This document shows positions 1-64,000 of a stretch of 64,000 nucleotides of DNA, piece after piece (the first letter of the stretch is position 1; each line of letters opens with the position of its first letter). Below the pieces are notes generated by a model. The model searched no databases. It saw only the letters and a list, made by a program, of their open reading frames with translations, and was not told where the DNA came from. The translations under genes were made by a program, and so were the position numbers. Source of the stretch: Prolixibacteraceae bacterium (GTDB lineage Bacteria; Bacteroidota; Bacteroidia; Bacteroidales; Prolixibacteraceae); NCBI GenBank assembly GCA_019163175.1, contig JAFLKN010000022.1, forward strand, positions 1 through 64,000, written 5' to 3'.

Positions 1-62
1 TTTCAAAACCAATTAAGAAAGATGAATTACTTTCACTAATACAAAAGTATTTCAAGAAATAA
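1..62 (+). CDS. C-terminal end of a response-regulator (receiver) domain protein, cut by window edge
   Basis: The frame starting at base 3 reads SKPIKKDELLSLIQKYFKK and stops at 60-62. This nearly matches the end of the hybrid kinase at 3778-5484 (KPIKKEELLALMQKYFKK), including the conserved KP of the last strand of receiver domains. The gene is therefore very probably a paralogue of that hybrid histidine kinase, or another receiver protein of the same family. It lies 15 bp upstream of the CheB-CheR gene on the same strand, so they are probably co-transcribed. Only the last 19 codons are visible, so nothing can be said about its sensor part. Confidence 0.75.
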   Translation, partial: SKPIKKDELLSLIQKYFKK

Positions 63-77
63 TTAAATCCAGACTTT

Positions 78-3000
78 ATGAAGATTAATAAATCAGGCAC
101 TAAAAAGGATGATATTGATTATGATTTAGGAAAGACAATTCTTGATTTTCCTATTGTAGGTATTGGAGCTTCAGCCGGTGGGCTTGAATCATTGCAGGAT
201 TTCTTTAAAAACATGATACCTCAACCGGATGCAGCATTTGTAGTCATACAACACTTATCGCCCGATTACAAAAGCTATATGAACGAGTTGCTTTCCCGTT
301 TTACTTCAATTAAGATTGAGGTTGTAACCGATGGGATGGCCTTAAAACCCAATCACATCTATCTTATTCCGCCAAAAATGAACATGACTATTTTTCATGG
401 CATTTTATACCTGAATGAGTTGGGTGTTAACCGAACCTTAAATTTACCTATCGATATTTTCTTTCGTTCATTGGCCAAAGATCAGGAAAAAAATGCAGTA
501 GGGATCATACTTTCGGGCGCCGGAAGTGATGGAACATTAGGGATAAAGGCGATAAAGGAATTTGGTGGCATGACCATGGCCCAGGATGAGAAATCGGCCA
601 AATTTGATAGTATGCCGCATAGTTCCATATCAACCGGAATGGTTGACATTATCAAGCCACCCAAACAATTGGCCGAAGAACTGATTAACTACCTCAAACA
701 TCCTTTTGTAAAGGATAACAGAAACATTGAAACCATTTTAGCCAGTGAACAAAGCCAACTGTCAAAAGTTATTGCGATTCTTCATGATACAAAAAATGTC
801 GATTTCTCATGTTATAAGGAGAATACGATTATTCGCCGGCTCGAGAAAAGAATAAGCATCAATCGTTTCGAAAAAATTGATGAGTACATTAAGTTTTTGA
901 TAAGCAACAGCAAAGAAATTAATATCCTCTTTAATGAGCTTTTAATTGGAGTAACCCGTTTCTTCAGAGACGAACCCGCATTTAATGCTTTAAAAAGCAT
1001 GGTTATTTCAAAGATGATTGAAACTGCTGCAGCAAAAAGAGAGATACGCATTTGGGTGGCTGCCTGTTCAACTGGCGAAGAAGCCTATTCGCTGGCAATT
1101 CTGCTTAAAGAGTGTATGGCTGAAGGCAATATCAACAGAGAAGTAAAGATATTTGCTACCGATTTAGATACAAATTCTCTGGAATTTGCAGCAGCCGGAT
1201 ATTATCCCGACAATATCGTTTCCGATGTTTCGCCCGAGAGACTCAGTAAATTCTTTATCAGGAAAGAGAGCGGATACCAGATTAATGAAAATATTCGTGG
1301 AATGATCGTTTTTGCCAAACAAAATATTATCAACGATCCGCCTTTTTCTAAATTAGACCTTATCTCGTGTCGAAATTTCCTCATTTATGTAAATCCCGAC
1401 ATTCAACAAAAAATATTTTCCTTGTTTAATATTTCGCTGAATGAAAATGGGCACCTTTTTTTAGGCTCAAGCGAATCGTTGGGGAACATGGGCGAAGGGT
1501 TTAAAGTAATCGACAATAAGTCGAAAATTTTTCAAAAACTACCGAATTATACACCACCAATCCAATCCGCTTTACGGCAATCATCTGCCTTTAAGAGTTA
1601 TCCAGAGATATTGCATGCAAATTCGTTACTAAAAACGCCAAAGGGCAAAAATCGCTTTTTAGAAATTTTGTTCGATCAGGTAATGGGCGATTATTTACCG
1701 CCATCGGTTGTAATTGATGAAAATTACGACATAATACATACCATCAACAATGTGAACGATTATTTAAGTATCCCGACAGGTCAAATTACGATAAACCTGC
1801 TCAAAATGCTGTCAAAAGAAAATTCAGTTTTTGTGAGTAGTCTTATTCGCCGTGCGGCAAAGAGCAAGGATGAAATTACCATTGAAAATATTAATTCGAA
1901 AAATATTGGGAAACAACTTACCCTATCGTGTAAAAAAATTACAGACAAATTAAATGACACGATCTACTATTTGGTTTCATTTATCGAAAAGGATATCGTT
2001 AGCAATGCGAAAAAACCGGCGAAAACCGAAAAAATTAATGTTCAGATGCATTACAACGAGCGCATTGATGAACTGGAAAAAGAGTTGCAAATAAAAAGCG
2101 AAAACCTTCAGGCTACTGTTGAAGAGCTTGAAACAAGCAATGAAGAACTGCAATCATCAAACGAAGAGTTAATTGCTTCGAACGAAGAATTGCAAAGCAC
2201 CAATGAAGAGCTGCAATCGGTTAATGAAGAGTTATATACCGTTAACGCAGACCATATCCGCAAAATAGAAGAACTCACCGAGCTAACTTCCGACGTCGAA
2301 AACCTGTTGAAGAATACACAGATAGGAACTTTATATCTCGATCAGCACCTGATTATCCGCAAGGTGAATGATGTAGCAAGCAAACTTACCAATATCATTT
2401 CTTCCGATGTTGGACGCCCATTGAATCATTTATCATTAAGCAACTTTGACGACAATTTAATTAAAGAAATCGAAGGTGTATCAGACAATTTGCAGCTGTT
2501 TGAGAAGGAGATACTTGACAATACAGGCCGATTCTATTTAATGAGTATTATTCCTTACCGCACTGTTGATAATGCTGTGGAAGGTATCATTGTAACTTTT
2601 GTAAATATTACCAAACTTAAGAAAGCGGAAGAATTAAAGCTCGCGAGCGAGGCACGCTATCGGTCGTATATTGAAGTAACGGGTCAAATTGGTTGGGTTA
2701 CCAATGCTGCTGGAGAAATTGTAGAGGATGTGCCTTCATTGAGAAAATTTACCGGTCAAACGTATGATGAGGCCAAAGGTAACGGGTGGGCGAAAACCCT
2801 TCATCCCGATGACCTCGACAGAACCTTACAGGTATGGAATAATGCTGTGCTCAAAAAAATCCCCTACGAAATAGAATACCGCATGCTCCGGCACGACGGT
2901 GATTATTGTTGGCTGTTGGCACGTGGTTTTCCTGTATTTAGAGCAGACAAAAGTATTTTGGAATGGGTTGGAACATGTATAGATATTACCGAACGTAAGC

Positions 3001-3749
3001 TGACTGAAGAAAAACTTATCAGGAGCGAAAAGGAACTCAAAAAAGCACAGCAAATTACACACATAGGCAGCTGGTATCTCAATCTTGCAACCAATGAGGT
3101 GAAATGGACCGAAGAACTTTATAAAATGTATGGTTTTGATCCTTCACTTCCTCCTCCTCCTTATACCGAACATCAGAAACTGTTTACCCCTGAAAGTTGG
3201 GAGACCTTGTCGGCAGCACTGGTAAAAACAATAGAAACCGGCATTCCCTATGAGCTTGAGCTGAAAACGTTACGTATAGATGGCAGCAATGGATGGATGT
3301 GGGTACGGGGAGAAACCGAACACAATAAAGACGGAAATACCATTGCGCTTTGGGGGGCTGCTCAGGATATTACAGAGCGGAAACACGTGGAAAGCGCACT
3401 CGAAATGGGCGATATGTCTTGGTGGGAGTGGGATTATGAGCAAAACCAGGTCAAAACCGGGAAGGGAAAATACGAGATGCTTGGATATACTATTGATGAA
3501 ATTGGAGAGGGTTTTGAAGCATGGACAAAACTAATCCATCCGGATGACTACGAGATTGCCATGAATGCGATGAGGGATCATTTGAAAGGAGAAAGGGAAC
3601 ACTATTTTGTAGAATACCGAATCAGGCATAAAAACGGCAACTACCTTTGGTATAGAGATAAAGGTGGAATTATAATCCGTACCAAAAATGGCAAACCAAA
3701 AGTACTTGCTGGTATAGTTGTAAATATTTCCAATGAGAAAATAAAGTGA
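78..3749 (+). CDS. CheB-CheR fusion protein with coiled coil and four PAS domains
   Basis: A 1223-residue cytoplasmic signalling protein. Residues about 25-205 are a CheB methylesterase domain with the catalytic Ser in GASAGG (Ser32), His59 in QHL and Asp151 in GSDG. Residues about 225-480 are a CheR SAM-dependent methyltransferase, with the AACSTGEEAYSL SAM motif near 328-339 and FATDLD after it. Residues about 655-735 form a Glu/Ser/Asn-rich coiled coil (repeats of SNEELQS), typical of CheB/CheR/PAS hybrids. Four PAS/PAC units follow to the C-terminus (about 740-860, 861-985, 995-1110, 1113-1223). There is no histidine kinase domain; kinases sit in the next two genes. No chemotaxis genes or MCPs are nearby, so a role in chemotaxis adaptation is not supported; the substrate is unknown. 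The start is the first ATG after the upstream stop. The domain call is secure, the function is not. Confidence 0.9.
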   Translation: MKINKSGTKKDDIDYDLGKTILDFPIVGIGASAGGLESLQDFFKNMIPQPDAAFVVIQHLSPDYKSYMNELLSRFTSIKIEVVTDGMALKPNHIYLIPPKMNMTIFHGILYLNELGVNRTLNLPIDIFFRSLAKDQEKNAVGIILSGAGSDGTLGIKAIKEFGGMTMAQDEKSAKFDSMPHSSISTGMVDIIKPPKQLAEELINYLKHPFVKDNRNIETILASEQSQLSKVIAILHDTKNVDFSCYKENTIIRRLEKRISINRFEKIDEYIKFLISNSKEINILFNELLIGVTRFFRDEPAFNALKSMVISKMIETAAAKREIRIWVAACSTGEEAYSLAILLKECMAEGNINREVKIFATDLDTNSLEFAAAGYYPDNIVSDVSPERLSKFFIRKESGYQINENIRGMIVFAKQNIINDPPFSKLDLISCRNFLIYVNPDIQQKIFSLFNISLNENGHLFLGSSESLGNMGEGFKVIDNKSKIFQKLPNYTPPIQSALRQSSAFKSYPEILHANSLLKTPKGKNRFLEILFDQVMGDYLPPSVVIDENYDIIHTINNVNDYLSIPTGQITINLLKMLSKENSVFVSSLIRRAAKSKDEITIENINSKNIGKQLTLSCKKITDKLNDTIYYLVSFIEKDIVSNAKKPAKTEKINVQMHYNERIDELEKELQIKSENLQATVEELETSNEELQSSNEELIASNEELQSTNEELQSVNEELYTVNADHIRKIEELTELTSDVENLLKNTQIGTLYLDQHLIIRKVNDVASKLTNIISSDVGRPLNHLSLSNFDDNLIKEIEGVSDNLQLFEKEILDNTGRFYLMSIIPYRTVDNAVEGIIVTFVNITKLKKAEELKLASEARYRSYIEVTGQIGWVTNAAGEIVEDVPSLRKFTGQTYDEAKGNGWAKTLHPDDLDRTLQVWNNAVLKKIPYEIEYRMLRHDGDYCWLLARGFPVFRADKSILEWVGTCIDITERKLTEEKLIRSEKELKKAQQITHIGSWYLNLATNEVKWTEELYKMYGFDPSLPPPPYTEHQKLFTPESWETLSAALVKTIETGIPYELELKTLRIDGSNGWMWVRGETEHNKDGNTIALWGAAQDITERKHVESALEMGDMSWWEWDYEQNQVKTGKGKYEMLGYTIDEIGEGFEAWTKLIHPDDYEIAMNAMRDHLKGEREHYFVEYRIRHKNGNYLWYRDKGGIIIRTKNGKPKVLAGIVVNISNEKIK

Positions 3750-3777
3750 TCGGTTAACACAATGAAAAAAAAGAGTT

Positions 3778-5484
3778 ATGGAAGATAATTCAAAACTACG
3801 TAGAGAACAAGCAAAAGATGAACTCAGGAAAGGAAAGAAGATTGACACTTCCTTATATGAAAAAGATTTGAAAGGATTGGTTGAAGAATTGTCAATTTAT
3901 CAGATTGAACTTGAACATCAAAATCAGGAGCTTTATAAATCGCACGAGGAAATTCAGCAAAGTAAAGACCGGTATCTCGATTTGTTTGACAATGCACCAA
4001 TCAGCTACTTAATTGTTGATTCGAATGGGATTATAAAAGACATAAACCAAACCGCTTGCCTTTTATTTGAAAGCAGCAAAAACAAATTAGTAAAAAAGAA
4101 AATCACCAATATTATACATCGTGATTTTCAAGATGTTTACTACATCTACTTCCGATCATTAATCAAACAAAAGTACAATCAAACATGCGACATTAAACTT
4201 CAAAAAGCGAACAATACTTTTTTTTATGCACGAATTCAAGGCATCCGCCAAACCAGTTTAGCTACGAAAGAGCCAGAATTCCGATTGGCCATAATTGATA
4301 TAACCATTCAAAAAGAAATGGAGCTTAATCTCTTGATTGCCAAAGAAAAAGCACAAGAACACGACAAGTTGAAGTCGGCATTTTTAGCCAACATGAGCCA
4401 CGAGATCCGTACACCAATGAACGGTATTCTGGGTTTTGCAGAACTACTCAAGGAAGGTCATTTAACTGACAAACAGCAACTGGATTACATCAACATCATC
4501 GAGAAAAGCGGCACTCGAATGCTCAATATCATCAACGACATTGTGGATATTTCGAAGATTGAAGCCGGACTGATGAAATTAGATATCAAAGAGTCAAATA
4601 TCAACGAGCAAATCGAATATATTTATACCTTTTTCAAGCCTGAGGTGGAAGCCAAGGAGATGAAGCTTTCGTTTAAAAACACATTACCTGCTAAGGAAGC
4701 AATTATTAAAACCGACAGCGAAAAAGTTTATGCCATCCTTACCAACCTGGTAAAAAATGCCATTAAATACACCGAAAAGGGTTCAATTGAATTTGGGTAT
4801 GAAATTGTAGAGACGCAAGGCCGTGCGTCTCTACAATTTTACGTAAAAGACACCGGCATTGGAATTCCTGCCGACAGGCAGTCAGCCATATTTGAGCGTT
4901 TTGTTCAGGCTGATGTTTCTGATAGAATGGCTCGGCAGGGAGCAGGTTTAGGCTTGGCAATTACTAAATCGTACGTCGAAATGTTAGGAGGCAAAATTTG
5001 GGTAGAAAGCCAGGAAGGCGTTGGTTCAACTTTTCATTTCACTTTGCCTTACAATGCAGAACCGGTGACAGAAACTATTAATCAACAACTTGCGACTTCA
5101 GGAAAAATAGATACTATTAGAAACCTGAAGATTCTGATTGCCGAAGATGATGAAATATCGGAAAAACTGGTTGAAATAGCCGTAAAAATATTAAGCAGGG
5201 AAATCGTAAAAGTAAGAACAGGAGTTGAAGCCGTTTTAGCTTGCATTGAAAATCCTGATATAGACCTGATATTGATGGATATTCGGATGCCAGAAATGGG
5301 TGGATTTGATGCGACCCGACAAATCAGGGAATTCAACAAAGAGGTGGTCATTATTGCGCAGACAGCTTATGGGCAGTCTGACGAACGGGAAAAGGCAATT
5401 GCAGCGGGATGCAACGATTATATTGCAAAGCCCATTAAGAAAGAGGAATTATTGGCGTTGATGCAGAAGTATTTTAAAAAATAA
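3778..5484 (+). CDS. PAS-histidine kinase-receiver hybrid
   Basis: 568 residues, no membrane segment, so a soluble sensor. An N-terminal helical stretch leads to a PAS domain (about 62-180). HisKA has the phospho-acceptor His208 in MSHEIRTPMNG. HATPase_c shows the N-box (Asn327 in LTNLVKNAIKYT), G1 (KDTGIGIP, about 357-364) and G2 (GAGLGLAI, about 388-395). A receiver domain fills about 448-568, with Asp457/Asp458 and phospho-acceptor Asp501 in LMDIRMPEMGG, and the KP motif near the end. A perfect 16-bp inverted repeat (4802-4839) lies inside the ATPase domain and codes for the variable loop before the G1 box. The gene begins 28 bp after the CheB-CheR gene and ends 4 bp before the next kinase, so the three likely form one operon. 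No output DNA-binding protein is in the cluster. Confidence 0.92.
   Translation: MEDNSKLRREQAKDELRKGKKIDTSLYEKDLKGLVEELSIYQIELEHQNQELYKSHEEIQQSKDRYLDLFDNAPISYLIVDSNGIIKDINQTACLLFESSKNKLVKKKITNIIHRDFQDVYYIYFRSLIKQKYNQTCDIKLQKANNTFFYARIQGIRQTSLATKEPEFRLAIIDITIQKEMELNLLIAKEKAQEHDKLKSAFLANMSHEIRTPMNGILGFAELLKEGHLTDKQQLDYINIIEKSGTRMLNIINDIVDISKIEAGLMKLDIKESNINEQIEYIYTFFKPEVEAKEMKLSFKNTLPAKEAIIKTDSEKVYAILTNLVKNAIKYTEKGSIEFGYEIVETQGRASLQFYVKDTGIGIPADRQSAIFERFVQADVSDRMARQGAGLGLAITKSYVEMLGGKIWVESQEGVGSTFHFTLPYNAEPVTETINQQLATSGKIDTIRNLKILIAEDDEISEKLVEIAVKILSREIVKVRTGVEAVLACIENPDIDLILMDIRMPEMGGFDATRQIREFNKEVVIIAQTAYGQSDEREKAIAAGCNDYIAKPIKKEELLALMQKYFKK
4802..4839. repeat. Perfect inverted repeat inside a coding sequence (GTAGAGACGC family)
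   Basis: Arms 4802-4817 and 4824-4839 are exact 16-bp reverse complements around a 6-base loop (AGGCCG). The core, GTAGAGACGCA, is a motif I recognise from dispersed palindromic repeats in Bacteroidota and some Cyanobacteria. It lies in frame and codes for residues about 342-354 of the hybrid kinase (VETQGRASLQ), between the N-box and the G1 box, a place where these kinases vary in length. The coding frame is intact. Confidence 0.8.
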
Positions 5485-5488
5485 GAAG

Positions 5489-8200
5489 ATGAACGATCAG
5501 GAAAAATCCAAAGAAGAACTAATTAGTGAGTTAGTGGGATTGCGGGAAGAGAATAAAAAGTTCAAGATATTATTTGATAAGGATATCCAGGAAATTAAGC
5601 AGGTGGAATCAATCCTGAAGGAATCAGAAGGAAGATACCGTAATCTGGTTGATAATGCATTGATTGGCGTTTCAAGATCAATGGTCAATGGTGAGGTCAT
5701 CTATGTGAACGAGGCCATTGTAAAAATGCTGGAATTCGATTCCCGTGAGGAACTCATCTCAGCGGGAGCTTTTATGCGGTATAAATATCCGTCGCAGCGC
5801 GAGGAGTTTATTCGAATGCTAAAAAAGGATGGAATGGTAAATGGATTTGAGGCCAGCATCCTTACAAAAAAAGGCAATGAAAGGGTTTTTCTATTCAGTC
5901 TGCTTTTAAACGGGGATGTCATTGATGGAACCTTGATCGACATAACAGAACGAAAAGAGACCGAAGATGCCTTACGAAAAAGCGAAAAAAAATGGCGCAA
6001 ACTGGTACAAACTCTGCCCGATTATGTCGCCTTGTATGACTGTGATGGAAAATACCTTTTTCTCAATCGTTTTGCTCAAGGTTTTTCGATGAAGGATATT
6101 GAAGGAAAAACATATTCCGATTTTCTGGCCGATGATTTCAGGTTAGTTTATGAAGAAGCCTTCAACATGGCTAAACAAACCAATTCGACCCAGTATGTTG
6201 AACACACTGCCTTGGGCGATAACAGGACCATTCGGAATTACGAAAGTTATTTCGTTCCGATATTTGAAAATGATGAGTTTTCGAATATGATGGTGATTGC
6301 CAGAGATGTTACCGAACGGAAGAAAACGGAAGAAGCACTGAAATGGAATGAAGCGATTTTTAACCAGTTTTTGGAGTACAGTCCTATTTATGTGTTCTTT
6401 AAAGATGAGAATATCCGTTCGTTGAAGTTAAGCCGCAATTACGAAAAATTGCTGGGCAAACCGATTGACGAATTGCTGGGTAAAACAATGAACGAATTAT
6501 TTCCATCCGATGTAGCTGAAAAAATGATTGAAGACGATCTTCAGATTCTTCATGAAGGAATTAAAGTAGAGGTTATTGAGGAATTTAATAACCGTCACTT
6601 TTCAACCATCAAATTTCCAATTCAATTGGAAGGAAAACCCAAGTTTTTGGCTGGTTTTACAATAGACATCACCGATCGCTTAAAGGCAGAGCAAGAAATC
6701 AGGGAGAGCGAAGAACGATTTCGTGTTTTGCTTCAAAGTGTTTCTTCGGTTTCAGTTCAGGGCTATTCGCCCGATGGCACCACTCAATACTGGAATAAAG
6801 CGTCGGAGCTACTCTACGGATACACCGAACAGGAAGCGATTGGCCGCAATTTACTTGACCTGATTATCCCATTGGAGATGAAGGAAGGTGCAAAACAAGC
6901 TATCCAACAAATGGATGAAACGGGGATACCGATTCCTCCTTCAGAATTGTCTCTCATGCGAAAAGACGGTTCTCGGGTATCTGTCATTTCAAGCCATGCA
7001 ATTGTTCAATCTTTGGGAAAATCTCAGGAATTGTTTTGCATTGATATTGACCTCACTGATTACAAAAAAGCAGAAGAAGCAATTCTCAAAAGCAAACAAC
7101 AGTTTGACAATTTGGTGGCGCAAATTCCTGTTGGAGTGTATATCCTGAGAACCAAACCTGATTATTCGTATGCTTTGGAATATGTAAGTCCGGTAATGGC
7201 TAAAATACTTGGCTTAAGTGTTGAAAGTTTACTCGCCTATAACAATACCATTTTCAATGCTATTCATCCCGAAGATTTGGAAGAAGTTGCCAAATTAAAT
7301 CTGGAAGGAATAAAACGAAAGCAGCCATTCGACTGGAAGGGAAGGGCTATTGTTAAAGGAGTTGTCAAGTGGTTGCATATGTCATCGCTACCCCAGCAAC
7401 AGGAAAATGGCGATATTTTATGGCATGGATTAATCGTTGACATTACTGAGCAAATACGTGATGAAGAAGAAATAAAAAAACAAAACCAAAAGCTTCAGGA
7501 ACTCAATGCCACTAAAGATAAATTCTTCTCTATTATTGCCCATGACCTGCGCAGCCCATTCAACGGCTTTTTGGGACTTACGCAGATTATGGCCGAAGAA
7601 TTACCAAGCCTGACCATGGCACAGATACAGGAAATTGCTATGGATATGAGCAAATCGGCCACCAACCTATACCGCTTGCTCGAAAACCTGCTGCACTGGT
7701 CCAGTATGCAACAAGGCGTAATCCCTTTCAATCCTGAAACAGTTAGGTTGTTGCCCTTTGCAGATGAAAGTATTACGATGATATTGGAACCAGCCAAAGT
7801 CAAAGGAATTGAAATAAACTGCACTATTCCAGATGATTTGGTTGTTTTTGCAGATACCAACCTCCTCCAAACCATCATTCGAAACCTCGTTTCAAACGCT
7901 GTAAAATTTACGCACAAAGGAGGAAAAGTGAATCTATCTGCTAAAATCGCCAATGATTCGAACATCGAAATATCTGTTCATGATACAGGTATTGGAATGA
8001 GTCAGGTATTGTTGGATAATTTATTTAAACTTGATGTAAATACAAGCAGACTAGGGACCAACGGAGAACCCAGTAGCGGATTGGGTCTGTTGTTGTGCAA
8101 AGAATTCATTGAAAAACATGGTGCCCAAATTTGGGTCGAAAGTGAAGTCGGCAAAGGCAGTACATTTTATTTTACCTTACCTAGAATTAAAAATCATTAA
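5489..8200 (+). CDS. Multi-PAS sensor histidine kinase
   Basis: 903 residues, soluble, beginning with a short coiled coil. About five PAS/PAC units follow (roughly 35-155, 165-285, 290-400, 405-530, 540-655), several ending in the PAC-type DITERKE/DVTERKKTE linker. HisKA carries His685 in IIAHDLRSPFNGFLG, the type common in Bacteroidota stand-alone kinases. HATPase_c has an N-box (RNLVSNAVKFTHKGG), G1 (HDTGIGMS) and G2 (SSGLGLLLC). There is no receiver domain, in contrast to the gene 4 bp upstream, so this protein may pass phosphate to the receiver of its neighbour (inference). The start ATG directly follows the upstream stop, which suggests translational coupling. Ligand unknown. Confidence 0.92.
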   Translation: MNDQEKSKEELISELVGLREENKKFKILFDKDIQEIKQVESILKESEGRYRNLVDNALIGVSRSMVNGEVIYVNEAIVKMLEFDSREELISAGAFMRYKYPSQREEFIRMLKKDGMVNGFEASILTKKGNERVFLFSLLLNGDVIDGTLIDITERKETEDALRKSEKKWRKLVQTLPDYVALYDCDGKYLFLNRFAQGFSMKDIEGKTYSDFLADDFRLVYEEAFNMAKQTNSTQYVEHTALGDNRTIRNYESYFVPIFENDEFSNMMVIARDVTERKKTEEALKWNEAIFNQFLEYSPIYVFFKDENIRSLKLSRNYEKLLGKPIDELLGKTMNELFPSDVAEKMIEDDLQILHEGIKVEVIEEFNNRHFSTIKFPIQLEGKPKFLAGFTIDITDRLKAEQEIRESEERFRVLLQSVSSVSVQGYSPDGTTQYWNKASELLYGYTEQEAIGRNLLDLIIPLEMKEGAKQAIQQMDETGIPIPPSELSLMRKDGSRVSVISSHAIVQSLGKSQELFCIDIDLTDYKKAEEAILKSKQQFDNLVAQIPVGVYILRTKPDYSYALEYVSPVMAKILGLSVESLLAYNNTIFNAIHPEDLEEVAKLNLEGIKRKQPFDWKGRAIVKGVVKWLHMSSLPQQQENGDILWHGLIVDITEQIRDEEEIKKQNQKLQELNATKDKFFSIIAHDLRSPFNGFLGLTQIMAEELPSLTMAQIQEIAMDMSKSATNLYRLLENLLHWSSMQQGVIPFNPETVRLLPFADESITMILEPAKVKGIEINCTIPDDLVVFADTNLLQTIIRNLVSNAVKFTHKGGKVNLSAKIANDSNIEISVHDTGIGMSQVLLDNLFKLDVNTSRLGTNGEPSSGLGLLLCKEFIEKHGAQIWVESEVGKGSTFYFTLPRIKNH

Positions 8201-8252
8201 AGAACGCAAAACAGAAAATCTGCTTAAGGATAGAAAAAGAGTCAATTCGGTA

Positions 8253-8843
8253 TTACTCCAAAAAAACATAAAAGAATAACATTCCGGAAATTCGGTCGTT
8301 TCCGAATTCCTTTTTTAGGAAATTCATGGCTTCAGTGATTTGATTTTCAACGGTCTTTGGCGATATTTCCATTTCAGAAGCAATGTCGCGAATTGATTTT
8401 CCTTCTTTTTTGCGTTTCATGAAAATTTCTTTGCGGCGTAAAGGCATTTCTTCGATCAGTTCTTCCAGTTTGGCAACCAACTTCTCAAATTCAGCTTTTG
8501 TTTCGATCGATGGGTTTTCGTCTGTTAGCCATTCAATGATTTCGGTTCGGTAGTGCTCGCTGCGCGCCTTTTGGTTGAAGTGTTTACGAATGGAGTTAAA
8601 GGCGATAGTAAATAAATAAGACTGAAAAGAGGTTTCGTTCTTGAGCTTTTTTCGGTTTTCCCATAATTTCAGGAATACATTCTGAACAATCTCTTCGGCT
8701 TCGGTCTCCGATTTCAGGTAGGAAAAAGAGAAGCGGTACAATTTCTGGCTGTAGCGTTCAAATAATTGCTCGAAAGCAAATTGCGATCCGTTTCGCAATA
8801 GGGTGATCAACTGCTGCTCGGTATGAAATTGTTCGTTTTTCAA
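8253..8843 (-). CDS. ECF sigma factor, Bacteroidota type, TTG start
   Basis: 196 residues. The sigma-70 region 2 is visible in FEQLFERYSQKLYRFSFSYL and AEEIVQNVFLKLWE (about 24-67), and region 4 in LRRKEIFMKRKKEGKSIRDI followed by EISPKTVENQ (about 137-175). It directs RNA polymerase to a small regulon. Genes of this family normally sit beside a FecR anti-sigma factor and a SusC/SusD pair; neither is here. The start must be TTG at 8843, because the next Met falls in region 4 and would remove region 2. A TATTTTTG -7 element lies 28 bp upstream. The neighbouring gene upstream is the end of the glycan operon, which might be its target (inference). Confidence 0.88.
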   Translation of the reverse strand: MKNEQFHTEQQLITLLRNGSQFAFEQLFERYSQKLYRFSFSYLKSETEAEEIVQNVFLKLWENRKKLKNETSFQSYLFTIAFNSIRKHFNQKARSEHYRTEIIEWLTDENPSIETKAEFEKLVAKLEELIEEMPLRRKEIFMKRKKEGKSIRDIASEMEISPKTVENQITEAMNFLKKEFGNDRISGMLFFYVFLE

Positions 8844-8870
8844 TGGTACCAGTTAGGGGAAATGCAATAG

Positions 8871-8878
8871 CAAAAATA
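8871..8878 (-). promoter_or_regulatory. -7 promoter element (TATTTTTG) of the ECF sigma gene
   Basis: On the minus strand the sequence is TATTTTTG, an exact match to the Bacteroidota TAnnTTTG -7 element, ending 28 bp before the TTG start at 8843. No good -33 TTTG is present at 19-21 bp, so the site may be weak or regulated. Confidence 0.45.
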
Positions 8879-8985
8879 GCTATTCTTATCACTATTCAGG
8901 CATTTTTAAGCATAAGACTCAGCCGGAAGCCGATTTAAAATGCTTTGGGCTGATTTACCTAAAATCTATTCGGAAGTTAAACTGC

Positions 8986-9942
8986 TTAAATCTCAATATG
9001 ATGTTGGTCTAAACGTGATTTCAACCAAATCAGGTCCTTTTTCATCATTCCATAAATCTTCATCCGGTCCATTGTTATTTCCTTTTTACCCAATTCAGCG
9101 CCACCCAGGTCGTATTCGTAGTGAATGCTGATTGGAGCTTCAACATTCAGTTTGGCATATTCTTTCAAAAATTCATCAAAATTAACCATGCCTTCGCCCA
9201 GAAACACATTTTTCGCTTTCCATTCTCCGGAAGCAGTTTTCTCGAACACCGAATCTTTGATGTCGATCGTTGTGATCCAGGGAGCGACCCGTTTCATGCC
9301 TAGTCTCCATGAAAATGCACCTTCAGCAACGGCATGGCGAATGTCATACTGAACTCCCATATATTTTGGATTGACATTTTTAATTACTTCATAAATATCC
9401 CAAACCGGTGAGCCTAATGAATTTCCTGAATGATTCTGATAATCACCATGAATCCCCAGTTTTTCATTCAAAGCTGCAAGTTTCTCGAAGGTCTTTTTAT
9501 GTTCGTCGAGGTTCTGCTGAATGGTTTTCGACTCGTCGTATTTTAACCATCCGGTACGGTAATACTTTATGCCCAAATCGACCAAAGCCTGAAGGGTCAA
9601 TTGGGTAAGCGGATCAGCAGCATCGGTAATGGAAGTAACCACCATTGGTATGGTAATGTTATTTTTCTGAAGTGTTTTTACCGCTAATGGCAATGCCGTT
9701 TTAACTTCGGAGGGTTCAACTTGTCCACCCGGTCGGAGTGTAATGTCGGCGCCATCGAACCCCAGAAAAGAAAGAACTTCACCAATTTCGTCGAAACTCA
9801 GAAACTGCAGGCATTTAGTAAATGCACAGATGGGGCGTTTTGCAACTCGGGGTGCCAATATCGAATTGGCCAGTCCTGTTCCAGCCAGACTTAGTCCGGC
9901 TGCCGAAAGACCTGTTGTTTGGATAAAATTACGTCGGTTCAT
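8986..9942 (-). CDS. Exported sugar phosphate isomerase/epimerase-like TIM barrel
   Basis: 318 residues. The N-terminus MNRRNFIQTTGLSAAG is a twin-arginine (Tat) type signal, so a folded, probably metal-containing enzyme is exported to the periplasm. The rest is an AP-endonuclease/xylose-isomerase-like TIM barrel (PF01261 type): acidic and His residues fit metal binding in GADITLRPGG, GIHGDYQNHSG, VQYDIRHAV and TTIDIKDSVF. Enzymes of this fold isomerise or epimerise sugars. It is the last gene of a five-gene operon with two fucosidases, 14 bp after the enolase-superfamily gene, so a released monosaccharide or its acid is the likely substrate (inference). The exact reaction cannot be read from sequence. 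Confidence 0.85.
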   Translation of the reverse strand: MNRRNFIQTTGLSAAGLSLAGTGLANSILAPRVAKRPICAFTKCLQFLSFDEIGEVLSFLGFDGADITLRPGGQVEPSEVKTALPLAVKTLQKNNITIPMVVTSITDAADPLTQLTLQALVDLGIKYYRTGWLKYDESKTIQQNLDEHKKTFEKLAALNEKLGIHGDYQNHSGNSLGSPVWDIYEVIKNVNPKYMGVQYDIRHAVAEGAFSWRLGMKRVAPWITTIDIKDSVFEKTASGEWKAKNVFLGEGMVNFDEFLKEYAKLNVEAPISIHYEYDLGGAELGKKEITMDRMKIYGMMKKDLIWLKSRLDQHHIEI

Positions 9943-9956
9943 AATAGTCAGTTAGT

Positions 9957-11222
9957 TTATGCTTTCACTATTTTGTGTTTCGAAATATAATCGGGATCAA
10001 TTTCAATTCCCAGTCCCGGACCTGATGGAACTGTTACCACACCTCCGTCACTATCGAGTTTTGAGGTTTTACATTCGTAGGGCAACTCTTTGTTAAAGCC
10101 TTTAAACTCGTGAAACGGTCCGGCATTGGACACCGCTGAAACAAAGTGCATCATGTAAAGATATCCTATTCCATTGCCTGAAATGTGCGGTGTGCAAGCT
10201 TTTCCGAAAGCTTCGGCCATACGGGCTACTTTCATAGAGCGGATCATTCCGCCAAAATAGAAAATATCGGGCTGTATAATTTGTAGTGCGTCATTGGCAA
10301 TCAGCCATCGGAAACTGTGCAGGCTTGGCTCCTGTTCTCCGCCTGCAATCGGAATAGTCAGGGCATCGGCCACCTGGCGGGTTTCCTCGTACCAATCGAA
10401 GGGTGTAGGTTCTTCGTAAAAGTCGAAACGGTATTCTTCCAGTAATTTACCTATTCTGATGGCCTCTTTAGCATCGTAGGATCCATTCGAATCGGCATAA
10501 ACCACCATTTTGTCGCCAAAGGTTTTCCGGATTAGCGGAATCAGTTTTTCAGTGCGTCCCGGCGGATCATCGGCATTGTTGCTCATCCTTCCGCCCACCT
10601 TAAATTTTAATGCCTTCGCCTGAGTTTCTTCAACGTTCTTTTTTATTCTTACAATGGATTCTTCGGCAGTTTTACCGCGATAATTGTTTGCCTGATAAAC
10701 GGCAATTTCGCGATTTTTTACCGACCCGATTAAATCTCCAATAGGCTTGCTGCTCATTCTCCCAAATAAATCGAGAATCGCAAATTCTATGGTTGCAAGC
10801 GGAATCCAAAGCGCCAGACCTTGTAGTTTGTAATTGCTCTGATAAACGTAAACCTCGTCGAGTAATTTTTCAAGCTTGCGCGCATCTTTGCCAATAAAAT
10901 AGGGCTGAAGCCGATGGACAAAAACCGGATACAATGATTTCATCTGATCGTTATTCGAAACAGAAATTCCTTCGGCTCCATCTTTTGAGCGAACCCGACA
11001 CAGAAAACTATCTTCATACCTCAATAATTCAAGCGAAGCAATGATTACCGGATCAGAAAACAGTTCTTGTTTAAAAACTGGTTTTGATGCAATTTCGTCC
11101 AGTTTCTTATACCGCTCTTCAATTTCAGGACTTGTTTCAGAGGGTATATGGTTGATCATTAAAGGAACTGCAGCTGTTCCCAACACACTCTTCTTTATAA
11201 ATTGCCTACGGTTAGTTGCCAT
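9957..11222 (-). CDS. Exported mandelate racemase/muconate lactonizing enzyme family protein (enolase superfamily)
   Basis: 421 residues with a Tat-like N-terminus (MATNRRQFIKKSVLGTAAVP). The enolase-superfamily active site is complete: KFKVGG (the KxK base), Asp in YADSNGSYD, Glu in FYEEPTPFDW and Glu in AGGEQEP as metal ligands, then QPDIFYFGG and the His in TPHISGNG of mandelate racemase-type members. Such enzymes abstract the proton alpha to a carboxylate, giving dehydration of sugar acids, racemisation or lactone formation. Beside two fucosidases an L-fuconate-like acid is a reasonable guess, but known fuconate dehydratases are cytoplasmic, so the export signal is unusual. Gaps of 12 and 14 bp to its neighbours indicate one operon. 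Confidence 0.87.
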   Translation of the reverse strand: MATNRRQFIKKSVLGTAAVPLMINHIPSETSPEIEERYKKLDEIASKPVFKQELFSDPVIIASLELLRYEDSFLCRVRSKDGAEGISVSNNDQMKSLYPVFVHRLQPYFIGKDARKLEKLLDEVYVYQSNYKLQGLALWIPLATIEFAILDLFGRMSSKPIGDLIGSVKNREIAVYQANNYRGKTAEESIVRIKKNVEETQAKALKFKVGGRMSNNADDPPGRTEKLIPLIRKTFGDKMVVYADSNGSYDAKEAIRIGKLLEEYRFDFYEEPTPFDWYEETRQVADALTIPIAGGEQEPSLHSFRWLIANDALQIIQPDIFYFGGMIRSMKVARMAEAFGKACTPHISGNGIGYLYMMHFVSAVSNAGPFHEFKGFNKELPYECKTSKLDSDGGVVTVPSGPGLGIEIDPDYISKHKIVKA

Positions 11223-11234
11223 TTTATCTTAAAA

Positions 11235-13526
11235 TTAAAGTACTTCCGAAGCTATTTCTTTTAATTCGCCGTTTACCCGGACTTTAACTATTTCCGATTT
11301 TGCCGAACGAATCCGGTATGAACTGACTTTTCCATCTTTCCATTCGCAATCAACTGAGAATCCGCCACGGGCACGCAGTCCTGAAAACGATCCGCTGGCG
11401 GCCCAACTTTTCGGAACAGCTGGCAGCAATTGGATTTCTCCGGCATGGCTTTGCATAAGCATTTCGGTCATCGCTGCAGGAATTCCGAAGTTTCCATCGA
11501 GCTGAAAGGGTGGGTGATTGCAAAACAGGTTGGGTAAAGTGTTGTACGTAAGTAGTCCTCGCACCATGATTCCGGCGCGCTCGCCTTCGCCTAAACGAGC
11601 CCACAGCGCACAACGCCAGGGCCAGGTCCATGAACGACGGCTGTCGCCAACGGTTGATTCAACAGTAAATGGAGTATTTTCATTTTTGCCATAATTTCCG
11701 GAGCGGCTACGCAGCGATAGAATTGCGGCTTTGGCTAAATCGGGTGTGTTGGTCATGCTGATTTGACGCCCGGGATACACTGCAAACAGATGCGAAGTAT
11801 GGCGGTGCTGGTCATTCGGATCATCGCGATCTTCCTGCCATTCCTGCAGCTGACCCCATTTGCCGATTTTGTTGGGAGCCAAACGTACAAGCATATCAGC
11901 TATTTTTTTCTGATAATCAGCATCTGTATTCAGGGCTTTGGCCGCTTCCAGATAATTTTGGAACAGATCCCAAATCAATTGCTGATCGTGCATAATTCCG
12001 TCTTCGCGAGGACCATGCTCAGGCGACCAACCGTTCGGAACCATTAGCGATCCATCAGGCAAAGTTTTCAAGCGGTCTTCCCAGTATTCGCAGATTTCTT
12101 TGATGATTGGGTAAGCAGTTAGGTTCAAATACGAATTGTCTTTGGTAAATGCCCAATGCTCGTAAACATGTTGGGCATACCAGGCACTGGCCGGAATATT
12201 CCATTCCCAACCGTTTCCACCAAAAATATTTTGAGAGGTTCTTGCAGTCCAGCCGCGTGTATTTTCTCCAAAGGCTTTTCGGGTGGCAATTCGGCAGGGC
12301 TCCTGTTGGGCAACAATATAATCGATGAGCGGTAGCTGACATTCAGAAAGGTTAGTCGATTCAGCAGCCCAGTAATTCATCTGGATGTTGATGTTGTTGT
12401 GGTAATCGCTGGCCCATGCGGGAGTATTGCTATCGTTCCACAAACCTTGCAGGTTGGCCGGAAGTCCACCCGGACGCGAAGAACTAACCAATAAATAGCG
12501 CCCGTACTGGAACATCATTTCTTCCAGATCCGGGTCGTCGGTTCCTTTTTGTTGCCGTTTGATTTGGTCGAAGGCGGTGGCATCAACCTGATTGCCTTTG
12601 GGTGCGGCCACATCGCCACCTACTCCTGAATAACGTTTCAAGCGTTCATCGGTTGGCAATTTCAGTAAATTGGGCGCTGTGGTTCCAATGTTGATGGATG
12701 CGCGGGAGAGTATCGAACAAATATCTTTACAATGAGAAGCCCGTAGGTTTTTATAACCTTTGATTTGCGCTGCTGCCAGTTCTTTTTCGATTTCCGGCAT
12801 CGGATCGGCTCCACGCCAGCCGGCTTTGTAATCGGGTTTGTAATTGGTTCGTGCATCAAGAAGCAAAGTCAATGAGCTGCAGTTTTCAAAGAGTACACTG
12901 TTTCCTTCCATCCTGATTTTGCCGCCTTTATGAATGAGCTGGACGGCTGCAGCATATTTTAATTTGTTGGGCATTTCGCCTGAAAGAAACATTCCTTTTT
13001 CTGTTGCAGTGCTGACAGCACCCTGCGCCGATGTTAGAGCTATTTTTCCGGAAATCGATTTTTTCTTTCCGGAAGTATAGCTGAAAACCATAACCTGATC
13101 GGGGTAACTGGCAAAGGCTTCACGTTTGTATTTTACCCCGTTTATTTTGAAAGTAGTTGTATGAATACCATTGGAAATGTCTAAAGTCCGGCTGTAATCG
13201 CTGGGTTCACCGGAGAAATTAAAATCGAGAGTAAGCTCCCCGAAATTACGGTACGAACCGAATCCATGATCGCCGGTTTCGTATTTCCCATCCCAGTTGT
13301 TATCGCCCGACCATAAACTTTGTTCGTTAAACTGGATTCGCTCCTGTTTAACCCCACCAAAAAACATGGCTCCCATACGCCCATTTCCTATGGGAAGAGC
13401 CTCGGCCGACCATTTTTGAGCAGGTTGAGTGTACCAAAGTTTTAGGCTTGAAGCGTCTTGGGCATTTGAAAATCCCACTACCAGTAAATTAATCAGGAAA
13501 AATGAAATATATTTCTTCGCATTCAT
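11235..13526 (-). CDS. GH95 alpha-L-fucosidase
   Basis: 763 residues with a Sec signal peptide ([22 protein letters not shown]). Family GH95 hallmarks: [20 protein letters not shown] near the N-terminus; [12 protein letters not shown], which holds the catalytic Asn residues of the family; [15 protein letters not shown] with the general-acid Glu; [11 protein letters not shown]; and the C-terminal [17 protein letters not shown]95 enzymes are inverting and mostly remove alpha-1,2-linked L-fucose, though some act on L-galactose. The enzyme should work in the periplasm or on the surface. It is 14 bp downstream of the GH29 gene, so two fucosidases of different mechanism and linkage preference are made together. 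Confidence 0.93.
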
Positions 13527-13540
13527 ATCAATGATGTTTT

Positions 13541-14875
13541 TTAATTCAGACCACCTTGTCCCCGGTATAATTTCAGGGGTTTATCGAGTTTTACTTTCAG
13601 AACGGTTACGTAGTTATCCAAAACTGTTTCAGGAACAGTAATGTAAACCAGACCCGGAACAGGGCTCCACGAAATTTTGCCTACAACTTTATGAGTCAGT
13701 TTGCTTCCGTTTCCTACAACTGAAATATCTTCAATTTTATTTGCCAGCCCTTTAACCATGACTTGTCCGTTTACTTTTCCGTGCAGGAAAAGGTAAACCG
13801 AAGTTGAATCTTTGGATAGGGTAGTGGGTCCATAAAAATGACCCTGTGGCAAGCCGGCGACTGTATTGAAAATGGCTTCGCCGTGTTTTTTATTCCATGC
13901 TCCCAATTCTTTCAGCACATGAATCTGCTCTTCCGGAATGGTTCCATCTTCTTTGGGTCCCATATCGAGCAGCAAATTGCCACCATTCGAAACCGCATCC
14001 ACAAAAATGGTAATCACTTCGTAGGGTGTTTTCCAGTTGTTGTCGTGGTGGAAACCCCAGTTGTCATTGGTAGTCATGCACAACTCCCACCAATTGTATT
14101 TCGGTTTCGAAACCGGGAAGTTCTGTTCGGGTGTTTCGTAATCGCCGTAACCCTGTAATCGTCCGTTGATGATAGCTTTCGGGTTGCCTGATAAAATGAT
14201 TTGCCGCACTTTTTGCGATTCCCATTCTTCGGCGCTATGCTCCCAATCGCCATCGAACCACCACAAATCGGGCTTAAACATACTGTTGATTTCCTTAATC
14301 TGTCCCTGAAAGAAACTCCGGAAACGGTTCCAGCGGTCGTAGTCGTCGGCAATTTTGTATTTCGAACTATCCTTCAGGAAGCCCGGATAATCCTTGTCTG
14401 TCCAGTCGATCAGCGAAAAATAGGCACCGCATTTGATGTCGCGTTTGCGCAATTCCTCGAAGAGTGGTTTAATCATGTCGCGCTTGGCTGGCGTGGCTTT
14501 TACAGTGCTCAGGTTATTCAGTTTGGTGTCGTACATGGCCACCCCGTCGTGATGTTTGGTGGTGATTACCGAATAGCGGGCGCCGCTTTCCTTGATCAGG
14601 TCGGCCCAGAAAGCAGGATCGTAATTTTTCAGGGTAAAGCCTTTTAACTGCTTCATATAATCGGCATGACTAATCTTTTTGTTGTGAAAACTCCACGACT
14701 CGTCAATGCCATCAACGGCATAAATTCCGGTGTGAATAAAAATACCCAGTTTGGCATCGGCAAACCACTGCATTTTATCTTTAATTTCTTTCGGATCGAT
14801 TTTAGATTGGGCTGAAGTACCTGTTGCGAACGAAATGAACAGGCAGCAAATGATAAGTTTAGATAAGCGATTCAT
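13541..14875 (-). CDS. GH29 alpha-L-fucosidase
   Basis: 444 residues from the ATG at 14875, which gives a clean Sec signal peptide ([19 protein letters not shown] then SAQS). An upstream in-frame ATG at 14959 would add 28 residues ahead of the signal and overlap the preceding gene, so I reject it. GH29 features: [20 protein letters not shown] near the start, [12 protein letters not shown], and WWFDGDWEH, where Asp208 is the expected retaining nucleophile. A small beta-sandwich domain follows from about residue 345. Retaining GH29 enzymes cleave alpha-1,2/3/4/6-linked fucose, and linkage cannot be predicted here. Gaps are 22 bp to the upstream and 14 bp to the downstream gene. Confidence 0.93.
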
Positions 14876-14897
14876 TGTTGTATTTGTTTTTGATTTT

Positions 14898-17117
14898 TTA
14901 TTCTGAAAAAATGTACCACGATTGACTTTTGGCTGGAACCTCAACATCGATCCAGGCATGGTTGTCGGTGGAGATTGGCAAAGTGCTCACCTTTCCGTTT
15001 CGGTCAGTCAGTTTGGCCCTGTTCTTTAGTCCGGTATAGTATAAATTGACGTTGATTTTACGTTTAATCGGCTCGTTTAGCGGATTGTAAATCATTAGCA
15101 ATCCCTTTTCAGTGCCTTGCGGATCGACATGAAGAATAGCATCGTAATCGCGTCCGTCAGCCCTGCGAATGTGAATAATATCACCATCCAGAATCCGGCG
15201 GTGCGTTTTGTAAAAGGCCACCCATTTGGCTACAATGGCTTTGGTTTCAGGAGCATCAAACAGCTGTGGTCCGCGGTAGCAAGCCTGAACGCCCGCACCA
15301 AAAAGGTTGGCTAATCGCTGTTCGTAATGGGGTAAATGTTCTTTCAGTGGTTCTATAGTTGCCGCCTGACCACCGCCCTGGTATTCTACCAACGGCACAA
15401 ACATCCAGCCCATCGATGGCGATTTGTGCCAGGTGCCGTCGTAAATATTTTGGCGTTCAATAATTTCCTGCTGCTCTCGCGGTAACGACCAGTTGGTTTC
15501 ACGGTAGCCCATGCCGGTTTTGTTACTTCCGCTCAAAAAATAATAATCCGGAACATTAAGGTAGATTCCTTTGCTGCGGCACCACTTGTAAAAATCGGTG
15601 ATGCGCTGGTATTGATTCCACTGCGAATCTTCCAGCCCACGGTGTCCCGGATGCACCGTAGATGCACAAATATCGCCGGGGTAGGAGCCGTCATGTTCAA
15701 AATTGTCGAGCCCTGTTTTTTCGTAGAAGTTATACAACTGCTTGAAATAGTCTTGCCCCCATTTACTTTCGATACAAGGTGAATTTCCAAATCGTGGTGT
15801 TTTACCAGCAGGCATCACCACATCATTTTCCTTGTCGATACTCCGACTGGCAAGCAGCGAATATCCGCCGAGTGTAATTCCTTTGGAATGTGCATAATCC
15901 GCCAGCATTTTCATGCGTTCCAGATTTTCAGGACTTGCATCCTCGGTGTTGAATCCACTTCCGAAAGTCATAATCACTTTCTCGAAACCTACTTCAGCAC
16001 ATTGGTCTATTGCTTTTTTTACGGCTTCGGTTTCGGCGCTGCGTACATGCATCAAAATCGGATTTTCAGTGGCCCATGGTGCCATTGCCCGCATCATCCG
16101 GCGATGTTCCAATCCTTTGCGTTCGCGGTCCCAACTGTCGTGCAGCAATTCCCATGCGCGGTAAGTCGAAAAAGTTTTGCCGGGTGCCAGTTCCTGATCT
16201 GGTCCGTATTTGGGGTAGACTTCCAGCAGACAGGGCATGTTCCGTTCGTAATTCACCTGCGTTTTGTATAGTGGATCAAGATTCCAGGCTACACTCGATT
16301 CGAGGATGCTTTCGTCAGTCATACCTCCAAAATTGTAGTCGGTTTCGACGGTGATATTCGGATAAGTCCAGCTTTTGCGGTTATCCACATTGCTTTCCGG
16401 TTCGGTTGCTGCCAGAATTTCGCTTTTGAACCGATTGATCCGGATGCTTTGTGATGACTTATTTTCGACGGTAACCCACTTGCTGAAAACGGGCATCTGA
16501 TCGTACAATTCGTAATGAACGCTTACCTCAATGTCTTTCAGGTAGGCAAATTTTGTGTGTTCAGGAATGAGGTTAATGGCTTGTTCATCGAGCTGATAAG
16601 TGAAGATCAGTTCTTTTCCCGGTGCAGGCCAGGGCATATCTTTGGGCATCCACGTTGTTCGCTTTTTCCACGGAAAACGTTCTTTTGTCTCTTCCACCCG
16701 GTAATCCTTCAGCTTAAATGAAGCAGGATCGGCCGTCATCTGATTGATCCATTCGGGAAGCAGGTAATTTTGGATGGGCTGTCCAACTAGTCCTCCGACA
16801 GCAAAAGTTAGCCCATCGATCGTTAGTTCAGCTTCAGGACGAACCGACCGCAGAAATGATTCATTGTTGCTTAGCAAATCGAGTGACACCGTTGCACAAT
16901 TGGGTTTTGTGGTAAATGTCCGGCTGACAATTCCGTTTGAAAGAACGAGTTTTCCATCCTCAGTCCGGAACAATTGAGTTTTGGTTGCGGTTTGCTCAAT
17001 AAGCCAATCGGCGTGGGTGCTTAGTTTTTCTTTGTTGTAAACCGGAAGGTTTGGTTTTGGCTGGCTTGAAGCTGCCAGACCGACAAGTAGCGAAAATGCC
17101 AGAAGCATCAATTTCAT
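14898..17117 (-). CDS. Alpha-galactosidase-like glycoside hydrolase (GH36-type TIM barrel)
   Basis: 739 residues with a Sec signal (MKLMLLAFSLLVGLAASSQ). Residues about 30-330 look like an N-terminal beta-sandwich as in GH31/GH36 clan enzymes (LVLSNGIVSRTF, FLRSVRPEAELTIDG). The central barrel has VIMTFGSGFNTED, HSKGITLGGYSLLASRS, LDNFEHDGSYPGD (an Asp in the place of a GH36 nucleophile) and YLNVPDYYFLSGSNKTGMGY. The C-terminal beta domain ends in KSQSWYIF. I recognise the overall fold as alpha-galactosidase-like but cannot assign a family firmly, and the usual KxD nucleophile motif of GH36 is not obvious. It is the first gene of the operon, 22 bp before the GH29 gene, with a promoter at 17144-17174. 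It may remove a galactose or related cap next to fucose (inference). Confidence 0.75.
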   Translation of the reverse strand: MKLMLLAFSLLVGLAASSQPKPNLPVYNKEKLSTHADWLIEQTATKTQLFRTEDGKLVLSNGIVSRTFTTKPNCATVSLDLLSNNESFLRSVRPEAELTIDGLTFAVGGLVGQPIQNYLLPEWINQMTADPASFKLKDYRVEETKERFPWKKRTTWMPKDMPWPAPGKELIFTYQLDEQAINLIPEHTKFAYLKDIEVSVHYELYDQMPVFSKWVTVENKSSQSIRINRFKSEILAATEPESNVDNRKSWTYPNITVETDYNFGGMTDESILESSVAWNLDPLYKTQVNYERNMPCLLEVYPKYGPDQELAPGKTFSTYRAWELLHDSWDRERKGLEHRRMMRAMAPWATENPILMHVRSAETEAVKKAIDQCAEVGFEKVIMTFGSGFNTEDASPENLERMKMLADYAHSKGITLGGYSLLASRSIDKENDVVMPAGKTPRFGNSPCIESKWGQDYFKQLYNFYEKTGLDNFEHDGSYPGDICASTVHPGHRGLEDSQWNQYQRITDFYKWCRSKGIYLNVPDYYFLSGSNKTGMGYRETNWSLPREQQEIIERQNIYDGTWHKSPSMGWMFVPLVEYQGGGQAATIEPLKEHLPHYEQRLANLFGAGVQACYRGPQLFDAPETKAIVAKWVAFYKTHRRILDGDIIHIRRADGRDYDAILHVDPQGTEKGLLMIYNPLNEPIKRKINVNLYYTGLKNRAKLTDRNGKVSTLPISTDNHAWIDVEVPAKSQSWYIFSE

Positions 17118-17143
17118 TGCAGGTTTATTTGCTGGTTATACAT

Positions 17144-17174
17144 CAAAAGTAAAAATCCTTTTCCCATTTTCAAT
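17144..17174 (-). promoter_or_regulatory. Promoter of the five-gene glycan operon
   Basis: On the minus strand an ATTG (-33, 17171-17174) and an exact TACTTTTG (-7, 17144-17151) are 19 bp apart, which fits the Bacteroidota TTG-N19-TAnnTTTG consensus. The expected transcript starts near 17137, about 20 bases before the ATG at 17117. The consensus match suggests use of the housekeeping sigma factor rather than an ECF sigma. Confidence 0.6.
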
Positions 17175-17324
17175 AGATATGACTTCTCCTTTCCTGATTT
17201 TTTTGCTTTAGACTTTCATAATAGATTTAACCTTTTTACAAAATGGCTAATTGTGTCAACCTTAATAAAATTCCATTTCAAGGTGATTTAAGTAAAAATT
17301 TTAGCAATAAAATCAATACCAAGA

Positions 17325-17360
17325 AATAAAAAAGCCCGTTCCTGAATTCAGAAACGGGCT
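17325..17360 (-). terminator. Rho-independent terminator after the holin gene
   Basis: AGCCCGTT and AACGGGCT (17333-17340 and 17353-17360) pair around CCTGAATTCAGA, and the outer loop has further pairing (CTGAATTCAG). On the minus strand the hairpin is followed by a T-rich run (17325-17332). It lies 20 bp past the holin stop codon. Confidence 0.8.
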
Positions 17361-17380
17361 ATAATTTGGTTTTAGGCAAT

Positions 17381-17869
17381 TCACGGTTTGTCCTTCATAT
17401 TGGCAATTGTTTTTGCCTTATCAGCACTTCCGGCTGATGATCCGAAGTAGTAACTGTAAACCTGTGTCAGAATAGCGCTTAGCACACCAAGGATGTACAG
17501 AACAATTTCCTTGCTGTCGGCAGATATACTGTTCGGCTTAAAAACCAGAATGTAAAAAAACAGCATGGTAAGTAATGTTGTGCCGAAAGCCAGAATTGGC
17601 GATACACTCTTTGCCAGTTTGCTCGCATTCTCGCTGGTTTGTATCTGGACTTCCCTGTTGCGGGCGCTGTTCATATCGTCCATAATCATGCGCTGTTCTT
17701 CGTTGCTAAGCTTCTTCATTTCCAGTTGAAACTGAATTTCCGATTTCCGGATTTCATTTTCGAGCTGCATTTTTTCTTCTTTGGTTGTAACCACGTTATC
17801 GAGCACTTTGCCTACCGAATCGACAAGCGTAATGGCTCCTCCTGAAAATAGATCTTGTATAAATCCCAT
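17381..17869 (-). CDS. Holin of the 3TM type (phage-like)
   Basis: 162 residues from the ATG at 17869 (MGFIQDLFSGG). A longer reading frame to 17998 runs through an intergenic palindrome and overlaps the lysozyme gene, so I reject it. The N-terminus has an amphipathic stretch, a charged helix follows (EEKMQLENEIRKSEIQFQLE, then EEQRMIMDDMNSARNREVQ), then two clear membrane segments (about 97-118 and 123-146) and a charged tail. This matches the 3TM phage holin family, where the helix-rich middle precedes the membrane part. A holin lets endolysin cross the inner membrane; the endolysin gene is directly upstream. No other phage gene is in the window. Confidence 0.75.
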   Translation of the reverse strand: MGFIQDLFSGGAITLVDSVGKVLDNVVTTKEEKMQLENEIRKSEIQFQLEMKKLSNEEQRMIMDDMNSARNREVQIQTSENASKLAKSVSPILAFGTTLLTMLFFYILVFKPNSISADSKEIVLYILGVLSAILTQVYSYYFGSSAGSADKAKTIANMKDKP

Positions 17870-17890
17870 AATTGATAGATTTGCCTTCCC

Positions 17891-17949
17891 CTTCAACACG
17901 CTACGCTGCTCAGCCAGCGGCGCTCCCTGAGCAGCGTAGCGTGTCGAAG
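17891..17949. repeat. Long palindromic intergenic repeat
   Basis: Arms 17891-17913 and 17927-17949 are 23 bp long with a single mismatch; the inner 18 bp (ACACGCTACGCTGCTCAG) are perfect. The loop is 13 bases. It sits between the lysozyme and holin genes, and one arm lies within reach of the lysozyme stop codon at 17968. The CTGAGCAGCGTAGCGTGTCG sequence is a dispersed repeat I recognise from many Bacteroidota. In RNA it would form a very stable hairpin that could reduce holin relative to endolysin expression (inference). Confidence 0.85.
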
Positions 17950-17967
17950 CCAGAAGGAAGTTAATTT

Positions 17968-18501
17968 TTAGTTTTCGCCAAGGGCGCGTAATACCCATCC
18001 GTAGAAATATTTCCGGCTGGTAGGGCGTTTCTTAACGATACTGACGTAACGTGCTATTTTGGCAACAGTAAATGCGGCCAGAAAGTGTTCGGGATCAAAC
18101 GCATTGATTGTGGCAATAGATTGAGGGCCAATTACGCCATCAGTTTTAGCTTTAACAACCAATTGGGCAAGGGTCGCACTTGTAGCAACACCGGCATTCA
18201 CACCAAAATCATAGATTGATTCGGCTATTTCCTGATTCTGGATGTCGTCGCCTTTAATTTTATCCCAAAAAGTAACACGATAGAAATCGGAAATGGATTC
18301 CTGAAGTTGAAGATCTTTTTCGAGATTGGCCGGAAAACCAGCTTCGCGTTTTCGCATATCTACATTTTGCCAGCCTTCCCATTTGCTGTGAATTTTGCGG
18401 GCTACTCCTTTGTACGTTTCGCCTCCCGGATCGTCCGGGTCGTTGCCATAGCCACCTTCGTGGGCTAAAACCAACTGAAAAGCTTTTGAAAAATCTGCCA
18501 T
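17968..18501 (-). CDS. Endolysin, GH108 N-acetylmuramidase with peptidoglycan-binding domain
   Basis: 177 residues. The first 90 residues are a GH108 muramidase (DUF847 type) with the catalytic Glu in LAHEGGYGNDPDDPGGET and the conserved YKGVARK. The C-terminal part is the associated peptidoglycan-binding domain (PG_binding_3), with SIYDFGVNAGV, DGVIGPQS and KYFYGWVLRA. The enzyme cleaves the glycan strands of peptidoglycan. It has no signal peptide, which fits export through the holin encoded 98 bp downstream on the same strand. This pair is the only phage-like material found and could be a prophage remnant, a domesticated lysis module or part of a particle-release system. Confidence 0.88.
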   Translation of the reverse strand: MADFSKAFQLVLAHEGGYGNDPDDPGGETYKGVARKIHSKWEGWQNVDMRKREAGFPANLEKDLQLQESISDFYRVTFWDKIKGDDIQNQEIAESIYDFGVNAGVATSATLAQLVVKAKTDGVIGPQSIATINAFDPEHFLAAFTVAKIARYVSIVKKRPTSRKYFYGWVLRALGEN

Positions 18502-18653
18502 ATGAATTGTGTTTTAGATGGAAAAATAAGCAGCAGAGCTGCAATAAAAGATAGTTGAGTCTTAATCTATATTTATTCCCTTAAAATTGAAAAGGTTACC
18601 CTGTTTTTTGATTTATTTTTCCCCAAACACAAAATGCCAATTGGTCCTAAATA

Positions 18654-18689
18654 AAAAGACTCGTTCCGGAGTTTCGAAACGAGTCTTTT
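18654..18689 (-). terminator. Terminator after the downstream M3 peptidase gene
   Basis: AAAAGACTCGTT (18654-18665) and AACGAGTCTTTT (18678-18689) are perfect 12-bp arms around a 12-base loop, with A/T runs at both sides, so it could work in both directions. It lies 22 bp past the stop of the M3 peptidase gene at 18712. Confidence 0.8.
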
Positions 18690-18711
18690 GTAACAATAGT
18701 TAAAGTATATT

Positions 18712-20820
18712 CTATTTTAAGCCACGGCGCTTTAACAGTGGTTCGATTGATGGTTCCTGACCACGGAAATTTTTGTACACGACCATTCCTTCGTCAGATC
18801 CTGATTTGGTAAGCAAAGTCCGGAATTTAGCAGCATATTCAGGGTTGAAAATATTGCCGCTCTGTTTGAATGCATCAAAAGCATCGGCATCAAGCACTGC
18901 AGCCCAAATGTACACGTAATAACCAGCGGCATAACCTCCGGAGAAGATGTGTGTGAAATAGGTGCTGCGATAGCGTGGGGCAATTTCGCTGATCAAACCA
19001 ATTTTATCCATCGATGCTTTTTCGAAAGCTTCCACGTCTCCGCCGAAATCAATCGTATGCCAGTCCATATCGAGCAATGAGGCAGCCAGATACTCAACGG
19101 TTTCAAATCCCTGATTAAACTGAGCACTTTTTTCAAGCTTCGAAACAAGGGCTTCGGGAATAATTTCACCGGTTTTATAATGTTTGGCATACACACGAAG
19201 TACTTCAGGTTCAGATGCCCAGTTTTCCATGATCTGAGATGGAAGTTCAACAAAGTCGTTTGGTACAACTCCTGCAATGCGGCGATAAGGACCATCAGTA
19301 AACAAAGCATGAAGTGCATGACCGGCTTCGTGAAATAATGTAGTGACTTCCTCGAAACTAAGCAATGCGGGAGTTTCGCCAGTAGGACGGGTAAAGTTGC
19401 AGACTACGGAAACAACCGGAGTTACCATTTGACCGTCTTTGTACATTTGGTCGCGGAAATTTGTACACCATGCACCGTTGCTTTTTCCACCGCGCGGATG
19501 AAAATCCATATACAGAACGCCAATGTGTTTTCCGTCAGCTTCCTGAACTTCGTATGCCGATACTTCTTCGTTGTAAACAGGGATGTCGGTTCTTTTTGTG
19601 AACTTAATGCCATAAAGTTTATTGGCGGTATAAAAGAAACCTTCAATTACATTGTCGAGTTTGAAATAAGGTTTGATCTGCGATTCATCCAGATCATATT
19701 TCGCTTTTCTTACTTTTTCGGCATAGAACCACCAATCCCAGAATTCAAGCTTGAATTTGCCACCTTCTTTGCTGATCATTGCTTGCATGTCGTCGCGTTC
19801 TTTCTTTGCTCTTTCAAGTGCAGGAGTCCAAAGTTTCATCAGGAATTCGTTGATGTTTTCAGGCGTTTTGGCCATGTTTACATCAACAATGTAAGCTGCA
19901 TGGTTGGCGAAACCGAGCAGTTTTGCACGCTCATTGCGCAGCTTAACCAATTTGCTGATTGACTCTTTGTTGTCGTTTGCATTTCCGTTGTTGCCACGAT
20001 TGAGGTATCCTTTGTATAGTTTTTCGCGAAGTTCGCGGTTCTCAGCATATTGCAGGAATGGAATCATACTTGGTTTCTGCAGGGTGAAAATCCATTTTCC
20101 TGCCATGCTATCCTGTTTGGCTTGTTCGGCTGCAGCGGCAACTACTTCAGCAGGAAGACCTTTTAAATCGGCTTCATTGTCGATAACCAACTTGAAATTC
20201 TTATTGGTTTCGGCCAGGTTGTTTTCACCAAATTTGAGTTCAAGCATCGACAATTCATCGTTCAGTTTACGGAGTTCTGCCTGTTTGTCTTCAAGTAAAT
20301 TGGCACCATTGCGTGCAAAATCGAGATAGTATTTTTCAACAACCCGCAATTGGTCGGCATTCAGATTCAGTTCATTGCGGCGGTCGTAAACCGATTTTAC
20401 CCGCTTGAATAATTCTTTATTCAGTGCAATGTTATCGCGGTGAGCCGATATCTTTGGTGTAATTTCACGAGCCAAAGCCTGCATTTTGTCGGTTGTATTG
20501 GCCGAGTTCAGGTTGAAAAATGTAAGTGAAGTTTTGCTCACTAAAATGCCTGATTGATCAAAAGCCTGAATGGTATTTTCGAAAGTTGGTTCTTCTTTAT
20601 TGTCGGTAATCACTTTAATTTCATCAAGCTGATCGGCAATTCCTGCATCGATGGCCGGTACAAAATGTTCCAGCTTAATTTCGTTGAAGGCCGGCACCTG
20701 AAAAGGTGTTTTAAACTCGCTGAAAAATGGATTTGTCATGTCTCTTTTAACTTCTTTTTTCTGGTTGCACGAACTTAAAATTAGTGCAACAGCAATAATC
20801 GATACTCCTGTTTTAAGCAT
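18712..20820 (-). CDS. M3 family zinc metallopeptidase (peptidyl-dipeptidase Dcp-like), lipoprotein, copy 2
   Basis: 702 residues. The signal MLKTGVSIIAVALILSSC ends in a lipobox (SSC), so the protein is lipid-anchored in the envelope. The zinc motif is HEAGH in TLFHEAGHALHALF, with the distant Glu-containing ENWASEPEVL segment. The length fits Dcp/oligopeptidase A enzymes (about 680), which clip dipeptides or short oligopeptides. It is a close tandem duplicate of the gene at 20906-23011: long stretches match, for example NPFFSE-KTPFQVP near the start and the ending RGQEPSIEPLL-RRGLK. The 85-bp gap suggests separate or loosely coupled expression. Confidence 0.92.
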   Translation of the reverse strand: MLKTGVSIIAVALILSSCNQKKEVKRDMTNPFFSEFKTPFQVPAFNEIKLEHFVPAIDAGIADQLDEIKVITDNKEEPTFENTIQAFDQSGILVSKTSLTFFNLNSANTTDKMQALAREITPKISAHRDNIALNKELFKRVKSVYDRRNELNLNADQLRVVEKYYLDFARNGANLLEDKQAELRKLNDELSMLELKFGENNLAETNKNFKLVIDNEADLKGLPAEVVAAAAEQAKQDSMAGKWIFTLQKPSMIPFLQYAENRELREKLYKGYLNRGNNGNANDNKESISKLVKLRNERAKLLGFANHAAYIVDVNMAKTPENINEFLMKLWTPALERAKKERDDMQAMISKEGGKFKLEFWDWWFYAEKVRKAKYDLDESQIKPYFKLDNVIEGFFYTANKLYGIKFTKRTDIPVYNEEVSAYEVQEADGKHIGVLYMDFHPRGGKSNGAWCTNFRDQMYKDGQMVTPVVSVVCNFTRPTGETPALLSFEEVTTLFHEAGHALHALFTDGPYRRIAGVVPNDFVELPSQIMENWASEPEVLRVYAKHYKTGEIIPEALVSKLEKSAQFNQGFETVEYLAASLLDMDWHTIDFGGDVEAFEKASMDKIGLISEIAPRYRSTYFTHIFSGGYAAGYYVYIWAAVLDADAFDAFKQSGNIFNPEYAAKFRTLLTKSGSDEGMVVYKNFRGQEPSIEPLLKRRGLK

Positions 20821-20905
20821 TGTATAAGGTTTTTTTGTTGTTTTTGTTCAGTGTTTTTTTACAGTCCGATTCTATAGAGGCTGGACCGAGCTGCACGCAA
20901 TCATT

Positions 20906-23011
20906 TTATTTTAATCCTCTTCGTTGTAATAATGGTTCGATTGATGGCTCCTGACCACGGAAGTTCTTATAAATCACCATTCCATCGTCTGATCCGCATT
21001 TGGTAAGCAAAGTGCGGAATTTGGCTGCATATTCAGGATTGAAAAGATCGCCACTTTGTTTAAAAGCATTAAAAGCATCGGCATCTAAAACGGCAGCCCA
21101 AATGTATACGTAGTATCCGGCGGAATAACCTCCTGAAAAAATATGCGAGAAATAGGTACTGCGGTAGCGAGGAACAATCTCGTCAATCAAGCCAATTTTG
21201 TCCATCGAAGCTTTCTCAAATGCTTCAACATCGCCGGTAAATGCTTTGGTATGCCAGTCCATATCGAGCAAAGAAGCAGCCAGATATTCGACGGTTTCAA
21301 ATCCCTGGTTAAACTGTGCGCTGTTGCTTAATTTCGTTATTAGTTCTTCAGGAATAACGGCGCCTGTTTCGTAATGTTTGGCATAAACGCGAAGTACTTC
21401 TGGTTGTGATGCCCAGTTTTCCATGATCTGCGATGGCAATTCGACGAAATCGCGGGCTACTTCTCTTGCAGTTCTGCGGTATGGTCCATCGGCAAATAAA
21501 GTATGGAAAGCATGTCCGGATTCGTGGAACAAAGTTGTTACTTCATCGAAACTTAACAGGGCCGGAACATTGCCGGCAGGGCGTGTAAAGTTACAAACGA
21601 TAGAAACGACAGGAGTAATCCTTTTTCCGTCTTTGTAGGATTGGCCGCGGTAACTGGTGCACCATGCACCTGCATTCTTACCCGGACGTGGATGAAAATC
21701 CATGTAGAAGACACCAATGTGTTTACCGTCAGCTTCCTGAACTTCGTAAGCCATAGCTTCTTCATTGTAAACAGGAATATCGTTCCGTTTAATAAATTTT
21801 ACGCCATATAATTTGTTGGCTACATAGATCATTCCATCAATCACGTTTTCGAGCTTGAAATAGGGCTTTAGCTGCGCTTCGTCTAAATCGTATTTGGCTT
21901 TGCGCACTTTCTCAGCATAATACCACCAATCCCACATTCCCAATTTGAATTTTCCTCCTTCTTTATTGATCATGGCTTGCATGTCAGCACGTTCGGCTTT
22001 TGCGCGTTCCAAAGCCGGAACCCAAAGTTTCATCAGAAAATCATTAATATTTTCGGGAGTCTTGGCCATGTTAACATCAGCAACGTAGGCAGCATGACTG
22101 GGATAACCCAATAATTTGGCACGCTTGTCGCGAAGACTCACGATCTTGCCAATAATTTCTTTATTGTCGTTGGCATTGTTGTTATTGCCGCGACTGGTAT
22201 AACCTTTATACAGTTTTTCCCGCAGGTCGCGGTTTTCTGCATATTGAAGGAAAGGCAACATGCTTGGTTTCTGCAAAGTGAAAATCCATTTGCCTTCCAT
22301 GCTGTCTTTTTTTGCCAGTTCAGCTGCAGCAGTAATCACATCGGCCGGAAGTCCTTTCAGGTCAGCTTCGTTATCGACTACCAGTTTGAAGTTTTTGTTG
22401 GTTTCGGCCAATGTATTTTCACCGAATTTGAGTCCAAGCATCGATAGTTCATCGTTTAATTTCCGAAGTTCGGCTTGTTTATCTTCAGTCAAATTGGCTC
22501 CGTTGCGTTCAAAATCGCGGTAATATTTTTCGGTAACCCTCAGTTGATCTGCATTAAGATTTAGCTCATTTCGTTTTTCGTAAACTGCTTTAACCCGCGT
22601 AAATAGCTCTTTATTCAGCATGATGTTATCGCGGTGAGCCGATAGTTTTGGCGTTATCTGACGAGCCAGAGCCTGCATTTCGTCGTTGGTATTGGCCGAG
22701 TTCAGGTTTGAAAAGATGCTGGCTTTGTTCAGCAATTCGCCAGATTGATCGTAAGCCAGAATGGTGTTGTCAAACGAAGCTTCCTCTTTATTGTCAGTAA
22801 TTACTTTTATTTCGGCCAGCTGTTCCTCAATTCCGGCTTCAATGGCCGGTAAAAAATGTTCCAGTTTAATTTCGTTGAAAGGCGGAACCTGGAACGGTGT
22901 TTTGTACTCGCTGAAAAATGGATTACTCATGTCTTTCGTTGGTGCTTTGCTTGTGTTGCACGCGGTAGCGATTAACGCAAGAGCGATGAATGATAAACAG
23001 ATTTTTTTCAT
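20906..23011 (-). CDS. M3 family zinc metallopeptidase (peptidyl-dipeptidase Dcp-like), lipoprotein, copy 1
   Basis: 701 residues with a lipoprotein signal (MKKICLSFIALALIATAC). The zinc site is HESGH in TLFHESGHAFHTLF. All other family blocks are present (WYYAEKVRKAKYDLDEAQLKPYF, GVFYMDFHPRPG, GYYVYIWAAVLDADAF). It would degrade short peptides in the periplasm. This is the upstream gene of a tandem pair; the second copy is complete with an intact active site, so both may be functional and may differ in peptide preference. No convincing TAnnTTTG element is visible directly upstream. Confidence 0.92.
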   Translation of the reverse strand: MKKICLSFIALALIATACNTSKAPTKDMSNPFFSEYKTPFQVPPFNEIKLEHFLPAIEAGIEEQLAEIKVITDNKEEASFDNTILAYDQSGELLNKASIFSNLNSANTNDEMQALARQITPKLSAHRDNIMLNKELFTRVKAVYEKRNELNLNADQLRVTEKYYRDFERNGANLTEDKQAELRKLNDELSMLGLKFGENTLAETNKNFKLVVDNEADLKGLPADVITAAAELAKKDSMEGKWIFTLQKPSMLPFLQYAENRDLREKLYKGYTSRGNNNNANDNKEIIGKIVSLRDKRAKLLGYPSHAAYVADVNMAKTPENINDFLMKLWVPALERAKAERADMQAMINKEGGKFKLGMWDWWYYAEKVRKAKYDLDEAQLKPYFKLENVIDGMIYVANKLYGVKFIKRNDIPVYNEEAMAYEVQEADGKHIGVFYMDFHPRPGKNAGAWCTSYRGQSYKDGKRITPVVSIVCNFTRPAGNVPALLSFDEVTTLFHESGHAFHTLFADGPYRRTAREVARDFVELPSQIMENWASQPEVLRVYAKHYETGAVIPEELITKLSNSAQFNQGFETVEYLAASLLDMDWHTKAFTGDVEAFEKASMDKIGLIDEIVPRYRSTYFSHIFSGGYSAGYYVYIWAAVLDADAFNAFKQSGDLFNPEYAAKFRTLLTKCGSDDGMVIYKNFRGQEPSIEPLLQRRGLK

Positions 23012-23218
23012 TAGTCTATATTATTTTGATTATTAAGTTATTCGTGTTTTACGGGGGCGGAAATATAGAGATTATGCCTTGTATCAAAGCTGATAAAAGT
23101 CGTGAAACAAAGCAAAACATGATAATTTTCAGGAAAAGGGAGGAGCTGTCAGATCAATCGCAGATCAATTTGTCGTTATTTACAAGTCATTTTTCTTCCC
23201 TCACCCTGAAATTTTATT

Positions 23219-23226
23219 TACTTTTG
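23219..23226 (+). promoter_or_regulatory. -7 promoter element (TACTTTTG) of pheT
   Basis: An exact TAnnTTTG match 37 bp before the pheT ATG. A -33 TTTG at the usual distance is not clear. The rest of the 252-bp gap between the divergent M3 peptidase and pheT shows nothing else I can name. Confidence 0.5.
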
Positions 23227-23263
23227 CCGTTCATTGAATTTCAGACGTTAAAGACAGTTTATT

Positions 23264-25711
23264 ATGAATATATCTTACCGCTGGTTAAAAGAATACATTA
23301 ATCTTGACTACACACCAGATGAAGTAGCTGCTTTCCTGACTCAGATTGGGCTGGAAGTGGGTAGCATGGAAGAAATGGAAACCGTTAAAGGAGGCCTGAA
23401 GGGTCTGGTTATCGGCGAAGTTTTGACTTGTGAAAAGCATCCCGATTCGGATCACCTGAGCAAAACAACGGTGAATGTGGGTGGCGAAATTCTGCCCATT
23501 GTTTGTGGTGCCCCAAATGTAGCCGCCGGACAAAAAGTGGTGGTAGCCACTGTAGGAACTACTTTGTACGATGGCGATACTGAGTTTAAAATCAAGAAAT
23601 CGAAAATTCGTGGAGAAGCTTCGGAAGGGATGATTTGTGCCGAGGATGAAATTGGTCTGGGTACAAGCCACGAGGGCATCATGATACTCGATCCGACAGC
23701 TGTTCCAGGAACTCCCGCCAGCGAATATTTTAAAATTGAATCGGACTATGTGCTGGAAGTTGACCTTACGCCCAATCGCATCGATAGTGCTTCGCACATC
23801 GGTATTGCCCGCGATTTGGCTGCTTACATCAAACTGAAGCATCCAATCAGCTATCAGCGCCCGTCTGTTGAGGCCTTTAAAGTAGATAATCATGCATTGG
23901 TTATACCGGTTGAGGTGTTGAATACCGAAGCTTGTCCGCGATATTCCGGAGTTACGGTTTCCGGAGTTACGGTAAAAGAATCGCCGGAATGGCTGAAAAA
24001 TAAATTGAAATTAATTGGGCTGAAACCCATCAATAATATTGTTGACGTTACCAATTTTGTACTCTTCGAAACCGGTCAGCCTTTGCATGCATTTGATGCT
24101 GCTGAGATTAAAGGCGGCAAGGTGGTGGTTCGCACCGCCAATGCAGGATCTAAATTTGTGACATTGGATGGCAATGAACGCGAAATGCATCAGGACGACT
24201 TGTTGATTTGCAATGAATCGGAAGGCATGTGCATTGCCGGTGTTTTCGGTGGATTGCATTCAGGCGTGAAGGATTCGACTATCAGCATTTTCCTTGAAAG
24301 CGCCTGGTTCGATTCGGTTTACATCCGTAAAACTGCACGTCGCCACACATTAAGTACCGATGCTTCGTTTCGTTTTGAACGTGGAACCGATCCGAACGGA
24401 ACTATTTACGCCTTGAAACGTGCCGCTTTGCTCATTAAAGAAGTTGCGGGTGGCGAAATTTCTTCGGAAATAGTGGATATTTATCCGACTCCGGTTGCCG
24501 ATTTTAAGGTAGACGTAACTTATGCCAACATCAAACGCCTGATTGGTGTTGATCTTGGCAAAGAGAAAATCAAACAAATTTTGGATGCGCTTGAAATTCG
24601 TATTGAAGCCGAAACTGAAACAGGACTCTCGTTGCTCGTTCCGCCATACCGCGTTGATGTAAAACGTGAATGCGATGTAATTGAAGAAATTCTGCGCATA
24701 TACGGGTACAACAATATCGAATTGCCTACGCAGGTAAATTCATCGTTACAATATTCGGTAAAACCCAATCCGACTAAACTGCGCAACCTGATTGCCGAAA
24801 TGTTGACAGCACAAGGCTTCAACGAAATCTGGTCGAATTCGCTCACCAAATCATCGTATTACGAAAATAATTCGGTACACTCCATTGAAAGCACCGTGAA
24901 ATTGTTTAACCCATTGAGCAACGATTTGGGCAGCATGCGCCAAACTTTGCTGTACGGTGGTTTGGAGTCGGTGGCACACAATGCTAACCGCAAAAATCCA
25001 GACTTGCGTTTGTATGAATTCGGAAACTGTTATTTCTTTAACGGCAGCAGCCTGAAAGAAAATCCGATCAGAAATTACCGCGAAGAAGAGCATTTGGCTT
25101 TGTTCGTGACTGGCGATAAAGAGGCCGCCAACTGGTCTAATCCGGCTAACAAAACTTCGTTCTTCCTGCTGAAATCATATACCGAAAATGTATTGAAACG
25201 TCTTGGATTTTTGGTACTGAACCTGAAAACCGAAGGCTTCTCCAATGAACTTATCAGTGAAGGCATCCAGTATTTTATTAATGGAAAGAAGTTGGTTGAG
25301 TTTGGTGTGGTTTCAGGAAAAACACTGAAAGCATTCGGAATTGAAAACCAGGTTTATTTTGCCGATTTCAGCATGGATGTTTTGTTTGTTGAGTTAAAAA
25401 ATAACAAAGTTGTGTTTGCCGAACTACCCAAATATCCGGAAGTGCGCCGCGACTTGGCCCTGCTGCTCGACAAAACCGTTCAATTTAATCAGTTGCGCGA
25501 TTGGGCTTTCCGCTCCGAACGTAAATTGCTGCAATCGGTTGATTTGTTTGATGTTTACGAAGGTAAAGGTGTTCCGGAGGGCAAAAAATCGTATGCCATC
25601 AGCTACATTTTGCGCAATGATGAAATGACGCTGAATGACAAACAGATTGAAAAGATTATGCAGAAACTTGTCTCTACATACGAACGCGAATTGGGCGCTC
25701 AATTGAGATAG
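23264..25711 (+). CDS. pheT: Phenylalanine-tRNA ligase beta subunit
   Basis: 815 residues, the usual length of bacterial PheT. The start MNISYRWLKEYINLDYTPDE is typical. Domains in order: EMAP/tRNA-binding fold (about 40-150, with CEKHPDSDHLSKTTVNVG and IVCGAPNV), B3/B4 editing domain (about 215-390, SGVTVKESPEWLKNKL), B5 (about 405-475), the catalytic-like core and the C-terminal anticodon-binding ferredoxin fold (from about 720, FAELPKYPEVRRDLALLLD). It pairs with PheS to charge tRNA-Phe; pheS is not in the window, so the subunits are unlinked here, as in many Bacteroidota. Monocistronic, with a -7 element 37 bp upstream. Confidence 0.97.
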   Translation: MNISYRWLKEYINLDYTPDEVAAFLTQIGLEVGSMEEMETVKGGLKGLVIGEVLTCEKHPDSDHLSKTTVNVGGEILPIVCGAPNVAAGQKVVVATVGTTLYDGDTEFKIKKSKIRGEASEGMICAEDEIGLGTSHEGIMILDPTAVPGTPASEYFKIESDYVLEVDLTPNRIDSASHIGIARDLAAYIKLKHPISYQRPSVEAFKVDNHALVIPVEVLNTEACPRYSGVTVSGVTVKESPEWLKNKLKLIGLKPINNIVDVTNFVLFETGQPLHAFDAAEIKGGKVVVRTANAGSKFVTLDGNEREMHQDDLLICNESEGMCIAGVFGGLHSGVKDSTISIFLESAWFDSVYIRKTARRHTLSTDASFRFERGTDPNGTIYALKRAALLIKEVAGGEISSEIVDIYPTPVADFKVDVTYANIKRLIGVDLGKEKIKQILDALEIRIEAETETGLSLLVPPYRVDVKRECDVIEEILRIYGYNNIELPTQVNSSLQYSVKPNPTKLRNLIAEMLTAQGFNEIWSNSLTKSSYYENNSVHSIESTVKLFNPLSNDLGSMRQTLLYGGLESVAHNANRKNPDLRLYEFGNCYFFNGSSLKENPIRNYREEEHLALFVTGDKEAANWSNPANKTSFFLLKSYTENVLKRLGFLVLNLKTEGFSNELISEGIQYFINGKKLVEFGVVSGKTLKAFGIENQVYFADFSMDVLFVELKNNKVVFAELPKYPEVRRDLALLLDKTVQFNQLRDWAFRSERKLLQSVDLFDVYEGKGVPEGKKSYAISYILRNDEMTLNDKQIEKIMQKLVSTYERELGAQLR

Positions 25712-25775
25712 TTTACTGTGATCAGATAAAACTTTTGAAAGGTGTCGCTGTTTATTTCGGTGGCACCTTTTTAGT

Positions 25776-25837
25776 GTTGCGGGTTTCGAGATGCGAGTTT
25801 CGAGTTTTATCCCGTAACTCGCAACCCGTAACTTGCT
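25776..25837. repeat. Intergenic GTTGCGGGTT/AACCCGTAAC repeat
   Basis: Between pheT and the first EamA gene, GTTGCGGGTTTCGAG and related units are followed by AACTCGCAACCCGTAAC, forming an imperfect inverted repeat. A related copy is found at 33050-33105. I recognise these as dispersed intergenic repeats of Bacteroidota; they end just before the ATG at 25846. Confidence 0.6.
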
Positions 25838-25845
25838 AAAATATT

Positions 25846-26760
25846 ATGACCAATCAGGCAAAAGGAATACTGTACACATTAATTACCGTCATTATGTGGG
25901 GCGTTTTAGCTATTGCGCTAAAAGTTGCCTCCAAAGAAATCGATTCGCCAACCATCGTGTGGTTTCGTTTCTCCCTGGCCTTTTCAGGTATGTTGGTCTG
26001 GATGGCGATTCAAAGTCCGAAGGAACTAAAGATTTTGTACAAGCCAAACTGGCTGATCGTAATTTCCTCGTTGGCATTAGCCTGGAATTACATTGGTTTT
26101 ATGCTCGGAATTCAATATACCAGTCCGAGCAATGCGCAGGTTGCCATTCAGTCTGGACCAGTGTTGCTGGCTGTTTTCGGAATTTTCTTTTTCAAGGAGA
26201 AAATCTCAAGGATTCAGATTATAGGCTTTTTACTTTCGCTTGCCGGATTCTGGATTTTTTATCAGCAGCATGCTGGGGCAGTTCCGGTGGGGCAGGAAGG
26301 ACAATACACCAAAGGAATGCTGATTACACTTACCGGTGCTGTGGCCTGGGCTATTTATGCTGCGCTGCAAAAGAAACTGGTTTTAGACTATTCAGTTAGT
26401 ACACTAAATGTGTTTATTTTCGGATTACCCGTTTTACTTTACCTGCCATTCGTAAATTTTTCAAGCTTGGCGCACCTTAGCTTTGGCTATTGGGCGTTGC
26501 TTGTATTTTTGGGAGCGAATACGCTGATTTCCTACGGTTGCTTATCTCTGGCACTCAAATACCTCGAGGCCGGAAAAGTCAGCATTATTATCGTACTTAA
26601 CCCGATCATCACGTTTATCCTGATGGGAATTCTCACCTGGCTGGAAGTCAGTTGGATTGATGGAGAGCATTTCTCAGTACTTTCTATTTTGGGTGCTTTG
26701 GTCGCTCTCACCGGTGCTATTCTTGTGGTCAGGAAAAGGAAAAACCCGAAAGAGGCTTAG
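25846..26760 (+). CDS. EamA/DMT-superfamily transporter
   Basis: 304 residues with about ten hydrophobic membrane segments in two EamA repeats (about 5-140 and 160-292). Characteristic features are PTIVWFRFSLAFSGML, FMLGIQYTSPSNAQVAIQSGP in the first half and LEAGKVSIIIVLNPIITFIL in the second. It ends with a cytoplasmic KKRKN-like tail (VRKRKNPKEA). The family exports or imports amino acids, nucleotide-sugars, metabolites or drugs across the inner membrane; the substrate cannot be told. It is followed 166 bp later by another EamA gene with its own promoter, of a different subgroup. Confidence 0.88.
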   Translation: MTNQAKGILYTLITVIMWGVLAIALKVASKEIDSPTIVWFRFSLAFSGMLVWMAIQSPKELKILYKPNWLIVISSLALAWNYIGFMLGIQYTSPSNAQVAIQSGPVLLAVFGIFFFKEKISRIQIIGFLLSLAGFWIFYQQHAGAVPVGQEGQYTKGMLITLTGAVAWAIYAALQKKLVLDYSVSTLNVFIFGLPVLLYLPFVNFSSLAHLSFGYWALLVFLGANTLISYGCLSLALKYLEAGKVSIIIVLNPIITFILMGILTWLEVSWIDGEHFSVLSILGALVALTGAILVVRKRKNPKEA

Positions 26761-26814
26761 AAATTCTCCGGAGAACATTAAGTTTCAATAAATATAAACT
26801 TTCCTGAAGTTCCG

Positions 26815-26848
26815 TTTGACTGATCGTTCAGAACTGTTTCTATTTTTG
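26815..26848 (+). promoter_or_regulatory. Promoter of the second EamA gene
   Basis: TTTG (26815-26818) and TATTTTTG (26841-26848) are separated by 22 bp, close to the Bacteroidota promoter consensus, and lie 78 bp before the ATG at 26927. Confidence 0.5.
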
Positions 26849-26889
26849 TCGCTACAGAATATTCAACGTGAAAAGTTGTGCATTAGCCA

Positions 26890-26921
26890 ACCCTGGAACT
26901 TTGAATCTGAAACTTTGAACT
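26890..26921. repeat. GAACTTTGAA/GAAACTTTGAAC direct repeats
   Basis: Two tandem units (GGAACTTTGAATCT, GAAACTTTGAACTG) lie directly before the start codon at 26927. Relatives of this degenerate repeat are at 27830-27875 and 40552-40610, in each case filling a gene junction. Confidence 0.5.
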
Positions 26922-26926
26922 GATTT

Positions 26927-27829
26927 ATGTGGGTAATTTTAGCCTTAGCTTCGGCGGTATTGTTGGGAATTTATGAGGTTTTTAAAAAACTGTCAGTTCA
27001 TAAGAATGCGGTAATTCCTGTGCTTTTTATCTCAACATTAACCAGTTCCATCATTTTTCTTCCTGTAACTGTTGGCTCCTCATTTTATCCGGAATTTTTC
27101 AAAACAATTCAGCTTTATGTTCCTGAAATCACCGGGCAGCAGCATTTTCTTATTTTCCTGAAATCGATGCTGGTGGTTTCGAGCTGGATTCTGGCCTTTT
27201 ATGCAGTGAAAAATCTTCCGATAACCATAGTTGCGCCTATTCGGGCAACCGGGCCAATATGGACTTTGCTTGGGGCAATCCTTATTTTCAGCGAACACTT
27301 AAATGCATTTCAATGGGCTGGGGTGATTATCACTCTGCTGTTTTTCTATATGCTTTCTACTACCGGAAAGTCTGAAGGAATAAACTTCACCACTAATAAA
27401 TGGGTATTTTTTATCGTTGCCGGAACTTTTCTGGGTGCTGCGAGTGGATTGTACGATAAATTCCTGATGCGTCGCATTGACCGCATGGCGGTTCAGGCCT
27501 GGTTTTCATTCTATCAGGTAGCGATTTTGTTGCCGATTTTAGCGGTCAACCGTTGGCGCTTACCCAAAGGCGAACGAACACCGTTTCATTGGAGATGGTC
27601 AATTCCACTGATTGGCGTTTTTCTGGTGATGGCCGATTACTTATATTTCAATTCGCTGAGTTTCGAGGATTCTATGATTTCAATTGTGTCATCGCTTCGG
27701 CGTGGGGGAGTGGTAATCTCTTTTGTGGTGGGTGCTTTGGTTTTTCATGAGAAAAATATTGGAAGGAAAGCCATTTACCTGGCCGGGATTTTAATTGGTA
27801 TTTTATTAATTTCGCTGGGGTCTAAATAG
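26927..27829 (+). CDS. EamA/DMT-superfamily transporter
   Basis: 300 residues and about ten membrane segments in two EamA halves (about 2-140 and 155-298). It begins MWVILALASAVLLGIYEVFKK, and the first half has FYAVKNLPITIVAPIRATGPIWTLLGAIL, a conserved EamA stretch. The second half has DSMISIVSSLRRGGVVISFV. It differs clearly in sequence from the transporter just upstream, so this is not a recent duplication. Substrate unknown. It is followed 49 bp later by a small lipoprotein gene. Confidence 0.88.
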   Translation: MWVILALASAVLLGIYEVFKKLSVHKNAVIPVLFISTLTSSIIFLPVTVGSSFYPEFFKTIQLYVPEITGQQHFLIFLKSMLVVSSWILAFYAVKNLPITIVAPIRATGPIWTLLGAILIFSEHLNAFQWAGVIITLLFFYMLSTTGKSEGINFTTNKWVFFIVAGTFLGAASGLYDKFLMRRIDRMAVQAWFSFYQVAILLPILAVNRWRLPKGERTPFHWRWSIPLIGVFLVMADYLYFNSLSFEDSMISIVSSLRRGGVVISFVVGALVFHEKNIGRKAIYLAGILIGILLISLGSK

Positions 27830-27875
27830 TTCCAAGTTTCAAATTTCCCCGCCTGCCGCGGGCAGGAAGTTCCAG
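27830..27875. repeat. Short intergenic repeat with CCTGCCGCGGGCAGG palindrome
   Basis: The gap between the EamA gene and the small lipoprotein gene holds a TTCCAAGTTTCAAATTT unit, then CCCCGCCTGCCGCGGGCAGG (arms CCTGCC and GGCAGG around GCG) and a second AAGTTCCAGGTT unit. Both parts are dispersed repeat types of Bacteroidota. Confidence 0.6.
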
Positions 27876-27878
27876 GTT

Positions 27879-28337
27879 ATGAAAATGCTATTCCCCTTTG
27901 CCTTTGTCATTTTCTTTTTGTTTTCATGTACCGAAAACAAACCTTCAGCTACTTCGCAAGTTTTAATTGATGCCGATGTTGCTTTTTCTGATTATTCGGT
28001 AAAGAATGGAATTCAAAAGGCATTTATCGAGTTTGCCGATGATAGCGTTGTTTTGCTAAAACCGAATCGGATGCCCATAGTTGGGAAGCAAAGCTTGATT
28101 GCTAGTTATGCAGGTAAAAGCGATAGCGGACTTGTGCTGAGCTGGAAACCTGAAAAGGCCCTGATTGCTCAGAGTGGTGATTTGGGTTATACTTACGGAA
28201 TCTGGACATTTATTGCGCCGGGTGATACTTCACAAGGCACTTACCTGACTGTCTGGAAAAAGAATGCTGCCGGACAATGGAAATACATTGCAGATACAGG
28301 AAATGACGGACTTGGAAATCAGCTGGAAATAAAATAA
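27879..28337 (+). CDS. Small NTF2-like (DUF4440/SnoaL-type) lipoprotein
   Basis: 152 residues. MKMLFPFAFVIFFLFSC is a lipoprotein signal with Cys17 as the anchor. The rest fits the NTF2-like cone fold: IDADVAFSDYSVKNGIQKAFIEFADDSVVLL, then LGYTYGIWTF and TYLTVWKKNAAGQWKYIADTGND at the end, all typical of DUF4440 proteins. Members bind small ligands, and no catalytic residue can be named. It converges with the SRPBCC gene at 28341, only 3 bp from its stop. Confidence 0.75.
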   Translation: MKMLFPFAFVIFFLFSCTENKPSATSQVLIDADVAFSDYSVKNGIQKAFIEFADDSVVLLKPNRMPIVGKQSLIASYAGKSDSGLVLSWKPEKALIAQSGDLGYTYGIWTFIAPGDTSQGTYLTVWKKNAAGQWKYIADTGNDGLGNQLEIK

Positions 28338-28340
28338 GGA

Positions 28341-28727
28341 TTAAGGTTCGAACAGCTCGTTTAAGCCGTTGAAATAGTCTTCCTCCCAACCTTCAGAAAT
28401 GTTCCGGTAAGCATCATCAGGAATGTTGGTCTGATTGACCTCCATAATCGTATTCTTTTTATCCGGATGTAATTTGATGGTAACAATCGACTTTTTGTCT
28501 TCATCTTCCTCACCAAAAAACCACTCCTGAACAATCTTCTGATCTTTCTCGAATTCGAGGTTAATGCCACAAATGCTTTCTTCCCACATGGAAAACTCGG
28601 TGCCGGGTGTATCTTCCATCACTGCATCTTCGCCAGTCCAGATTTCGATCATAGTTTTGTTGGTCAGTGCATTATACACATCGGCGGGGGAGGCAGTTAT
28701 CTTGAAGTATTTTTTGTATGTCTTCAT
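28341..28727 (-). CDS. SRPBCC/AHSA1-like domain protein
   Basis: 128 residues, cytoplasmic. The pattern KITASPADVYNALTNKTMIEIWTGEDAVMED, GTEFSMWEESICGINLEFEKDQKIVQEW and the C-terminal helix SEGWEEDYFNGLNELFEP matches the START/Bet v1-like SRPBCC fold of the AHSA1 group. These proteins bind hydrophobic ligands or act as Hsp90 activators. The Asp/Glu-rich sequence is notable. Convergent with the NTF2-like lipoprotein, 3 bp apart. Confidence 0.82.
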   Translation of the reverse strand: MKTYKKYFKITASPADVYNALTNKTMIEIWTGEDAVMEDTPGTEFSMWEESICGINLEFEKDQKIVQEWFFGEEDEDKKSIVTIKLHPDKKNTIMEVNQTNIPDDAYRNISEGWEEDYFNGLNELFEP

Positions 28728-28804
28728 CGTTCGTAATTAAATGGGGGTTAAACAGTATTCAGGGCTCAGTCAGATTCTCTCCAAATATAAGCTAATTCTG
28801 CTAC

Positions 28805-30793
28805 CTACACCTTCTTTTGTTTATATATGCGCTTGTTTATTTTATACGAGAATCCAACGGTCATCAGTTCTCTGGTTTGCCATTTGGCCTTGTAGATGGA
28901 TTTTCCATTGATGTCTTTTCTGCCTGTGTCGAAGGTCACATTGTCATCATAAAGCATATAAAGCATAAACGACATGTTAATCCGGTCAGTCAGTTGAGCC
29001 ACCACCGTATTTTCCCAGTTAATATCCAGTTTTTTTAATGGCTGTTGATAGTTAACGAACATTTTGTATTTGGTTTCATAACTGATTCGCGGAGTTACAT
29101 CCATTTTATACCGTAGGTCAGCGTTTAAACCAGGCTCCCAGAAACTGCGACTGTCATTCGGAACACCATATCTGGTTTGGTCAATAAGTGCTGTATCGCG
29201 CACGAAAACGTATTTAGCTGTAATTGGTGAAATGAACAAGGAGAAATTTTTGTTCGGTTTATAATCGAGACCTAATTTGAATAAGGTTTTTGCAGGCGAC
29301 ATATAACTCGAAATGGTCTTGGTTTTATCCGGATAATTGTAGCCATTAAAGAATTGGGTAACAAAATCAATTTCACTACTGTAATACCATTTCTTGAAAG
29401 CGCTCACGCCCAAACGCGAAATGAGTTCGAGTTTGTCGTCGTTCTTCTGGGTCTGGTCAACATCTCCGCCCTGTCTGATCCAACCGTTCCGCAATTCACC
29501 AGTATTTTCCCATTTCAGTTTTGTGTTCGAATAATTGGCATATCCTTTCAATACACTCAGGAATGAAAAGGCACTTTTACCCCCGGCTTTCCAGTTGTTC
29601 AGGTAGGTTTGCGTGAATCCGAAAGTTCCGTTTCCGCCCAAATCCCAGGGAGTAACAATCTGGTATCTTTTCTGAACTTTATTTAGCTTTTGAGTGGGGC
29701 TAAGTGTTTCAAACACATAGTCACGGCGTTGTTTTTGCGCTATCCTGCTAAATGTAACATCATCGTCAATGGCAATCCCGAGTGTATGTTTGTCGAGGTT
29801 CATCATCCGTATGGCCAGCGAGTCATTCTGCTCATTTTTAATGTATATCCGGTTCATCTTCCGTTGATTATTCCGCAACCAAACTTGTGCCGGTTTCCCC
29901 GTCAGGCTATGAAACCATACCGAAATTGAATCATTTTGAGCATAGCGTTGAAGCTTTTGCACGTAGTGATTAATCGAATCGTTCACCGAGCGTACAACAG
30001 AATCGTTATAATGAATCAGGACTTGTTTGTTCTGTAGTTTAAGTGAGTCGCGCAAGTTCGTTTGCAGCGAATCGGAGAATACACGAACCGCGTAGTGACG
30101 GTATGCTGTAACTGCCGAATCCAGATTTAATCGGGCAATTCGATAATTAAATCCTTGACGTGCTGCTTCGAGCAGAATATTACGAGCCTCCTGACGTTTT
30201 TTGATCCTGTTAAAATCATTTGCTGATTGTGAAAGTGAATCAGGAAGAGCATGTACATTTTTCAGGCTGTCGGGTATAATTACGTGAGTCCTCCGGATGA
30301 TGGCCTCTTCGTCGCCTTCAGCGATCGGAGGAACTTTACCATCTGGACCGGCAGTCAAGTTTTCGTGCAGCGGAATGGCTTTCATATCCACACCGCTCCA
30401 AATGGCGCGATCCAACTGCTTCATTTTCTCCTGAATAGTTGGGTATGAATTGTATCCACGCACCTGAAGCGAATCATTTACATGAGAAGGCAATCGGTTG
30501 ATGTACCTGAAGTTTTCAGTCTTTTGAAATTTTTCAAGTTTTACCAAAATGGTGTCAATGCGTTCATCCTCCGCAAAATGGATCAATCCGTTTACCGTGC
30601 GCAGAATTTCTGGATTTTCCGACTTCCACACATTGGTAGTTTCAATGTATTTTTTTAGATAGTCAATGCCAATCAAAAGTGAGTCTTTCGAACTGATTGG
30701 ATTGTCTTTTTTTCGTTCAATTGGATTTGTTTCGGCAATTATGGAAACACTAATCAGGATAAATAGTCCTGTAAAAAGTCTTTTTAGCTGCAT
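28805..30793 (-). CDS. DUF3078 outer-membrane protein with long N-terminal extension
   Basis: 662 residues with a Sec signal (MQLKRLFTGLFILISVSIIA). Residues about 390-655 are the DUF3078 beta-barrel, beginning with VTPWDLGGNGTFGFTQTYLNNWKAGGKSAFSF, followed by amphipathic strands. Residues about 30-385 are a charged, helical periplasmic region rich in Asp, Ser, Asn and Arg, with no known domain I can see; LTAGPDGKVPPIAEGDEEAI is a low-complexity patch. DUF3078 proteins are thought to be outer-membrane barrels of unknown role. Typical members are about 300-500 residues long, so the extension is sizeable. The stop is 77 bp past the start of the SRPBCC gene, on the same strand. Confidence 0.83.
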   Translation of the reverse strand: MQLKRLFTGLFILISVSIIAETNPIERKKDNPISSKDSLLIGIDYLKKYIETTNVWKSENPEILRTVNGLIHFAEDERIDTILVKLEKFQKTENFRYINRLPSHVNDSLQVRGYNSYPTIQEKMKQLDRAIWSGVDMKAIPLHENLTAGPDGKVPPIAEGDEEAIIRRTHVIIPDSLKNVHALPDSLSQSANDFNRIKKRQEARNILLEAARQGFNYRIARLNLDSAVTAYRHYAVRVFSDSLQTNLRDSLKLQNKQVLIHYNDSVVRSVNDSINHYVQKLQRYAQNDSISVWFHSLTGKPAQVWLRNNQRKMNRIYIKNEQNDSLAIRMMNLDKHTLGIAIDDDVTFSRIAQKQRRDYVFETLSPTQKLNKVQKRYQIVTPWDLGGNGTFGFTQTYLNNWKAGGKSAFSFLSVLKGYANYSNTKLKWENTGELRNGWIRQGGDVDQTQKNDDKLELISRLGVSAFKKWYYSSEIDFVTQFFNGYNYPDKTKTISSYMSPAKTLFKLGLDYKPNKNFSLFISPITAKYVFVRDTALIDQTRYGVPNDSRSFWEPGLNADLRYKMDVTPRISYETKYKMFVNYQQPLKKLDINWENTVVAQLTDRINMSFMLYMLYDDNVTFDTGRKDINGKSIYKAKWQTRELMTVGFSYKINKRIYKQKKV

Positions 30794-30860
30794 ACTTATT
30801 CGGTTAATTGGCTCCTTTAAAACGGAAATTTCTAAATCATGTTGTTCGCCCTTTCAAAAA

Positions 30861-31337
30861 TCAGGCCATGCGTTCGCTCCATTCCTGAAACGGACACCCG
30901 GAAAGATATGAATTGTAGTATCGGCCATCGTGCGAAACTTCTTCTAAAAGCCAGTCTGGTAGCGGAAATTCCTGGTATTCAGACTCAAGTTCGATCTCGG
31001 CCATAACCAATCCCGAGTTTTTTCCTGAAAAAACATCAACTTCCCAGGTGAAGCCTTGGTGGCAAATTTCATATCTTATTTTTTCAACAGGGTAGGAGAT
31101 GGCTAGTCTCATCATTTCCTGCGCATCTTCCGCCGGAATTTCATATTCAAACTCAGGTCTTGAGATGGATTCAGAACGCCCTTTTATGGTCAGGAATGCT
31201 TTTTCTCCGGCTATCCTGACCCTGACAGTCGGGTTGGGTGCCAGTCCCAGATAGGCCTGTGTCAGTCTGGTGCCATTGCCGCTTGGTGACCACTTCGTGG
31301 TATCTACTAAAAATTTGCGTTCTATTTCGAGAGGCAT
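30861..31337 (-). CDS. CYTH domain protein (triphosphate tunnel metalloenzyme)
   Basis: 158 residues. The EIERKFLV start is the ExExK signature of the CYTH superfamily, and RVRIAGEKAFLTIKGRSE, EYEIP, WEVDVFSGKNSGLVMAEIELESE are the later tunnel strands with the expected basic and acidic residues. Most bacterial members are inorganic tripolyphosphatases or thiamine triphosphatases, using Mg2+ or Mn2+. It is divergent from the HD-domain gene at 31391 (53 bp apart). A -7-like TATTTTTG for this gene lies at 31372-31379. Confidence 0.9.
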   Translation of the reverse strand: MPLEIERKFLVDTTKWSPSGNGTRLTQAYLGLAPNPTVRVRIAGEKAFLTIKGRSESISRPEFEYEIPAEDAQEMMRLAISYPVEKIRYEICHQGFTWEVDVFSGKNSGLVMAEIELESEYQEFPLPDWLLEEVSHDGRYYNSYLSGCPFQEWSERMA

Positions 31338-31371
31338 CGTTTTGCGTATTGTTTTTGCTAATTTGCAGCTG

Positions 31372-31379
31372 CAAAAATA
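31372..31379 (-). promoter_or_regulatory. -7 element (TATTTTTG) of the CYTH gene
   Basis: On the minus strand the bases read TATTTTTG, matching TAnnTTTG, 34 bp upstream of the CYTH start and within the 53-bp divergent gap. Confidence 0.4.
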
Positions 31380-31390
31380 AAACTACTGCG

Positions 31391-31945
31391 ATGATTTCAC
31401 GCGAAAATGCCTATAAACTTTTGAATCAGCACATTCAAAATCCGAACATGATCAAACATTGCATCGCAAGCGAGGCCGTTTTGTCTGCAATTGCCACGAA
31501 ACTTGGTCAAAATACTGAAGAATGGGGGCTGGCCGGTTTGTTGCATGATATTGATGTTGAGATTACCAATGGTGATCCGTACAAGCATGGCCCGTATGCG
31601 GCCGGAATGCTTGCAGGTTTACTTTCTCCTGAAGCTGTTGATGCCATTGTGATGCACAACGAAATGGCTACCGGAAAAGAACGGACTACCGTTTTTCAGC
31701 ATGCTTTAGCTGCCGGTGAAACCATTACAGGTTTAATAATGGCTACTGCTATGGTTTATCCGGATAAGAAACTGGCTTCGGTTAAAACTAAATCAATTAC
31801 CAAGCGCATGAAAGAAAGAGCTTTTGCGGCCTCAGTGAAACGCGAAAATATTCTGGAATGTGAGTTGATCGGAATCCCGATTGATGAATTTGCTGAAATG
31901 GCCTTGATATCCATGCAAGGGATTAGTGACGAACTAGGATTTTGA
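31391..31945 (+). CDS. HD-domain phosphohydrolase-like protein
   Basis: 184 residues from the ATG at 31391 (MISRENAYKLLNQHI). An open frame upstream to 31238 overlaps the divergent CYTH gene, so the shorter form is chosen. Metal-site candidates are His in MIKHCIASE, the HD pair in GLLHDIDVEI and His in IVMHNEM, in the order found in HDIG-type proteins. Such enzymes hydrolyse phosphomonoesters or nucleotides; the substrate is unknown. It converges with the GntR regulator (10 bp between stops). Confidence 0.85.
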   Translation: MISRENAYKLLNQHIQNPNMIKHCIASEAVLSAIATKLGQNTEEWGLAGLLHDIDVEITNGDPYKHGPYAAGMLAGLLSPEAVDAIVMHNEMATGKERTTVFQHALAAGETITGLIMATAMVYPDKKLASVKTKSITKRMKERAFAASVKRENILECELIGIPIDEFAEMALISMQGISDELGF

Positions 31946-31955
31946 GAAAATGATT

Positions 31956-32969
31956 TTACAATGAATTCCGCCTGATAAACCGAAACGGACTTTTAATTCG
32001 TTCGAACTTTTTGGTTAGAATCATTTGGGCAGCAAGTTGGCCAATTTCTTCGTGGTTGGTAGAGATCGTCGTAATTCCATCACACAAAATTTCTTTTACT
32101 TGATTTTCGTTATAGGCCACTACGCCGCAATCTTTGCCGAGTGTCCAGTTTTTCTGTTTAATCTGGCGGATAAAGGCATATAAATCGTCATCAGAAACAA
32201 TAATGTATGCTTCGCCCTGATTGATTTCAGTATCTTCCATGCGGTCAATAATGGTAAAGGCAAAACCATGTATCTGGCAAAAAATGCGGAATCCACGCAC
32301 AATGTAAGGTGGATAATATTCGGCTTGTGGAAAAACCAGATTTAAGCGGTTATACTTCCTGAGCAGGTCGAGTCCGCAAGTTAAGGCCGACTGTATATCT
32401 TTGTCGTATTCCTGGTAAACCACCGGATAGTCTTTCAGTTCGTCGAGAAACCGGTCGACAATCAGCACTTTTTCACGCGGGATTTTTTTTATGACTCTGC
32501 TGATGTTGGCATTTTCATTTCTGACGTGCGGCAGTATTACAAAAAAATCGTAGTTGTTGAGGTTGTTGTCAACGATTGCCTCAAACTCATCAAGATCGTA
32601 GTTGTAAATAAAAACATCGACACTCGCTTTGGCACCCATCTCCTTTACAAACGAATAATAAATGCTTCTTTTGTAGTTGCTGAGTTTATTGAATATCAGG
32701 CATATTTTTAATTTTTTACTCACATTTACCTGATTGATGTAGTAGCCTTTTCCGCGAACAGCCAATACGATGCCCTTCTTTTTCATGTACACATAGGCCT
32801 TTTCAACTGTATCGCGCGATAAAAGCAGTTCTTCGCTGGTTTCGTTTATCGATGGAATGCGCTGCCCATGTTTGAAAATACCGGCTTCGATGTCGGAAAT
32901 GAAAAGATCGACTACCTGTTTGTATTTAGGCACTTCCGATTCAGAGTCAATTTTGAGATTTTGAAGCAT
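31956..32969 (-). CDS. GntR-family regulator with LacI-like ligand-binding domain
   Basis: 337 residues. Residues 1-75 are a GntR winged helix (YKQVVDLFISDIEAGIFKHG, PSINETSEELLLSRDTVEKAYVYM). Residues about 85-337 are a periplasmic-binding-protein/LacI-type sensor (KICLIFNKLSNYKRSIYYSF, EYDKDIQSALTCGLDLLRKYN, TTISTNHEEIGQLAAQMIL). In Bacteroides this architecture is found in sugar-responsive regulators such as FucR. No transport or sugar gene is directly beside it, so the target is not clear; a link to the fucosidase operon 15 kb away is only a guess. Confidence 0.9.
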   Translation of the reverse strand: MLQNLKIDSESEVPKYKQVVDLFISDIEAGIFKHGQRIPSINETSEELLLSRDTVEKAYVYMKKKGIVLAVRGKGYYINQVNVSKKLKICLIFNKLSNYKRSIYYSFVKEMGAKASVDVFIYNYDLDEFEAIVDNNLNNYDFFVILPHVRNENANISRVIKKIPREKVLIVDRFLDELKDYPVVYQEYDKDIQSALTCGLDLLRKYNRLNLVFPQAEYYPPYIVRGFRIFCQIHGFAFTIIDRMEDTEINQGEAYIIVSDDDLYAFIRQIKQKNWTLGKDCGVVAYNENQVKEILCDGITTISTNHEEIGQLAAQMILTKKFERIKSPFRFIRRNSL

Positions 32970-33049
32970 AGGATTGCGATTGAATGCCCGAAATTACGAA
33001 AAAAAGGCAAACCAAACGGATGCCTTTAAACGGGTAGATCATATATTAT

Positions 33050-33105
33050 TACGAGTTACGGGCTGCAAGTTTACGCATAACGCGCAGCTCACAACCCGTA
33101 CTATT
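33050..33105. repeat. Intergenic ACGGGCTGCAAG/CACAACCCGTA imperfect inverted repeat
   Basis: Between the sucD stop and the GntR start, CGAGTTACGGGCTGCAAG and GCAGCTCACAACCCGTA form an imperfect inverted repeat related to the one at 25776-25837. Nothing else is seen in this 152-bp gap. Confidence 0.55.
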
Positions 33106-33121
33106 ATTCTTAAGCAACTGA

Positions 33122-34003
33122 TTACTTGCTCAGTTCAGCCATTTTCCTTCTCAGCAATTCAGGAATTTCTGCGGGTTCTTTGGCCACCGGAACTCCGGCT
33201 TTGTTGAACGCTGCAATTTTTTCTTCAGCAGTACCAGATCCGCTTGAAATGATAGCACCAGCGTGTCCCATACGTTTTCCGGGAGGAGCTGTTTGTCCGG
33301 CAATAAAGGCAACTACGGGTTTGGTCATTTTTTCGGCAATAAACTGGGCAGCCTGCTCTTCGGCATCACCACCAATCTCACCAATTAAAACAACCGCTTT
33401 TGTAGCCGGATCATTTTCGAAACGTTCCAGCAAGTCGATAAAATATAGTCCGGCAACCGGGTCGCCACCAATACCTACACAGGTTGTTTGTCCGAAATCA
33501 TTTAATGTCAGAAGGTTTACTACTTCGTAGGTCAAGGTTCCGCTGCGCGAGATGAATCCGATATTTCCTGGCTTGAAAATCATGGCAGGTAAAATTCCTA
33601 TCAACGCTTCTCCGGGAGTAATTAATCCCGGGCAGTTTGGTCCGATTAAAAGAGTGCCGTTTTGTTTCAGGATGGGAGTTACCCGAATCATATCCTGAAC
33701 AGGTACTCCTTCGCTAATTGCAATAACGAGTGCAACGCCAGCTTCTGAGGCCTCTAAAATGGCATCGGCTGCATAAGGAGCTGGTACAAAAATGATGGAT
33801 GTATTAGCTCCTGTTGCTTTTACAGCAGCGGCAACATTATTGAATACAGGTATTCCGTCGACAGATTCACCTGCTTTTCCTGGTGAAACTCCGGCAACGA
33901 TATTAGTTCCGTATTCTTTCATGCGTCCGGTATGGAATTTTCCGTCGCGTCCGGTTATTCCCTGAACAACCAGTTTGGTATCTTTATTAACTAAAATGCT
34001 CAT
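33122..34003 (-). CDS. sucD: Succinate-CoA ligase subunit alpha
   Basis: 293 residues, standard for SucD. The Rossmann CoA-binding domain shows [21 protein letters not shown] and [16 protein letters not shown]; the ligase domain has the phospho-His in [14 protein letters not shown] and the preceding [16 protein letters not shown]. With SucC it converts succinyl-CoA to succinate with formation of ATP or GTP in the TCA cycle. It is 47 bp downstream of sucC on the same strand; together they are a sucCD operon not linked to other TCA genes here. Confidence 0.97.
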
Positions 34004-34050
34004 TGGATTGATAATTTTTGATTGATGATTTTTTGAATTTTTTTCGACAA

Positions 34051-35184
34051 CTACCTTTTGCTTAACTCGATTGCTTTTTTTGCAGCCTCGCTCATCGAAC
34101 TTACTGTTGGTAATCCGGTCTGTTTTAGCAATTCGAGTCCTTCTGCTGCATTTGTTCCTGAAAGTCTGACTACAATCGGCACATCGGTAATGATAATTTC
34201 CAGTGCCTTAATCAAACCTTTGGCAACATCGTCGCAACGGGTAATTCCACCAAAAATATTGATCATCACAGCTTTTACATTTTTGTCACCTAAAAGAATA
34301 TTCATGGCATCAATAACTTTCTGTGGGTTTGAGCTACCTCCAATGTCGAGGAAGTTGGCAGGTGAACCACCATACAACTGGATCATGTCCATAGTTGCCA
34401 TTGCCAATCCGGCTCCATTTACCATACAGCCAATATTTCCGTCGAGTTTAATGTAGGCCAGTCCTTTTTCGTTGGCTGCAATTTCCTGCAATTCATCCTC
34501 GTCGGGCTCGCGCATTGCCAGTATTTTAGGCTGACGATAAAGCGCATTGTCGTCAAAATTCATTTTACCATCAATGGCAAGTACTTCATTTTCAGGAGTA
34601 AGTACCAGTGGGTTGATTTCCGCCAGAGTTGCATCTGTTTCAACGTACAATTTGTACAACTTGGTGAAAATTGATGCTGCTTTGTTGGCCAGTTTAATGT
34701 CGCCAAATAATTCAAGAGCCACATTCCGCGCCTGATAATCCAATAAACCTGTTAATGGGTTGATCGAAAATTTAATGATTTTTTCAGGTGTTTCTTTGGC
34801 TACTTCTTCAATTTCAACACCACCTTCGGCACTTGCCATCAATATTACACTTTTGGTGTTTCTATCGTTGATTAGCCCAACGTAAAATTCTTTGGCAATA
34901 TTTACAGCATCGGCAACCAGTACTTTTTCAACTGTATAACCTTTAATGTCCATGCCCAGAATTTGTTTTCCGGCAGTTACTGCGTCTTCAACTGTACGTG
35001 CTAATTTTACACCACCTGCTTTTCCGCGTCCACCTGCTAAAACCTGTGCCTTTACTACTACCATTCGGTTCATGTCGCGGGCGGCTTTTTCAACCTCACT
35101 TACCGTATAACACAATACGCTGTCTGGTACAGGAATGCCATAATCCCTGAAAATTTGTCTGGCTTGATATTCGTGAATCTTCAT
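34051..35184 (-). CDS. sucC: Succinate-CoA ligase subunit beta
   Basis: 377 residues with the ATP-grasp start [22 protein letters not shown], the Gly-rich [16 protein letters not shown] loop and, near the C-terminus, the CoA-ligase block [25 protein letters not shown] and [18 protein letters not shown]. The subunit binds the nucleotide and succinate. It is the first gene of the sucC-sucD pair. Confidence 0.97.
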
Positions 35185-35519
35185 TTCAAATAAAAAATTA
35201 GTTAGTATGCTTTTAATTTTTAGTTTTTTTCTTCAATTCTGTGAAAGACCTGTTTTCACAGGAACGATCAGTATGGTCTTTTATTTGCATCTAAATATCT
35301 GCATAAATAGATGAATCATAATAGCCCTTTTTACATTTTTAAAACATATCAACACATTTAATTCAGATTAGTTTTTGAAACTTGAATGAGATTAAAATAA
35401 AAAATATTTGTCCAGAATAATTCTGATTTTTCTTGCGTTTTAAATCTTAAAAAGGAGCAGTTGTTTTTAGTCGGTTAAACATTTTTAGCCTACTTTTGCG
35501 CCCTTAAAACTATATAGTC
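35185..35519. other. 335-bp AT-rich divergent intergenic region
   Basis: The gap between sucC (leftward) and the SIS gene (rightward) has no reading frame of note. It holds a small hairpin (TGTGAAA at 35240-35246 with TTTCACA at 35254-35260) and the promoter of the SIS gene at its right end. I could not find a clear TAnnTTTG element for sucC. Confidence 0.6.
35467..35498 (+). promoter_or_regulatory. Promoter of the SIS gene
   Basis: TACTTTTG at 35491-35498 matches TAnnTTTG, and TTAG (35467-35470, three of four -33 bases) lies 20 bp upstream. The ATG follows 22 bp after the -7 box, at 35520. Confidence 0.5.
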
Positions 35520-36155
35520 ATGCTTGAAGAAATCAGAAAAGTGCTCCTTCAGGAGGCCGAAGCTATTCAAAATATTCCTGTAACTAATGCATACGAGAAG
35601 GCAATTCAGCTTATTGAAGAACGTGTTCATCAGTCTAAAGGTAAACTTGTGGCTTCCGGAATGGGAAAAGCCGGACAAATAGCTTTAAACATTGCAACAA
35701 CTTTCAGTTCTACAGGAACTCCCGCAGTTTTTCTTCACCCGAGCGATGCTCAGCATGGTGATTTGGGCGTGGTTCAGCTGAATGATGTATTGTTGCTGAT
35801 TTCTAATTCAGGAAAAACACGCGAGATTCTTGAACTGGTTGAACTGGCAGAAAACCTTCATCCTGGCCTTCCGTTGATTGTAATTACAAGCAACAAAGAG
35901 TCTCAATTGGCAACAATGGCCGATGTTTGTCTGGAAACTGGTAACCCTAAAGAAGTTTGCATCTTGGGACTAACGCCCAGCACTTCAACAACAGTAATGA
36001 CTGTAATCGGAGACGTTCTGGTGGTGATGATGATGAAAAGGATCGGATTCAGTAATGAGGAATATGCCAAACGTCATCATGGCGGTTACTTGGGCGATAA
36101 ATCGCGTAAACAGGCGAAAGCCTCACCCCAACCCTCTCCAGAGGAGAGGGAGTAA
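35520..36155 (+). CDS. SIS-domain sugar isomerase (KpsF/GutQ type without CBS domains)
   Basis: 211 residues. The SIS fold is clear: KGKLVASGMGKAGQIALNIATTFSSTGTPAVFLHPSDAQHGDLG (the conserved S/T-G-T and HGDLG), LLISNSGKTREILELV and LIVITSNKESQLA. KdsD/KpsF/GutQ arabinose-5-phosphate isomerases share this fold but carry two CBS domains (about 320 residues); this one has only the SIS part, like other short forms in Bacteroidota. It may supply D-arabinose 5-phosphate for Kdo in lipid A core synthesis (inference). The last residues (KASPQPSPEERE) are encoded by an intergenic repeat that has run into the gene. Confidence 0.88.
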   Translation: MLEEIRKVLLQEAEAIQNIPVTNAYEKAIQLIEERVHQSKGKLVASGMGKAGQIALNIATTFSSTGTPAVFLHPSDAQHGDLGVVQLNDVLLLISNSGKTREILELVELAENLHPGLPLIVITSNKESQLATMADVCLETGNPKEVCILGLTPSTSTTVMTVIGDVLVVMMMKRIGFSNEEYAKRHHGGYLGDKSRKQAKASPQPSPEERE

Positions 36156-36252
36156 AATCCGCTTGGATTATTTCTATTTCAAATTATTAAGTATAAACTT
36201 TGTTCAAAACGATTTTAAAGTCCCCTCTTTCGGAGGGGATTTAGGGGAGGCC
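36120..36252. repeat. Pair of GC-rich palindromic repeats flanking a short spacer
   Basis: Left unit 36121-36150 carries CCCTCTCC (36132-36139) and GGAGAGGG (36143-36150). Right unit 36221-36250 carries TCCCCTC (36221-36227) and GAGGGGA (36233-36239). The outer ends GCCTC-A-CCCC and GGGGAGGC also pair, so the 133 bp behave as one repeat-bounded block. These are dispersed repeat types I recognise from Bacteroidota. The left unit codes for the C-terminus of the SIS protein and contains its stop region; the right unit ends 6 bp before the ATG at 36258. Confidence 0.8.
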
Positions 36253-36257
36253 ATAAT

Positions 36258-36800
36258 ATGAGAATTTTAAAAGAAAACACCATTGGATTGGTGATCGATA
36301 TTCAGGAACGTTTGGTTCCGGTGATGGAAGAAAACGAAAAGTTGGTTGAAAATTGCAGCAAACTGATTCAGGGTTTGCAAATACTTGGGCTGCCCTTACT
36401 GGTAACTCAACAGTATACCAAAGGATTGGGCGAAACCATCGACGAAATCAAATCTGTAATTTCTGATTTTCAGTATATCGAAAAGAAAGACTTTAGCTGT
36501 TACGACGAACCTGCTTTTGCCGAAAAACTGGATCAGTCCGGAGCAAAGAATGTGATTATTTGTGGGATTGAGTCGCATGTTTGTGTGCTGCAAACTGCCA
36601 TTGACCTGAAAGAGGCTGGCTATACTCCGGTTGTTGTATTTGATTGCGTTTCGTCGCGTTCGTTTGATAATATTGATTTGGCTGCCGAACGTTTTCGCTA
36701 CGAAGGAATCATGATGACTTCAATGGAATCTATTCTTTTCGAATTGACCCGTAGCGCTGGTGCTGCCGCGTTTAAAGAAATTTCAAAACTTGTAAAATAA
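36258..36800 (+). CDS. Isochorismatase-family cysteine hydrolase
   Basis: 180 residues. The catalytic triad of the family can be placed: Asp14 in LVIDIQER, Lys77 in EKKDFS and Cys109 in IESHVCVLQTA, with the cis-peptide-like ICGIESHVC motif. Members are nicotinamidases, isochorismatases, ureidoglycolate or related amidases; this one resembles the YcaC-like general group. It starts just after the right unit of the repeat and ends before a strong terminator, so it may be the second gene of the SIS operon. Confidence 0.9.
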   Translation: MRILKENTIGLVIDIQERLVPVMEENEKLVENCSKLIQGLQILGLPLLVTQQYTKGLGETIDEIKSVISDFQYIEKKDFSCYDEPAFAEKLDQSGAKNVIICGIESHVCVLQTAIDLKEAGYTPVVVFDCVSSRSFDNIDLAAERFRYEGIMMTSMESILFELTRSAGAAAFKEISKLVK

Positions 36801-36802
36801 GT

Positions 36803-36841
36803 AAAAAGGGCAATTGAATGTGATGTTCAACTGCCCTTTTT
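36803..36841. terminator. Bidirectional terminator between isochorismatase and thioredoxin genes
   Basis: AAAAAGGGCAATTGAA (36803-36818) and TTCAACTGCCCTTTTT (36826-36841) pair with one mismatch, 7-base loop, A/T tails both sides. It lies between convergent genes and serves both. Confidence 0.85.
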
Positions 36842-36848
36842 GATTTTT

Positions 36849-37352
36849 CTATTTCTTGACTAAAAGGATTTTCTCAATATTTTCAATAAACATCTTTTTG
36901 GTTTCTTCTTTTGATCGACCGATTCCTGACATCATGACAGGCTTGCCTTTGGCCGGAATATACAAGAAGGCTGGAATACCAGTTATTCCAAAAACCTGAG
37001 CCAGCTCACGTTCCTGATCGGTATTTACTTTAAATACCTGAATCTTACCGGCATATTCAGCTCCAACTTCTTCCAGAATCGGTCCTGCAATTTTACACGG
37101 GCCACACCAATCGGCATAAAAATCTATTATTGCAGGCTGTGTTCCTAAGTATTTCCATTCATTTGGTGATTTTGTAAAATCCCAGATCTTCTCAACAAAA
37201 ACAGACTTTGTTAATTTTTCTGAACTCGTTGATGAACTCGTGTTTATGGCTGAACTGTTGATATCCCTGTTTTCTTTAGCTCCTTGTTTTTGATTTCCAC
37301 AGGCCGAAATGATAATGGCAGCAGCTGCCATCGTTAAAAATAGCTTTTTCAT
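36849..37352 (-). CDS. Thioredoxin-like lipoprotein
   Basis: 167 residues. MKKLFLTMAAAAIIISAC is a lipoprotein signal (anchor Cys18). A thioredoxin fold follows a Ser/Asn-rich linker (about 25-48), with the redox motif WCGPCK in DFYADWCGPCKIAGP, the cis-Pro in GITGIPAFLYI and a terminal helix. It works on the periplasmic side of the envelope as a disulfide reductase or oxidoreductase. Its partner is not in the window. The 250-bp region to 37602 holds nothing I can name beyond AT-rich sequence. Confidence 0.92.
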   Translation of the reverse strand: MKKLFLTMAAAAIIISACGNQKQGAKENRDINSSAINTSSSTSSEKLTKSVFVEKIWDFTKSPNEWKYLGTQPAIIDFYADWCGPCKIAGPILEEVGAEYAGKIQVFKVNTDQERELAQVFGITGIPAFLYIPAKGKPVMMSGIGRSKEETKKMFIENIEKILLVKK

Positions 37353-37638
37353 GTAGATAATTTAATAGTTTAATATCGAGTGAATCTGATCGCAATTTAC
37401 GTATGTAAATATATAGATATGAACTATCAATTGCTATGCCAAAACTAAATTTCAGAAAAATTTAGTTGTTTTTTGAAAAATTGATGAACCAACGCAACCA
37501 AATTACAAGTTTATAAATCTATGGAATATAAAGGATAAAAAGCCCGCAGATTTCTTTAAATGACTAAAGTCGATTTCTTCTGACGACTTTTATTTAGAGA
37601 ATATGCATATGAAAACAACACATAAAAATAGAATTAAA

Positions 37639-38322
37639 ATGAAAAAGCTATTAATTTTTTTAATGATGGGAGCCTTATTCAGCCTGACTGGTTGTGATAT
37701 GGACGATGATGATTATTCATTACATGATGCCTGGGTAGGGTTTGGATTGGTTCAGAAAGATGCTGAATCCGATTCGTATCAGATTGTAATGGACGATAAT
37801 GAAGTTCTTTTTCCGGTGTCGACTAACGACTACATGTGGTACGAATTAAAGAACAATGATCGGGTGCTGGTTAATTTTACGATTGTGGGAAATAAAAAGA
37901 ATGATAACCATGATGAGTATTACTATGTCACACTGAATTCGGTAAAGAAGATTCTTTACAAAGGAATTCTGGACATTACTCCAGCCAAGGAAGACAGTAT
38001 TGGAAATGATCCGGTTAAAGTTAAGGACAAATGGATAAAAGGAAACATGCTGAATTTTGAGCTCAAGTATTACGGCGGAAACAAAGTCCATTACATTAAT
38101 CTGGTAAAGCAGCCCGGTGCTATCAATCCGGCTAACGGTCCGGTAGTTCTCGAATTAAGGCACAACAACAAGGATGATAACGGAAATATTCCGATGTCAG
38201 CCGTTGTTACTTTTGATTTAAGTGCGCTAAAAGTACAAGGCAAAACGAGTACGGCATTTAAGGTTGTTGCCAAAGATTTTGACGATAAAACTTTTGAATA
38301 CACAGGCGAATACAAATACTAG
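37639..38322 (+). CDS. NigD-like lipoprotein
   Basis: 227 residues from the ATG at 37639, which gives a perfect lipoprotein signal (MKKLLIFLMMGALFSLTGC) followed by the usual Asp-rich stretch DMDDDDYS. An in-frame ATG at 37603 would add twelve residues before the signal and is less likely. The order of a short N-terminal beta-barrel (about 27-95) and a C-terminal beta-sandwich ending in FKVVAKDFDDKTFEYTGEYKY agrees with the NigD-like family (NigD N- and C-terminal domains). These are outer-membrane-anchored proteins of unknown role, often in glycan loci. No SusC/SusD is near. Confidence 0.85.
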   Translation: MKKLLIFLMMGALFSLTGCDMDDDDYSLHDAWVGFGLVQKDAESDSYQIVMDDNEVLFPVSTNDYMWYELKNNDRVLVNFTIVGNKKNDNHDEYYYVTLNSVKKILYKGILDITPAKEDSIGNDPVKVKDKWIKGNMLNFELKYYGGNKVHYINLVKQPGAINPANGPVVLELRHNNKDDNGNIPMSAVVTFDLSALKVQGKTSTAFKVVAKDFDDKTFEYTGEYKY

Positions 38323-38460
38323 AAACTGTTCCAATCAATTCATTGAATTAAAGCATCTGTTAAGCAATAACAGGTGCTTTTCATTTTTTTATTCACCGAC
38401 AATCCTTACTTTCACCACCTTTATTAAAACTCAAAAAGGTATTCAATTAAATTGACCAGC

Positions 38461-40545
38461 ATGATGAAGTCTGTTTGTTTATTAGCAATGGGAGCTATAT
38501 TGTTCTCTTGTTCAAATCAGAAAACGAATAAAGAAATGACGAAAACAAATCAACCTGAAGTGGTAAAACTAACTTCGGATATTATGACTCCGGAAGTTTT
38601 ATGGAGTTTCGGACGAATTGGCGAACCCACAGTATCACCAGACAAATCAACCGTTTTGTATGCGGTAACAACCTACAACATCGAAGAAAATAAATCGTAC
38701 CGCGATTTATACACGGTCGCGGTTAATGGCGGAGAACCTGTTCGCATTACTTCTACTACAGAAAAAGAATCTTTAGCAGTATGGAGCGCTGATGGTAAAA
38801 AGATTTTCTTTCTATCGGCAAAATCTGGTGACATGCAGCTTTGGGAAATGAATTCCGATGGTAGCGAAGCCATTCAGATTACTGAAGTAAAAGGTGGAAT
38901 CAGCGGATTTAAGTATTCTCCTGACGGAACGAAGCTTTTATATACCGCAGATGTTAAGATGAAACAGGATGTGCATGATTTGTTTCCTGATTTGCCCAAA
39001 GCCAATGCCTACCTCGAAAATGATCTGATGTATAAACATTGGGACGAATGGGTACAAACAGCTCCTCATCCTTTTGTTGCTGACCTCAAAAATGGGAAGA
39101 TTGAAAATGCTGTGGATTTGTTAGCTGGCGAACCTTTTGAAAGTCCGATGAAACCTTTTGGCGGTATTGAACAACTGGATTGGAGCCCTGACAGCAAAGT
39201 CGTGGCCTACACTTGTCGTAAGAAAACAGGAAAAGAATATGCGCTTTCGACCAATTCAGACATATACTTCTATAATGTTGAAACAAAGCAAACGGAGAAT
39301 AAAACCGAGGGTATGATGGGTTATGACCAAAATCCGGTTTTCTCTCCTGACGGGAAATGGATGGCTTGGGAAAGCATGCAACGCGATGGTTACGAAGCGG
39401 ATAAAAGTCGATTATTCCTTTTGAATCTGGAGACAGGTGAAAAGACAGATCAATCCGTCAATTTTGATCAGAATTCAGGTAATCTTAGCTGGAGTGCCGA
39501 CAGCAAATCGATTTATTTTATTAGCTGCTGGCAGGCCTTAACCCAAGTTTACTGCCTGAATATTGCCGATAAAAAAATTACACCAATTACAAGTGGTGTT
39601 CAGGATTATGCATTTGTTGCCGAAGCCGGAAATAAACTTGTCGGCATGAAACATTCGATGAGCCAACCTGACGAAATTTATGCTATCGACCCAGTTTCTG
39701 GCGCCGAAACAGAACTTACTTTCTTGAATAAACCAATTTTAGATCAGCTTACTCTGGCAAAAGTTGAAGAACGGTGGATAAAAACTACTGACAATAAAGA
39801 AATGCTAACTTGGGTAATTTATCCACCTCATTTCGATCCGAATAAGAAATATCCGACTATTTTGTTTTGTGAAGGCGGTCCGCAGACCACCGTCAGTCAA
39901 TTTTGGTCGTACCGTTGGAATTTCCAGCAGATGGCAGCTAACGGATACATCATTGTAGCACCTAACCGCCGCGGTTTGCCAGGCTTTGGAACCGAATGGC
40001 TGGAACAGATCAGTGGTGACTATGGTGGCCAAAACATGAAAGATTACCTATCTGCAATTGACGCTTTGGCCAAAGAACCTTTTGTTGACAAAGACAAATT
40101 GGGATGTGTTGGCGCAAGTTATGGCGGGTTCTCGGTATATTGGCTGGCAGGTCATCACGAAAAACGATTCAAAGCTTTTATTGCACACGATGGTATGTTT
40201 AATCTGGAGCAACAATATTTGGAAACTGAAGAAATGTGGTTTGTTAACTGGGATTTAGGTGGCCCGTACTGGGATAAAAAGAATGCTGTTGCACAGCGTT
40301 CCTATGCCAATTCACCACATTTATTTGTCGACAAATGGGATTCCCCAATTCTGGTTATTCATGGTGAAAAAGATTATCGTATTCTTGCTTCACAGGGGAT
40401 GGCAGCTTTCAATGCAGCTGTTCTTCGCGGTGTTCCTGCGCAAATGCTTATTTTCCCCGATGAAAACCATTGGGTGCTGCAACCACAAAATGGTATTCTG
40501 TGGCAACGGGTATTTAAACAATGGTTGGATAAATGGCTGAAATAA
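38461..40545 (+). CDS. S9 family prolyl oligopeptidase-like peptidase, lipoprotein
   Basis: 694 residues from the ATG at 38461 (MMKSVCLLAMGAILFSC, lipobox FSC); an in-frame TTG nine bases earlier is less likely. An N-terminal WD/TolB-like propeller (about 45-415) with repeats such as WSADGKKIFFLS, YSPDGTKLLYT and WSPDSKVVAYT precedes the alpha/beta-hydrolase domain. The catalytic Ser is in GASYGGFSVYW, Asp in HGEKDYRI and His in ENHWVLQPQN. Members of this S9C-type group release dipeptides or acyl amino acids in the periplasm. It converges with the cytidylate-kinase-like gene, separated by a palindrome. Confidence 0.93.
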   Translation: MMKSVCLLAMGAILFSCSNQKTNKEMTKTNQPEVVKLTSDIMTPEVLWSFGRIGEPTVSPDKSTVLYAVTTYNIEENKSYRDLYTVAVNGGEPVRITSTTEKESLAVWSADGKKIFFLSAKSGDMQLWEMNSDGSEAIQITEVKGGISGFKYSPDGTKLLYTADVKMKQDVHDLFPDLPKANAYLENDLMYKHWDEWVQTAPHPFVADLKNGKIENAVDLLAGEPFESPMKPFGGIEQLDWSPDSKVVAYTCRKKTGKEYALSTNSDIYFYNVETKQTENKTEGMMGYDQNPVFSPDGKWMAWESMQRDGYEADKSRLFLLNLETGEKTDQSVNFDQNSGNLSWSADSKSIYFISCWQALTQVYCLNIADKKITPITSGVQDYAFVAEAGNKLVGMKHSMSQPDEIYAIDPVSGAETELTFLNKPILDQLTLAKVEERWIKTTDNKEMLTWVIYPPHFDPNKKYPTILFCEGGPQTTVSQFWSYRWNFQQMAANGYIIVAPNRRGLPGFGTEWLEQISGDYGGQNMKDYLSAIDALAKEPFVDKDKLGCVGASYGGFSVYWLAGHHEKRFKAFIAHDGMFNLEQQYLETEEMWFVNWDLGGPYWDKKNAVAQRSYANSPHLFVDKWDSPILVIHGEKDYRILASQGMAAFNAAVLRGVPAQMLIFPDENHWVLQPQNGILWQRVFKQWLDKWLK

Positions 40546-40551
40546 TTTCAA

Positions 40552-40610
40552 ATTCAAGGTTCCAAATTTCAAGTTAAATAAACTGAAATTTGGAGCCTGA
40601 AACTTGAAAC
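40552..40610. repeat. Palindromic AATTTCAAG-type repeat between convergent genes
   Basis: GGTTCCAAATTTCAAG (40558-40573) pairs with CTGAAATTTGGAGCC (40583-40597), with few mismatches, and is followed by GAAACTTGAAACTC. It belongs to the TTCAAA/GAAACTT repeat family seen at 26890 and 27830, and could act as a terminator for both flanking genes (inference). Confidence 0.65.
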
Positions 40611-41333
40611 TCAAAATACTTCCACCTTACTTTTTACATTTTCCAGCAAACCTTTGGCTTGTGCTGCATAGCGAATCAATCGGATTGCTTCTGTTACATC
40701 CATTCGTGCCAGGTTGATGGTAAGGTCAAACTCATCCTCTTTTGCTACATCGCCAGCAATATGCTTTCGTAAGTTTTGTCTTTCCTTTTCAGTCTTTTCA
40801 ATAAAGGCAATGGCGTCTCTCATGTTCAGATTATTTTTCTCCATGATTTGCCTTACACGCCAGTCGAGGGGAGCTGTTAATTTGACGAGCAATGATTTTT
40901 CAATATCGCGGGCAATAATGTGACCTGCCCGTCCTACAATAATGCAATATCCGTCATTGGCAAAAGTCGAGATCAGATCAATAAGTGTTTTGCTTATTTT
41001 TTTGTCGCTTTTGTACCTTTTCTCACTAAAGGCCGACAAAATATCATCAAAAATAGATCGGTCTCCTTCTTTCAGGTAATTCCGAAGTTTATTCGGATCC
41101 ATGTCCAGTTCACGCGCGCTTTCTTCCAGAATTTCTTTACTCAATACTTTCCACTTTTTGCAAATTGCCTGTGAGTCAAGTTCGGAGGCAAGTAAACGGG
41201 CAATGTTAACGCCCCCACATCCAACTTCTCGCGAAATACAAATTACAGGTCCGGGTTGAGTGTTGGCTGACTGATACTTAGGGTCATGCTGATGCAGCCT
41301 CTTGTTCAAATAAACCATCATCGTATTATTCAT
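40611..41333 (-). CDS. Cytidylate kinase-like family protein
   Basis: 240 residues. VICISREVGCGGVNIARLLASELDSQAICKKWKVLSKEIL is the characteristic start of the cytidylate kinase-like family (PF13189), with a Gly-rich loop at the place of a P-loop. VGRAGHIIARDIEKSLLVKLTAPLDWRVRQIMEKNNL and DEFDLTINLARMDVTEAIRLI are the later blocks. Its substrate is unproven, and the standard cytidylate kinase (cmk) is probably elsewhere. It is a leftward gene with no partners. Confidence 0.85.
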   Translation of the reverse strand: MNNTMMVYLNKRLHQHDPKYQSANTQPGPVICISREVGCGGVNIARLLASELDSQAICKKWKVLSKEILEESARELDMDPNKLRNYLKEGDRSIFDDILSAFSEKRYKSDKKISKTLIDLISTFANDGYCIIVGRAGHIIARDIEKSLLVKLTAPLDWRVRQIMEKNNLNMRDAIAFIEKTEKERQNLRKHIAGDVAKEDEFDLTINLARMDVTEAIRLIRYAAQAKGLLENVKSKVEVF

Positions 41334-41504
41334 GGCGTTTGAGTTTTTGGTTGCTTTAATTTACGAATTATTTTCATCACAGTTTGATATTTCGATGCAT
41401 GATTTTCAGCATTTTATATGGTGTATAACATTTGTAGTTGTTTTATCAGGGTTTATATGCTGTTTAATTGTCTATATTCACTTAATAATTTAAAAATCGT
41501 TAGC

Positions 41505-42890
41505 ATGTTTAATCGTGAAACTTATATTGCACGCAGACAAAAACTGAAAGAGAAAATTTCTGACGGGATAATTTTGCTATTGGGAAATGTTGACTCTCCA
41601 ATGAATTATGCTGATAATACCTATTATTTCAGGCAGGATAGCACATTCTTATATTTCTTTGGATTGGATTTCCAGAGACTTGCAGCAGTAATTGATACGG
41701 ATACCGGTGAAGAAATAATTTTTGGTGACAATGTTGAGATTGAAGATATTATCTGGATGGGACCACAAGTTGCCTTGAAGGAAAAGACTGAAAAAGTTGG
41801 AGTTTCCAAGACCGAACCGTATAAAATTCTTCAGCAGACAGTTGAAAGGGCAATTTCAGCAGGACGCAAAATTCATTTTTTACCGCCATATCGTGCTGAA
41901 AATAAAATAGTACTGAATGAATTGCTGGGGATTTCAATTTCGAAGCTTAAAGCTTATTCATCGCTCGAATTGATTAGAGCAATTGTGGCGTTGCGTTCGG
42001 TGAAAGAAGAGCAGGAAGTGGCTGAAATCAAAAAAGCTTGTGCTGTTGGTTATCAAATGCATTTAACCGCCATGAAAATGGCCAGAGCGGGTGTTTGGGA
42101 GCAAAACATTGCCGGAACGATTGAAGGAATTGCAAATTCTGGTGGAGGTATGGTTTCATTCCCGGTAATTTTATCACAGAATGGCGAAACACTGCATAAT
42201 CATGATCATTCGAATACCTTACAAAACGGGCGTTTGTTGCTTGTTGATGCAGGTGCAGAGATTGGTTCGCATTATGCTTCTGACTTCACCCGTACCGTTC
42301 CGGTAAGTGGTAAATTTACGGCAAAGCAGCGCGAAATCTATGAAATTGTGCTTGCTGCGAACAATCGCGGACGCGAATTGACTAAACCCGGTTCAACCTA
42401 TTTGTCGGTGCACCTTGCAGCTGCCGAAGTAATTGCATCAGGATTGAAAGCAATAGGGTTGATGAAAGGTGATGTGAAAGATGCAGTTGCTAATGGCGCT
42501 CATGCATTGTTTATGCCTCACGGATTAGGCCACATGCTTGGACTGGATGTGCACGATATGGAAGATTTGGGTCAGATTTATGTGGGTTATGATGAGGATA
42601 CACGTCCCATGAATCAGTTTGGAACGGCATATTTACGCATGGGGCGTAAGCTTCAACCGGGTTTTGTAATTACCAACGAACCTGGAATCTATTTTATTCC
42701 GGCGTTGATTGAAAAATGGAAAGCGGAAAAAATCAATACTGATTTTATCAATTTCGACCGTTTGGAAAGTTATCTTGATTTTGGTGGAATCCGCTTAGAA
42801 GACGATATTCTGGTTACCGAAAAAGGTTGCGAAATTATCGGCGACAGAATTCCTATTACTCCTGATGAGGTGGAAGATGTAATGAGATAG
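41505..42890 (+). CDS. Xaa-Pro aminopeptidase family M24 peptidase
   Basis: 461 residues from the ATG at 41505 (MFNRETYIARRQKLKEKISDG); an upstream frame from 41418 is not family-like. An N-terminal creatinase-like domain (about 5-165) is followed by the pita-bread fold. Metal ligands are Asp in LVDAGAEIGSHYASDFTRT, His in MPHGLGHMLGLDVHD and Glu in TNEPGIYFIP and GIRLEDDIL. The enzyme removes N-terminal residues before proline, in the cytoplasm since no signal is seen. It is followed by a terminator at 42916. Confidence 0.93.
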   Translation: MFNRETYIARRQKLKEKISDGIILLLGNVDSPMNYADNTYYFRQDSTFLYFFGLDFQRLAAVIDTDTGEEIIFGDNVEIEDIIWMGPQVALKEKTEKVGVSKTEPYKILQQTVERAISAGRKIHFLPPYRAENKIVLNELLGISISKLKAYSSLELIRAIVALRSVKEEQEVAEIKKACAVGYQMHLTAMKMARAGVWEQNIAGTIEGIANSGGGMVSFPVILSQNGETLHNHDHSNTLQNGRLLLVDAGAEIGSHYASDFTRTVPVSGKFTAKQREIYEIVLAANNRGRELTKPGSTYLSVHLAAAEVIASGLKAIGLMKGDVKDAVANGAHALFMPHGLGHMLGLDVHDMEDLGQIYVGYDEDTRPMNQFGTAYLRMGRKLQPGFVITNEPGIYFIPALIEKWKAEKINTDFINFDRLESYLDFGGIRLEDDILVTEKGCEIIGDRIPITPDEVEDVMR

Positions 42891-42915
42891 GCTGTTTTTT
42901 CAAAATGATGTAAAT

Positions 42916-42960
42916 AGAAGCTCCGATAAATGAATGACTTTATCGGAGCTTCTGATTTTT
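42916..42960 (+). terminator. Terminator after the M24 peptidase gene
   Basis: AGAAGCTCCGATAAA (42916-42930) and TTTATCGGAGCTTCT (42939-42953) are perfect 15-bp arms with an 8-base loop, followed by GATTTTTTAA. It lies between convergent genes and can also stop the arsC-like transcript from the right. Confidence 0.9.
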
Positions 42961-43391
42961 TAATTACTTGCCGCAGTTAAAATGTGTAAATAAAAATACT
43001 CCAACTCATTGTGAATTTCATCGCGAATGTCGCGGTAAATGTCAATGACATAGTCGCTGGAACCATCTGCTTTTTTTGGGTCATCAAAACCGAGGTGAAT
43101 TTTGTGATTGGCGTTAATATTTACTGAAGCTATTTTATCGGTTGTTCCATCGCAAAGTGTAATCAGATAATCCACAAACATACCTTCAAATTCTTTGTAA
43201 CTTTTGGGCTTTTTACTGCTGATGTCAATTCCGACTTCATGCATAACTGCTATGGCCATGGGGTCAGTCTCAACATCAGGATGCAGTCCTGCCGAATAAA
43301 TTTCGAGCGATAGGTCGGTTTTTTGCAGGAACGCTTCAGCCATCAAACTCCGACACGAGTTGCCTCCGGTACAAAGGAAAAGAATCTTCAT
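42960..43391 (-). CDS. ArsC-like low-molecular-weight phosphatase-fold protein with altered P-loop
   Basis: 143 residues. The start MKILFLCTGGNSCRSLMAEAF matches thioredoxin-type arsenate reductases, but the P-loop has an extra Gly: Cys7 and Arg14 are separated by six residues instead of the CX5R of the whole family. Cys80 in ITLCDGTTDK is at the place of the second redox Cys, but where Bacillus ArsC has its third Cys there is Ile87. GFDDPKKADGSSDYVIDIYRDIRDEI keeps the catalytic Asp and the C-terminal helix. So the family fold is clear, but arsenate reduction by the classical three-Cys route is doubtful. No ars operon genes (arsR, arsB/acr3) are near. The change may be real or a sequencing error of three bases, which is less likely. 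Confidence 0.85.
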   Translation of the reverse strand: MKILFLCTGGNSCRSLMAEAFLQKTDLSLEIYSAGLHPDVETDPMAIAVMHEVGIDISSKKPKSYKEFEGMFVDYLITLCDGTTDKIASVNINANHKIHLGFDDPKKADGSSDYVIDIYRDIRDEIHNELEYFYLHILTAASN

Positions 43392-43514
43392 TTACTTCTC
43401 TCATTTTGTTCATATTAAGGTACTGTATTTGAGGATTAAAAAAAAGCTGAATTGTTTGTTTTTGTATTGATTTTTAGTGGCTTATGTCTGTTGTTTAGCA
43501 TGTTTGATCCGAAC

Positions 43515-43559
43515 AGAAAAGGCGGATAAACATTGTATAAATGTTTATCCGCCTTTTCT
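43515..43559. terminator. Strong bidirectional terminator hairpin
   Basis: AGAAAAGGCGGATAAACAT (43515-43533) and ATGTTTATCCGCCTTTTCT (43541-43559) are perfect 19-bp arms with a 7-base loop. It lies 38 bp after the stop of the Omp85-like gene (leftward) and ahead of the arsC-like gene. Confidence 0.85.
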
Positions 43560-43597
43560 GGTGCCGTAATATTTGGCCAACTAATTCGGGCAGTCTG

Positions 43598-44929
43598 CTA
43601 AAACAGGTAATTCAGGCCCATATAAAATCCTGATTTTCCATCTTGCTTGTTGGCTGCCATCCCATAGTCCATGGCGATAACGAAGTTTTCGTTCATGGCA
43701 ATAATCAATCCACCACCATACGAATAATGCATTTTTTCGGCATTATTTTTTAAATAATCGCCCGGCAAACCCATTGTAGAATTAGGATTGACTGTTATTT
43801 TCTTGGTTACACGGCCAAAGTCAGTAAAGCCATTCAAACCAATGTAAAAATTATTTTTAATAAAGTTGAAGCGGGCAACTTTCCATCGTGCTTCTACATT
43901 TCCGTAAAAAACGCCATCTCCAATTACACGGTTACGCAGAATACCACGAATGGTAGAACCGCCGCCCAATCCTTCTGAAGTTGCACCTGTCATCATGGAA
44001 GTAATTACCTGCGATTGATAATAAAAAGGCACTTCTCCACCCAAAGTTGTTTGGTAGGCCAAACGGTAAACCAATGATAAATTATTTGGAACGATGGTAA
44101 AATATTGACGATGAGTAAGACTCAGTTTAGAGAATGAACTTTCAGCACCCAGAATTTTTGGTGCTACTTCAATAACAGCTTCGGTCCAAACACCTTTCAT
44201 CGGATTAGGCTGATTGTCTCGGGTATCCAAAACAATCCCGCCTTTAAATGTTGGTACAAAACCACCATCAACTTCATCTCCTGAAATAATTCCCCATTGC
44301 TGGTATTTTTCATACAGTCCGGGTTGATCGGTTGTTGTAGGCAGTTTTTTATCATCGTCTTTTCCCTTATTCAGTTTGTCGGTATTCACCGAACCCACTT
44401 TGAAATTCTGAAAGTTCCATCCGGTAATCCATCTAAAATTATCGCCGGTAATTTTTCCTTGAAGGTCACCTTTAAAGCGGAATAATTTCCGGTCGTATTT
44501 GTAAAACATTCTCGATTTGTAGTCAGCTGATTCATCGTCAGCCCAATCTGCTTTATACACGGCCTCGTATCCGTTAAAGCCATAAAAATCGTAAGCCATA
44601 TCAGACAAGTAGCTCAAGTCGAAGGTGGTTTGCAGACCTTTGATTAATTGGTCAGAATCATAATAAATACGGTTAATTCCGCTTCCTTTGGTAAAACGTG
44701 AAACTTCGAAGTATAATTTATGGTTGTACTTGGGGTAGCGGCTGCCATCTCCATAGTTATAGATATCCACCAACGCACCATACTGAAATCCCAAATCGGT
44801 GTCGAATGTAACAGCGGGCAAAGCACCAAAATTCCAGTTTTTCTTAATTAGTTCAGCCTTTTTTTCGGTTTGAGCAAAAAGAAATGCCGAGAGACATACA
44901 AACAATACGGAAAGATAGAATTTTTTCAT
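43598..44929 (-). CDS. Omp85/BamA-like outer-membrane beta-barrel protein without POTRA
   Basis: 443 residues with a signal peptide (MKKFYLSVLFVCLSAFLFAQ). After a short N-terminal part the sequence has alternating hydrophobic and aromatic beta-strands that match the bacterial surface antigen (Omp85 C-terminal) domain, with GGSTIRGILRNRVIGDGVFYGNVEARWKV, the VRGF-like loop region (GSTIRG), and a final strand ending in an aromatic residue (GFYMGLNYLF). No POTRA domains are found. These small 16-strand barrels are common in Bacteroidota; function unknown. It is monocistronic and ends at a strong terminator. Confidence 0.85.
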   Translation of the reverse strand: MKKFYLSVLFVCLSAFLFAQTEKKAELIKKNWNFGALPAVTFDTDLGFQYGALVDIYNYGDGSRYPKYNHKLYFEVSRFTKGSGINRIYYDSDQLIKGLQTTFDLSYLSDMAYDFYGFNGYEAVYKADWADDESADYKSRMFYKYDRKLFRFKGDLQGKITGDNFRWITGWNFQNFKVGSVNTDKLNKGKDDDKKLPTTTDQPGLYEKYQQWGIISGDEVDGGFVPTFKGGIVLDTRDNQPNPMKGVWTEAVIEVAPKILGAESSFSKLSLTHRQYFTIVPNNLSLVYRLAYQTTLGGEVPFYYQSQVITSMMTGATSEGLGGGSTIRGILRNRVIGDGVFYGNVEARWKVARFNFIKNNFYIGLNGFTDFGRVTKKITVNPNSTMGLPGDYLKNNAEKMHYSYGGGLIIAMNENFVIAMDYGMAANKQDGKSGFYMGLNYLF

Positions 44930-45081
44930 AGTTTAATAATTTGGTTGAAACGAAGATAATAAAAATCAAATAGTTATACAGATTGGGTTCAATTAATTGG
45001 ATTCAAGCTTTTATTTACTATTTTCAAAACCGCTAACAAATTATTCTCAACCAGACTTAAACTAACTGAAAATCAATCGGA

Positions 45082-47232
45082 TTGAAGACTATCTATTTTA
45101 TCTCAGCCACTCTTTTTTTACTGTTTTCTGTAAAAATATCCTATTCTCAACTTTCGTCCAAAGCCGTTCGGATCACAAATCCACCGACTATTGATGGGCA
45201 TATTAACGATGCAGCCTGGGAGCAAGCTACTCAAATAGATCAGTTTTTTCAGCGTGAACCCAACCCGGGGACAGCTATTTCGGAGAAGACAATAGTGTAC
45301 ATATGCTACGATAACAACTACCTTTATTTCGGTTGGAAGTGCTTCGACGATCCGAAAAAGATTACCGCCAAAGAAATGGCACGTGATGTTAGTCTGGGAA
45401 ACGACGACCGGGTGCAGATCATTTTGGATACTTATCTTGATCATCGAAATGGCTACTGGTTTCAGATTGGGCCACGCGGTTCTATTGGCGATGCGTTGAT
45501 CAGCGAAAACGGAGCTTCCATGAACAAAGAATGGGATGCGCTCTGGAACGGAAAATCAAGCATAAACAGCGAGGGTTGGGAAGCTGAATTGGCTATTCCG
45601 TTTAAAACCATTGGTTTTGATCCTGACAAAACGGTTTGGGGGATGAAGTTAATCCGCAACATCAAGCGCAAGCTGGAAGCATCGTATTGGCCGGTTGCCA
45701 ACCTTAATACACATCGTTTCCAGATCTCCGATTCCGGTTTGCTTGAAGGGCTCGAAGGAATTACACAAGGTATCGGGCTCGACTTGTCGCCCTATGCAAT
45801 TGGTGGGATGAATACCAAAAGAGGTGAAAAAAATAAGTTTAAAGCAGATGCCGGACTCGATATGTTTTACCAAATCACCCCAAGACTAAAAGCATCTCTT
45901 TCTATCAATACCGATTTTGCTGAAACTGAGGTGGATGACCGACAAATTAACCTGACACGTTTCAGTTTGTATTTTCCGGAAAAGCGCGACTTCTTTCTCG
46001 ACGGATCGAACTACTTTAAATTTGGTATCGAGGGTGACGACAATAATCCTTACCGGAATTCGATTGCGCCATTTTTCTCACGACGACTTGGACTCGACAA
46101 CAGCGGGAATATGCTTCCGGTGCAGTATGCGGCCAAAATTACGGGCTCCCAAAACAACTGGAATATAGGTTTGATGCACATTAGCGACGAGCGGGACTAT
46201 GGAAATTCGCACCTTTCAGTCGGCCGAATCAGCAGAAATATTGGCAAACAATCATCGGTTGGAGTTATTGGAACTTGGGGAAATGCACTTTCGACTGACG
46301 AAAACCTGGTTGGCGGAATGGATATGAAGTTAGCAACATCAAAATTCAATAAAAATAAAAACCTTGCATTTACCTTGTTCGGACTTATTTCGGATACCCC
46401 GGGTAAAAAGGACAACAATACATCGTGGGGAGCTGATATAGCCTATCCGAATGATTTTCTTAACTTCGGATTGGGTCACTACGAAGTGGGCGAAAATTTT
46501 GTGGCCGGAATTGGATTTGTGCCACGCACAGGCGTAAAAGCTTCCTACGGAAATGTATCCATTGGTCCAAGGCCAAACAAATGGGGCATACTTCAGCTTA
46601 AAACAGGTGGTGGATTTAACTACCTGACTAACTTTGATGAGGTGATGGTTACCCGTGTACTGAATGTTCAGCCATTGGGAATCCGGTTTAAATCGGGCGA
46701 GGAATTTTCGTATTCGCTCAATCAGCAATATGAATTCCTGACTAAAGACTTCCCGATTTTTTCAGGCTTTGTGATTCCTAAAAACGCATATACCTTCTGG
46801 TATCAAAATATTCTGCTGACTACTGCCGGAAGCAGAAACCTTGCCGGAATACTGAGTTTGGGTTCCGGAGATTTTTACAATGGCCGAAAACAGGATATGA
46901 AACTTACCGTAAATTACAAAGTTGCAGTTCCTTTGTTTATTGGTGGTAACTACTCGGTGAATCATGTGACTTTACCCGAAGGTGATTTCGTGGCAAAAAT
47001 TTACCAATTGAATATGAATATTCTGTTTAGCCCAACTGTTACGCTGTACAACTATTTTCAGTATGACAACGCCAGCGAAAAGATGGGTTGGCAATCGCGT
47101 TTTCAATGGATTCTGAAACCCGGTAACGAAATCATTCTGGCTTGGACTTCGGGCTGGACACAACCTGATAACCGTTTTGTGATGAACGAAAGTGCTTTGC
47201 GATTTAAGGTGAAATACAACATCAGGTTCTAG
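45082..47232 (+). CDS. CBM9-like and DUF5916 outer-membrane protein, TTG start
   Basis: 716 residues. The TTG at 45082 begins a good signal peptide (KTIYFISATLFLLFSVKISYS), and no ATG gives a plausible alternative. Residues about 25-215 are a carbohydrate-binding module family 9-like sandwich (KAVRITNPPTIDGHINDAAW, YICYDNNYLYFGWKCFDDP, WDALWNGKSSINSEGWEAELAIPFKTIGF). The remainder (about 235-716) is the DUF5916 beta-barrel, ending with an aromatic FRF-like tail (YNIRF) that fits an outer-membrane barrel. The role is probably binding or uptake of a ligand at the surface, but no substrate is known. No neighbour is functionally linked. Confidence 0.85.
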   Translation: MKTIYFISATLFLLFSVKISYSQLSSKAVRITNPPTIDGHINDAAWEQATQIDQFFQREPNPGTAISEKTIVYICYDNNYLYFGWKCFDDPKKITAKEMARDVSLGNDDRVQIILDTYLDHRNGYWFQIGPRGSIGDALISENGASMNKEWDALWNGKSSINSEGWEAELAIPFKTIGFDPDKTVWGMKLIRNIKRKLEASYWPVANLNTHRFQISDSGLLEGLEGITQGIGLDLSPYAIGGMNTKRGEKNKFKADAGLDMFYQITPRLKASLSINTDFAETEVDDRQINLTRFSLYFPEKRDFFLDGSNYFKFGIEGDDNNPYRNSIAPFFSRRLGLDNSGNMLPVQYAAKITGSQNNWNIGLMHISDERDYGNSHLSVGRISRNIGKQSSVGVIGTWGNALSTDENLVGGMDMKLATSKFNKNKNLAFTLFGLISDTPGKKDNNTSWGADIAYPNDFLNFGLGHYEVGENFVAGIGFVPRTGVKASYGNVSIGPRPNKWGILQLKTGGGFNYLTNFDEVMVTRVLNVQPLGIRFKSGEEFSYSLNQQYEFLTKDFPIFSGFVIPKNAYTFWYQNILLTTAGSRNLAGILSLGSGDFYNGRKQDMKLTVNYKVAVPLFIGGNYSVNHVTLPEGDFVAKIYQLNMNILFSPTVTLYNYFQYDNASEKMGWQSRFQWILKPGNEIILAWTSGWTQPDNRFVMNESALRFKVKYNIRF

Positions 47233-47252
47233 TTGAAAGAGCTGATGGATTA

Positions 47253-47285
47253 TTTGTCATCTTGTTAACGGTTTGATTATATTTG
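47253..47285 (+). promoter_or_regulatory. Promoter of the leader ORF/sigma operon
   Basis: TTTG (47253-47256) and TATATTTG (47278-47285) are 21 bp apart, matching the Bacteroidota consensus. Transcription from it would start about 47292, giving roughly 110 bases before the leader ORF at 47401. Confidence 0.6.
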
Positions 47286-47400
47286 CTTTATAAGGATAAC
47301 TCTCCGAAGTTTGTAAAATATTTTCTGTCTTTTGTGATTTTTTTGACCACCATGCGAATAATTAAGCAAATAAAACATTTAACTCTTAATTGTTGCAGCT

Positions 47401-47472
47401 ATGAAAAAAACAGGTATTAAAAAGATCCCGGAATACATCAAAATACAACAAATAGTTACTGCAAGCGCATGA
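47401..47472 (+). CDS. 23-codon leader ORF overlapping the sigma factor gene
   Basis: ATG at 47401 opens MKKTGIKKIPEYIKIQQIVT followed by ASA, with the TGA stop at 47470-47472. The stop overlaps the ATG of the sigma gene by the ATGA sequence at 47469-47472, the geometry of translational coupling. The sequence is basic and Ile-rich. It could be a true small protein, a leader controlling sigma translation, or chance. The overlap and position make it more than a random short frame. Confidence 0.5.
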   Translation: MKKTGIKKIPEYIKIQQIVTASA

Positions 47473-47972
47473 GAACTGAACAGAAATCAGACCAGTTTTT
47501 AGCAGTTGTTGATACCTATAAAGGCATAATATACAAAATTGCCAATTCGTACTGTAGCGACACTGAAACCAGAAAAGATCTGGTTCAGGAGATTATTGTC
47601 CAGTTGTGGAGGGCTTTTGACCGCTATGACAACCAGTATAAACAATCGACCTGGATTTACCGGATTGCCCTGAATGTTGCCATTTCATTTTACCGGAAAG
47701 AAAACCGGAGAAAAGAAATTTCAAATCCACTAACGAGCAGCATTTTGAGTTTAGCTGATGACGGACTTGCGCATGAAACCGAATCAAACTTAGGATTGTT
47801 GCAACAATTTATTTCGGAATTGAAAGAATTGGACAAAGCCCTGATGTTACTCTACCTCGACGAAAAAAGCCACAAAGAAATATCGGAAATTATAGGAATT
47901 TCGGAAACCAATGTGGCAACAAAAATCGGGCGGATAAAAAGCCTGTTAAAACAAAAATTTTCATCCCGGTAA
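47469..47972 (+). CDS. ECF-type RNA polymerase sigma factor
   Basis: 167 residues. Region 2 is at about 8-75 (YKGIIYKIANSYCSDTETRKDLVQEIIVQLWRAFDRYDNQYKQSTWIYRIALNVAISFYRK) and region 4 at about 112-162 (LKELDKALMLLYLDEKSHKEISEIIGISETNVATKIGRIKSLL). It directs RNA polymerase to a specific set of promoters. The gene downstream by 22 bp codes for a small membrane protein that might hold it at the membrane as an anti-sigma factor (inference; it is not a FecR or RsiW type). A promoter and an overlapping 23-codon leader ORF are directly upstream. Confidence 0.93.
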   Translation: MRTEQKSDQFLAVVDTYKGIIYKIANSYCSDTETRKDLVQEIIVQLWRAFDRYDNQYKQSTWIYRIALNVAISFYRKENRRKEISNPLTSSILSLADDGLAHETESNLGLLQQFISELKELDKALMLLYLDEKSHKEISEIIGISETNVATKIGRIKSLLKQKFSSR

Positions 47973-47994
47973 TTATCGGAAAACTTATCAAAAA

Positions 47995-48645
47995 ATGGAA
48001 AATACAGATATTTTAAATCTTTGGAAATCTTACGACAAAAAGTTGGAAGAAAACCTTGTACTCAATAAAAGAAATGCAGAAGATATTACAAAAATAAAGG
48101 TTCAATCGTTATTAAAGTCAATGAGACCGATTAAATTATTCATCATTATAACCGGTATCGTTTGGGTAATCTTTGTTGATGTTTTAATTATCAAATTTTT
48201 TCACATCGCAAGTCCTTTTTTATTGATTTCGGCCGTGACGCATGTTTTGCTTACCAAATTGGCCATTGGAATATATCTCTACCAGGTAACTCTAATCTAT
48301 CAGGTCGATATCAGTAAACCGGTATTGGCAACACAAGGTAAACTAGCCAGTTTAAAGTCATCAACACTATGGGTTGCCCGCCTTAGTTTTCTACAGCTTC
48401 CGATATGGACAATCTTTTACTGGAATAAAAGTATGTTGGAAAACGGAAATTTTTGGTTGTTTGCGATTCAGTTTATTGTTACAGTTTCGTTTGCGGTCAT
48501 CTCAGTTTGGTTATTTTTCAATATCAAATACGAGAATAGAGGCAAAAAATGGTTTCAATTAATTATCGGTGGTATCGAGTGGAATCCTGTAATAAAGTCG
48601 ATTGAACTGTGCCGCGAAGTTGAGGAATTTAAGCAAGATAACTAG
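47995..48645 (+). CDS. Four-helix membrane protein, possible anti-sigma factor
   Basis: 216 residues. A cytoplasmic N-terminal helix with many charges (LWKSYDKKLEENLVLNKRNAED, residues about 8-30) is followed by four membrane segments (about 48-66, 71-94, 128-146 and 153-174) and a charged C-terminal tail (EWNPVIKSIELCREVEEFKQDN). The first segment follows LKSMRPIK, a positive-inside pattern. I do not recognise a named family with confidence, but a protein of this layout next to an ECF sigma is common in Bacteroidota. The N-terminal helix is the likely sigma-binding part (inference). Confidence 0.7.
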   Translation: MENTDILNLWKSYDKKLEENLVLNKRNAEDITKIKVQSLLKSMRPIKLFIIITGIVWVIFVDVLIIKFFHIASPFLLISAVTHVLLTKLAIGIYLYQVTLIYQVDISKPVLATQGKLASLKSSTLWVARLSFLQLPIWTIFYWNKSMLENGNFWLFAIQFIVTVSFAVISVWLFFNIKYENRGKKWFQLIIGGIEWNPVIKSIELCREVEEFKQDN

Positions 48646-48651
48646 TTGAAT

Positions 48652-49380
48652 TTAAATCCAGCCCCTCAGTTTATAATATCCAAGCGCGGCTAATTCACGG
48701 GCAATCAGGATTTCATATTTCAGGTGGTTCCAGAATTGGTAACGGACAGAAGTATTGTCTCCAATATCAGGAACGAGAACTTTGTTTCCTCCTAATTTAT
48801 CGTCGTCAAAGAACAAATTGGCTTCAATAGCATTCTCGAAGGTAGGCAGTGCGCTTACCTTTGAGAACCCAGCTTTTTTAAAGACCAATACCGAACGGCG
48901 CATATGCTCAGGTGAGGTAATCAACAAAATAGCTTTATTCGTCAGTTTATCCTGGTTAAAATTCTGAAGTTGAATAGCTTCTGACCTGGTGTTGGTGGCG
49001 GTTTGCTCATACAAAATCCGTTCAGCAGCAATTCCTTTACTGATTAGTTCGGCTGCTACCATTCGGGCAGTGCTGAGTGAATCTGTGGGGTTTCCGGGAA
49101 TAGAAATTACAATTTTGCTTTCAGGTGATTCCACTGCGGCGCGATGTACAAAAAAGGCCCTCATCAGGCTCGACTCGCTGGGCATTCCACCACCTCCGAG
49201 AAATATAATATACTCTGGTTTTCCCGAGATTTTCGATTGACTGGTGCCAAGCCAGAAATAACCCCAATAGGGAAGACTTGTAAAACTTAAAAGTAGCAAC
49301 ATGCCGAAAATCACTCCAAGTGTAAGGAATGTAAAGTGGAGAATTTTTTTGAGTCGTTGAAAAACGATTTTGACTTTCAT
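48652..49380 (-). CDS. YdcF/SanA-like DUF218 protein
   Basis: 242 residues. One N-terminal membrane segment (about 15-37) anchors the protein, followed by a DUF218 domain with IIFLGGGGMPSESSLMRAFFVH, IVISIPGNPTDSLSTARMVAAELISKGIAAERILYEQTATNTRSEA and LLITSPEHMRRSVLVFKKAGF, the usual blocks. DUF218 proteins of this kind (SanA, ElyC, YdcF) are linked to envelope integrity, vancomycin sensitivity or peptidoglycan. The gene converges with the membrane protein at 47995, with stops 6 bp apart. Confidence 0.88.
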   Translation of the reverse strand: MKVKIVFQRLKKILHFTFLTLGVIFGMLLLLSFTSLPYWGYFWLGTSQSKISGKPEYIIFLGGGGMPSESSLMRAFFVHRAAVESPESKIVISIPGNPTDSLSTARMVAAELISKGIAAERILYEQTATNTRSEAIQLQNFNQDKLTNKAILLITSPEHMRRSVLVFKKAGFSKVSALPTFENAIEANLFFDDDKLGGNKVLVPDIGDNTSVRYQFWNHLKYEILIARELAALGYYKLRGWI

Positions 49381-49424
49381 AAACCGATATCAGAGAATTA
49401 ATTTCAGAGAGATTTCTGAATGAA

Positions 49425-51155
49425 TTAACCTTCAGGAAGAGTAAAACTAAACTTACTTCCTTTGCCTGGTGAACTTTCCACCCAAATATGTCCTTCGTGT
49501 TTTTCGACCAGATCTTTGCACAAAAGTAGCCCTAATCCGGTGCCTTTTTCGCTGGCTGTTCCTACTTTGGAGTGAACATGGCTAATATCGAACAAATCGG
49601 AGACTTCAATTGGGGTCATACCCACACCATTGTCGCTAATAGAAACTACAACCTTATTTTTTAATTTTTCCACTTTAAGCCTGATCTGACCACCTTCGTT
49701 GGTAAATTTAATGGCGTTCGACAGCAGGTTCCTCAAAATAGTTTTCAACATTAGTTCATCGGCTTTCACAACGACATTCGATTCAATTTCGTTTAATATT
49801 GAAATGTTTTTCTTGCCTGATATGAAGCTGTTATCTTCGATAAGTTTTGAGCAAATTTCTGGAAGGTTAAGTGGTTTCGGGTCGAAAGGAAAATGGTCAG
49901 TTTGCACACGTGCCCACAGCAGAAGTTCTTCAAGCAAAAGGTAAGTTATTTCAGCTGAAGAATGAATCTGCCGGGCAAAATTTTCAATTTCATCCTTTCG
50001 TAATTCGGCTATATTTTCTGTAAGAAGTTCGGAAAAACCAAGTAACGAATTGAATGGACTTTTTAAATCATGCGCCAGCACGGAAATAAAGCGGTCTTTG
50101 CTCAAATTAACTTTTTTCAACTCGTCATTTAGCCGTTGAATATGCAAAGTTTTTGATTTTGCATTAATAAGGTTCACTACCAGAACGAAAAGCATAATAC
50201 TAATTAGCGTACCAAGTAAAAGAACTCCAAAAACCTGTTTTGAATAAATACTGGTTACACCGTTGTATTCGGTGAATTGCAACGTCCAGACTTTGTCGTT
50301 AAAAGTCATGGGCAGAATAAATTCGGTTCCTGAGGCAGATTTATCACGATTTACCTGATAAACAGAGTCACTGTCAAATAAAAGTTTTTCAGGAACTAGT
50401 AGATTGTTATCGTAAACCCGTAAGCTTATAGAATGAAAATCCCACTCACCCAGAATACCTTTCAAAAGGTTATCCATCCGGAATGGACTAAATACCCAGC
50501 CATTGATTGCTGATTTTCGTTCTTCGATGCTGTGTTTAGGAGCGTCGCTTCTGAAAACCGGTGCAAACATGATTGTTCCCGGAGATCTTCGAGTATTCAT
50601 TTCCGGTATCAGAAAAATTTTATCAGTGAGCATCACTTTATCACTATCTCTGGCAAGGTCCATGGCTTTTCGGCGAATAGGTTCGGAATAGCCATCATAA
50701 CCCAAAGCTTTTATATTTCGCCCTTCAAAAGGTTCGAGGTATAAAACAGATGAATACATTTCACGTTCACCTTGTGGCCATACTTTAAAATCAGGAAATC
50801 CGGCGGCACGAACTTTTTGCTCAAAATAGTTGAGCTTATCGGAGTAAATAAGGGTTAAATATCCAATTCCCTGAATTCCGGGTAGCTGACTCAATGATTT
50901 GTTTAAAGTTTGAAATTCCTGCCATTCTTCTTTTGTAATGGTGTCGGAACTGGAAATAAATGCAGCACTGCTGTATAAAACTTGTGCATTGGCGTTTAAT
51001 TGAATCAGAATCCTGTTTTCAAACTCATTAAATAATTTTTCCGATTCGTTATGGTTTAATTTTTTCATATCCTGAAGTGAGGAATATGAAAAAATAATGG
51101 TGATGCACAGCCCTGCTAGGAAAATAAGGATCGGGAAAAGTCGGATTTTAAGCAT
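49425..51155 (-). CDS. CHASE-domain sensor histidine kinase
   Basis: 576 residues. A membrane segment (about 5-26), a periplasmic CHASE domain (about 40-305: LPGIQGIGYLTLI, AAGFPDFKVWPQGEREMYSSV, GYDGYSEPIRRKAMDLARDSD) and a second segment (about 310-335) precede HisKA with His362 in VLAHDLKSPFNSLLGF. HATPase_c has the N-box RNLLSNAIKFTNEGG, SDNGVGM and GTGLGLLLC. There is no receiver or DNA-binding regulator beside it, so the partner is elsewhere. CHASE domains bind small ligands such as cytokinin-like compounds or unknown metabolites. Confidence 0.92.
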   Translation of the reverse strand: MLKIRLFPILIFLAGLCITIIFSYSSLQDMKKLNHNESEKLFNEFENRILIQLNANAQVLYSSAAFISSSDTITKEEWQEFQTLNKSLSQLPGIQGIGYLTLIYSDKLNYFEQKVRAAGFPDFKVWPQGEREMYSSVLYLEPFEGRNIKALGYDGYSEPIRRKAMDLARDSDKVMLTDKIFLIPEMNTRRSPGTIMFAPVFRSDAPKHSIEERKSAINGWVFSPFRMDNLLKGILGEWDFHSISLRVYDNNLLVPEKLLFDSDSVYQVNRDKSASGTEFILPMTFNDKVWTLQFTEYNGVTSIYSKQVFGVLLLGTLISIMLFVLVVNLINAKSKTLHIQRLNDELKKVNLSKDRFISVLAHDLKSPFNSLLGFSELLTENIAELRKDEIENFARQIHSSAEITYLLLEELLLWARVQTDHFPFDPKPLNLPEICSKLIEDNSFISGKKNISILNEIESNVVVKADELMLKTILRNLLSNAIKFTNEGGQIRLKVEKLKNKVVVSISDNGVGMTPIEVSDLFDISHVHSKVGTASEKGTGLGLLLCKDLVEKHEGHIWVESSPGKGSKFSFTLPEG

Positions 51156-51233
51156 GCCATCAATTTATCCTTAAAAATAATCAATTTATTTGTAATCTGC
51201 ATAATGAATAAAATGGATAAGATAATGCTGAAA

Positions 51234-51938
51234 TCAGACCTGATTCATCAAATTAAACGTGTGGCAGGCCACTAAGCCTGCAGTTTCGGTGCGGAGACGG
51301 CTGTCGCCCAGACTCACGGGTTGGAATCCGGATTTCAGCGCCTGCTCAATTTCTTCGCTCGAAAAGTCCCCTTCAGGGCCAATTAAAATCAGGTAATTCT
51401 GATTTGGTACAATCAAATTTTTCAGCAAATCGCGGTGCTGATCTTCGCAATGGGCGATAAACTTCTGTCCGTTAAAAGGCTGTTTGATCAAATCACCGAA
51501 TTTGGTCAGCTGATCGAGTTGAGGCAAATAGGCTTTCAAGGATTGTTTCATAGCTGAAACCATCACCTTCTCCAGACGGTCGGCCTTTATTTCTTTACGT
51601 TCCGAATAACGACAAAGTAGCGGCGTAACGCGCGACAGACCAATTTCAGTAGCTTTCTCGAGAAACCATTCTATCCGCTCAATGTTTTTGGTTGGGGCAA
51701 TAGCAATGTGTACATGAAACCCGGATTGTCCAAAGTTTAACTCGGTTTTAACAACTCTAACCGAACATCGCTTGGGATTGGGATCGGTGATTTCGGCAGT
51801 AAAAAAGCCACCGCGTCCATCAACCAAAATAACCTCGTCGCCTTGTTCCAGCCGTAAAACCCGAACACAATGTTTGGATTCCGATTCGTCGAGAGTGTAT
51901 GTAGTTCCGGAAAGTTCAGGAGTATAAAAGATATGCAT
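51234..51938 (-). CDS. rsmE: 16S rRNA (uracil(1498)-N(3))-methyltransferase
   Basis: 234 residues of the SPOUT superfamily. The N-terminal PUA-like part has ESKHCVRVLRLEQGDEVILVDGRGGFFTAEI. The knotted C-terminal domain has IGLSRVTPLLCRYSERKEI, LIGPEGDFSSEEIEQAL and SLGDSRLRTETAGLVACHTFNLM, the typical SAM-binding motifs of RsmE. It methylates U1498 in 16S rRNA with SAM. A -7-like TACTTTTG lies at 51959-51966 upstream. Confidence 0.96.
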   Translation of the reverse strand: MHIFYTPELSGTTYTLDESESKHCVRVLRLEQGDEVILVDGRGGFFTAEITDPNPKRCSVRVVKTELNFGQSGFHVHIAIAPTKNIERIEWFLEKATEIGLSRVTPLLCRYSERKEIKADRLEKVMVSAMKQSLKAYLPQLDQLTKFGDLIKQPFNGQKFIAHCEDQHRDLLKNLIVPNQNYLILIGPEGDFSSEEIEQALKSGFQPVSLGDSRLRTETAGLVACHTFNLMNQV

Positions 51939-51958
51939 ACCACTTTTTATTTAATGAA

Positions 51959-51966
51959 CAAAAGTA
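51959..51966 (-). promoter_or_regulatory. -7 element (TACTTTTG) of rsmE
   Basis: An exact TAnnTTTG match on the minus strand, 20 bp before the rsmE start; no clear -33 TTTG at 19-21 bp. Confidence 0.45.
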
Positions 51967-52085
51967 CCAAAATTGAAAGTGGTTTAGTCCACTTGGAATA
52001 GTGTTTTTACTTCAGGGTTAAATTATCTGAAATGTACCAAATCAATTTCAGTTCATAGAGTGCTTTGCGATGGTTTATAAATCGT

Positions 52086-53483
52086 CTACTCCTTTACAAT
52101 CTTTCGGTAGCCGATTTCGCCATTGATGCTTACTTTAACCAGATATACGCCAGGGTCATAATGCCGCGTCTGGATTCTGGTTTTATTTCTAAATTTCCCC
52201 TGTTGCATCAACTGTCCGGTAGATCTGAATATTTCATAAGATTTTTCCTGATCGTCGAGCCAATATTCGATGGTAAAATCGTTTGAGAACGGACTTGGAT
52301 AAATCCGTAAACCGGGCATGGCTTGTTCCGGAAGATTTTCTGTTGTGAGATTTTCGATCGACCAACTGACCGAGTAGGTGTTGATTTTAGGATGGGATTC
52401 ATCTCGAATCAGGCTCGTAGTATCGAGCACCTGCACCGTTAAAGTGTTGATGCCAGCCTGTAATTGTAGAGCTTTCAGAAATATAGAATCCTTGTTTTGC
52501 ATGAATTTGATTCCGTTGAGCAGCCAGGTTGTTTTGAGTGTATTCGGAATGGGTTTGTACAATTCCAGCTTAAGTTTAAGTGACTCGACATTCATGCTAA
52601 TCTTTGTTTCAAGAGGATAGCTCGATTTAATGGGCGATCCAAACTTCTGAAGGATTTTTAAAGCCAATGCTTCGCGGCAAACGGGACAAAACTTATTGCC
52701 GAGTGCCTGCATTTTACAGTTTTGATGTGGATGATACCAATTGGCCTGCGCACCTGACGATCCGTAGGAATAGACTCCAACTCCATCAACCCCAATCCAG
52801 TTTTTCCAGCGTACCAGCTTGGGATTCGATTCTTTAGTCATGTTAACATTCTCGTAGGCGTAATTTTCTCCAGCCCAGTATTCATCGGAAAGGTTTCCGA
52901 AGGCATGACCGTTTTCGTGCAAAACCAGTTCGTTTATCGCAGGGTTTAGTGAAGCTACGCTATTTGTTCCACCCGATCCTCCATAAAAACTGGTGTTGGC
53001 CAGAATAATCTTCTGATCGAAAAGAGGAAAATTGTTTGTGATAACGTTGTATACTGCTGCAGCATCATTGGCTACAAGCAGACGATGGATGTTGAAGGAG
53101 TCGAAAGTAGTGTTGAAAAATGTATTTGCCGTCAGTGTCGGATGTTCGGAAGCTGGAGGACAATCGGCTGCTGTACGCGGATGATCGGAACCACTTTCTA
53201 CTGAAGGAACTTTGATAGCAATCAGATTAAAATAGCTCTTGTATTCCTTGAATGGCGAATCATTCAGCATATTTTTGCCGGATGATTCAGCGTATTTTAC
53301 GAAATCACCCAACTGGCTATTCTGAAATCCATCGCTCAGATAAACCAGATTGATGAATTTCTCAGGGGAGCCATTCTGCATAATTTTTTCTACCTGATAA
53401 GTTTGTGCCTGCGCGAAAAGTGCAAATAAAATGCAGGAAAAAATAAAAAAAGCCGACTTCATATGCTGTAATGTTCGTTTCAT
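52086..53483 (-). CDS. M64 family zinc peptidase with T9SS C-terminal sorting domain
   Basis: 465 residues. The signal region (MKSAFFIFSCILFALFAQAQ, after MKRTLQH) is Sec-type. The zinc site is HENGHAFGNLSDEY, the IgA peptidase M64 pattern, with CKMQALGNKFCPVCREAL after it. The last 80 residues (GLRIYPSPFSNDFTIEYWLD to ETGYRKIVKE-like) are a type-A T9SS sorting domain: YPSPFSNDF, GVYLVKVSINGEIGYRKIV. The enzyme is therefore secreted by T9SS and probably surface-attached, where it degrades proteins, possibly immunoglobulin or mucin-type proteins in other species (family knowledge). T9SS genes themselves are elsewhere. Its start is 12 bp after the stop of the lipoprotein gene at 53496-53969, and the two may be one unit. 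Confidence 0.9.
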   Translation of the reverse strand: MKRTLQHMKSAFFIFSCILFALFAQAQTYQVEKIMQNGSPEKFINLVYLSDGFQNSQLGDFVKYAESSGKNMLNDSPFKEYKSYFNLIAIKVPSVESGSDHPRTAADCPPASEHPTLTANTFFNTTFDSFNIHRLLVANDAAAVYNVITNNFPLFDQKIILANTSFYGGSGGTNSVASLNPAINELVLHENGHAFGNLSDEYWAGENYAYENVNMTKESNPKLVRWKNWIGVDGVGVYSYGSSGAQANWYHPHQNCKMQALGNKFCPVCREALALKILQKFGSPIKSSYPLETKISMNVESLKLKLELYKPIPNTLKTTWLLNGIKFMQNKDSIFLKALQLQAGINTLTVQVLDTTSLIRDESHPKINTYSVSWSIENLTTENLPEQAMPGLRIYPSPFSNDFTIEYWLDDQEKSYEIFRSTGQLMQQGKFRNKTRIQTRHYDPGVYLVKVSINGEIGYRKIVKE

Positions 53484-53495
53484 AAGTTATCGCTT

Positions 53496-53969
53496 TTATA
53501 GCCGGGAGGAAATATCGATTGTACAGATCGTCCTAAATTTCTTTTCTTTACCGACAATACCCAGCTGCAATTTACTGAGTTTATTGCGCATTGGAAATCT
53601 GATCAGCACATCGGTTTGCTGAAGTTCAGCCTGCTTTGAACCAATGGTGCCGTTTTCGCCGGGATATTCGTAGCGAGGATTCAAGGGCTGTTCAATCTTG
53701 ATGGTGTCTGTATTTTGGCGAAACTGATCGACAACCAGACAATAGAAATCGTTCTCCATCCAGAATTGGGGCTTGATGTCTGTATTCTTGAGCGTTCCAT
53801 TCGCTTTTTTCAAATCGGTAAGTTCAATACTGAAGCCTTCCGAAGTTTTGCTCAGGTGGAAGGAAGCAAGTACCACCATTAAACCTTTGGACTCGGGACT
53901 TTGTGTATAGCGAGAGCTTGCACATGACGCGAGAATCAGTATCAAGAGCATCATGAATAGATCTTTCAT
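53496..53969 (-). CDS. Hypothetical lipoprotein
   Basis: 157 residues. MKDLFMMLLILILASC is a lipoprotein signal. The mature part is short and beta-rich (FHLSKTSEGFSIELTDLKKANGTLKN, FYCLVVDQFRQNTDTIKIE, EYPGENGTIGSKQAELQQTDVLIRFPM). I do not recognise a domain. It is directly upstream of the M64 peptidase gene (12 bp), so it might be a surface partner of that peptidase (inference). No paralogue is seen in the window. Confidence 0.7.
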   Translation of the reverse strand: MKDLFMMLLILILASCASSRYTQSPESKGLMVVLASFHLSKTSEGFSIELTDLKKANGTLKNTDIKPQFWMENDFYCLVVDQFRQNTDTIKIEQPLNPRYEYPGENGTIGSKQAELQQTDVLIRFPMRNKLSKLQLGIVGKEKKFRTICTIDISSRL

Positions 53970-54056
53970 CTTTTTTATCTTACTTGAAAATATACCTGAT
54001 TTGAAACAGATATTTCCTTAAATATCTGGAGTATTGAAAAGCATGTGACTTCAAAA

Positions 54057-54548
54057 TTACATTGATTTTGGTGTCAGTTGAAACGCCACATTTCCTTTGC
54101 GTGCTTCTATTTCAGTCCATTTTTCGACTGTAAAACTAAGGGCAACAGTTGAACAGGTTGGCATATCGGAGGTAAAATGTTTCACCAGGTTGTACACCAG
54201 TTGATGTACTGTTGGATTGTGTCCGAAAATAAAAACAGTCTGAATATCTTCAGAAAGTTGCTGGAGCATATCAACAAATCGCTGAGTGGTCAATCCTCCA
54301 TAAAATGAAGATTCCTGCCGGATTGTTTCGTGGTCGTATCCGAGGTTTTCACAGAAAATGCTCGCTGTGTGCATGGTTCGCACTGCTGGACTTGCGATTA
54401 CCAAATCAGGAGCAATCCCCAATTTTTTAAGCTGGTTGCTTATCTTATCAGCATCTTCAATACCTCTTTCCGTCAGGTCGCGGTTAAAATCATCGTCGTA
54501 ATCGTATGATACTGATTTTGCATGCCGCACAATTAGTACACGTTTCAT
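54057..54548 (-). CDS. SixA-like phosphohistidine phosphatase
   Basis: 163 residues. The RHG motif of the histidine phosphatase superfamily is at the start (MKRVLIVRHAKSVSYDYDDDFNRDLTERG), and the second catalytic His is in VFIFGHNPTVHQLVYNL. The length and the D-F-R-L-T-E-R-G pattern fit SixA, which removes phosphate from histidine-containing phosphotransfer domains. Given the many histidine kinases in the window it may affect their signalling, but the target is unproven. It sits 41 bp downstream of pbpC and probably shares its transcript. Confidence 0.9.
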   Translation of the reverse strand: MKRVLIVRHAKSVSYDYDDDFNRDLTERGIEDADKISNQLKKLGIAPDLVIASPAVRTMHTASIFCENLGYDHETIRQESSFYGGLTTQRFVDMLQQLSEDIQTVFIFGHNPTVHQLVYNLVKHFTSDMPTCSTVALSFTVEKWTEIEARKGNVAFQLTPKSM

Positions 54549-54589
54549 TGTAGTTTTGTTTTGATGGCTAAATTACGAAATTAAAAGTT

Positions 54590-56929
54590 TCAATTTCTGT
54601 TGCTGTTTTCAGTCGAATTCAGGATCGAAAATATACGTTTGAGCGTATTCCCATGTTCATCGGTTAAGGTGATGAGGTGCTGGCCAACTCCCGGGTTCAA
54701 TGGTTTCTGGTGAATGTAGCTTGTTGTGCCGATGTATTGATTGTCGAGGTGCCAGAATATTTTTACCGAAGCTTCGCGGTGAGCGACTTCAAAAACTACA
54801 TTGCCGGGTTTGCCGTCAACCGAACGGGGAATGTAAATTTTATCGTTTGCTCCCGGATAAATAAAATCCATTACCTGGTAATCGTCTTTTTTTGAGATGG
54901 CATTGTACGGAACTGACAAATACGATGGGTTGTATTTTTTGAAATAAAATTCCATTGCGGGAGGCAGCACAAACCATTTGGCAACACCCACATCGGCGAT
55001 AGCCTGATCAGACTGATTGCCGGCAATTTTTACGGATTGGCAATACGGACATGGCTCGGTTTTCAATCCTTTTTCCTGAATAGCTACCGTTTTCCCTGCA
55101 TTGCAGTTCTTTCCCATCCGATAGCCGCTGTGGCTGCAAACTTCGGCATATGTTATTTCCTTATCAGGTTGACGGTGCGGAGCTGATTCGGGAAGCAGAT
55201 TAATAATATTAAAGAGTAAGGGAGCTGCTGCCGTAACTCCGGTTAAGCCGGGCCGGCCTTCGCCGTTGGAGTTTCCTGCCCAGACACCCACTACATAATC
55301 AGGAGTTGTAGCAATGGCCCAGGCATCGCGGAACCCAAAACTGGTTCCGGTTTTCCAAGCAACTTGCCGCGACGATTGAAAATATTCCCATCCAGCATGT
55401 CCTTCAGGCCGGTTTACTTCCATTAAAGCCTGAAAGGTAAACCAGATGGCATCAGCATCAATCCGGCTTTCTTCGGGGGTTAGCTGATTGGTTTGCCCGG
55501 AAGGAACCAGTGAAGGGGCGTTGAAGTTTTCCTTAAAATACTGATGCTGGCGGTTGAAATTATTCAGTGTACGCGACATACCGGCATAGGCTGAGCACAG
55601 TTCCCAGAGCGAAGTTTCGCCACCACCAAGGATGAGCGAAAGTCCATAATGATCGGAGCTTTTCCGGAATGAGGTAAATCCAAAGCTTTTCAGCTTGTCC
55701 ATGAAACGATCTATTCCGTAGCGCTTCAGCATATAAATGGCCGGGATATTTAACGACCAGGATAAAGCCTGCGATGCCGGTACCGCTCCATGAAAAGTGT
55801 AGTCGAAATTTTTGGGTGCATAGCCTGAAAGATAGACCGGAATATCGGGCAGCAAGGCATTGGGTAACATTTCTCCGTCAGACAGCATCGATGCATAGAG
55901 AAATGGTTTCAGGATACTGCCGGTACTTCTCGGTGAACTGATCATGTCAACCTGATTGTTGCAATCGATTAAATTGTTGGCAGGTGAGTTACCAATGTAA
56001 GCCCGAACCTGATTGCTTTTTACATCAATCACGATAGCTGAAGCATTGAAAATATGCTGTGAGGCCAGCAAACTGCTTTGTTCTTTGACCAGTTCTTTAA
56101 CTTGTTGCTGTAGCTCATAGTTGATACCGGTCGTAATCAGTTCTCCGGGATTTGATTTTTTAAGTCGTTCGGTCAGGTGAAACGAATGGTCGGGCAGCGC
56201 AAATGGTTTCTCCGGAATGGCTTCTTCAATAGCCAATTCACAGTCCAGCGAATCGATTATTTTGCGGTCTAAAAGCTTTGTAAGCAATTTGTCGCGCTTG
56301 GCTTTCAGTTTTTGGTCGTTGTTCCCCGGGAAAATAAGTGACGGTGCATTGGGTAAAACGGCCAGCGTTGCGGCTTCGGCCCACGATAATCGTGTAGCGC
56401 TGTGCCCGAAATAACGCCAGCAGGCTGCATCAATACCCACCATATTTCCGCCAAACGGAGCATTGGTGGCATACAATGAAAGAATACTTTTTTTGCTGTA
56501 CAGCAACTCCAGTTTCAGTGCCGAAAAAACCTCCACCAATTTATTGCTTATCGTCCTGCTTTTACCGTTTCCGGCCATACGAGCCACCTGCATGGTGATG
56601 GTACTTCCGCCACTCACCACTCTTTTAGCCCTCAGGTTTTGCATAACAGCCCGGCCTATAGCAAACAGATTTACTCCCGGATGATACCGGAAATACTGAT
56701 CTTCGAACTCGATCAGGCAGGTTTTAAATTTATCCGGAACCGTATCATTTGAAGGGAATCGCCATTGCCCGTCAGTAGCAATACGGGCGCCAAGCAGCTG
56801 CCCGTCAGCAGCCAATACTACTGTTGAGCAGGGTTTGTTAAAGCCGGGCAGAGGCGCCGCTAAAATAAGAATCAGCAGCAGGGCCAGTAAAGCCAATAAG
56901 ATGCGAATCAGGTATTTTTTATGAATCAT
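54590..56929 (-). CDS. pbpC: Penicillin-binding protein 1C
   Basis: 779 residues from the ATG at 56929. A short TTG-coded extension to 56932 is not needed. A cytoplasmic N-terminal stretch and a membrane anchor (about 7-25) precede the GT51 glycosyltransferase (about 40-220, with EDQYFRYHPGVN, GGSTITMQVARM and KLELLYSKKSILSLY), then the transpeptidase (about 300-570, with SxxK in SPRSTGSILKPFLYA, SLNIPAIYML and KTGTSFGFRDAW). The C-terminal BiPBP_C domain follows (about 680-775). PBP1C makes peptidoglycan and is paired in many bacteria with an alpha-2-macroglobulin, which lies directly upstream (132 bp). The repeat at 56973-57047 is in the gap. Confidence 0.95.
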   Translation of the reverse strand: MIHKKYLIRILLALLALLLILILAAPLPGFNKPCSTVVLAADGQLLGARIATDGQWRFPSNDTVPDKFKTCLIEFEDQYFRYHPGVNLFAIGRAVMQNLRAKRVVSGGSTITMQVARMAGNGKSRTISNKLVEVFSALKLELLYSKKSILSLYATNAPFGGNMVGIDAACWRYFGHSATRLSWAEAATLAVLPNAPSLIFPGNNDQKLKAKRDKLLTKLLDRKIIDSLDCELAIEEAIPEKPFALPDHSFHLTERLKKSNPGELITTGINYELQQQVKELVKEQSSLLASQHIFNASAIVIDVKSNQVRAYIGNSPANNLIDCNNQVDMISSPRSTGSILKPFLYASMLSDGEMLPNALLPDIPVYLSGYAPKNFDYTFHGAVPASQALSWSLNIPAIYMLKRYGIDRFMDKLKSFGFTSFRKSSDHYGLSLILGGGETSLWELCSAYAGMSRTLNNFNRQHQYFKENFNAPSLVPSGQTNQLTPEESRIDADAIWFTFQALMEVNRPEGHAGWEYFQSSRQVAWKTGTSFGFRDAWAIATTPDYVVGVWAGNSNGEGRPGLTGVTAAAPLLFNIINLLPESAPHRQPDKEITYAEVCSHSGYRMGKNCNAGKTVAIQEKGLKTEPCPYCQSVKIAGNQSDQAIADVGVAKWFVLPPAMEFYFKKYNPSYLSVPYNAISKKDDYQVMDFIYPGANDKIYIPRSVDGKPGNVVFEVAHREASVKIFWHLDNQYIGTTSYIHQKPLNPGVGQHLITLTDEHGNTLKRIFSILNSTENSNRN

Positions 56930-56972
56930 CAACTTCTACAATCTTTCTATTTGCTCCTCGTGTAATTATGGG

Positions 56973-57047
56973 ATGCCGAAATAAATTCGGCATGACGCTC
57001 CGTTTTTGGTGTTTCGGTGAAAGAACGTCATTCTGAACTTGTTTCAG
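56973..57047. repeat. Two short palindromic repeats between A2M and pbpC
   Basis: ATGCCGAA (56973-56980) and TTCGGCAT (56986-56993) flank ATAAA. Further on, CTGAA (57033-57037) and TTCAG (57043-57047) lie in the CGTCATTCTGAACTTG-type unit that is widespread as an intergenic repeat. The two lie in the A2M-to-pbpC intergenic gap and the hairpins might reduce read-through. Confidence 0.65.
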
Positions 57048-57061
57048 GATCTCAAGAATAT

Positions 57062-60000
57062 CTATTTATTCACCTCTACCCACATTCCGGGGATCACCGA
57101 CAGATACTTCTTATCGTACATGGCTTCGGTCTGGATATTTGGGAAATAGTATTTACCCAGATACGAAGCGTTCAGTATAATCAGATAAGTTTTGGCCTGT
57201 CCTTTTTTTAGATCAAAATAGGTACACACTTTATCGTCGCGGAAATCGCGGTAGTCGAACGAATCTTCATTTACGGCAGTTGTCTGGTTAAACATGCGCG
57301 TGTTCCTGATTTCCCATCCCGACGGAACCTGGAAGGTCAATGCGCATTGCGAAACATCTTCCAACGATTTGTTTTTGATTTGAACTACTGCCATAAAATC
57401 AGTTCCCTGAGTCAATTTGGTGACGTCAATCGGAGTTTTGTCCTTGCCAATAAATTTGACCGTAGTTTCCAGATTCCGGTCAGTTTTAACCGACTGTCCG
57501 GACTTGGGGATTCCTTCGGTGAAGTAATTCACAAACACGGTGCCCGACGAAGTGTTTTTGATCGAGATTTGCTGTTCTTCAGGCAAGTCGGTTGATAAGG
57601 CGGTGCTGAAAAGTGTGGAAGTTTTAAAGGTCTCGTTTACCTTTTTGTTGAGCGACATGGTGTACGATAAGCCTTTCTGATCCGTATTCATCTTTTCCAT
57701 GGTTTTGCTCACCGCAATCAGTGCAAAGGCGGTCGTTTGCGTGTTCATCCATTCACCACTGTTCAAACTTTTTGCAATTTGATCGTAAAGCGTAAACATG
57801 TTGTTCTGATCGTTCAGCCTGACCATGGCCAACAGTAACATGGCTCGGTCGCGGGTTTGGTCGCCATAAGTGTAGCCATTGAAATTTTCCGTTGGATTGA
57901 TGTTTCGCATGTCAACCAGTTCATAGGCAGCCTCGGGTCGTCCGGCTTCAGCATAGGCAGCAGCCAAAAACCAGCGTCCGGCAATTGGCATATTTTGATC
58001 TTCGCGCAAACGGTTCATGGCACTGAAACTTGGTTTGTCGGCCAGAGCCAGCGTGTATAAGCGGTAAGCCTGTACCACTTTCTGATAGGGCAGATTTCCC
58101 TTCCAGTCGGATGCTATACGAGCCTGATAGGTGATCCAGCTTTTTTTCATTTGTGGCGAAATGGTGAAGCCTTTCAATTCGGCCTCGCTGAAGAAATGAC
58201 CGGCGTAATTGGTCAGCCATTCGTCGTTCGCCGCGCTCCCCGGCCAGAAACCAAAAGAACCATCCGTATTCTGGTGCTGTTTAAGCTTCGAAATTCCGGC
58301 CTGAATGTTAAACGCGATTTGCCTTTTTTGTTCCTGATCCAATTCCTGAATTCCGGAGAGGAAAAGTTGCGGAAATACCGATGAAATGGTTTGCTCTGTG
58401 CATCCGTGCGGGTATTCGATCAGGTAATTGATTCTTGAACTCAGGTTAACCGAAGGCAGTCCGCTAACCGTTACAATGGCTTTGTTACTGCCTTTGGTGC
58501 CGAACGGGACAAGCGCATAACTGGCTTCCTCGCCCGCATTGAGGATTTTGGTTACACTTTTTGAGATCGGCAATTCTTTCGATTTTACCGGAATATTTAT
58601 TTCGTATTTGGTCGATTCGTTGCCCGATGTGGCCGTGAATGTAATGGTTCCAAATCCGGGCAATTCCGAAGTTTTTATCCTGAATTCAACTCCTTTTTCG
58701 CCAATTTCGCTGAAATTCAGGCTTGTTTCTTTAGCCGACAAAATGCTGAAATGCTCCGAACAGTCCATTTTAATGCGCACATTTTTTAGGGAAGCTTCCT
58801 GTGCAAAAACCGAGACCGGTATGGTTATTTCTTCGTTGAACCCAAGGCTTCTCGGGGCAACAGGCAGCAACATCAACGGACTTTTCACTGCACTTGTTTT
58901 TTCAGTACTTCCGTACGAACCTTCATTTCCGGCAATAATCATGGTTCGAACCGATCCGGAATAGGCCGGAATATCGAGCGTGTGTTTGCGGGTCTGACCT
59001 TTTTCGAGGTGGAAAGGCCCGGCAAAGCGAACAACCGGTTTAAACCGGTTTGCCTTGTTTTTCGACGGATCGACCGGATTCATGTCGCCACCAATGGCAA
59101 ATAACTTTTCAATTCGTCCGCCAAAAGCACCAAGCACATCGTCGAACAAATCCCATGTTTTTACGCCCAATGCTTCACGCTGATAAATACCTATCCACGG
59201 GTCAGGAGTGGCAAATCCGGTCAGGTCGAGCAAACCTTCGTCAACCATAGCAATGGTGTAATTCATGGCTTTTCCGTTTTTCTCGCCAACTGTCAGGCTG
59301 ATTTGTTTTTCGGGACGGAACTCGGCAGGTATCTGCAAAACAGGGAACAATCTTGATCCCGGATTTTCAACAGGCACCGGAATTACGCCATACATGCGGA
59401 TAGGGTTGTCGTTGTTCCGCTGTCCGAAAGGCTGCAGCAGACTGATGTGTACATAGGCACAGGGCGCCATAGCTTCGGTCGCTTTTATTTTCAGGTTGTT
59501 GTTTCCTGAATCGGTATCGATCCAGAATTTATCGATTACCGTTGTTCCGTTTTCGATGGTAATCAAAGCCCGTCCTTTGTCGGGAGCCGGGAAACTGATG
59601 TGAATGTTCTCACCTGTGGTGTACTTCTTTTTATCCGCAGTAAAGCTTAGCATGGTAGCCTGATTGGAGGCGTGATCTTCGTAATAATAATCGGGTTTGT
59701 TGTAAACGGTCTGGCTGCTGGTGTGGCCCGAGGACGATTGAACAACAACCATATAGCGGCCCCATTTCAATTTATTGAATTCACTGTTGAGCGTAATGGG
59801 TTTGCCGTTGACTTCCACCGTTTTTGAAACAACGAGATTCGCATTGCTGCGCGAAATGTAGCTGCCGATATTCTGGTCAGACGATTCCCACCACCAACGC
59901 CATTCCATCTTGTAAATCATTAGCTGAAACTCGTCGGAAACCGCTTGCCCCAATGGATTAACCGCAACCAGTTTAATTGGTGAGTTGTCTTCCACTTTTA

Positions 60001-62605
60001 TGTATTCGCTGTTTTCGCTGGCCCGGGCAATAAAGAGTCCGGCATATTTCGGGAATGGCGAGTATTTTCGGGTAAACTGGCGGATGCTGGCATCACCTCC
60101 GGGTTCGAAAACACGAACGGTAAAATCGGCACTCAGCATTCCGGGCGCATCGCTTATTTTCCCGAATTGAAGCGGACAGGGCAAAGTTCCGTTGGCATCC
60201 GAAGCTTTGTCGACCAGTGTTTTGGTCTCGTATTTAAACGACTTGGTGGCATCGTCGAAACAGTACAGCGGATAATCTTCGAATTTGGTTTGACCAGCCC
60301 GTAAACTAAGTTCCACCACGGTGCGCAATCCCGGAGCCTTAATTCCGGTCAGCCAGTTCGATTCCACCTGCGCTGTCGAAAACAGATCTTCACTTCTGAT
60401 CAGCTCGTCTTTGCTAGTAAAATTGATTTTTAGCCGGTTGGGTTTTATGGTTTCTATGCGCAGCGGTTTGCTGAATTCAGCCCCTCCAATGGAAACCAGA
60501 ACTTTCCAAATACCGGTTTCGGCATCAGGAGAAGTGGCGGTACGGAAAGTGAGTAAGCGCTTTTTATCGAGATTTTGCAACTGCTCCTGAAGGATTTGCC
60601 CTTTGGGATTCATCAGCTTGAAAATAACCGGGTGTTTATCGGGCAGGGAGGAATAGCGGTCGTCAATAAATACCGAAGTGTAAATGGAATCTCCGGGTCG
60701 CCAAACGCCACGTTCAGCATAAATAAAAGCTTTAATTCCGGCCTGAATTTTCTCTCCGGCCACGTCAAACTGACTCAGCGATAACGTATTTGAATCGTTT
60801 AATTTCAGATATGATTTTTGATCGTTCTGTTCGGCAACCAGCATAAATGGCTTTTGAGATACAGGAATAGTGCAAAATCCCTGCTCGTCAGATACGCCGG
60901 TTCCGATGCTCTGAAGCTGATAATTAAAAACTTCCATTTTCACGCCTTTCATCGGCATGGCCGTTTGAATGTCGGAACAAGCCACCACAATTTCGTCGGC
61001 AACACCTTTCTTCACGGTAAGGCCGATGTTGCTCACCAGAATATTCCGGCGGATGTTTCGGTCGCTGGTGTAATAAGCCCGCGAGCATGGATTGTCGCGC
61101 AATTGCCAGTCATAATACCGGTCGTTGTAGTCGTTTTGCCAGGTGTCCGGATTTTCCCAGTAATCCTTTTCGTTTTCCACGGCATGATTGCTGTCGTAAG
61201 TTTCAGCTTCTTTTTTGTCGGGACTTTCGCCACAGGAATAAACCGAATACGCTTTTTGCATCCCGATTTCCACTTCGTAAATGGCTCCTTTTTCAATACT
61301 AATGTGCTTGGAAAGATCGATGGAGAACGCATTCCATTTGTTGAAATTCACAAATTCGCTGCTCACCAAATCAATTCGTTTGCTGTAAACCAGTCTGCCG
61401 ACATGTTTCAAATCCCAGGTGTCGTCGAGCGATGAATTTTGAAGGAAGCGGACCATGTTCGAAGGGAAAACTTTTACAATCCGTAGGTCAACAGCTTTCA
61501 GGTTAACCGATTCGAATGGAAAAATAACGGCGCCATTGTCGGGCATAATTACACCCCGTCCGGGCAATCGGAGAGCAGGTTTCAACAATTTGAAATCTAT
61601 TTCGAGGCTGTAGCTCTGCGGTAACTTTGTCCCCGCCTGATTTTTAATACTTCCATCAATGGCAAGGTTGTACACACCGGCCAAACGCTCGCTTAGGTAA
61701 AGGGTTATCCGGTTGCCTTCCACCCCGAGTTCCATCGGTGTATTCACTCTCAATTCAATCAATCCTTCCAAATCCTGCAAACTGTTTATCGGATCAGAAA
61801 AAATGAGTTTTACCTGCTGCTCCGGCTGATGAATGACCGTTGAGCTGATCAGTTTGAAATCGTTGGCTGCTGGTATCTCGATTTTTGTTTTGCCTTTTTC
61901 TTTTACGTCAACAGCTTTCCCGTTCCAACTGAGTTCTACGGTCGAAGCTTTGTCTTTTCGACGAATATCCATGACCGAAAAGAGGTGGCGGTTTTCATTT
62001 CCCGAATGATCCCACTGTACCGATAAATCTCTTCCGTCTTGTTCCGCTTCAATAATTTGCTCAACCTCTTCGGGTTTTAGCGGCACCGAAGCGAGGATTT
62101 CGCCTTGCAGCAGATACGGACTGTTTGGTTCCGACGAGCTTGTTTTCAGGCCATCGACCGAAACAGTGAAATTGCGTTTCAGGGTAAAGGCATTAAACGT
62201 TAAAACCTCGTATTTCGTAGGAAGATCGATCACATTTTTCAGTCGGAAAGTAATTTTATACTCGGTTCCTTCATCCAGATTTTCGGTTGGTTTAAACGCA
62301 AATATTCCGTCGCTGTAAGTGCACTCACCTTTTACCGATGGTTCAGTTTCAAAAAGCTTGCTGAGGTCGATGCCTGCCTTTTTATTTTCTATGGTATTCG
62401 CAACGGCTGTTGTTAGTTTGACCCGAAACGACGAATTGACCGGAATGATTCCGCTGGTGTATTCTTCGATGTATGTGCTGAATCCCGCATCAATTTCCAG
62501 GATGTGGACCACCTGGCCTGAAGGTTTGTTTTGCTGCCTGCATGAGGCGAAACAACAAAGGAATAATACGCCAATAATAAGCTGAAGGGTGGTCCTTGTT
62601 TTCAT
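57062..62605 (-). CDS. Bacterial alpha-2-macroglobulin lipoprotein
   Basis: 1847 residues, a normal size for this family (E. coli YfhM about 1650). The signal MKTRTTLQLIIGVLFLCCFASC gives a lipoprotein. Macroglobulin-like MG domains run through the N-terminal two-thirds (for example FIYAERGVWRPGDSIYTSVFI). The thioester motif CTEQ (Cys1402, in YPHGCTEQTISSVFPQL) is intact, followed by the alpha-helical TED domain with KQHQNTDGSFGFWPG. These proteins trap invading proteases: cleavage exposes the thioester, which binds the protease. Paired with pbpC downstream it forms a periplasmic defence and repair unit. No frameshift or truncation is visible. Confidence 0.95.
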   Translation of the reverse strand: MKTRTTLQLIIGVLFLCCFASCRQQNKPSGQVVHILEIDAGFSTYIEEYTSGIIPVNSSFRVKLTTAVANTIENKKAGIDLSKLFETEPSVKGECTYSDGIFAFKPTENLDEGTEYKITFRLKNVIDLPTKYEVLTFNAFTLKRNFTVSVDGLKTSSSEPNSPYLLQGEILASVPLKPEEVEQIIEAEQDGRDLSVQWDHSGNENRHLFSVMDIRRKDKASTVELSWNGKAVDVKEKGKTKIEIPAANDFKLISSTVIHQPEQQVKLIFSDPINSLQDLEGLIELRVNTPMELGVEGNRITLYLSERLAGVYNLAIDGSIKNQAGTKLPQSYSLEIDFKLLKPALRLPGRGVIMPDNGAVIFPFESVNLKAVDLRIVKVFPSNMVRFLQNSSLDDTWDLKHVGRLVYSKRIDLVSSEFVNFNKWNAFSIDLSKHISIEKGAIYEVEIGMQKAYSVYSCGESPDKKEAETYDSNHAVENEKDYWENPDTWQNDYNDRYYDWQLRDNPCSRAYYTSDRNIRRNILVSNIGLTVKKGVADEIVVACSDIQTAMPMKGVKMEVFNYQLQSIGTGVSDEQGFCTIPVSQKPFMLVAEQNDQKSYLKLNDSNTLSLSQFDVAGEKIQAGIKAFIYAERGVWRPGDSIYTSVFIDDRYSSLPDKHPVIFKLMNPKGQILQEQLQNLDKKRLLTFRTATSPDAETGIWKVLVSIGGAEFSKPLRIETIKPNRLKINFTSKDELIRSEDLFSTAQVESNWLTGIKAPGLRTVVELSLRAGQTKFEDYPLYCFDDATKSFKYETKTLVDKASDANGTLPCPLQFGKISDAPGMLSADFTVRVFEPGGDASIRQFTRKYSPFPKYAGLFIARASENSEYIKVEDNSPIKLVAVNPLGQAVSDEFQLMIYKMEWRWWWESSDQNIGSYISRSNANLVVSKTVEVNGKPITLNSEFNKLKWGRYMVVVQSSSGHTSSQTVYNKPDYYYEDHASNQATMLSFTADKKKYTTGENIHISFPAPDKGRALITIENGTTVIDKFWIDTDSGNNNLKIKATEAMAPCAYVHISLLQPFGQRNNDNPIRMYGVIPVPVENPGSRLFPVLQIPAEFRPEKQISLTVGEKNGKAMNYTIAMVDEGLLDLTGFATPDPWIGIYQREALGVKTWDLFDDVLGAFGGRIEKLFAIGGDMNPVDPSKNKANRFKPVVRFAGPFHLEKGQTRKHTLDIPAYSGSVRTMIIAGNEGSYGSTEKTSAVKSPLMLLPVAPRSLGFNEEITIPVSVFAQEASLKNVRIKMDCSEHFSILSAKETSLNFSEIGEKGVEFRIKTSELPGFGTITFTATSGNESTKYEINIPVKSKELPISKSVTKILNAGEEASYALVPFGTKGSNKAIVTVSGLPSVNLSSRINYLIEYPHGCTEQTISSVFPQLFLSGIQELDQEQKRQIAFNIQAGISKLKQHQNTDGSFGFWPGSAANDEWLTNYAGHFFSEAELKGFTISPQMKKSWITYQARIASDWKGNLPYQKVVQAYRLYTLALADKPSFSAMNRLREDQNMPIAGRWFLAAAYAEAGRPEAAYELVDMRNINPTENFNGYTYGDQTRDRAMLLLAMVRLNDQNNMFTLYDQIAKSLNSGEWMNTQTTAFALIAVSKTMEKMNTDQKGLSYTMSLNKKVNETFKTSTLFSTALSTDLPEEQQISIKNTSSGTVFVNYFTEGIPKSGQSVKTDRNLETTVKFIGKDKTPIDVTKLTQGTDFMAVVQIKNKSLEDVSQCALTFQVPSGWEIRNTRMFNQTTAVNEDSFDYRDFRDDKVCTYFDLKKGQAKTYLIILNASYLGKYYFPNIQTEAMYDKKYLSVIPGMWVEVNK

Positions 62606-62755
62606 GGAAATTTGGATTTTATATTTTATATAAAGTTAGATATTCGTTCGGAATAAATTGTAAAATTGTAGAACGAAAAATATCTCCATTGACATATCTT
62701 TCACATAAAAAATATGTGTTGTGCCTGATGAGGTAGGGGAGTTTAATATTATAGA

Positions 62756-63265
62756 ATGAAACGAATTGGATTGTTGTCGGATACGCATGGAACCTTGAGT
62801 ACACGGATATTTAAGTTTTTTGAACCGGTTGACGAAATATGGCATGCCGGCGACATTGGCAATGCCGAAACGGCCGATCGGCTTTCGGCTTTTAAACCCT
62901 TGCGGGCTGTTTACGGCAATATCGACGACCATATTTTACGACGTATGTTTCCGGCCGATAACCGTTTTTTTTGCGAAGAGGTAGATGTTTTAATTACGCA
63001 TATTGGCGGGTATCCGGGCAGGTATGAAGCCCGTGTGCGAAACCAGTTTAAAGTAAAGGCGCCGCAGCTTTTTATTTGTGGCCATTCGCATATCCTGAAA
63101 GTTATTTTCGATCCGAAATATCACATGCTGCACATCAATCCCGGTGCGGCCGGAAACAAAGGGTTTCACCAGGTTTGCACCGCTGTTCGGTTTGTGATTG
63201 ACGGAAAAAATATTAAAGACCTGGAAGTGCTGGAATTCGAGCGAACGGCGTTTCACGAAGCCTGA
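62756..63265 (+). CDS. YfcE/MJ0936-like metallophosphoesterase
   Basis: 169 residues. The calcineurin-like metal site is complete: SDTHG (LLSDTHGTL), AGDIG (HAGDIGNAE), GNIDD, THIGG and CGHSH, with the final INPGAAGNKG of the MJ0936/YfcE group. It hydrolyses phosphodiesters with Mn2+ or similar; the substrate is not known. The gene is divergent from A2M, and the gap of 150 bp shows only AT-rich sequence. Confidence 0.92.
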   Translation: MKRIGLLSDTHGTLSTRIFKFFEPVDEIWHAGDIGNAETADRLSAFKPLRAVYGNIDDHILRRMFPADNRFFCEEVDVLITHIGGYPGRYEARVRNQFKVKAPQLFICGHSHILKVIFDPKYHMLHINPGAAGNKGFHQVCTAVRFVIDGKNIKDLEVLEFERTAFHEA

Positions 63266-63350
63266 TTAAAAGCAAAAAAGCCTGTGCTAAAAATATGCTC
63301 AATACAAAGATAAGCTCAAAAAAGTAGTTTATATTTACCACTATTTACAA

Positions 63351-63359
63351 GTTATTGCC
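63351..63359. repeat. Left inverted repeat of the terminal gene
   Basis: GTTATTGCC (63351-63359) is the near-reverse complement (one mismatch) of GGCCATAAC (63944-63952), which follows the stop codon of the gene between them. It lies 35 bp before the ATG at 63394. Confidence 0.5.
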
Positions 63360-63393
63360 AATTATAAGTGCGACACGACAGATACAGTTGACA

Positions 63394-63930
63394 ATGAGGA
63401 AACAAAAAAATAGCAAAACGAGTATTGGAGGATTTATCTTTTTAGGACTTATACTCTTAACAGTTTTGAGTGTTTTTACAATTGAGCAATATCGTAAATA
63501 TGGAGAGAGAAAAGCTTTAAAATATGGCATTGAAACAACTTGTACCATCACAGAGATTCATAATATTAAAACAGAGCTTGTTAGATATTGCTATAAAGTA
63601 AATGGGAGAGATTATTATTCGGACAAAGCGACACCCTTTAGCAGTATTATCCCAGGAGAAAAATTTTACCTGAGATATCTTAAAGAGAGTCCCAATATTA
63701 ATATGATTCAATTTGATAAGCCAATGTTGACGGACATAGAATCAATTAAGATTAAAGGCAGGATATTGAGAATAAGAAAGAACAATGAAGCAGTATTTGA
63801 TTACAAATATCAAGCTAAAATCTATGAAAGGTGGCAATTACTTAGACAGAGCCATTTCCTAGCAATTAATGATTCTGTTGAAATTGCAATTCATAAAGAC
63901 AAACCAGAAATTGGAATTATTAGATATTGA
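63394..63930 (+). CDS. Hypothetical membrane protein, bounded by inverted repeats
   Basis: 178 residues from the ATG at 63394 (MRKQKNSKTSIGG); a frame with a TTG start at 63355 is less likely. One N-terminal membrane segment (about 10-31, GGFIFLGLILLTVLSVF) is followed by a mostly soluble Lys/Ile-rich domain (RYCYKVNGRDYYSDKATPF, FYLRYLKESPNINMIQFDKPM). Its A/T-rich composition differs from the neighbours (Lys, Asn, Ile codons are frequent). I do not recognise the family; the first half resembles small DUF-type proteins with a signal anchor. It is bounded by GTTATTGCC and GGCCATAAC and followed by a GC-rich repeat at 63953-64000, which suggests a mobile gene cassette (inference). Confidence 0.6.
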   Translation: MRKQKNSKTSIGGFIFLGLILLTVLSVFTIEQYRKYGERKALKYGIETTCTITEIHNIKTELVRYCYKVNGRDYYSDKATPFSSIIPGEKFYLRYLKESPNINMIQFDKPMLTDIESIKIKGRILRIRKNNEAVFDYKYQAKIYERWQLLRQSHFLAINDSVEIAIHKDKPEIGIIRY

Positions 63931-63943
63931 AAATAAATAACTC

Positions 63944-64000
63944 GGCCATAACTTCAGCTACCCGTCAAGCACGGCAGCGGTGGTTTTCGGTGGGTATCTT
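63944..64000. repeat. Right repeat unit, cut by window edge
   Basis: GGCCATAAC (63944-63952) is followed by a GC-rich stretch that begins CAGCTACCCGTCAAGCACGG and contains TACCCG (63959-63964) and TGGGTA (63991-63996), which pair with one wobble. The end is cut by the window. The sequence stands out in base composition from the AT-rich gene before it and looks like a dispersed repeat. Confidence 0.6.

What the first reader, a model, noticed from the sequence alone, without database searches (positions are those of the whole stretch)
8986..17117. SusCD-free fucosidase operon with exported enolase-superfamily and isomerase enzymes
Five genes with gaps of 12-22 bp and one promoter: galactosidase-like, GH29, GH95, an enolase-superfamily protein and a sugar isomerase-like TIM barrel. 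The last two carry twin-arginine-like signals, so sugar acid or sugar conversion may take place outside the cytoplasm. Fuconate dehydratases are normally cytoplasmic. No SusC/SusD or fucose transporter is included. A periplasmic route for fucose or a related sugar would be new.
Basis: partly seen in the sequence, partly recalled or inferred. Interest (0 to 1): 0.7.

Follow-up and report, generated by a model that had tools for sequence, protein, structure and literature searches.

The report
Exported sugar-processing enzymes beside fucosidases
A Bacteroidota-type bacterium carries one operon of three glycan-cutting enzymes plus two enzymes that look exported, one of them from a widespread exported family without a tested function that probably turns sugar acids into 2-keto-3-deoxy acids outside the cytoplasm; the operon looks like a detached piece of an ordinary polysaccharide utilisation locus rather than a proven new fucose pathway.

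Summary
The five-gene operon is real (gaps 22, 14, 12, 14 bp): GH36-like, GH29, GH95, a mandelate-racemase-type enolase-superfamily protein (enol) and a xylose-isomerase-like barrel (xyli). Both last proteins carry twin-arginine motifs, as do 86 of 90 complete relatives of enol (61 of 701 other ORFs in those loci) and 21 of 21 of xyli, so export is well supported. 'SusCD-free' is only locally true: the next gene, an ECF sigma factor, is 80% identical to one that in a same-genus relative stands in xyli-ECF-FecR-SusC-SusD, and that FecR-SusC-SusD block (69-84% identical) is on contig C50 of the same genome. A fucose route is not supported: 7 of 94 enol loci have a GH29/GH95-like gene in their flanks, no fuconate dehydratase is among the matches shown, and the genome has a fucose-isomerase-family gene. 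Neighbours of enol relatives include SMP-30 lactonases, pectate lyases, sulfatases, and a few KdgT, GntP and DASS acid permeases, which fits an exported sugar-acid dehydratase or cycloisomerase. Relatives of xyli often lie with exported Gfo/Idh/MocA oxidoreductases, which fits 3-keto-sugar chemistry better than aldose isomerisation. Activities and substrates are untested.

The parts
14898..17117 (-). gh36l: secreted GH36-like glycosidase, 739 aa, first gene; Sec-like signal
   Evidence: profile hit to alpha-galactosidase 2xn0, 3.2e-5; pLDDT 87.9; Foldseek best hits are alpha-galactosidases, several described as GH36; best E 2.9e-24, TM 0.54, 11% identity
13541..14875 (-). GH29 alpha-L-fucosidase, Sec-like signal; start ATG at 14875
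   Evidence: (closest solved 6gn6, 7.7e-65)
11235..13526 (-). GH95, alpha-1,2-fucosidase-like, Sec-like signal
   Evidence: (closest solved 7znz FucOB, 7.2e-212)
9957..11222 (-). enol: Tat-motif enolase-superfamily protein, mandelate racemase type (K206, K208, D244, E270, E296, D319, H346, E372)
8986..9942 (-). xyli: Tat-motif xylose-isomerase-like TIM barrel (AP_endonuc_2)
8253..8843 (-). ECF sigma factor, 142 bp downstream; orthologue of the sigma factor of FecR-SusC-SusD loci in relatives
17144..17173 (-). Bacteroidota-type promoter-like match TTG-N19-TACTTTTG
   Evidence: consensus recalled; no enrichment over shuffles

Best explanation
The operon is the detached glycosidase and post-hydrolysis arm of a polysaccharide utilisation locus. 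Shown: gene order, families, Tat motifs, and an orthologous FecR-SusC-SusD-sulfatase-GH92-GH28-alpha-galactosidase-Gfo/Idh/MocA-GH88 block on contig C50 of the same genome. Inferred: three Sec-exported glycosidases trim fucosylated side chains in the periplasm; two folded, metal-dependent, Tat-exported enzymes then process released sugars or their oxidised forms there. The enolase-superfamily enzyme (KxK base, three acidic metal ligands, His-Asp dyad) most likely dehydrates or cycloisomerises a sugar acid to a 2-keto-3-deoxy acid, which an acid permease imports (KdgT, GntP or DASS in some relatives; the one used here is unknown). The TIM barrel most likely works on a C3-oxidised sugar (hydratase, eliminase or epimerase) made by an exported Gfo/Idh/MocA dehydrogenase such as the one in the C50 block.
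For: Export: RRx[hydrophobic] in 86 of 90 complete enol relatives versus 61 of 701 control ORFs, and in 21 of 21 xyli relatives; 15 of 87 Tat-motif enol relatives also have a lipobox-like Cys, 1 of 93 at a control position; TatC present. Enzyme class: seven catalytic positions invariant and K208 nearly so in 32 sequences, aligned with 5olc, a 3,6-anhydro-D-galactonate cycloisomerase (PMC5698469, passages). Context: 82 of the 83 immediate same-strand neighbours in 63 loci: SMP-30 15, sulfatase 9, pectate lyase 6, GntP 2, DASS 2, KdgT 1, one MFS; of 82 control proteins none is SMP-30 in the 25 of 159 families shown. L191 reads enol-KdgT-glycerate kinase. xyli: of 21 homologue loci 9 have an enolase-superfamily-like gene and 9 a Gfo/Idh/MocA-like gene on the same strand within two genes; one reads GH95-xyli-DUF1080. 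Locus in two parts: ECF 80%, FecR 69%, SusC 84%, SusD 83%, Gfo 87%, GH88 87% identical to G018, where xyli-ECF-FecR-SusC-SusD stand in line with them.
Against: No activity, localisation or expression data; Tat signals are judged by motif only. The genome has no KdgT match and one SMP-30 protein over the cut-off; GntP and DASS were not searched in it. The KdgT-linked relative is divergent (50%) and has R for K208. Acid permeases or an MFS transporter adjoin only 6 of 63 loci with an immediate neighbour, and SMP-30 neighbours are mainly one lineage. 30 of 93 enol loci have no co-operonic neighbour. Four relatives adjoin amidases and four adjoin cation-ATPase genes, which do not point to sugar acids. 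xyli fold hits are generic: epimerases, hydratase AtHYD and 3-keto-glucoside epimerase YcjR all appear. 12 of 21 xyli loci lack an enolase-superfamily-like neighbour; eight of the nine neighbours are of one family, mr2, over the MR_MLE_C cut-off in 5 of 9 members scanned, and one member searched gave no PDB hit; two mr2 members lack a Tat motif. The Gfo/Idh/MocA of the xyli cassettes has no close orthologue here (best 36-37%), and the C50 block lacks the DUF1080 gene of G018, though 15 DUF1080 matches lie in the genome. That C50 joins C4 is not shown: no end overlap.
Confidence: 0.5

Rival explanations
1. Periplasmic fucose oxidation: L-fucose is oxidised outside the cytoplasm and enol is an exported L-fuconate dehydratase.
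For: Operon has GH29 and GH95; enol has mandelate-racemase-type catalytic residues.
Against: No fuconate dehydratase among the family or structure matches shown; 7 of 94 enol loci have a GH29/GH95-like gene in their flanks; the genome has a fucose-isomerase-family gene.
Confidence: 0.12
2. enol is an exported racemase, epimerase or lyase for a non-sugar acid, such as one released from pectin, sulfated glycans or amides, and its place in the operon is loose.
For: Four relatives adjoin amidases and nine adjoin sulfatases; closest solved structures bear only family names or 'putative racemase'.
Against: KdgT, GntP and SMP-30 neighbours of some relatives; best NCBIfam matches are sugar-acid dehydratases, though all far below cut-off.
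Confidence: 0.2
3. xyli is a plain exported aldose or ketose isomerase or 3-epimerase acting on free sugars.
For: Foldseek hits include tagatose, allulose and ribulose 3-epimerases.
Against: Recurrent Gfo/Idh/MocA neighbours and one DUF1080 neighbour; the usual barrel glutamate seems replaced by Q169, invariant in 21 sequences (ligand assignment recalled).
Confidence: 0.25

Closest known systems
DauB, 3,6-anhydro-D-galactonate cycloisomerase of Zobellia (5olc), and AtGCI (4ggb)
   Same: Enolase superfamily; catalytic Lys, His and three acidic ligands align with 5olc (residues of AtGCI from PMC5698469, passages)
   Different: Enol has roughly 55 residues before the conserved core, with a Tat motif; only distant (2e-33); DauB acts after a dehydrogenase in the carrageenan regulon (passages)
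3-keto-glycoside pathway proteins: AtHYD (8ro4), DUF1080 hydrolases, Gfo/Idh/MocA oxidoreductases
   Same: Xylose-isomerase-like barrel; same companion families in relatives; AtHYD and a Gfo oxidoreductase share an operon (PMC10628242, passages); periplasmic location proposed for a DUF1080 hydrolase (PMC9007349, passages)
   Different: Only a fold-level match to AtHYD (TM 0.59-0.60, 16-17% identity); no oxidoreductase or DUF1080 gene in the window operon
Bacteroidota polysaccharide utilisation locus with ECF/FecR control
   Same: ECF orthologue and glycosidases; FecR-SusC-SusD block in the same genome
   Different: Two parts on different contigs; the operon itself has no SusC/SusD
L-fuconate dehydratase (FucD)
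   Same: Same superfamily and subgroup (recalled)
   Different: Not among the matches shown; FucD is taken to be cytoplasmic (recalled)
SAR202 mandelate-racemase-family paralogues for non-phosphorylative fucose and rhamnose use
   Same: Same superfamily, sugar-acid role proposed (PMC10444878, passages)
   Different: The word periplasm does not occur in that paper's held text

Membership tests
Enolase superfamily, mandelate racemase subgroup | C-terminal barrel and N-terminal capping domain | tested here: met
   enol: PF13378 8.3e-53 and PF02746 1.3e-4, both over cut-off
Enolase superfamily, mandelate racemase subgroup | KxK, three acidic metal ligands, His-Asp dyad (motif recalled) | tested here: met
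   K206, D244, E270, E296, D319, H346, E372 invariant in 32 sequences; K208 is R in L191; aligned with 5olc
L-fuconate dehydratase | Orthology by sequence to characterised FucD | tested here: inconclusive
   None among 13 NCBIfam families (whether the library holds one was not checked) nor among the 60 structures shown of 161 and of 143; a direct comparison was not made
L-fuconate dehydratase | Dehydration of L-fuconate | not testable with these tools
   needs enzyme assay
Tat-exported protein | RRxF-type motif and hydrophobic stretch at the N-terminus, TatC in genome | tested here: met
   no signal-peptide predictor was available
3-keto-sugar pathway barrel (AtHYD-like) | Sequence-level similarity to a characterised member | tested here: not met
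   profile hits in PDB are 3p6l, 3wqo, 3tva, none named as such; AtHYD by fold only
3-keto-sugar pathway barrel (AtHYD-like) | Encoded with Gfo/Idh/MocA and DUF1080 genes | tested here: inconclusive
   9 of 21 loci Gfo-like within two genes, one DUF1080; not in the window operon itself
Polysaccharide utilisation locus | SusC/SusD pair with regulator and CAZymes | tested here: inconclusive
   absent from the operon; orthologous block on contig C50; physical linkage not shown
GH36 | Pfam or sequence-level membership | tested here: not met
   gh36l is below the cut-off of PF16875 and has no catalytic-domain hit; profile hit 3.2e-5 to 2xn0; fold alike

The most novel reading that the evidence does not exclude
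Bacteroidota run a complete non-phosphorylating sugar-acid route in the periplasm: sugars freed by exo-glycosidases are oxidised by Tat-exported Gfo/Idh/MocA dehydrogenases, lactones are opened by exported SMP-30 proteins, an exported enolase-superfamily dehydratase makes 2-keto-3-deoxy acids, and KdgT, GntP or DASS permeases import the acids instead of sugars.
Probability: 0.25. Interest if true: 0.75.

Novelty: new variant of a known kind. Interest (0 to 1): 0.5.

Why it matters
Acid-sugar dehydratases are treated as cytoplasmic (recalled). A family of Tat-exported ones, seen here mostly in Bacteroidota contigs and once each in contigs labelled Acidobacteriota and Phycisphaerales, and sometimes next to acid permeases, would mean that part of sugar catabolism happens before uptake, and would change how utilisation loci are read. 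The case also shows that an apparently SusCD-free operon can be half of an ordinary locus.

Tried and rejected
A five-gene operon conserved in relatives: not found. In the hit tables (100 genomes, own included, one search per gene) only the own genome has a gh36l hit on a contig that also bears an enol or xyli hit; G089 contig C54 has enol and xyli together. SusC/SusD at 78-5484: rejected. Joining of contig C50 to C4: tested by end overlap, none found; both ends lie in + strand PAS/kinase genes whose products match each other at 23-47% identity, suggestive only. Using structure to name xyli's reaction: led nowhere. Using the promoter count as evidence: dropped after recount. Literature: ten searches listed, in the rows and abstract starts shown (at most 15 rows each), no paper on an exported enolase-superfamily sugar-acid dehydratase; the library holds only open-licence PMC papers. 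I saw passages, no whole text, of seven papers: PMC5507952, PMC10628242, PMC10444878, PMC5698469, PMC13273386, PMC9007349, PMC8857213. The Nature 2024 paper on a 3-keto pathway was seen only as a reference in PMC13273386.
Full report
Observation. The window is the first 64 kb of contig C4 of a 5.9 Mb, 74-contig genome. Titles of the nearest named enol relatives are mostly Bacteroidales, Bacteroidia, Prolixibacteraceae, Mariniphaga, Maribellus and Cyclobacteriaceae, so a Bacteroidota, perhaps Prolixibacteraceae, is inferred. Five genes on the - strand run from 17117 to 8986 with gaps of 22, 14, 12 and 14 bp. Pfam gives GH29, GH95, MR_MLE and AP_endonuc_2 for genes 2 to 5. Gene 1 has only a sub-threshold GH36 N-domain hit; a model from 26 sequences (pLDDT 87.9) matches alpha-galactosidases at TM about 0.5-0.6 and 11-13% identity, so it is a distant GH36-like family. 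GH29 is closest to 6gn6 and GH95 to the alpha-1,2-fucosidase FucOB. The genome has 23 strong GH29 matches and two weak ones. One Bacteroidota-type promoter match lies 27 bp before the first start codon, but the pattern is not rarer in shuffled sequence than here.

Export. Genes 1 to 3 have hydrophobic Sec-like starts; enol and xyli start with MATNRRQFIKK and MNRRNFIQ. Among enol relatives with complete 5' ends, 86 of 90 have RRx[hydrophobic] in the first 60 residues, against 61 of 701 other ORFs of the same loci; xyli relatives have it in 21 of 21. Fifteen of 87 Tat-motif relatives add a lipobox-like Cys, against 1 of 93 at residues 100-132. TatC is present. No signal predictor was available.

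What enol is. Its closest solved relatives (3u4f, 3tcs, 3t8q, 3t9p) bear only family names or 'putative racemase'; the next, 5olc, is 3,6-anhydro-D-galactonate cycloisomerase (PMC5698469, passages). NCBIfam's three best matches are gluconate/galactonate, arabinonate and galactonate dehydratases, at 119-129 bits against cut-offs of 311 to 750, so class is supported but not substrate. Catalytic positions are invariant in 32 sequences except K208, which is R in the KdgT-linked L191. Matches at E up to 1e-60 are in 20 of 100 genomes of the family, own included; 113 of 158 pattern-matched stretches of the genome collection encode a relative, 80 kept.

Where enol relatives sit. I used 94 loci (80 named, 14 unnamed); L088 gave no ORF. 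In 30 of 93 there was no same-strand neighbour within 150 bp; the rest gave 125 neighbours within two genes, 83 of them immediate, in 63 loci. All but one of the 83 (a fragment of enol itself) were scanned: SMP-30 15, sulfatase 9, pectate lyase 6, amidase 4, E1-E2 ATPase 4, Amidohydro_2 3, GntP 2, DASS 2, KdgT 1, in the 25 of 54 families shown; one MFS neighbour was seen. Eighty-two control proteins at least five genes away show no SMP-30, GntP, DASS or KdgT among the 25 of 159 families shown, which cannot exclude single hits. By their titles SMP-30 neighbours are mainly Cyclobacteriaceae-type. L191 reads GH67N-bearing gene-enol-KdgT-glycerate kinase-AP_endonuc_2. A GH29/GH95-like gene (blastp 1e-10 to the window's own) lies in the flanks of 4 of 80 named loci (L035, L055, L068, L092) and 3 of 14 unnamed ones (L185, L189, L192), three to six genes away. 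This fits a sugar-acid dehydratase or cycloisomerase of varied context better than a fucose enzyme.

What xyli is. Profile hits in PDB are three barrels without a tested role in their names; fold hits mix epimerases, dehydratases, AtHYD and YcjR. Context says more: of 21 homologue loci, 9 have an enolase-superfamily-like gene on the same strand within two genes (L192 the 40% relative of enol, eight a second family, mr2) and 9 a Gfo/Idh/MocA-like gene (L210 at only 23%). L198 has mr2 three genes away. mr2 rests on MR_MLE_C hits over the cut-off in 5 of 9 members; the other four, 66-86% identical to these, gave none, and one member gave no PDB hit. mr2 has a Tat motif in 7 of 9. L197 reads GH95 (82%)-xyli (65%)-DUF1080. 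A Gfo oxidoreductase, a barrel eliminase and the hydratase AtHYD share an Agrobacterium operon for 3-keto-glycosides (PMC10628242, passages), and DUF1080 proteins are linked to hydrolysis of 3-keto-disaccharides (PMC9007349, passages).

A locus in two parts. The ECF sigma factor at 8253-8843 is 79.6% identical to that of same-genus genome G018, where xyli (77%)-ECF-FecR-SusC-SusD are in line, followed by sulfatase, GH92, GH28, an alpha-galactosidase-like gene (these four named from orthologues in G000), DUF1080, Gfo/Idh/MocA and GH88. In G002 ECF (60%)-FecR-SusC-SusD-xyli (50%) also occur together. In the window's genome SusD has an 84% match on contig C50, with SusC 84% and FecR 69% beside it, then a 688-aa gene not matched in G018, sulfatase, GH92, GH28 and two NPCBM/alpha-galactosidase genes, then Gfo/Idh/MocA and GH88 (87% each) and an unassigned gene; DUF1080 is missing there. 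No match to any of the five operon genes or to ECF is in the searched 19.5 kb of C50. In same-genus G047, genes matching the window's M3 peptidase, GH108 and holin are followed by xyli (80%), without the other four genes between, so genes 1 to 4 were gained here or lost there. The locus is modular, and 'no SusC/SusD' is a matter of position.

Rest of the genome. A fucose-isomerase-family gene is on C30, so the ordinary cytoplasmic entry is plausible. KdgT gives no match, SMP-30 one over the cut-off, DUF1080 fifteen, and the xyli-linked Gfo/Idh/MocA only paralogues of at most 37%.

Verdict. Exported enzymes: likely. Sugar-acid dehydratase or cycloisomerase: more likely than not. Periplasmic fucose pathway: not shown. 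The interest lies in the exported enol family and in the company kept by xyli-type barrels, not in the operon as framed. The recount changed the promoter argument, the fucosidase-neighbour count and the strength of mr2; I left the odds as they were, since the main claims do not rest on these.

Noticed in passing
L195:6514-7992, and members in L196, L198, L199, L200, L201, L202, L204, L205: mr2, a distant enolase-superfamily-like family (5 of 9 over the MR_MLE_C cut-off; KIK and an AIALKAIAK stretch by eye), Tat motif in 7 of 9, next to xyli and mostly a Tat-motif Gfo/Idh/MocA oxidoreductase.
   Followed up: partly
L235:6067-7218 (own genome, contig C26): Another MR_MLE protein with a Tat-type start (MNTRRNFIRTT) in the same genome.
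   Followed up: no
14898-17117: gh36l looks like a GH36-fold family without a Pfam catalytic model; 6 of its 9 closest relatives fetched wide (L213-L221) have a GH29 or GH95-like gene in the same stretch.
   Followed up: partly
L213:2366-4516: A methylmalonyl-CoA mutase gene lies just before a GH95-like gene and gh36l in G007; a similar gene by eye in G052.
   Followed up: no
78-8200: Array of CheB/CheR-PAS and histidine kinase genes at the contig start; similar + strand genes end contig C50, so the two contigs may be neighbours.
   Followed up: partly
17381-18501: Holin-like (just below cut-off) and GH108 lysozyme genes upstream of the operon, conserved with M3 peptidase genes in G047.
   Followed up: partly
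57062-62605 and 54590-56932: Bacterial alpha-2-macroglobulin next to a penicillin-binding protein with a BiPBP_C domain.
   Followed up: no
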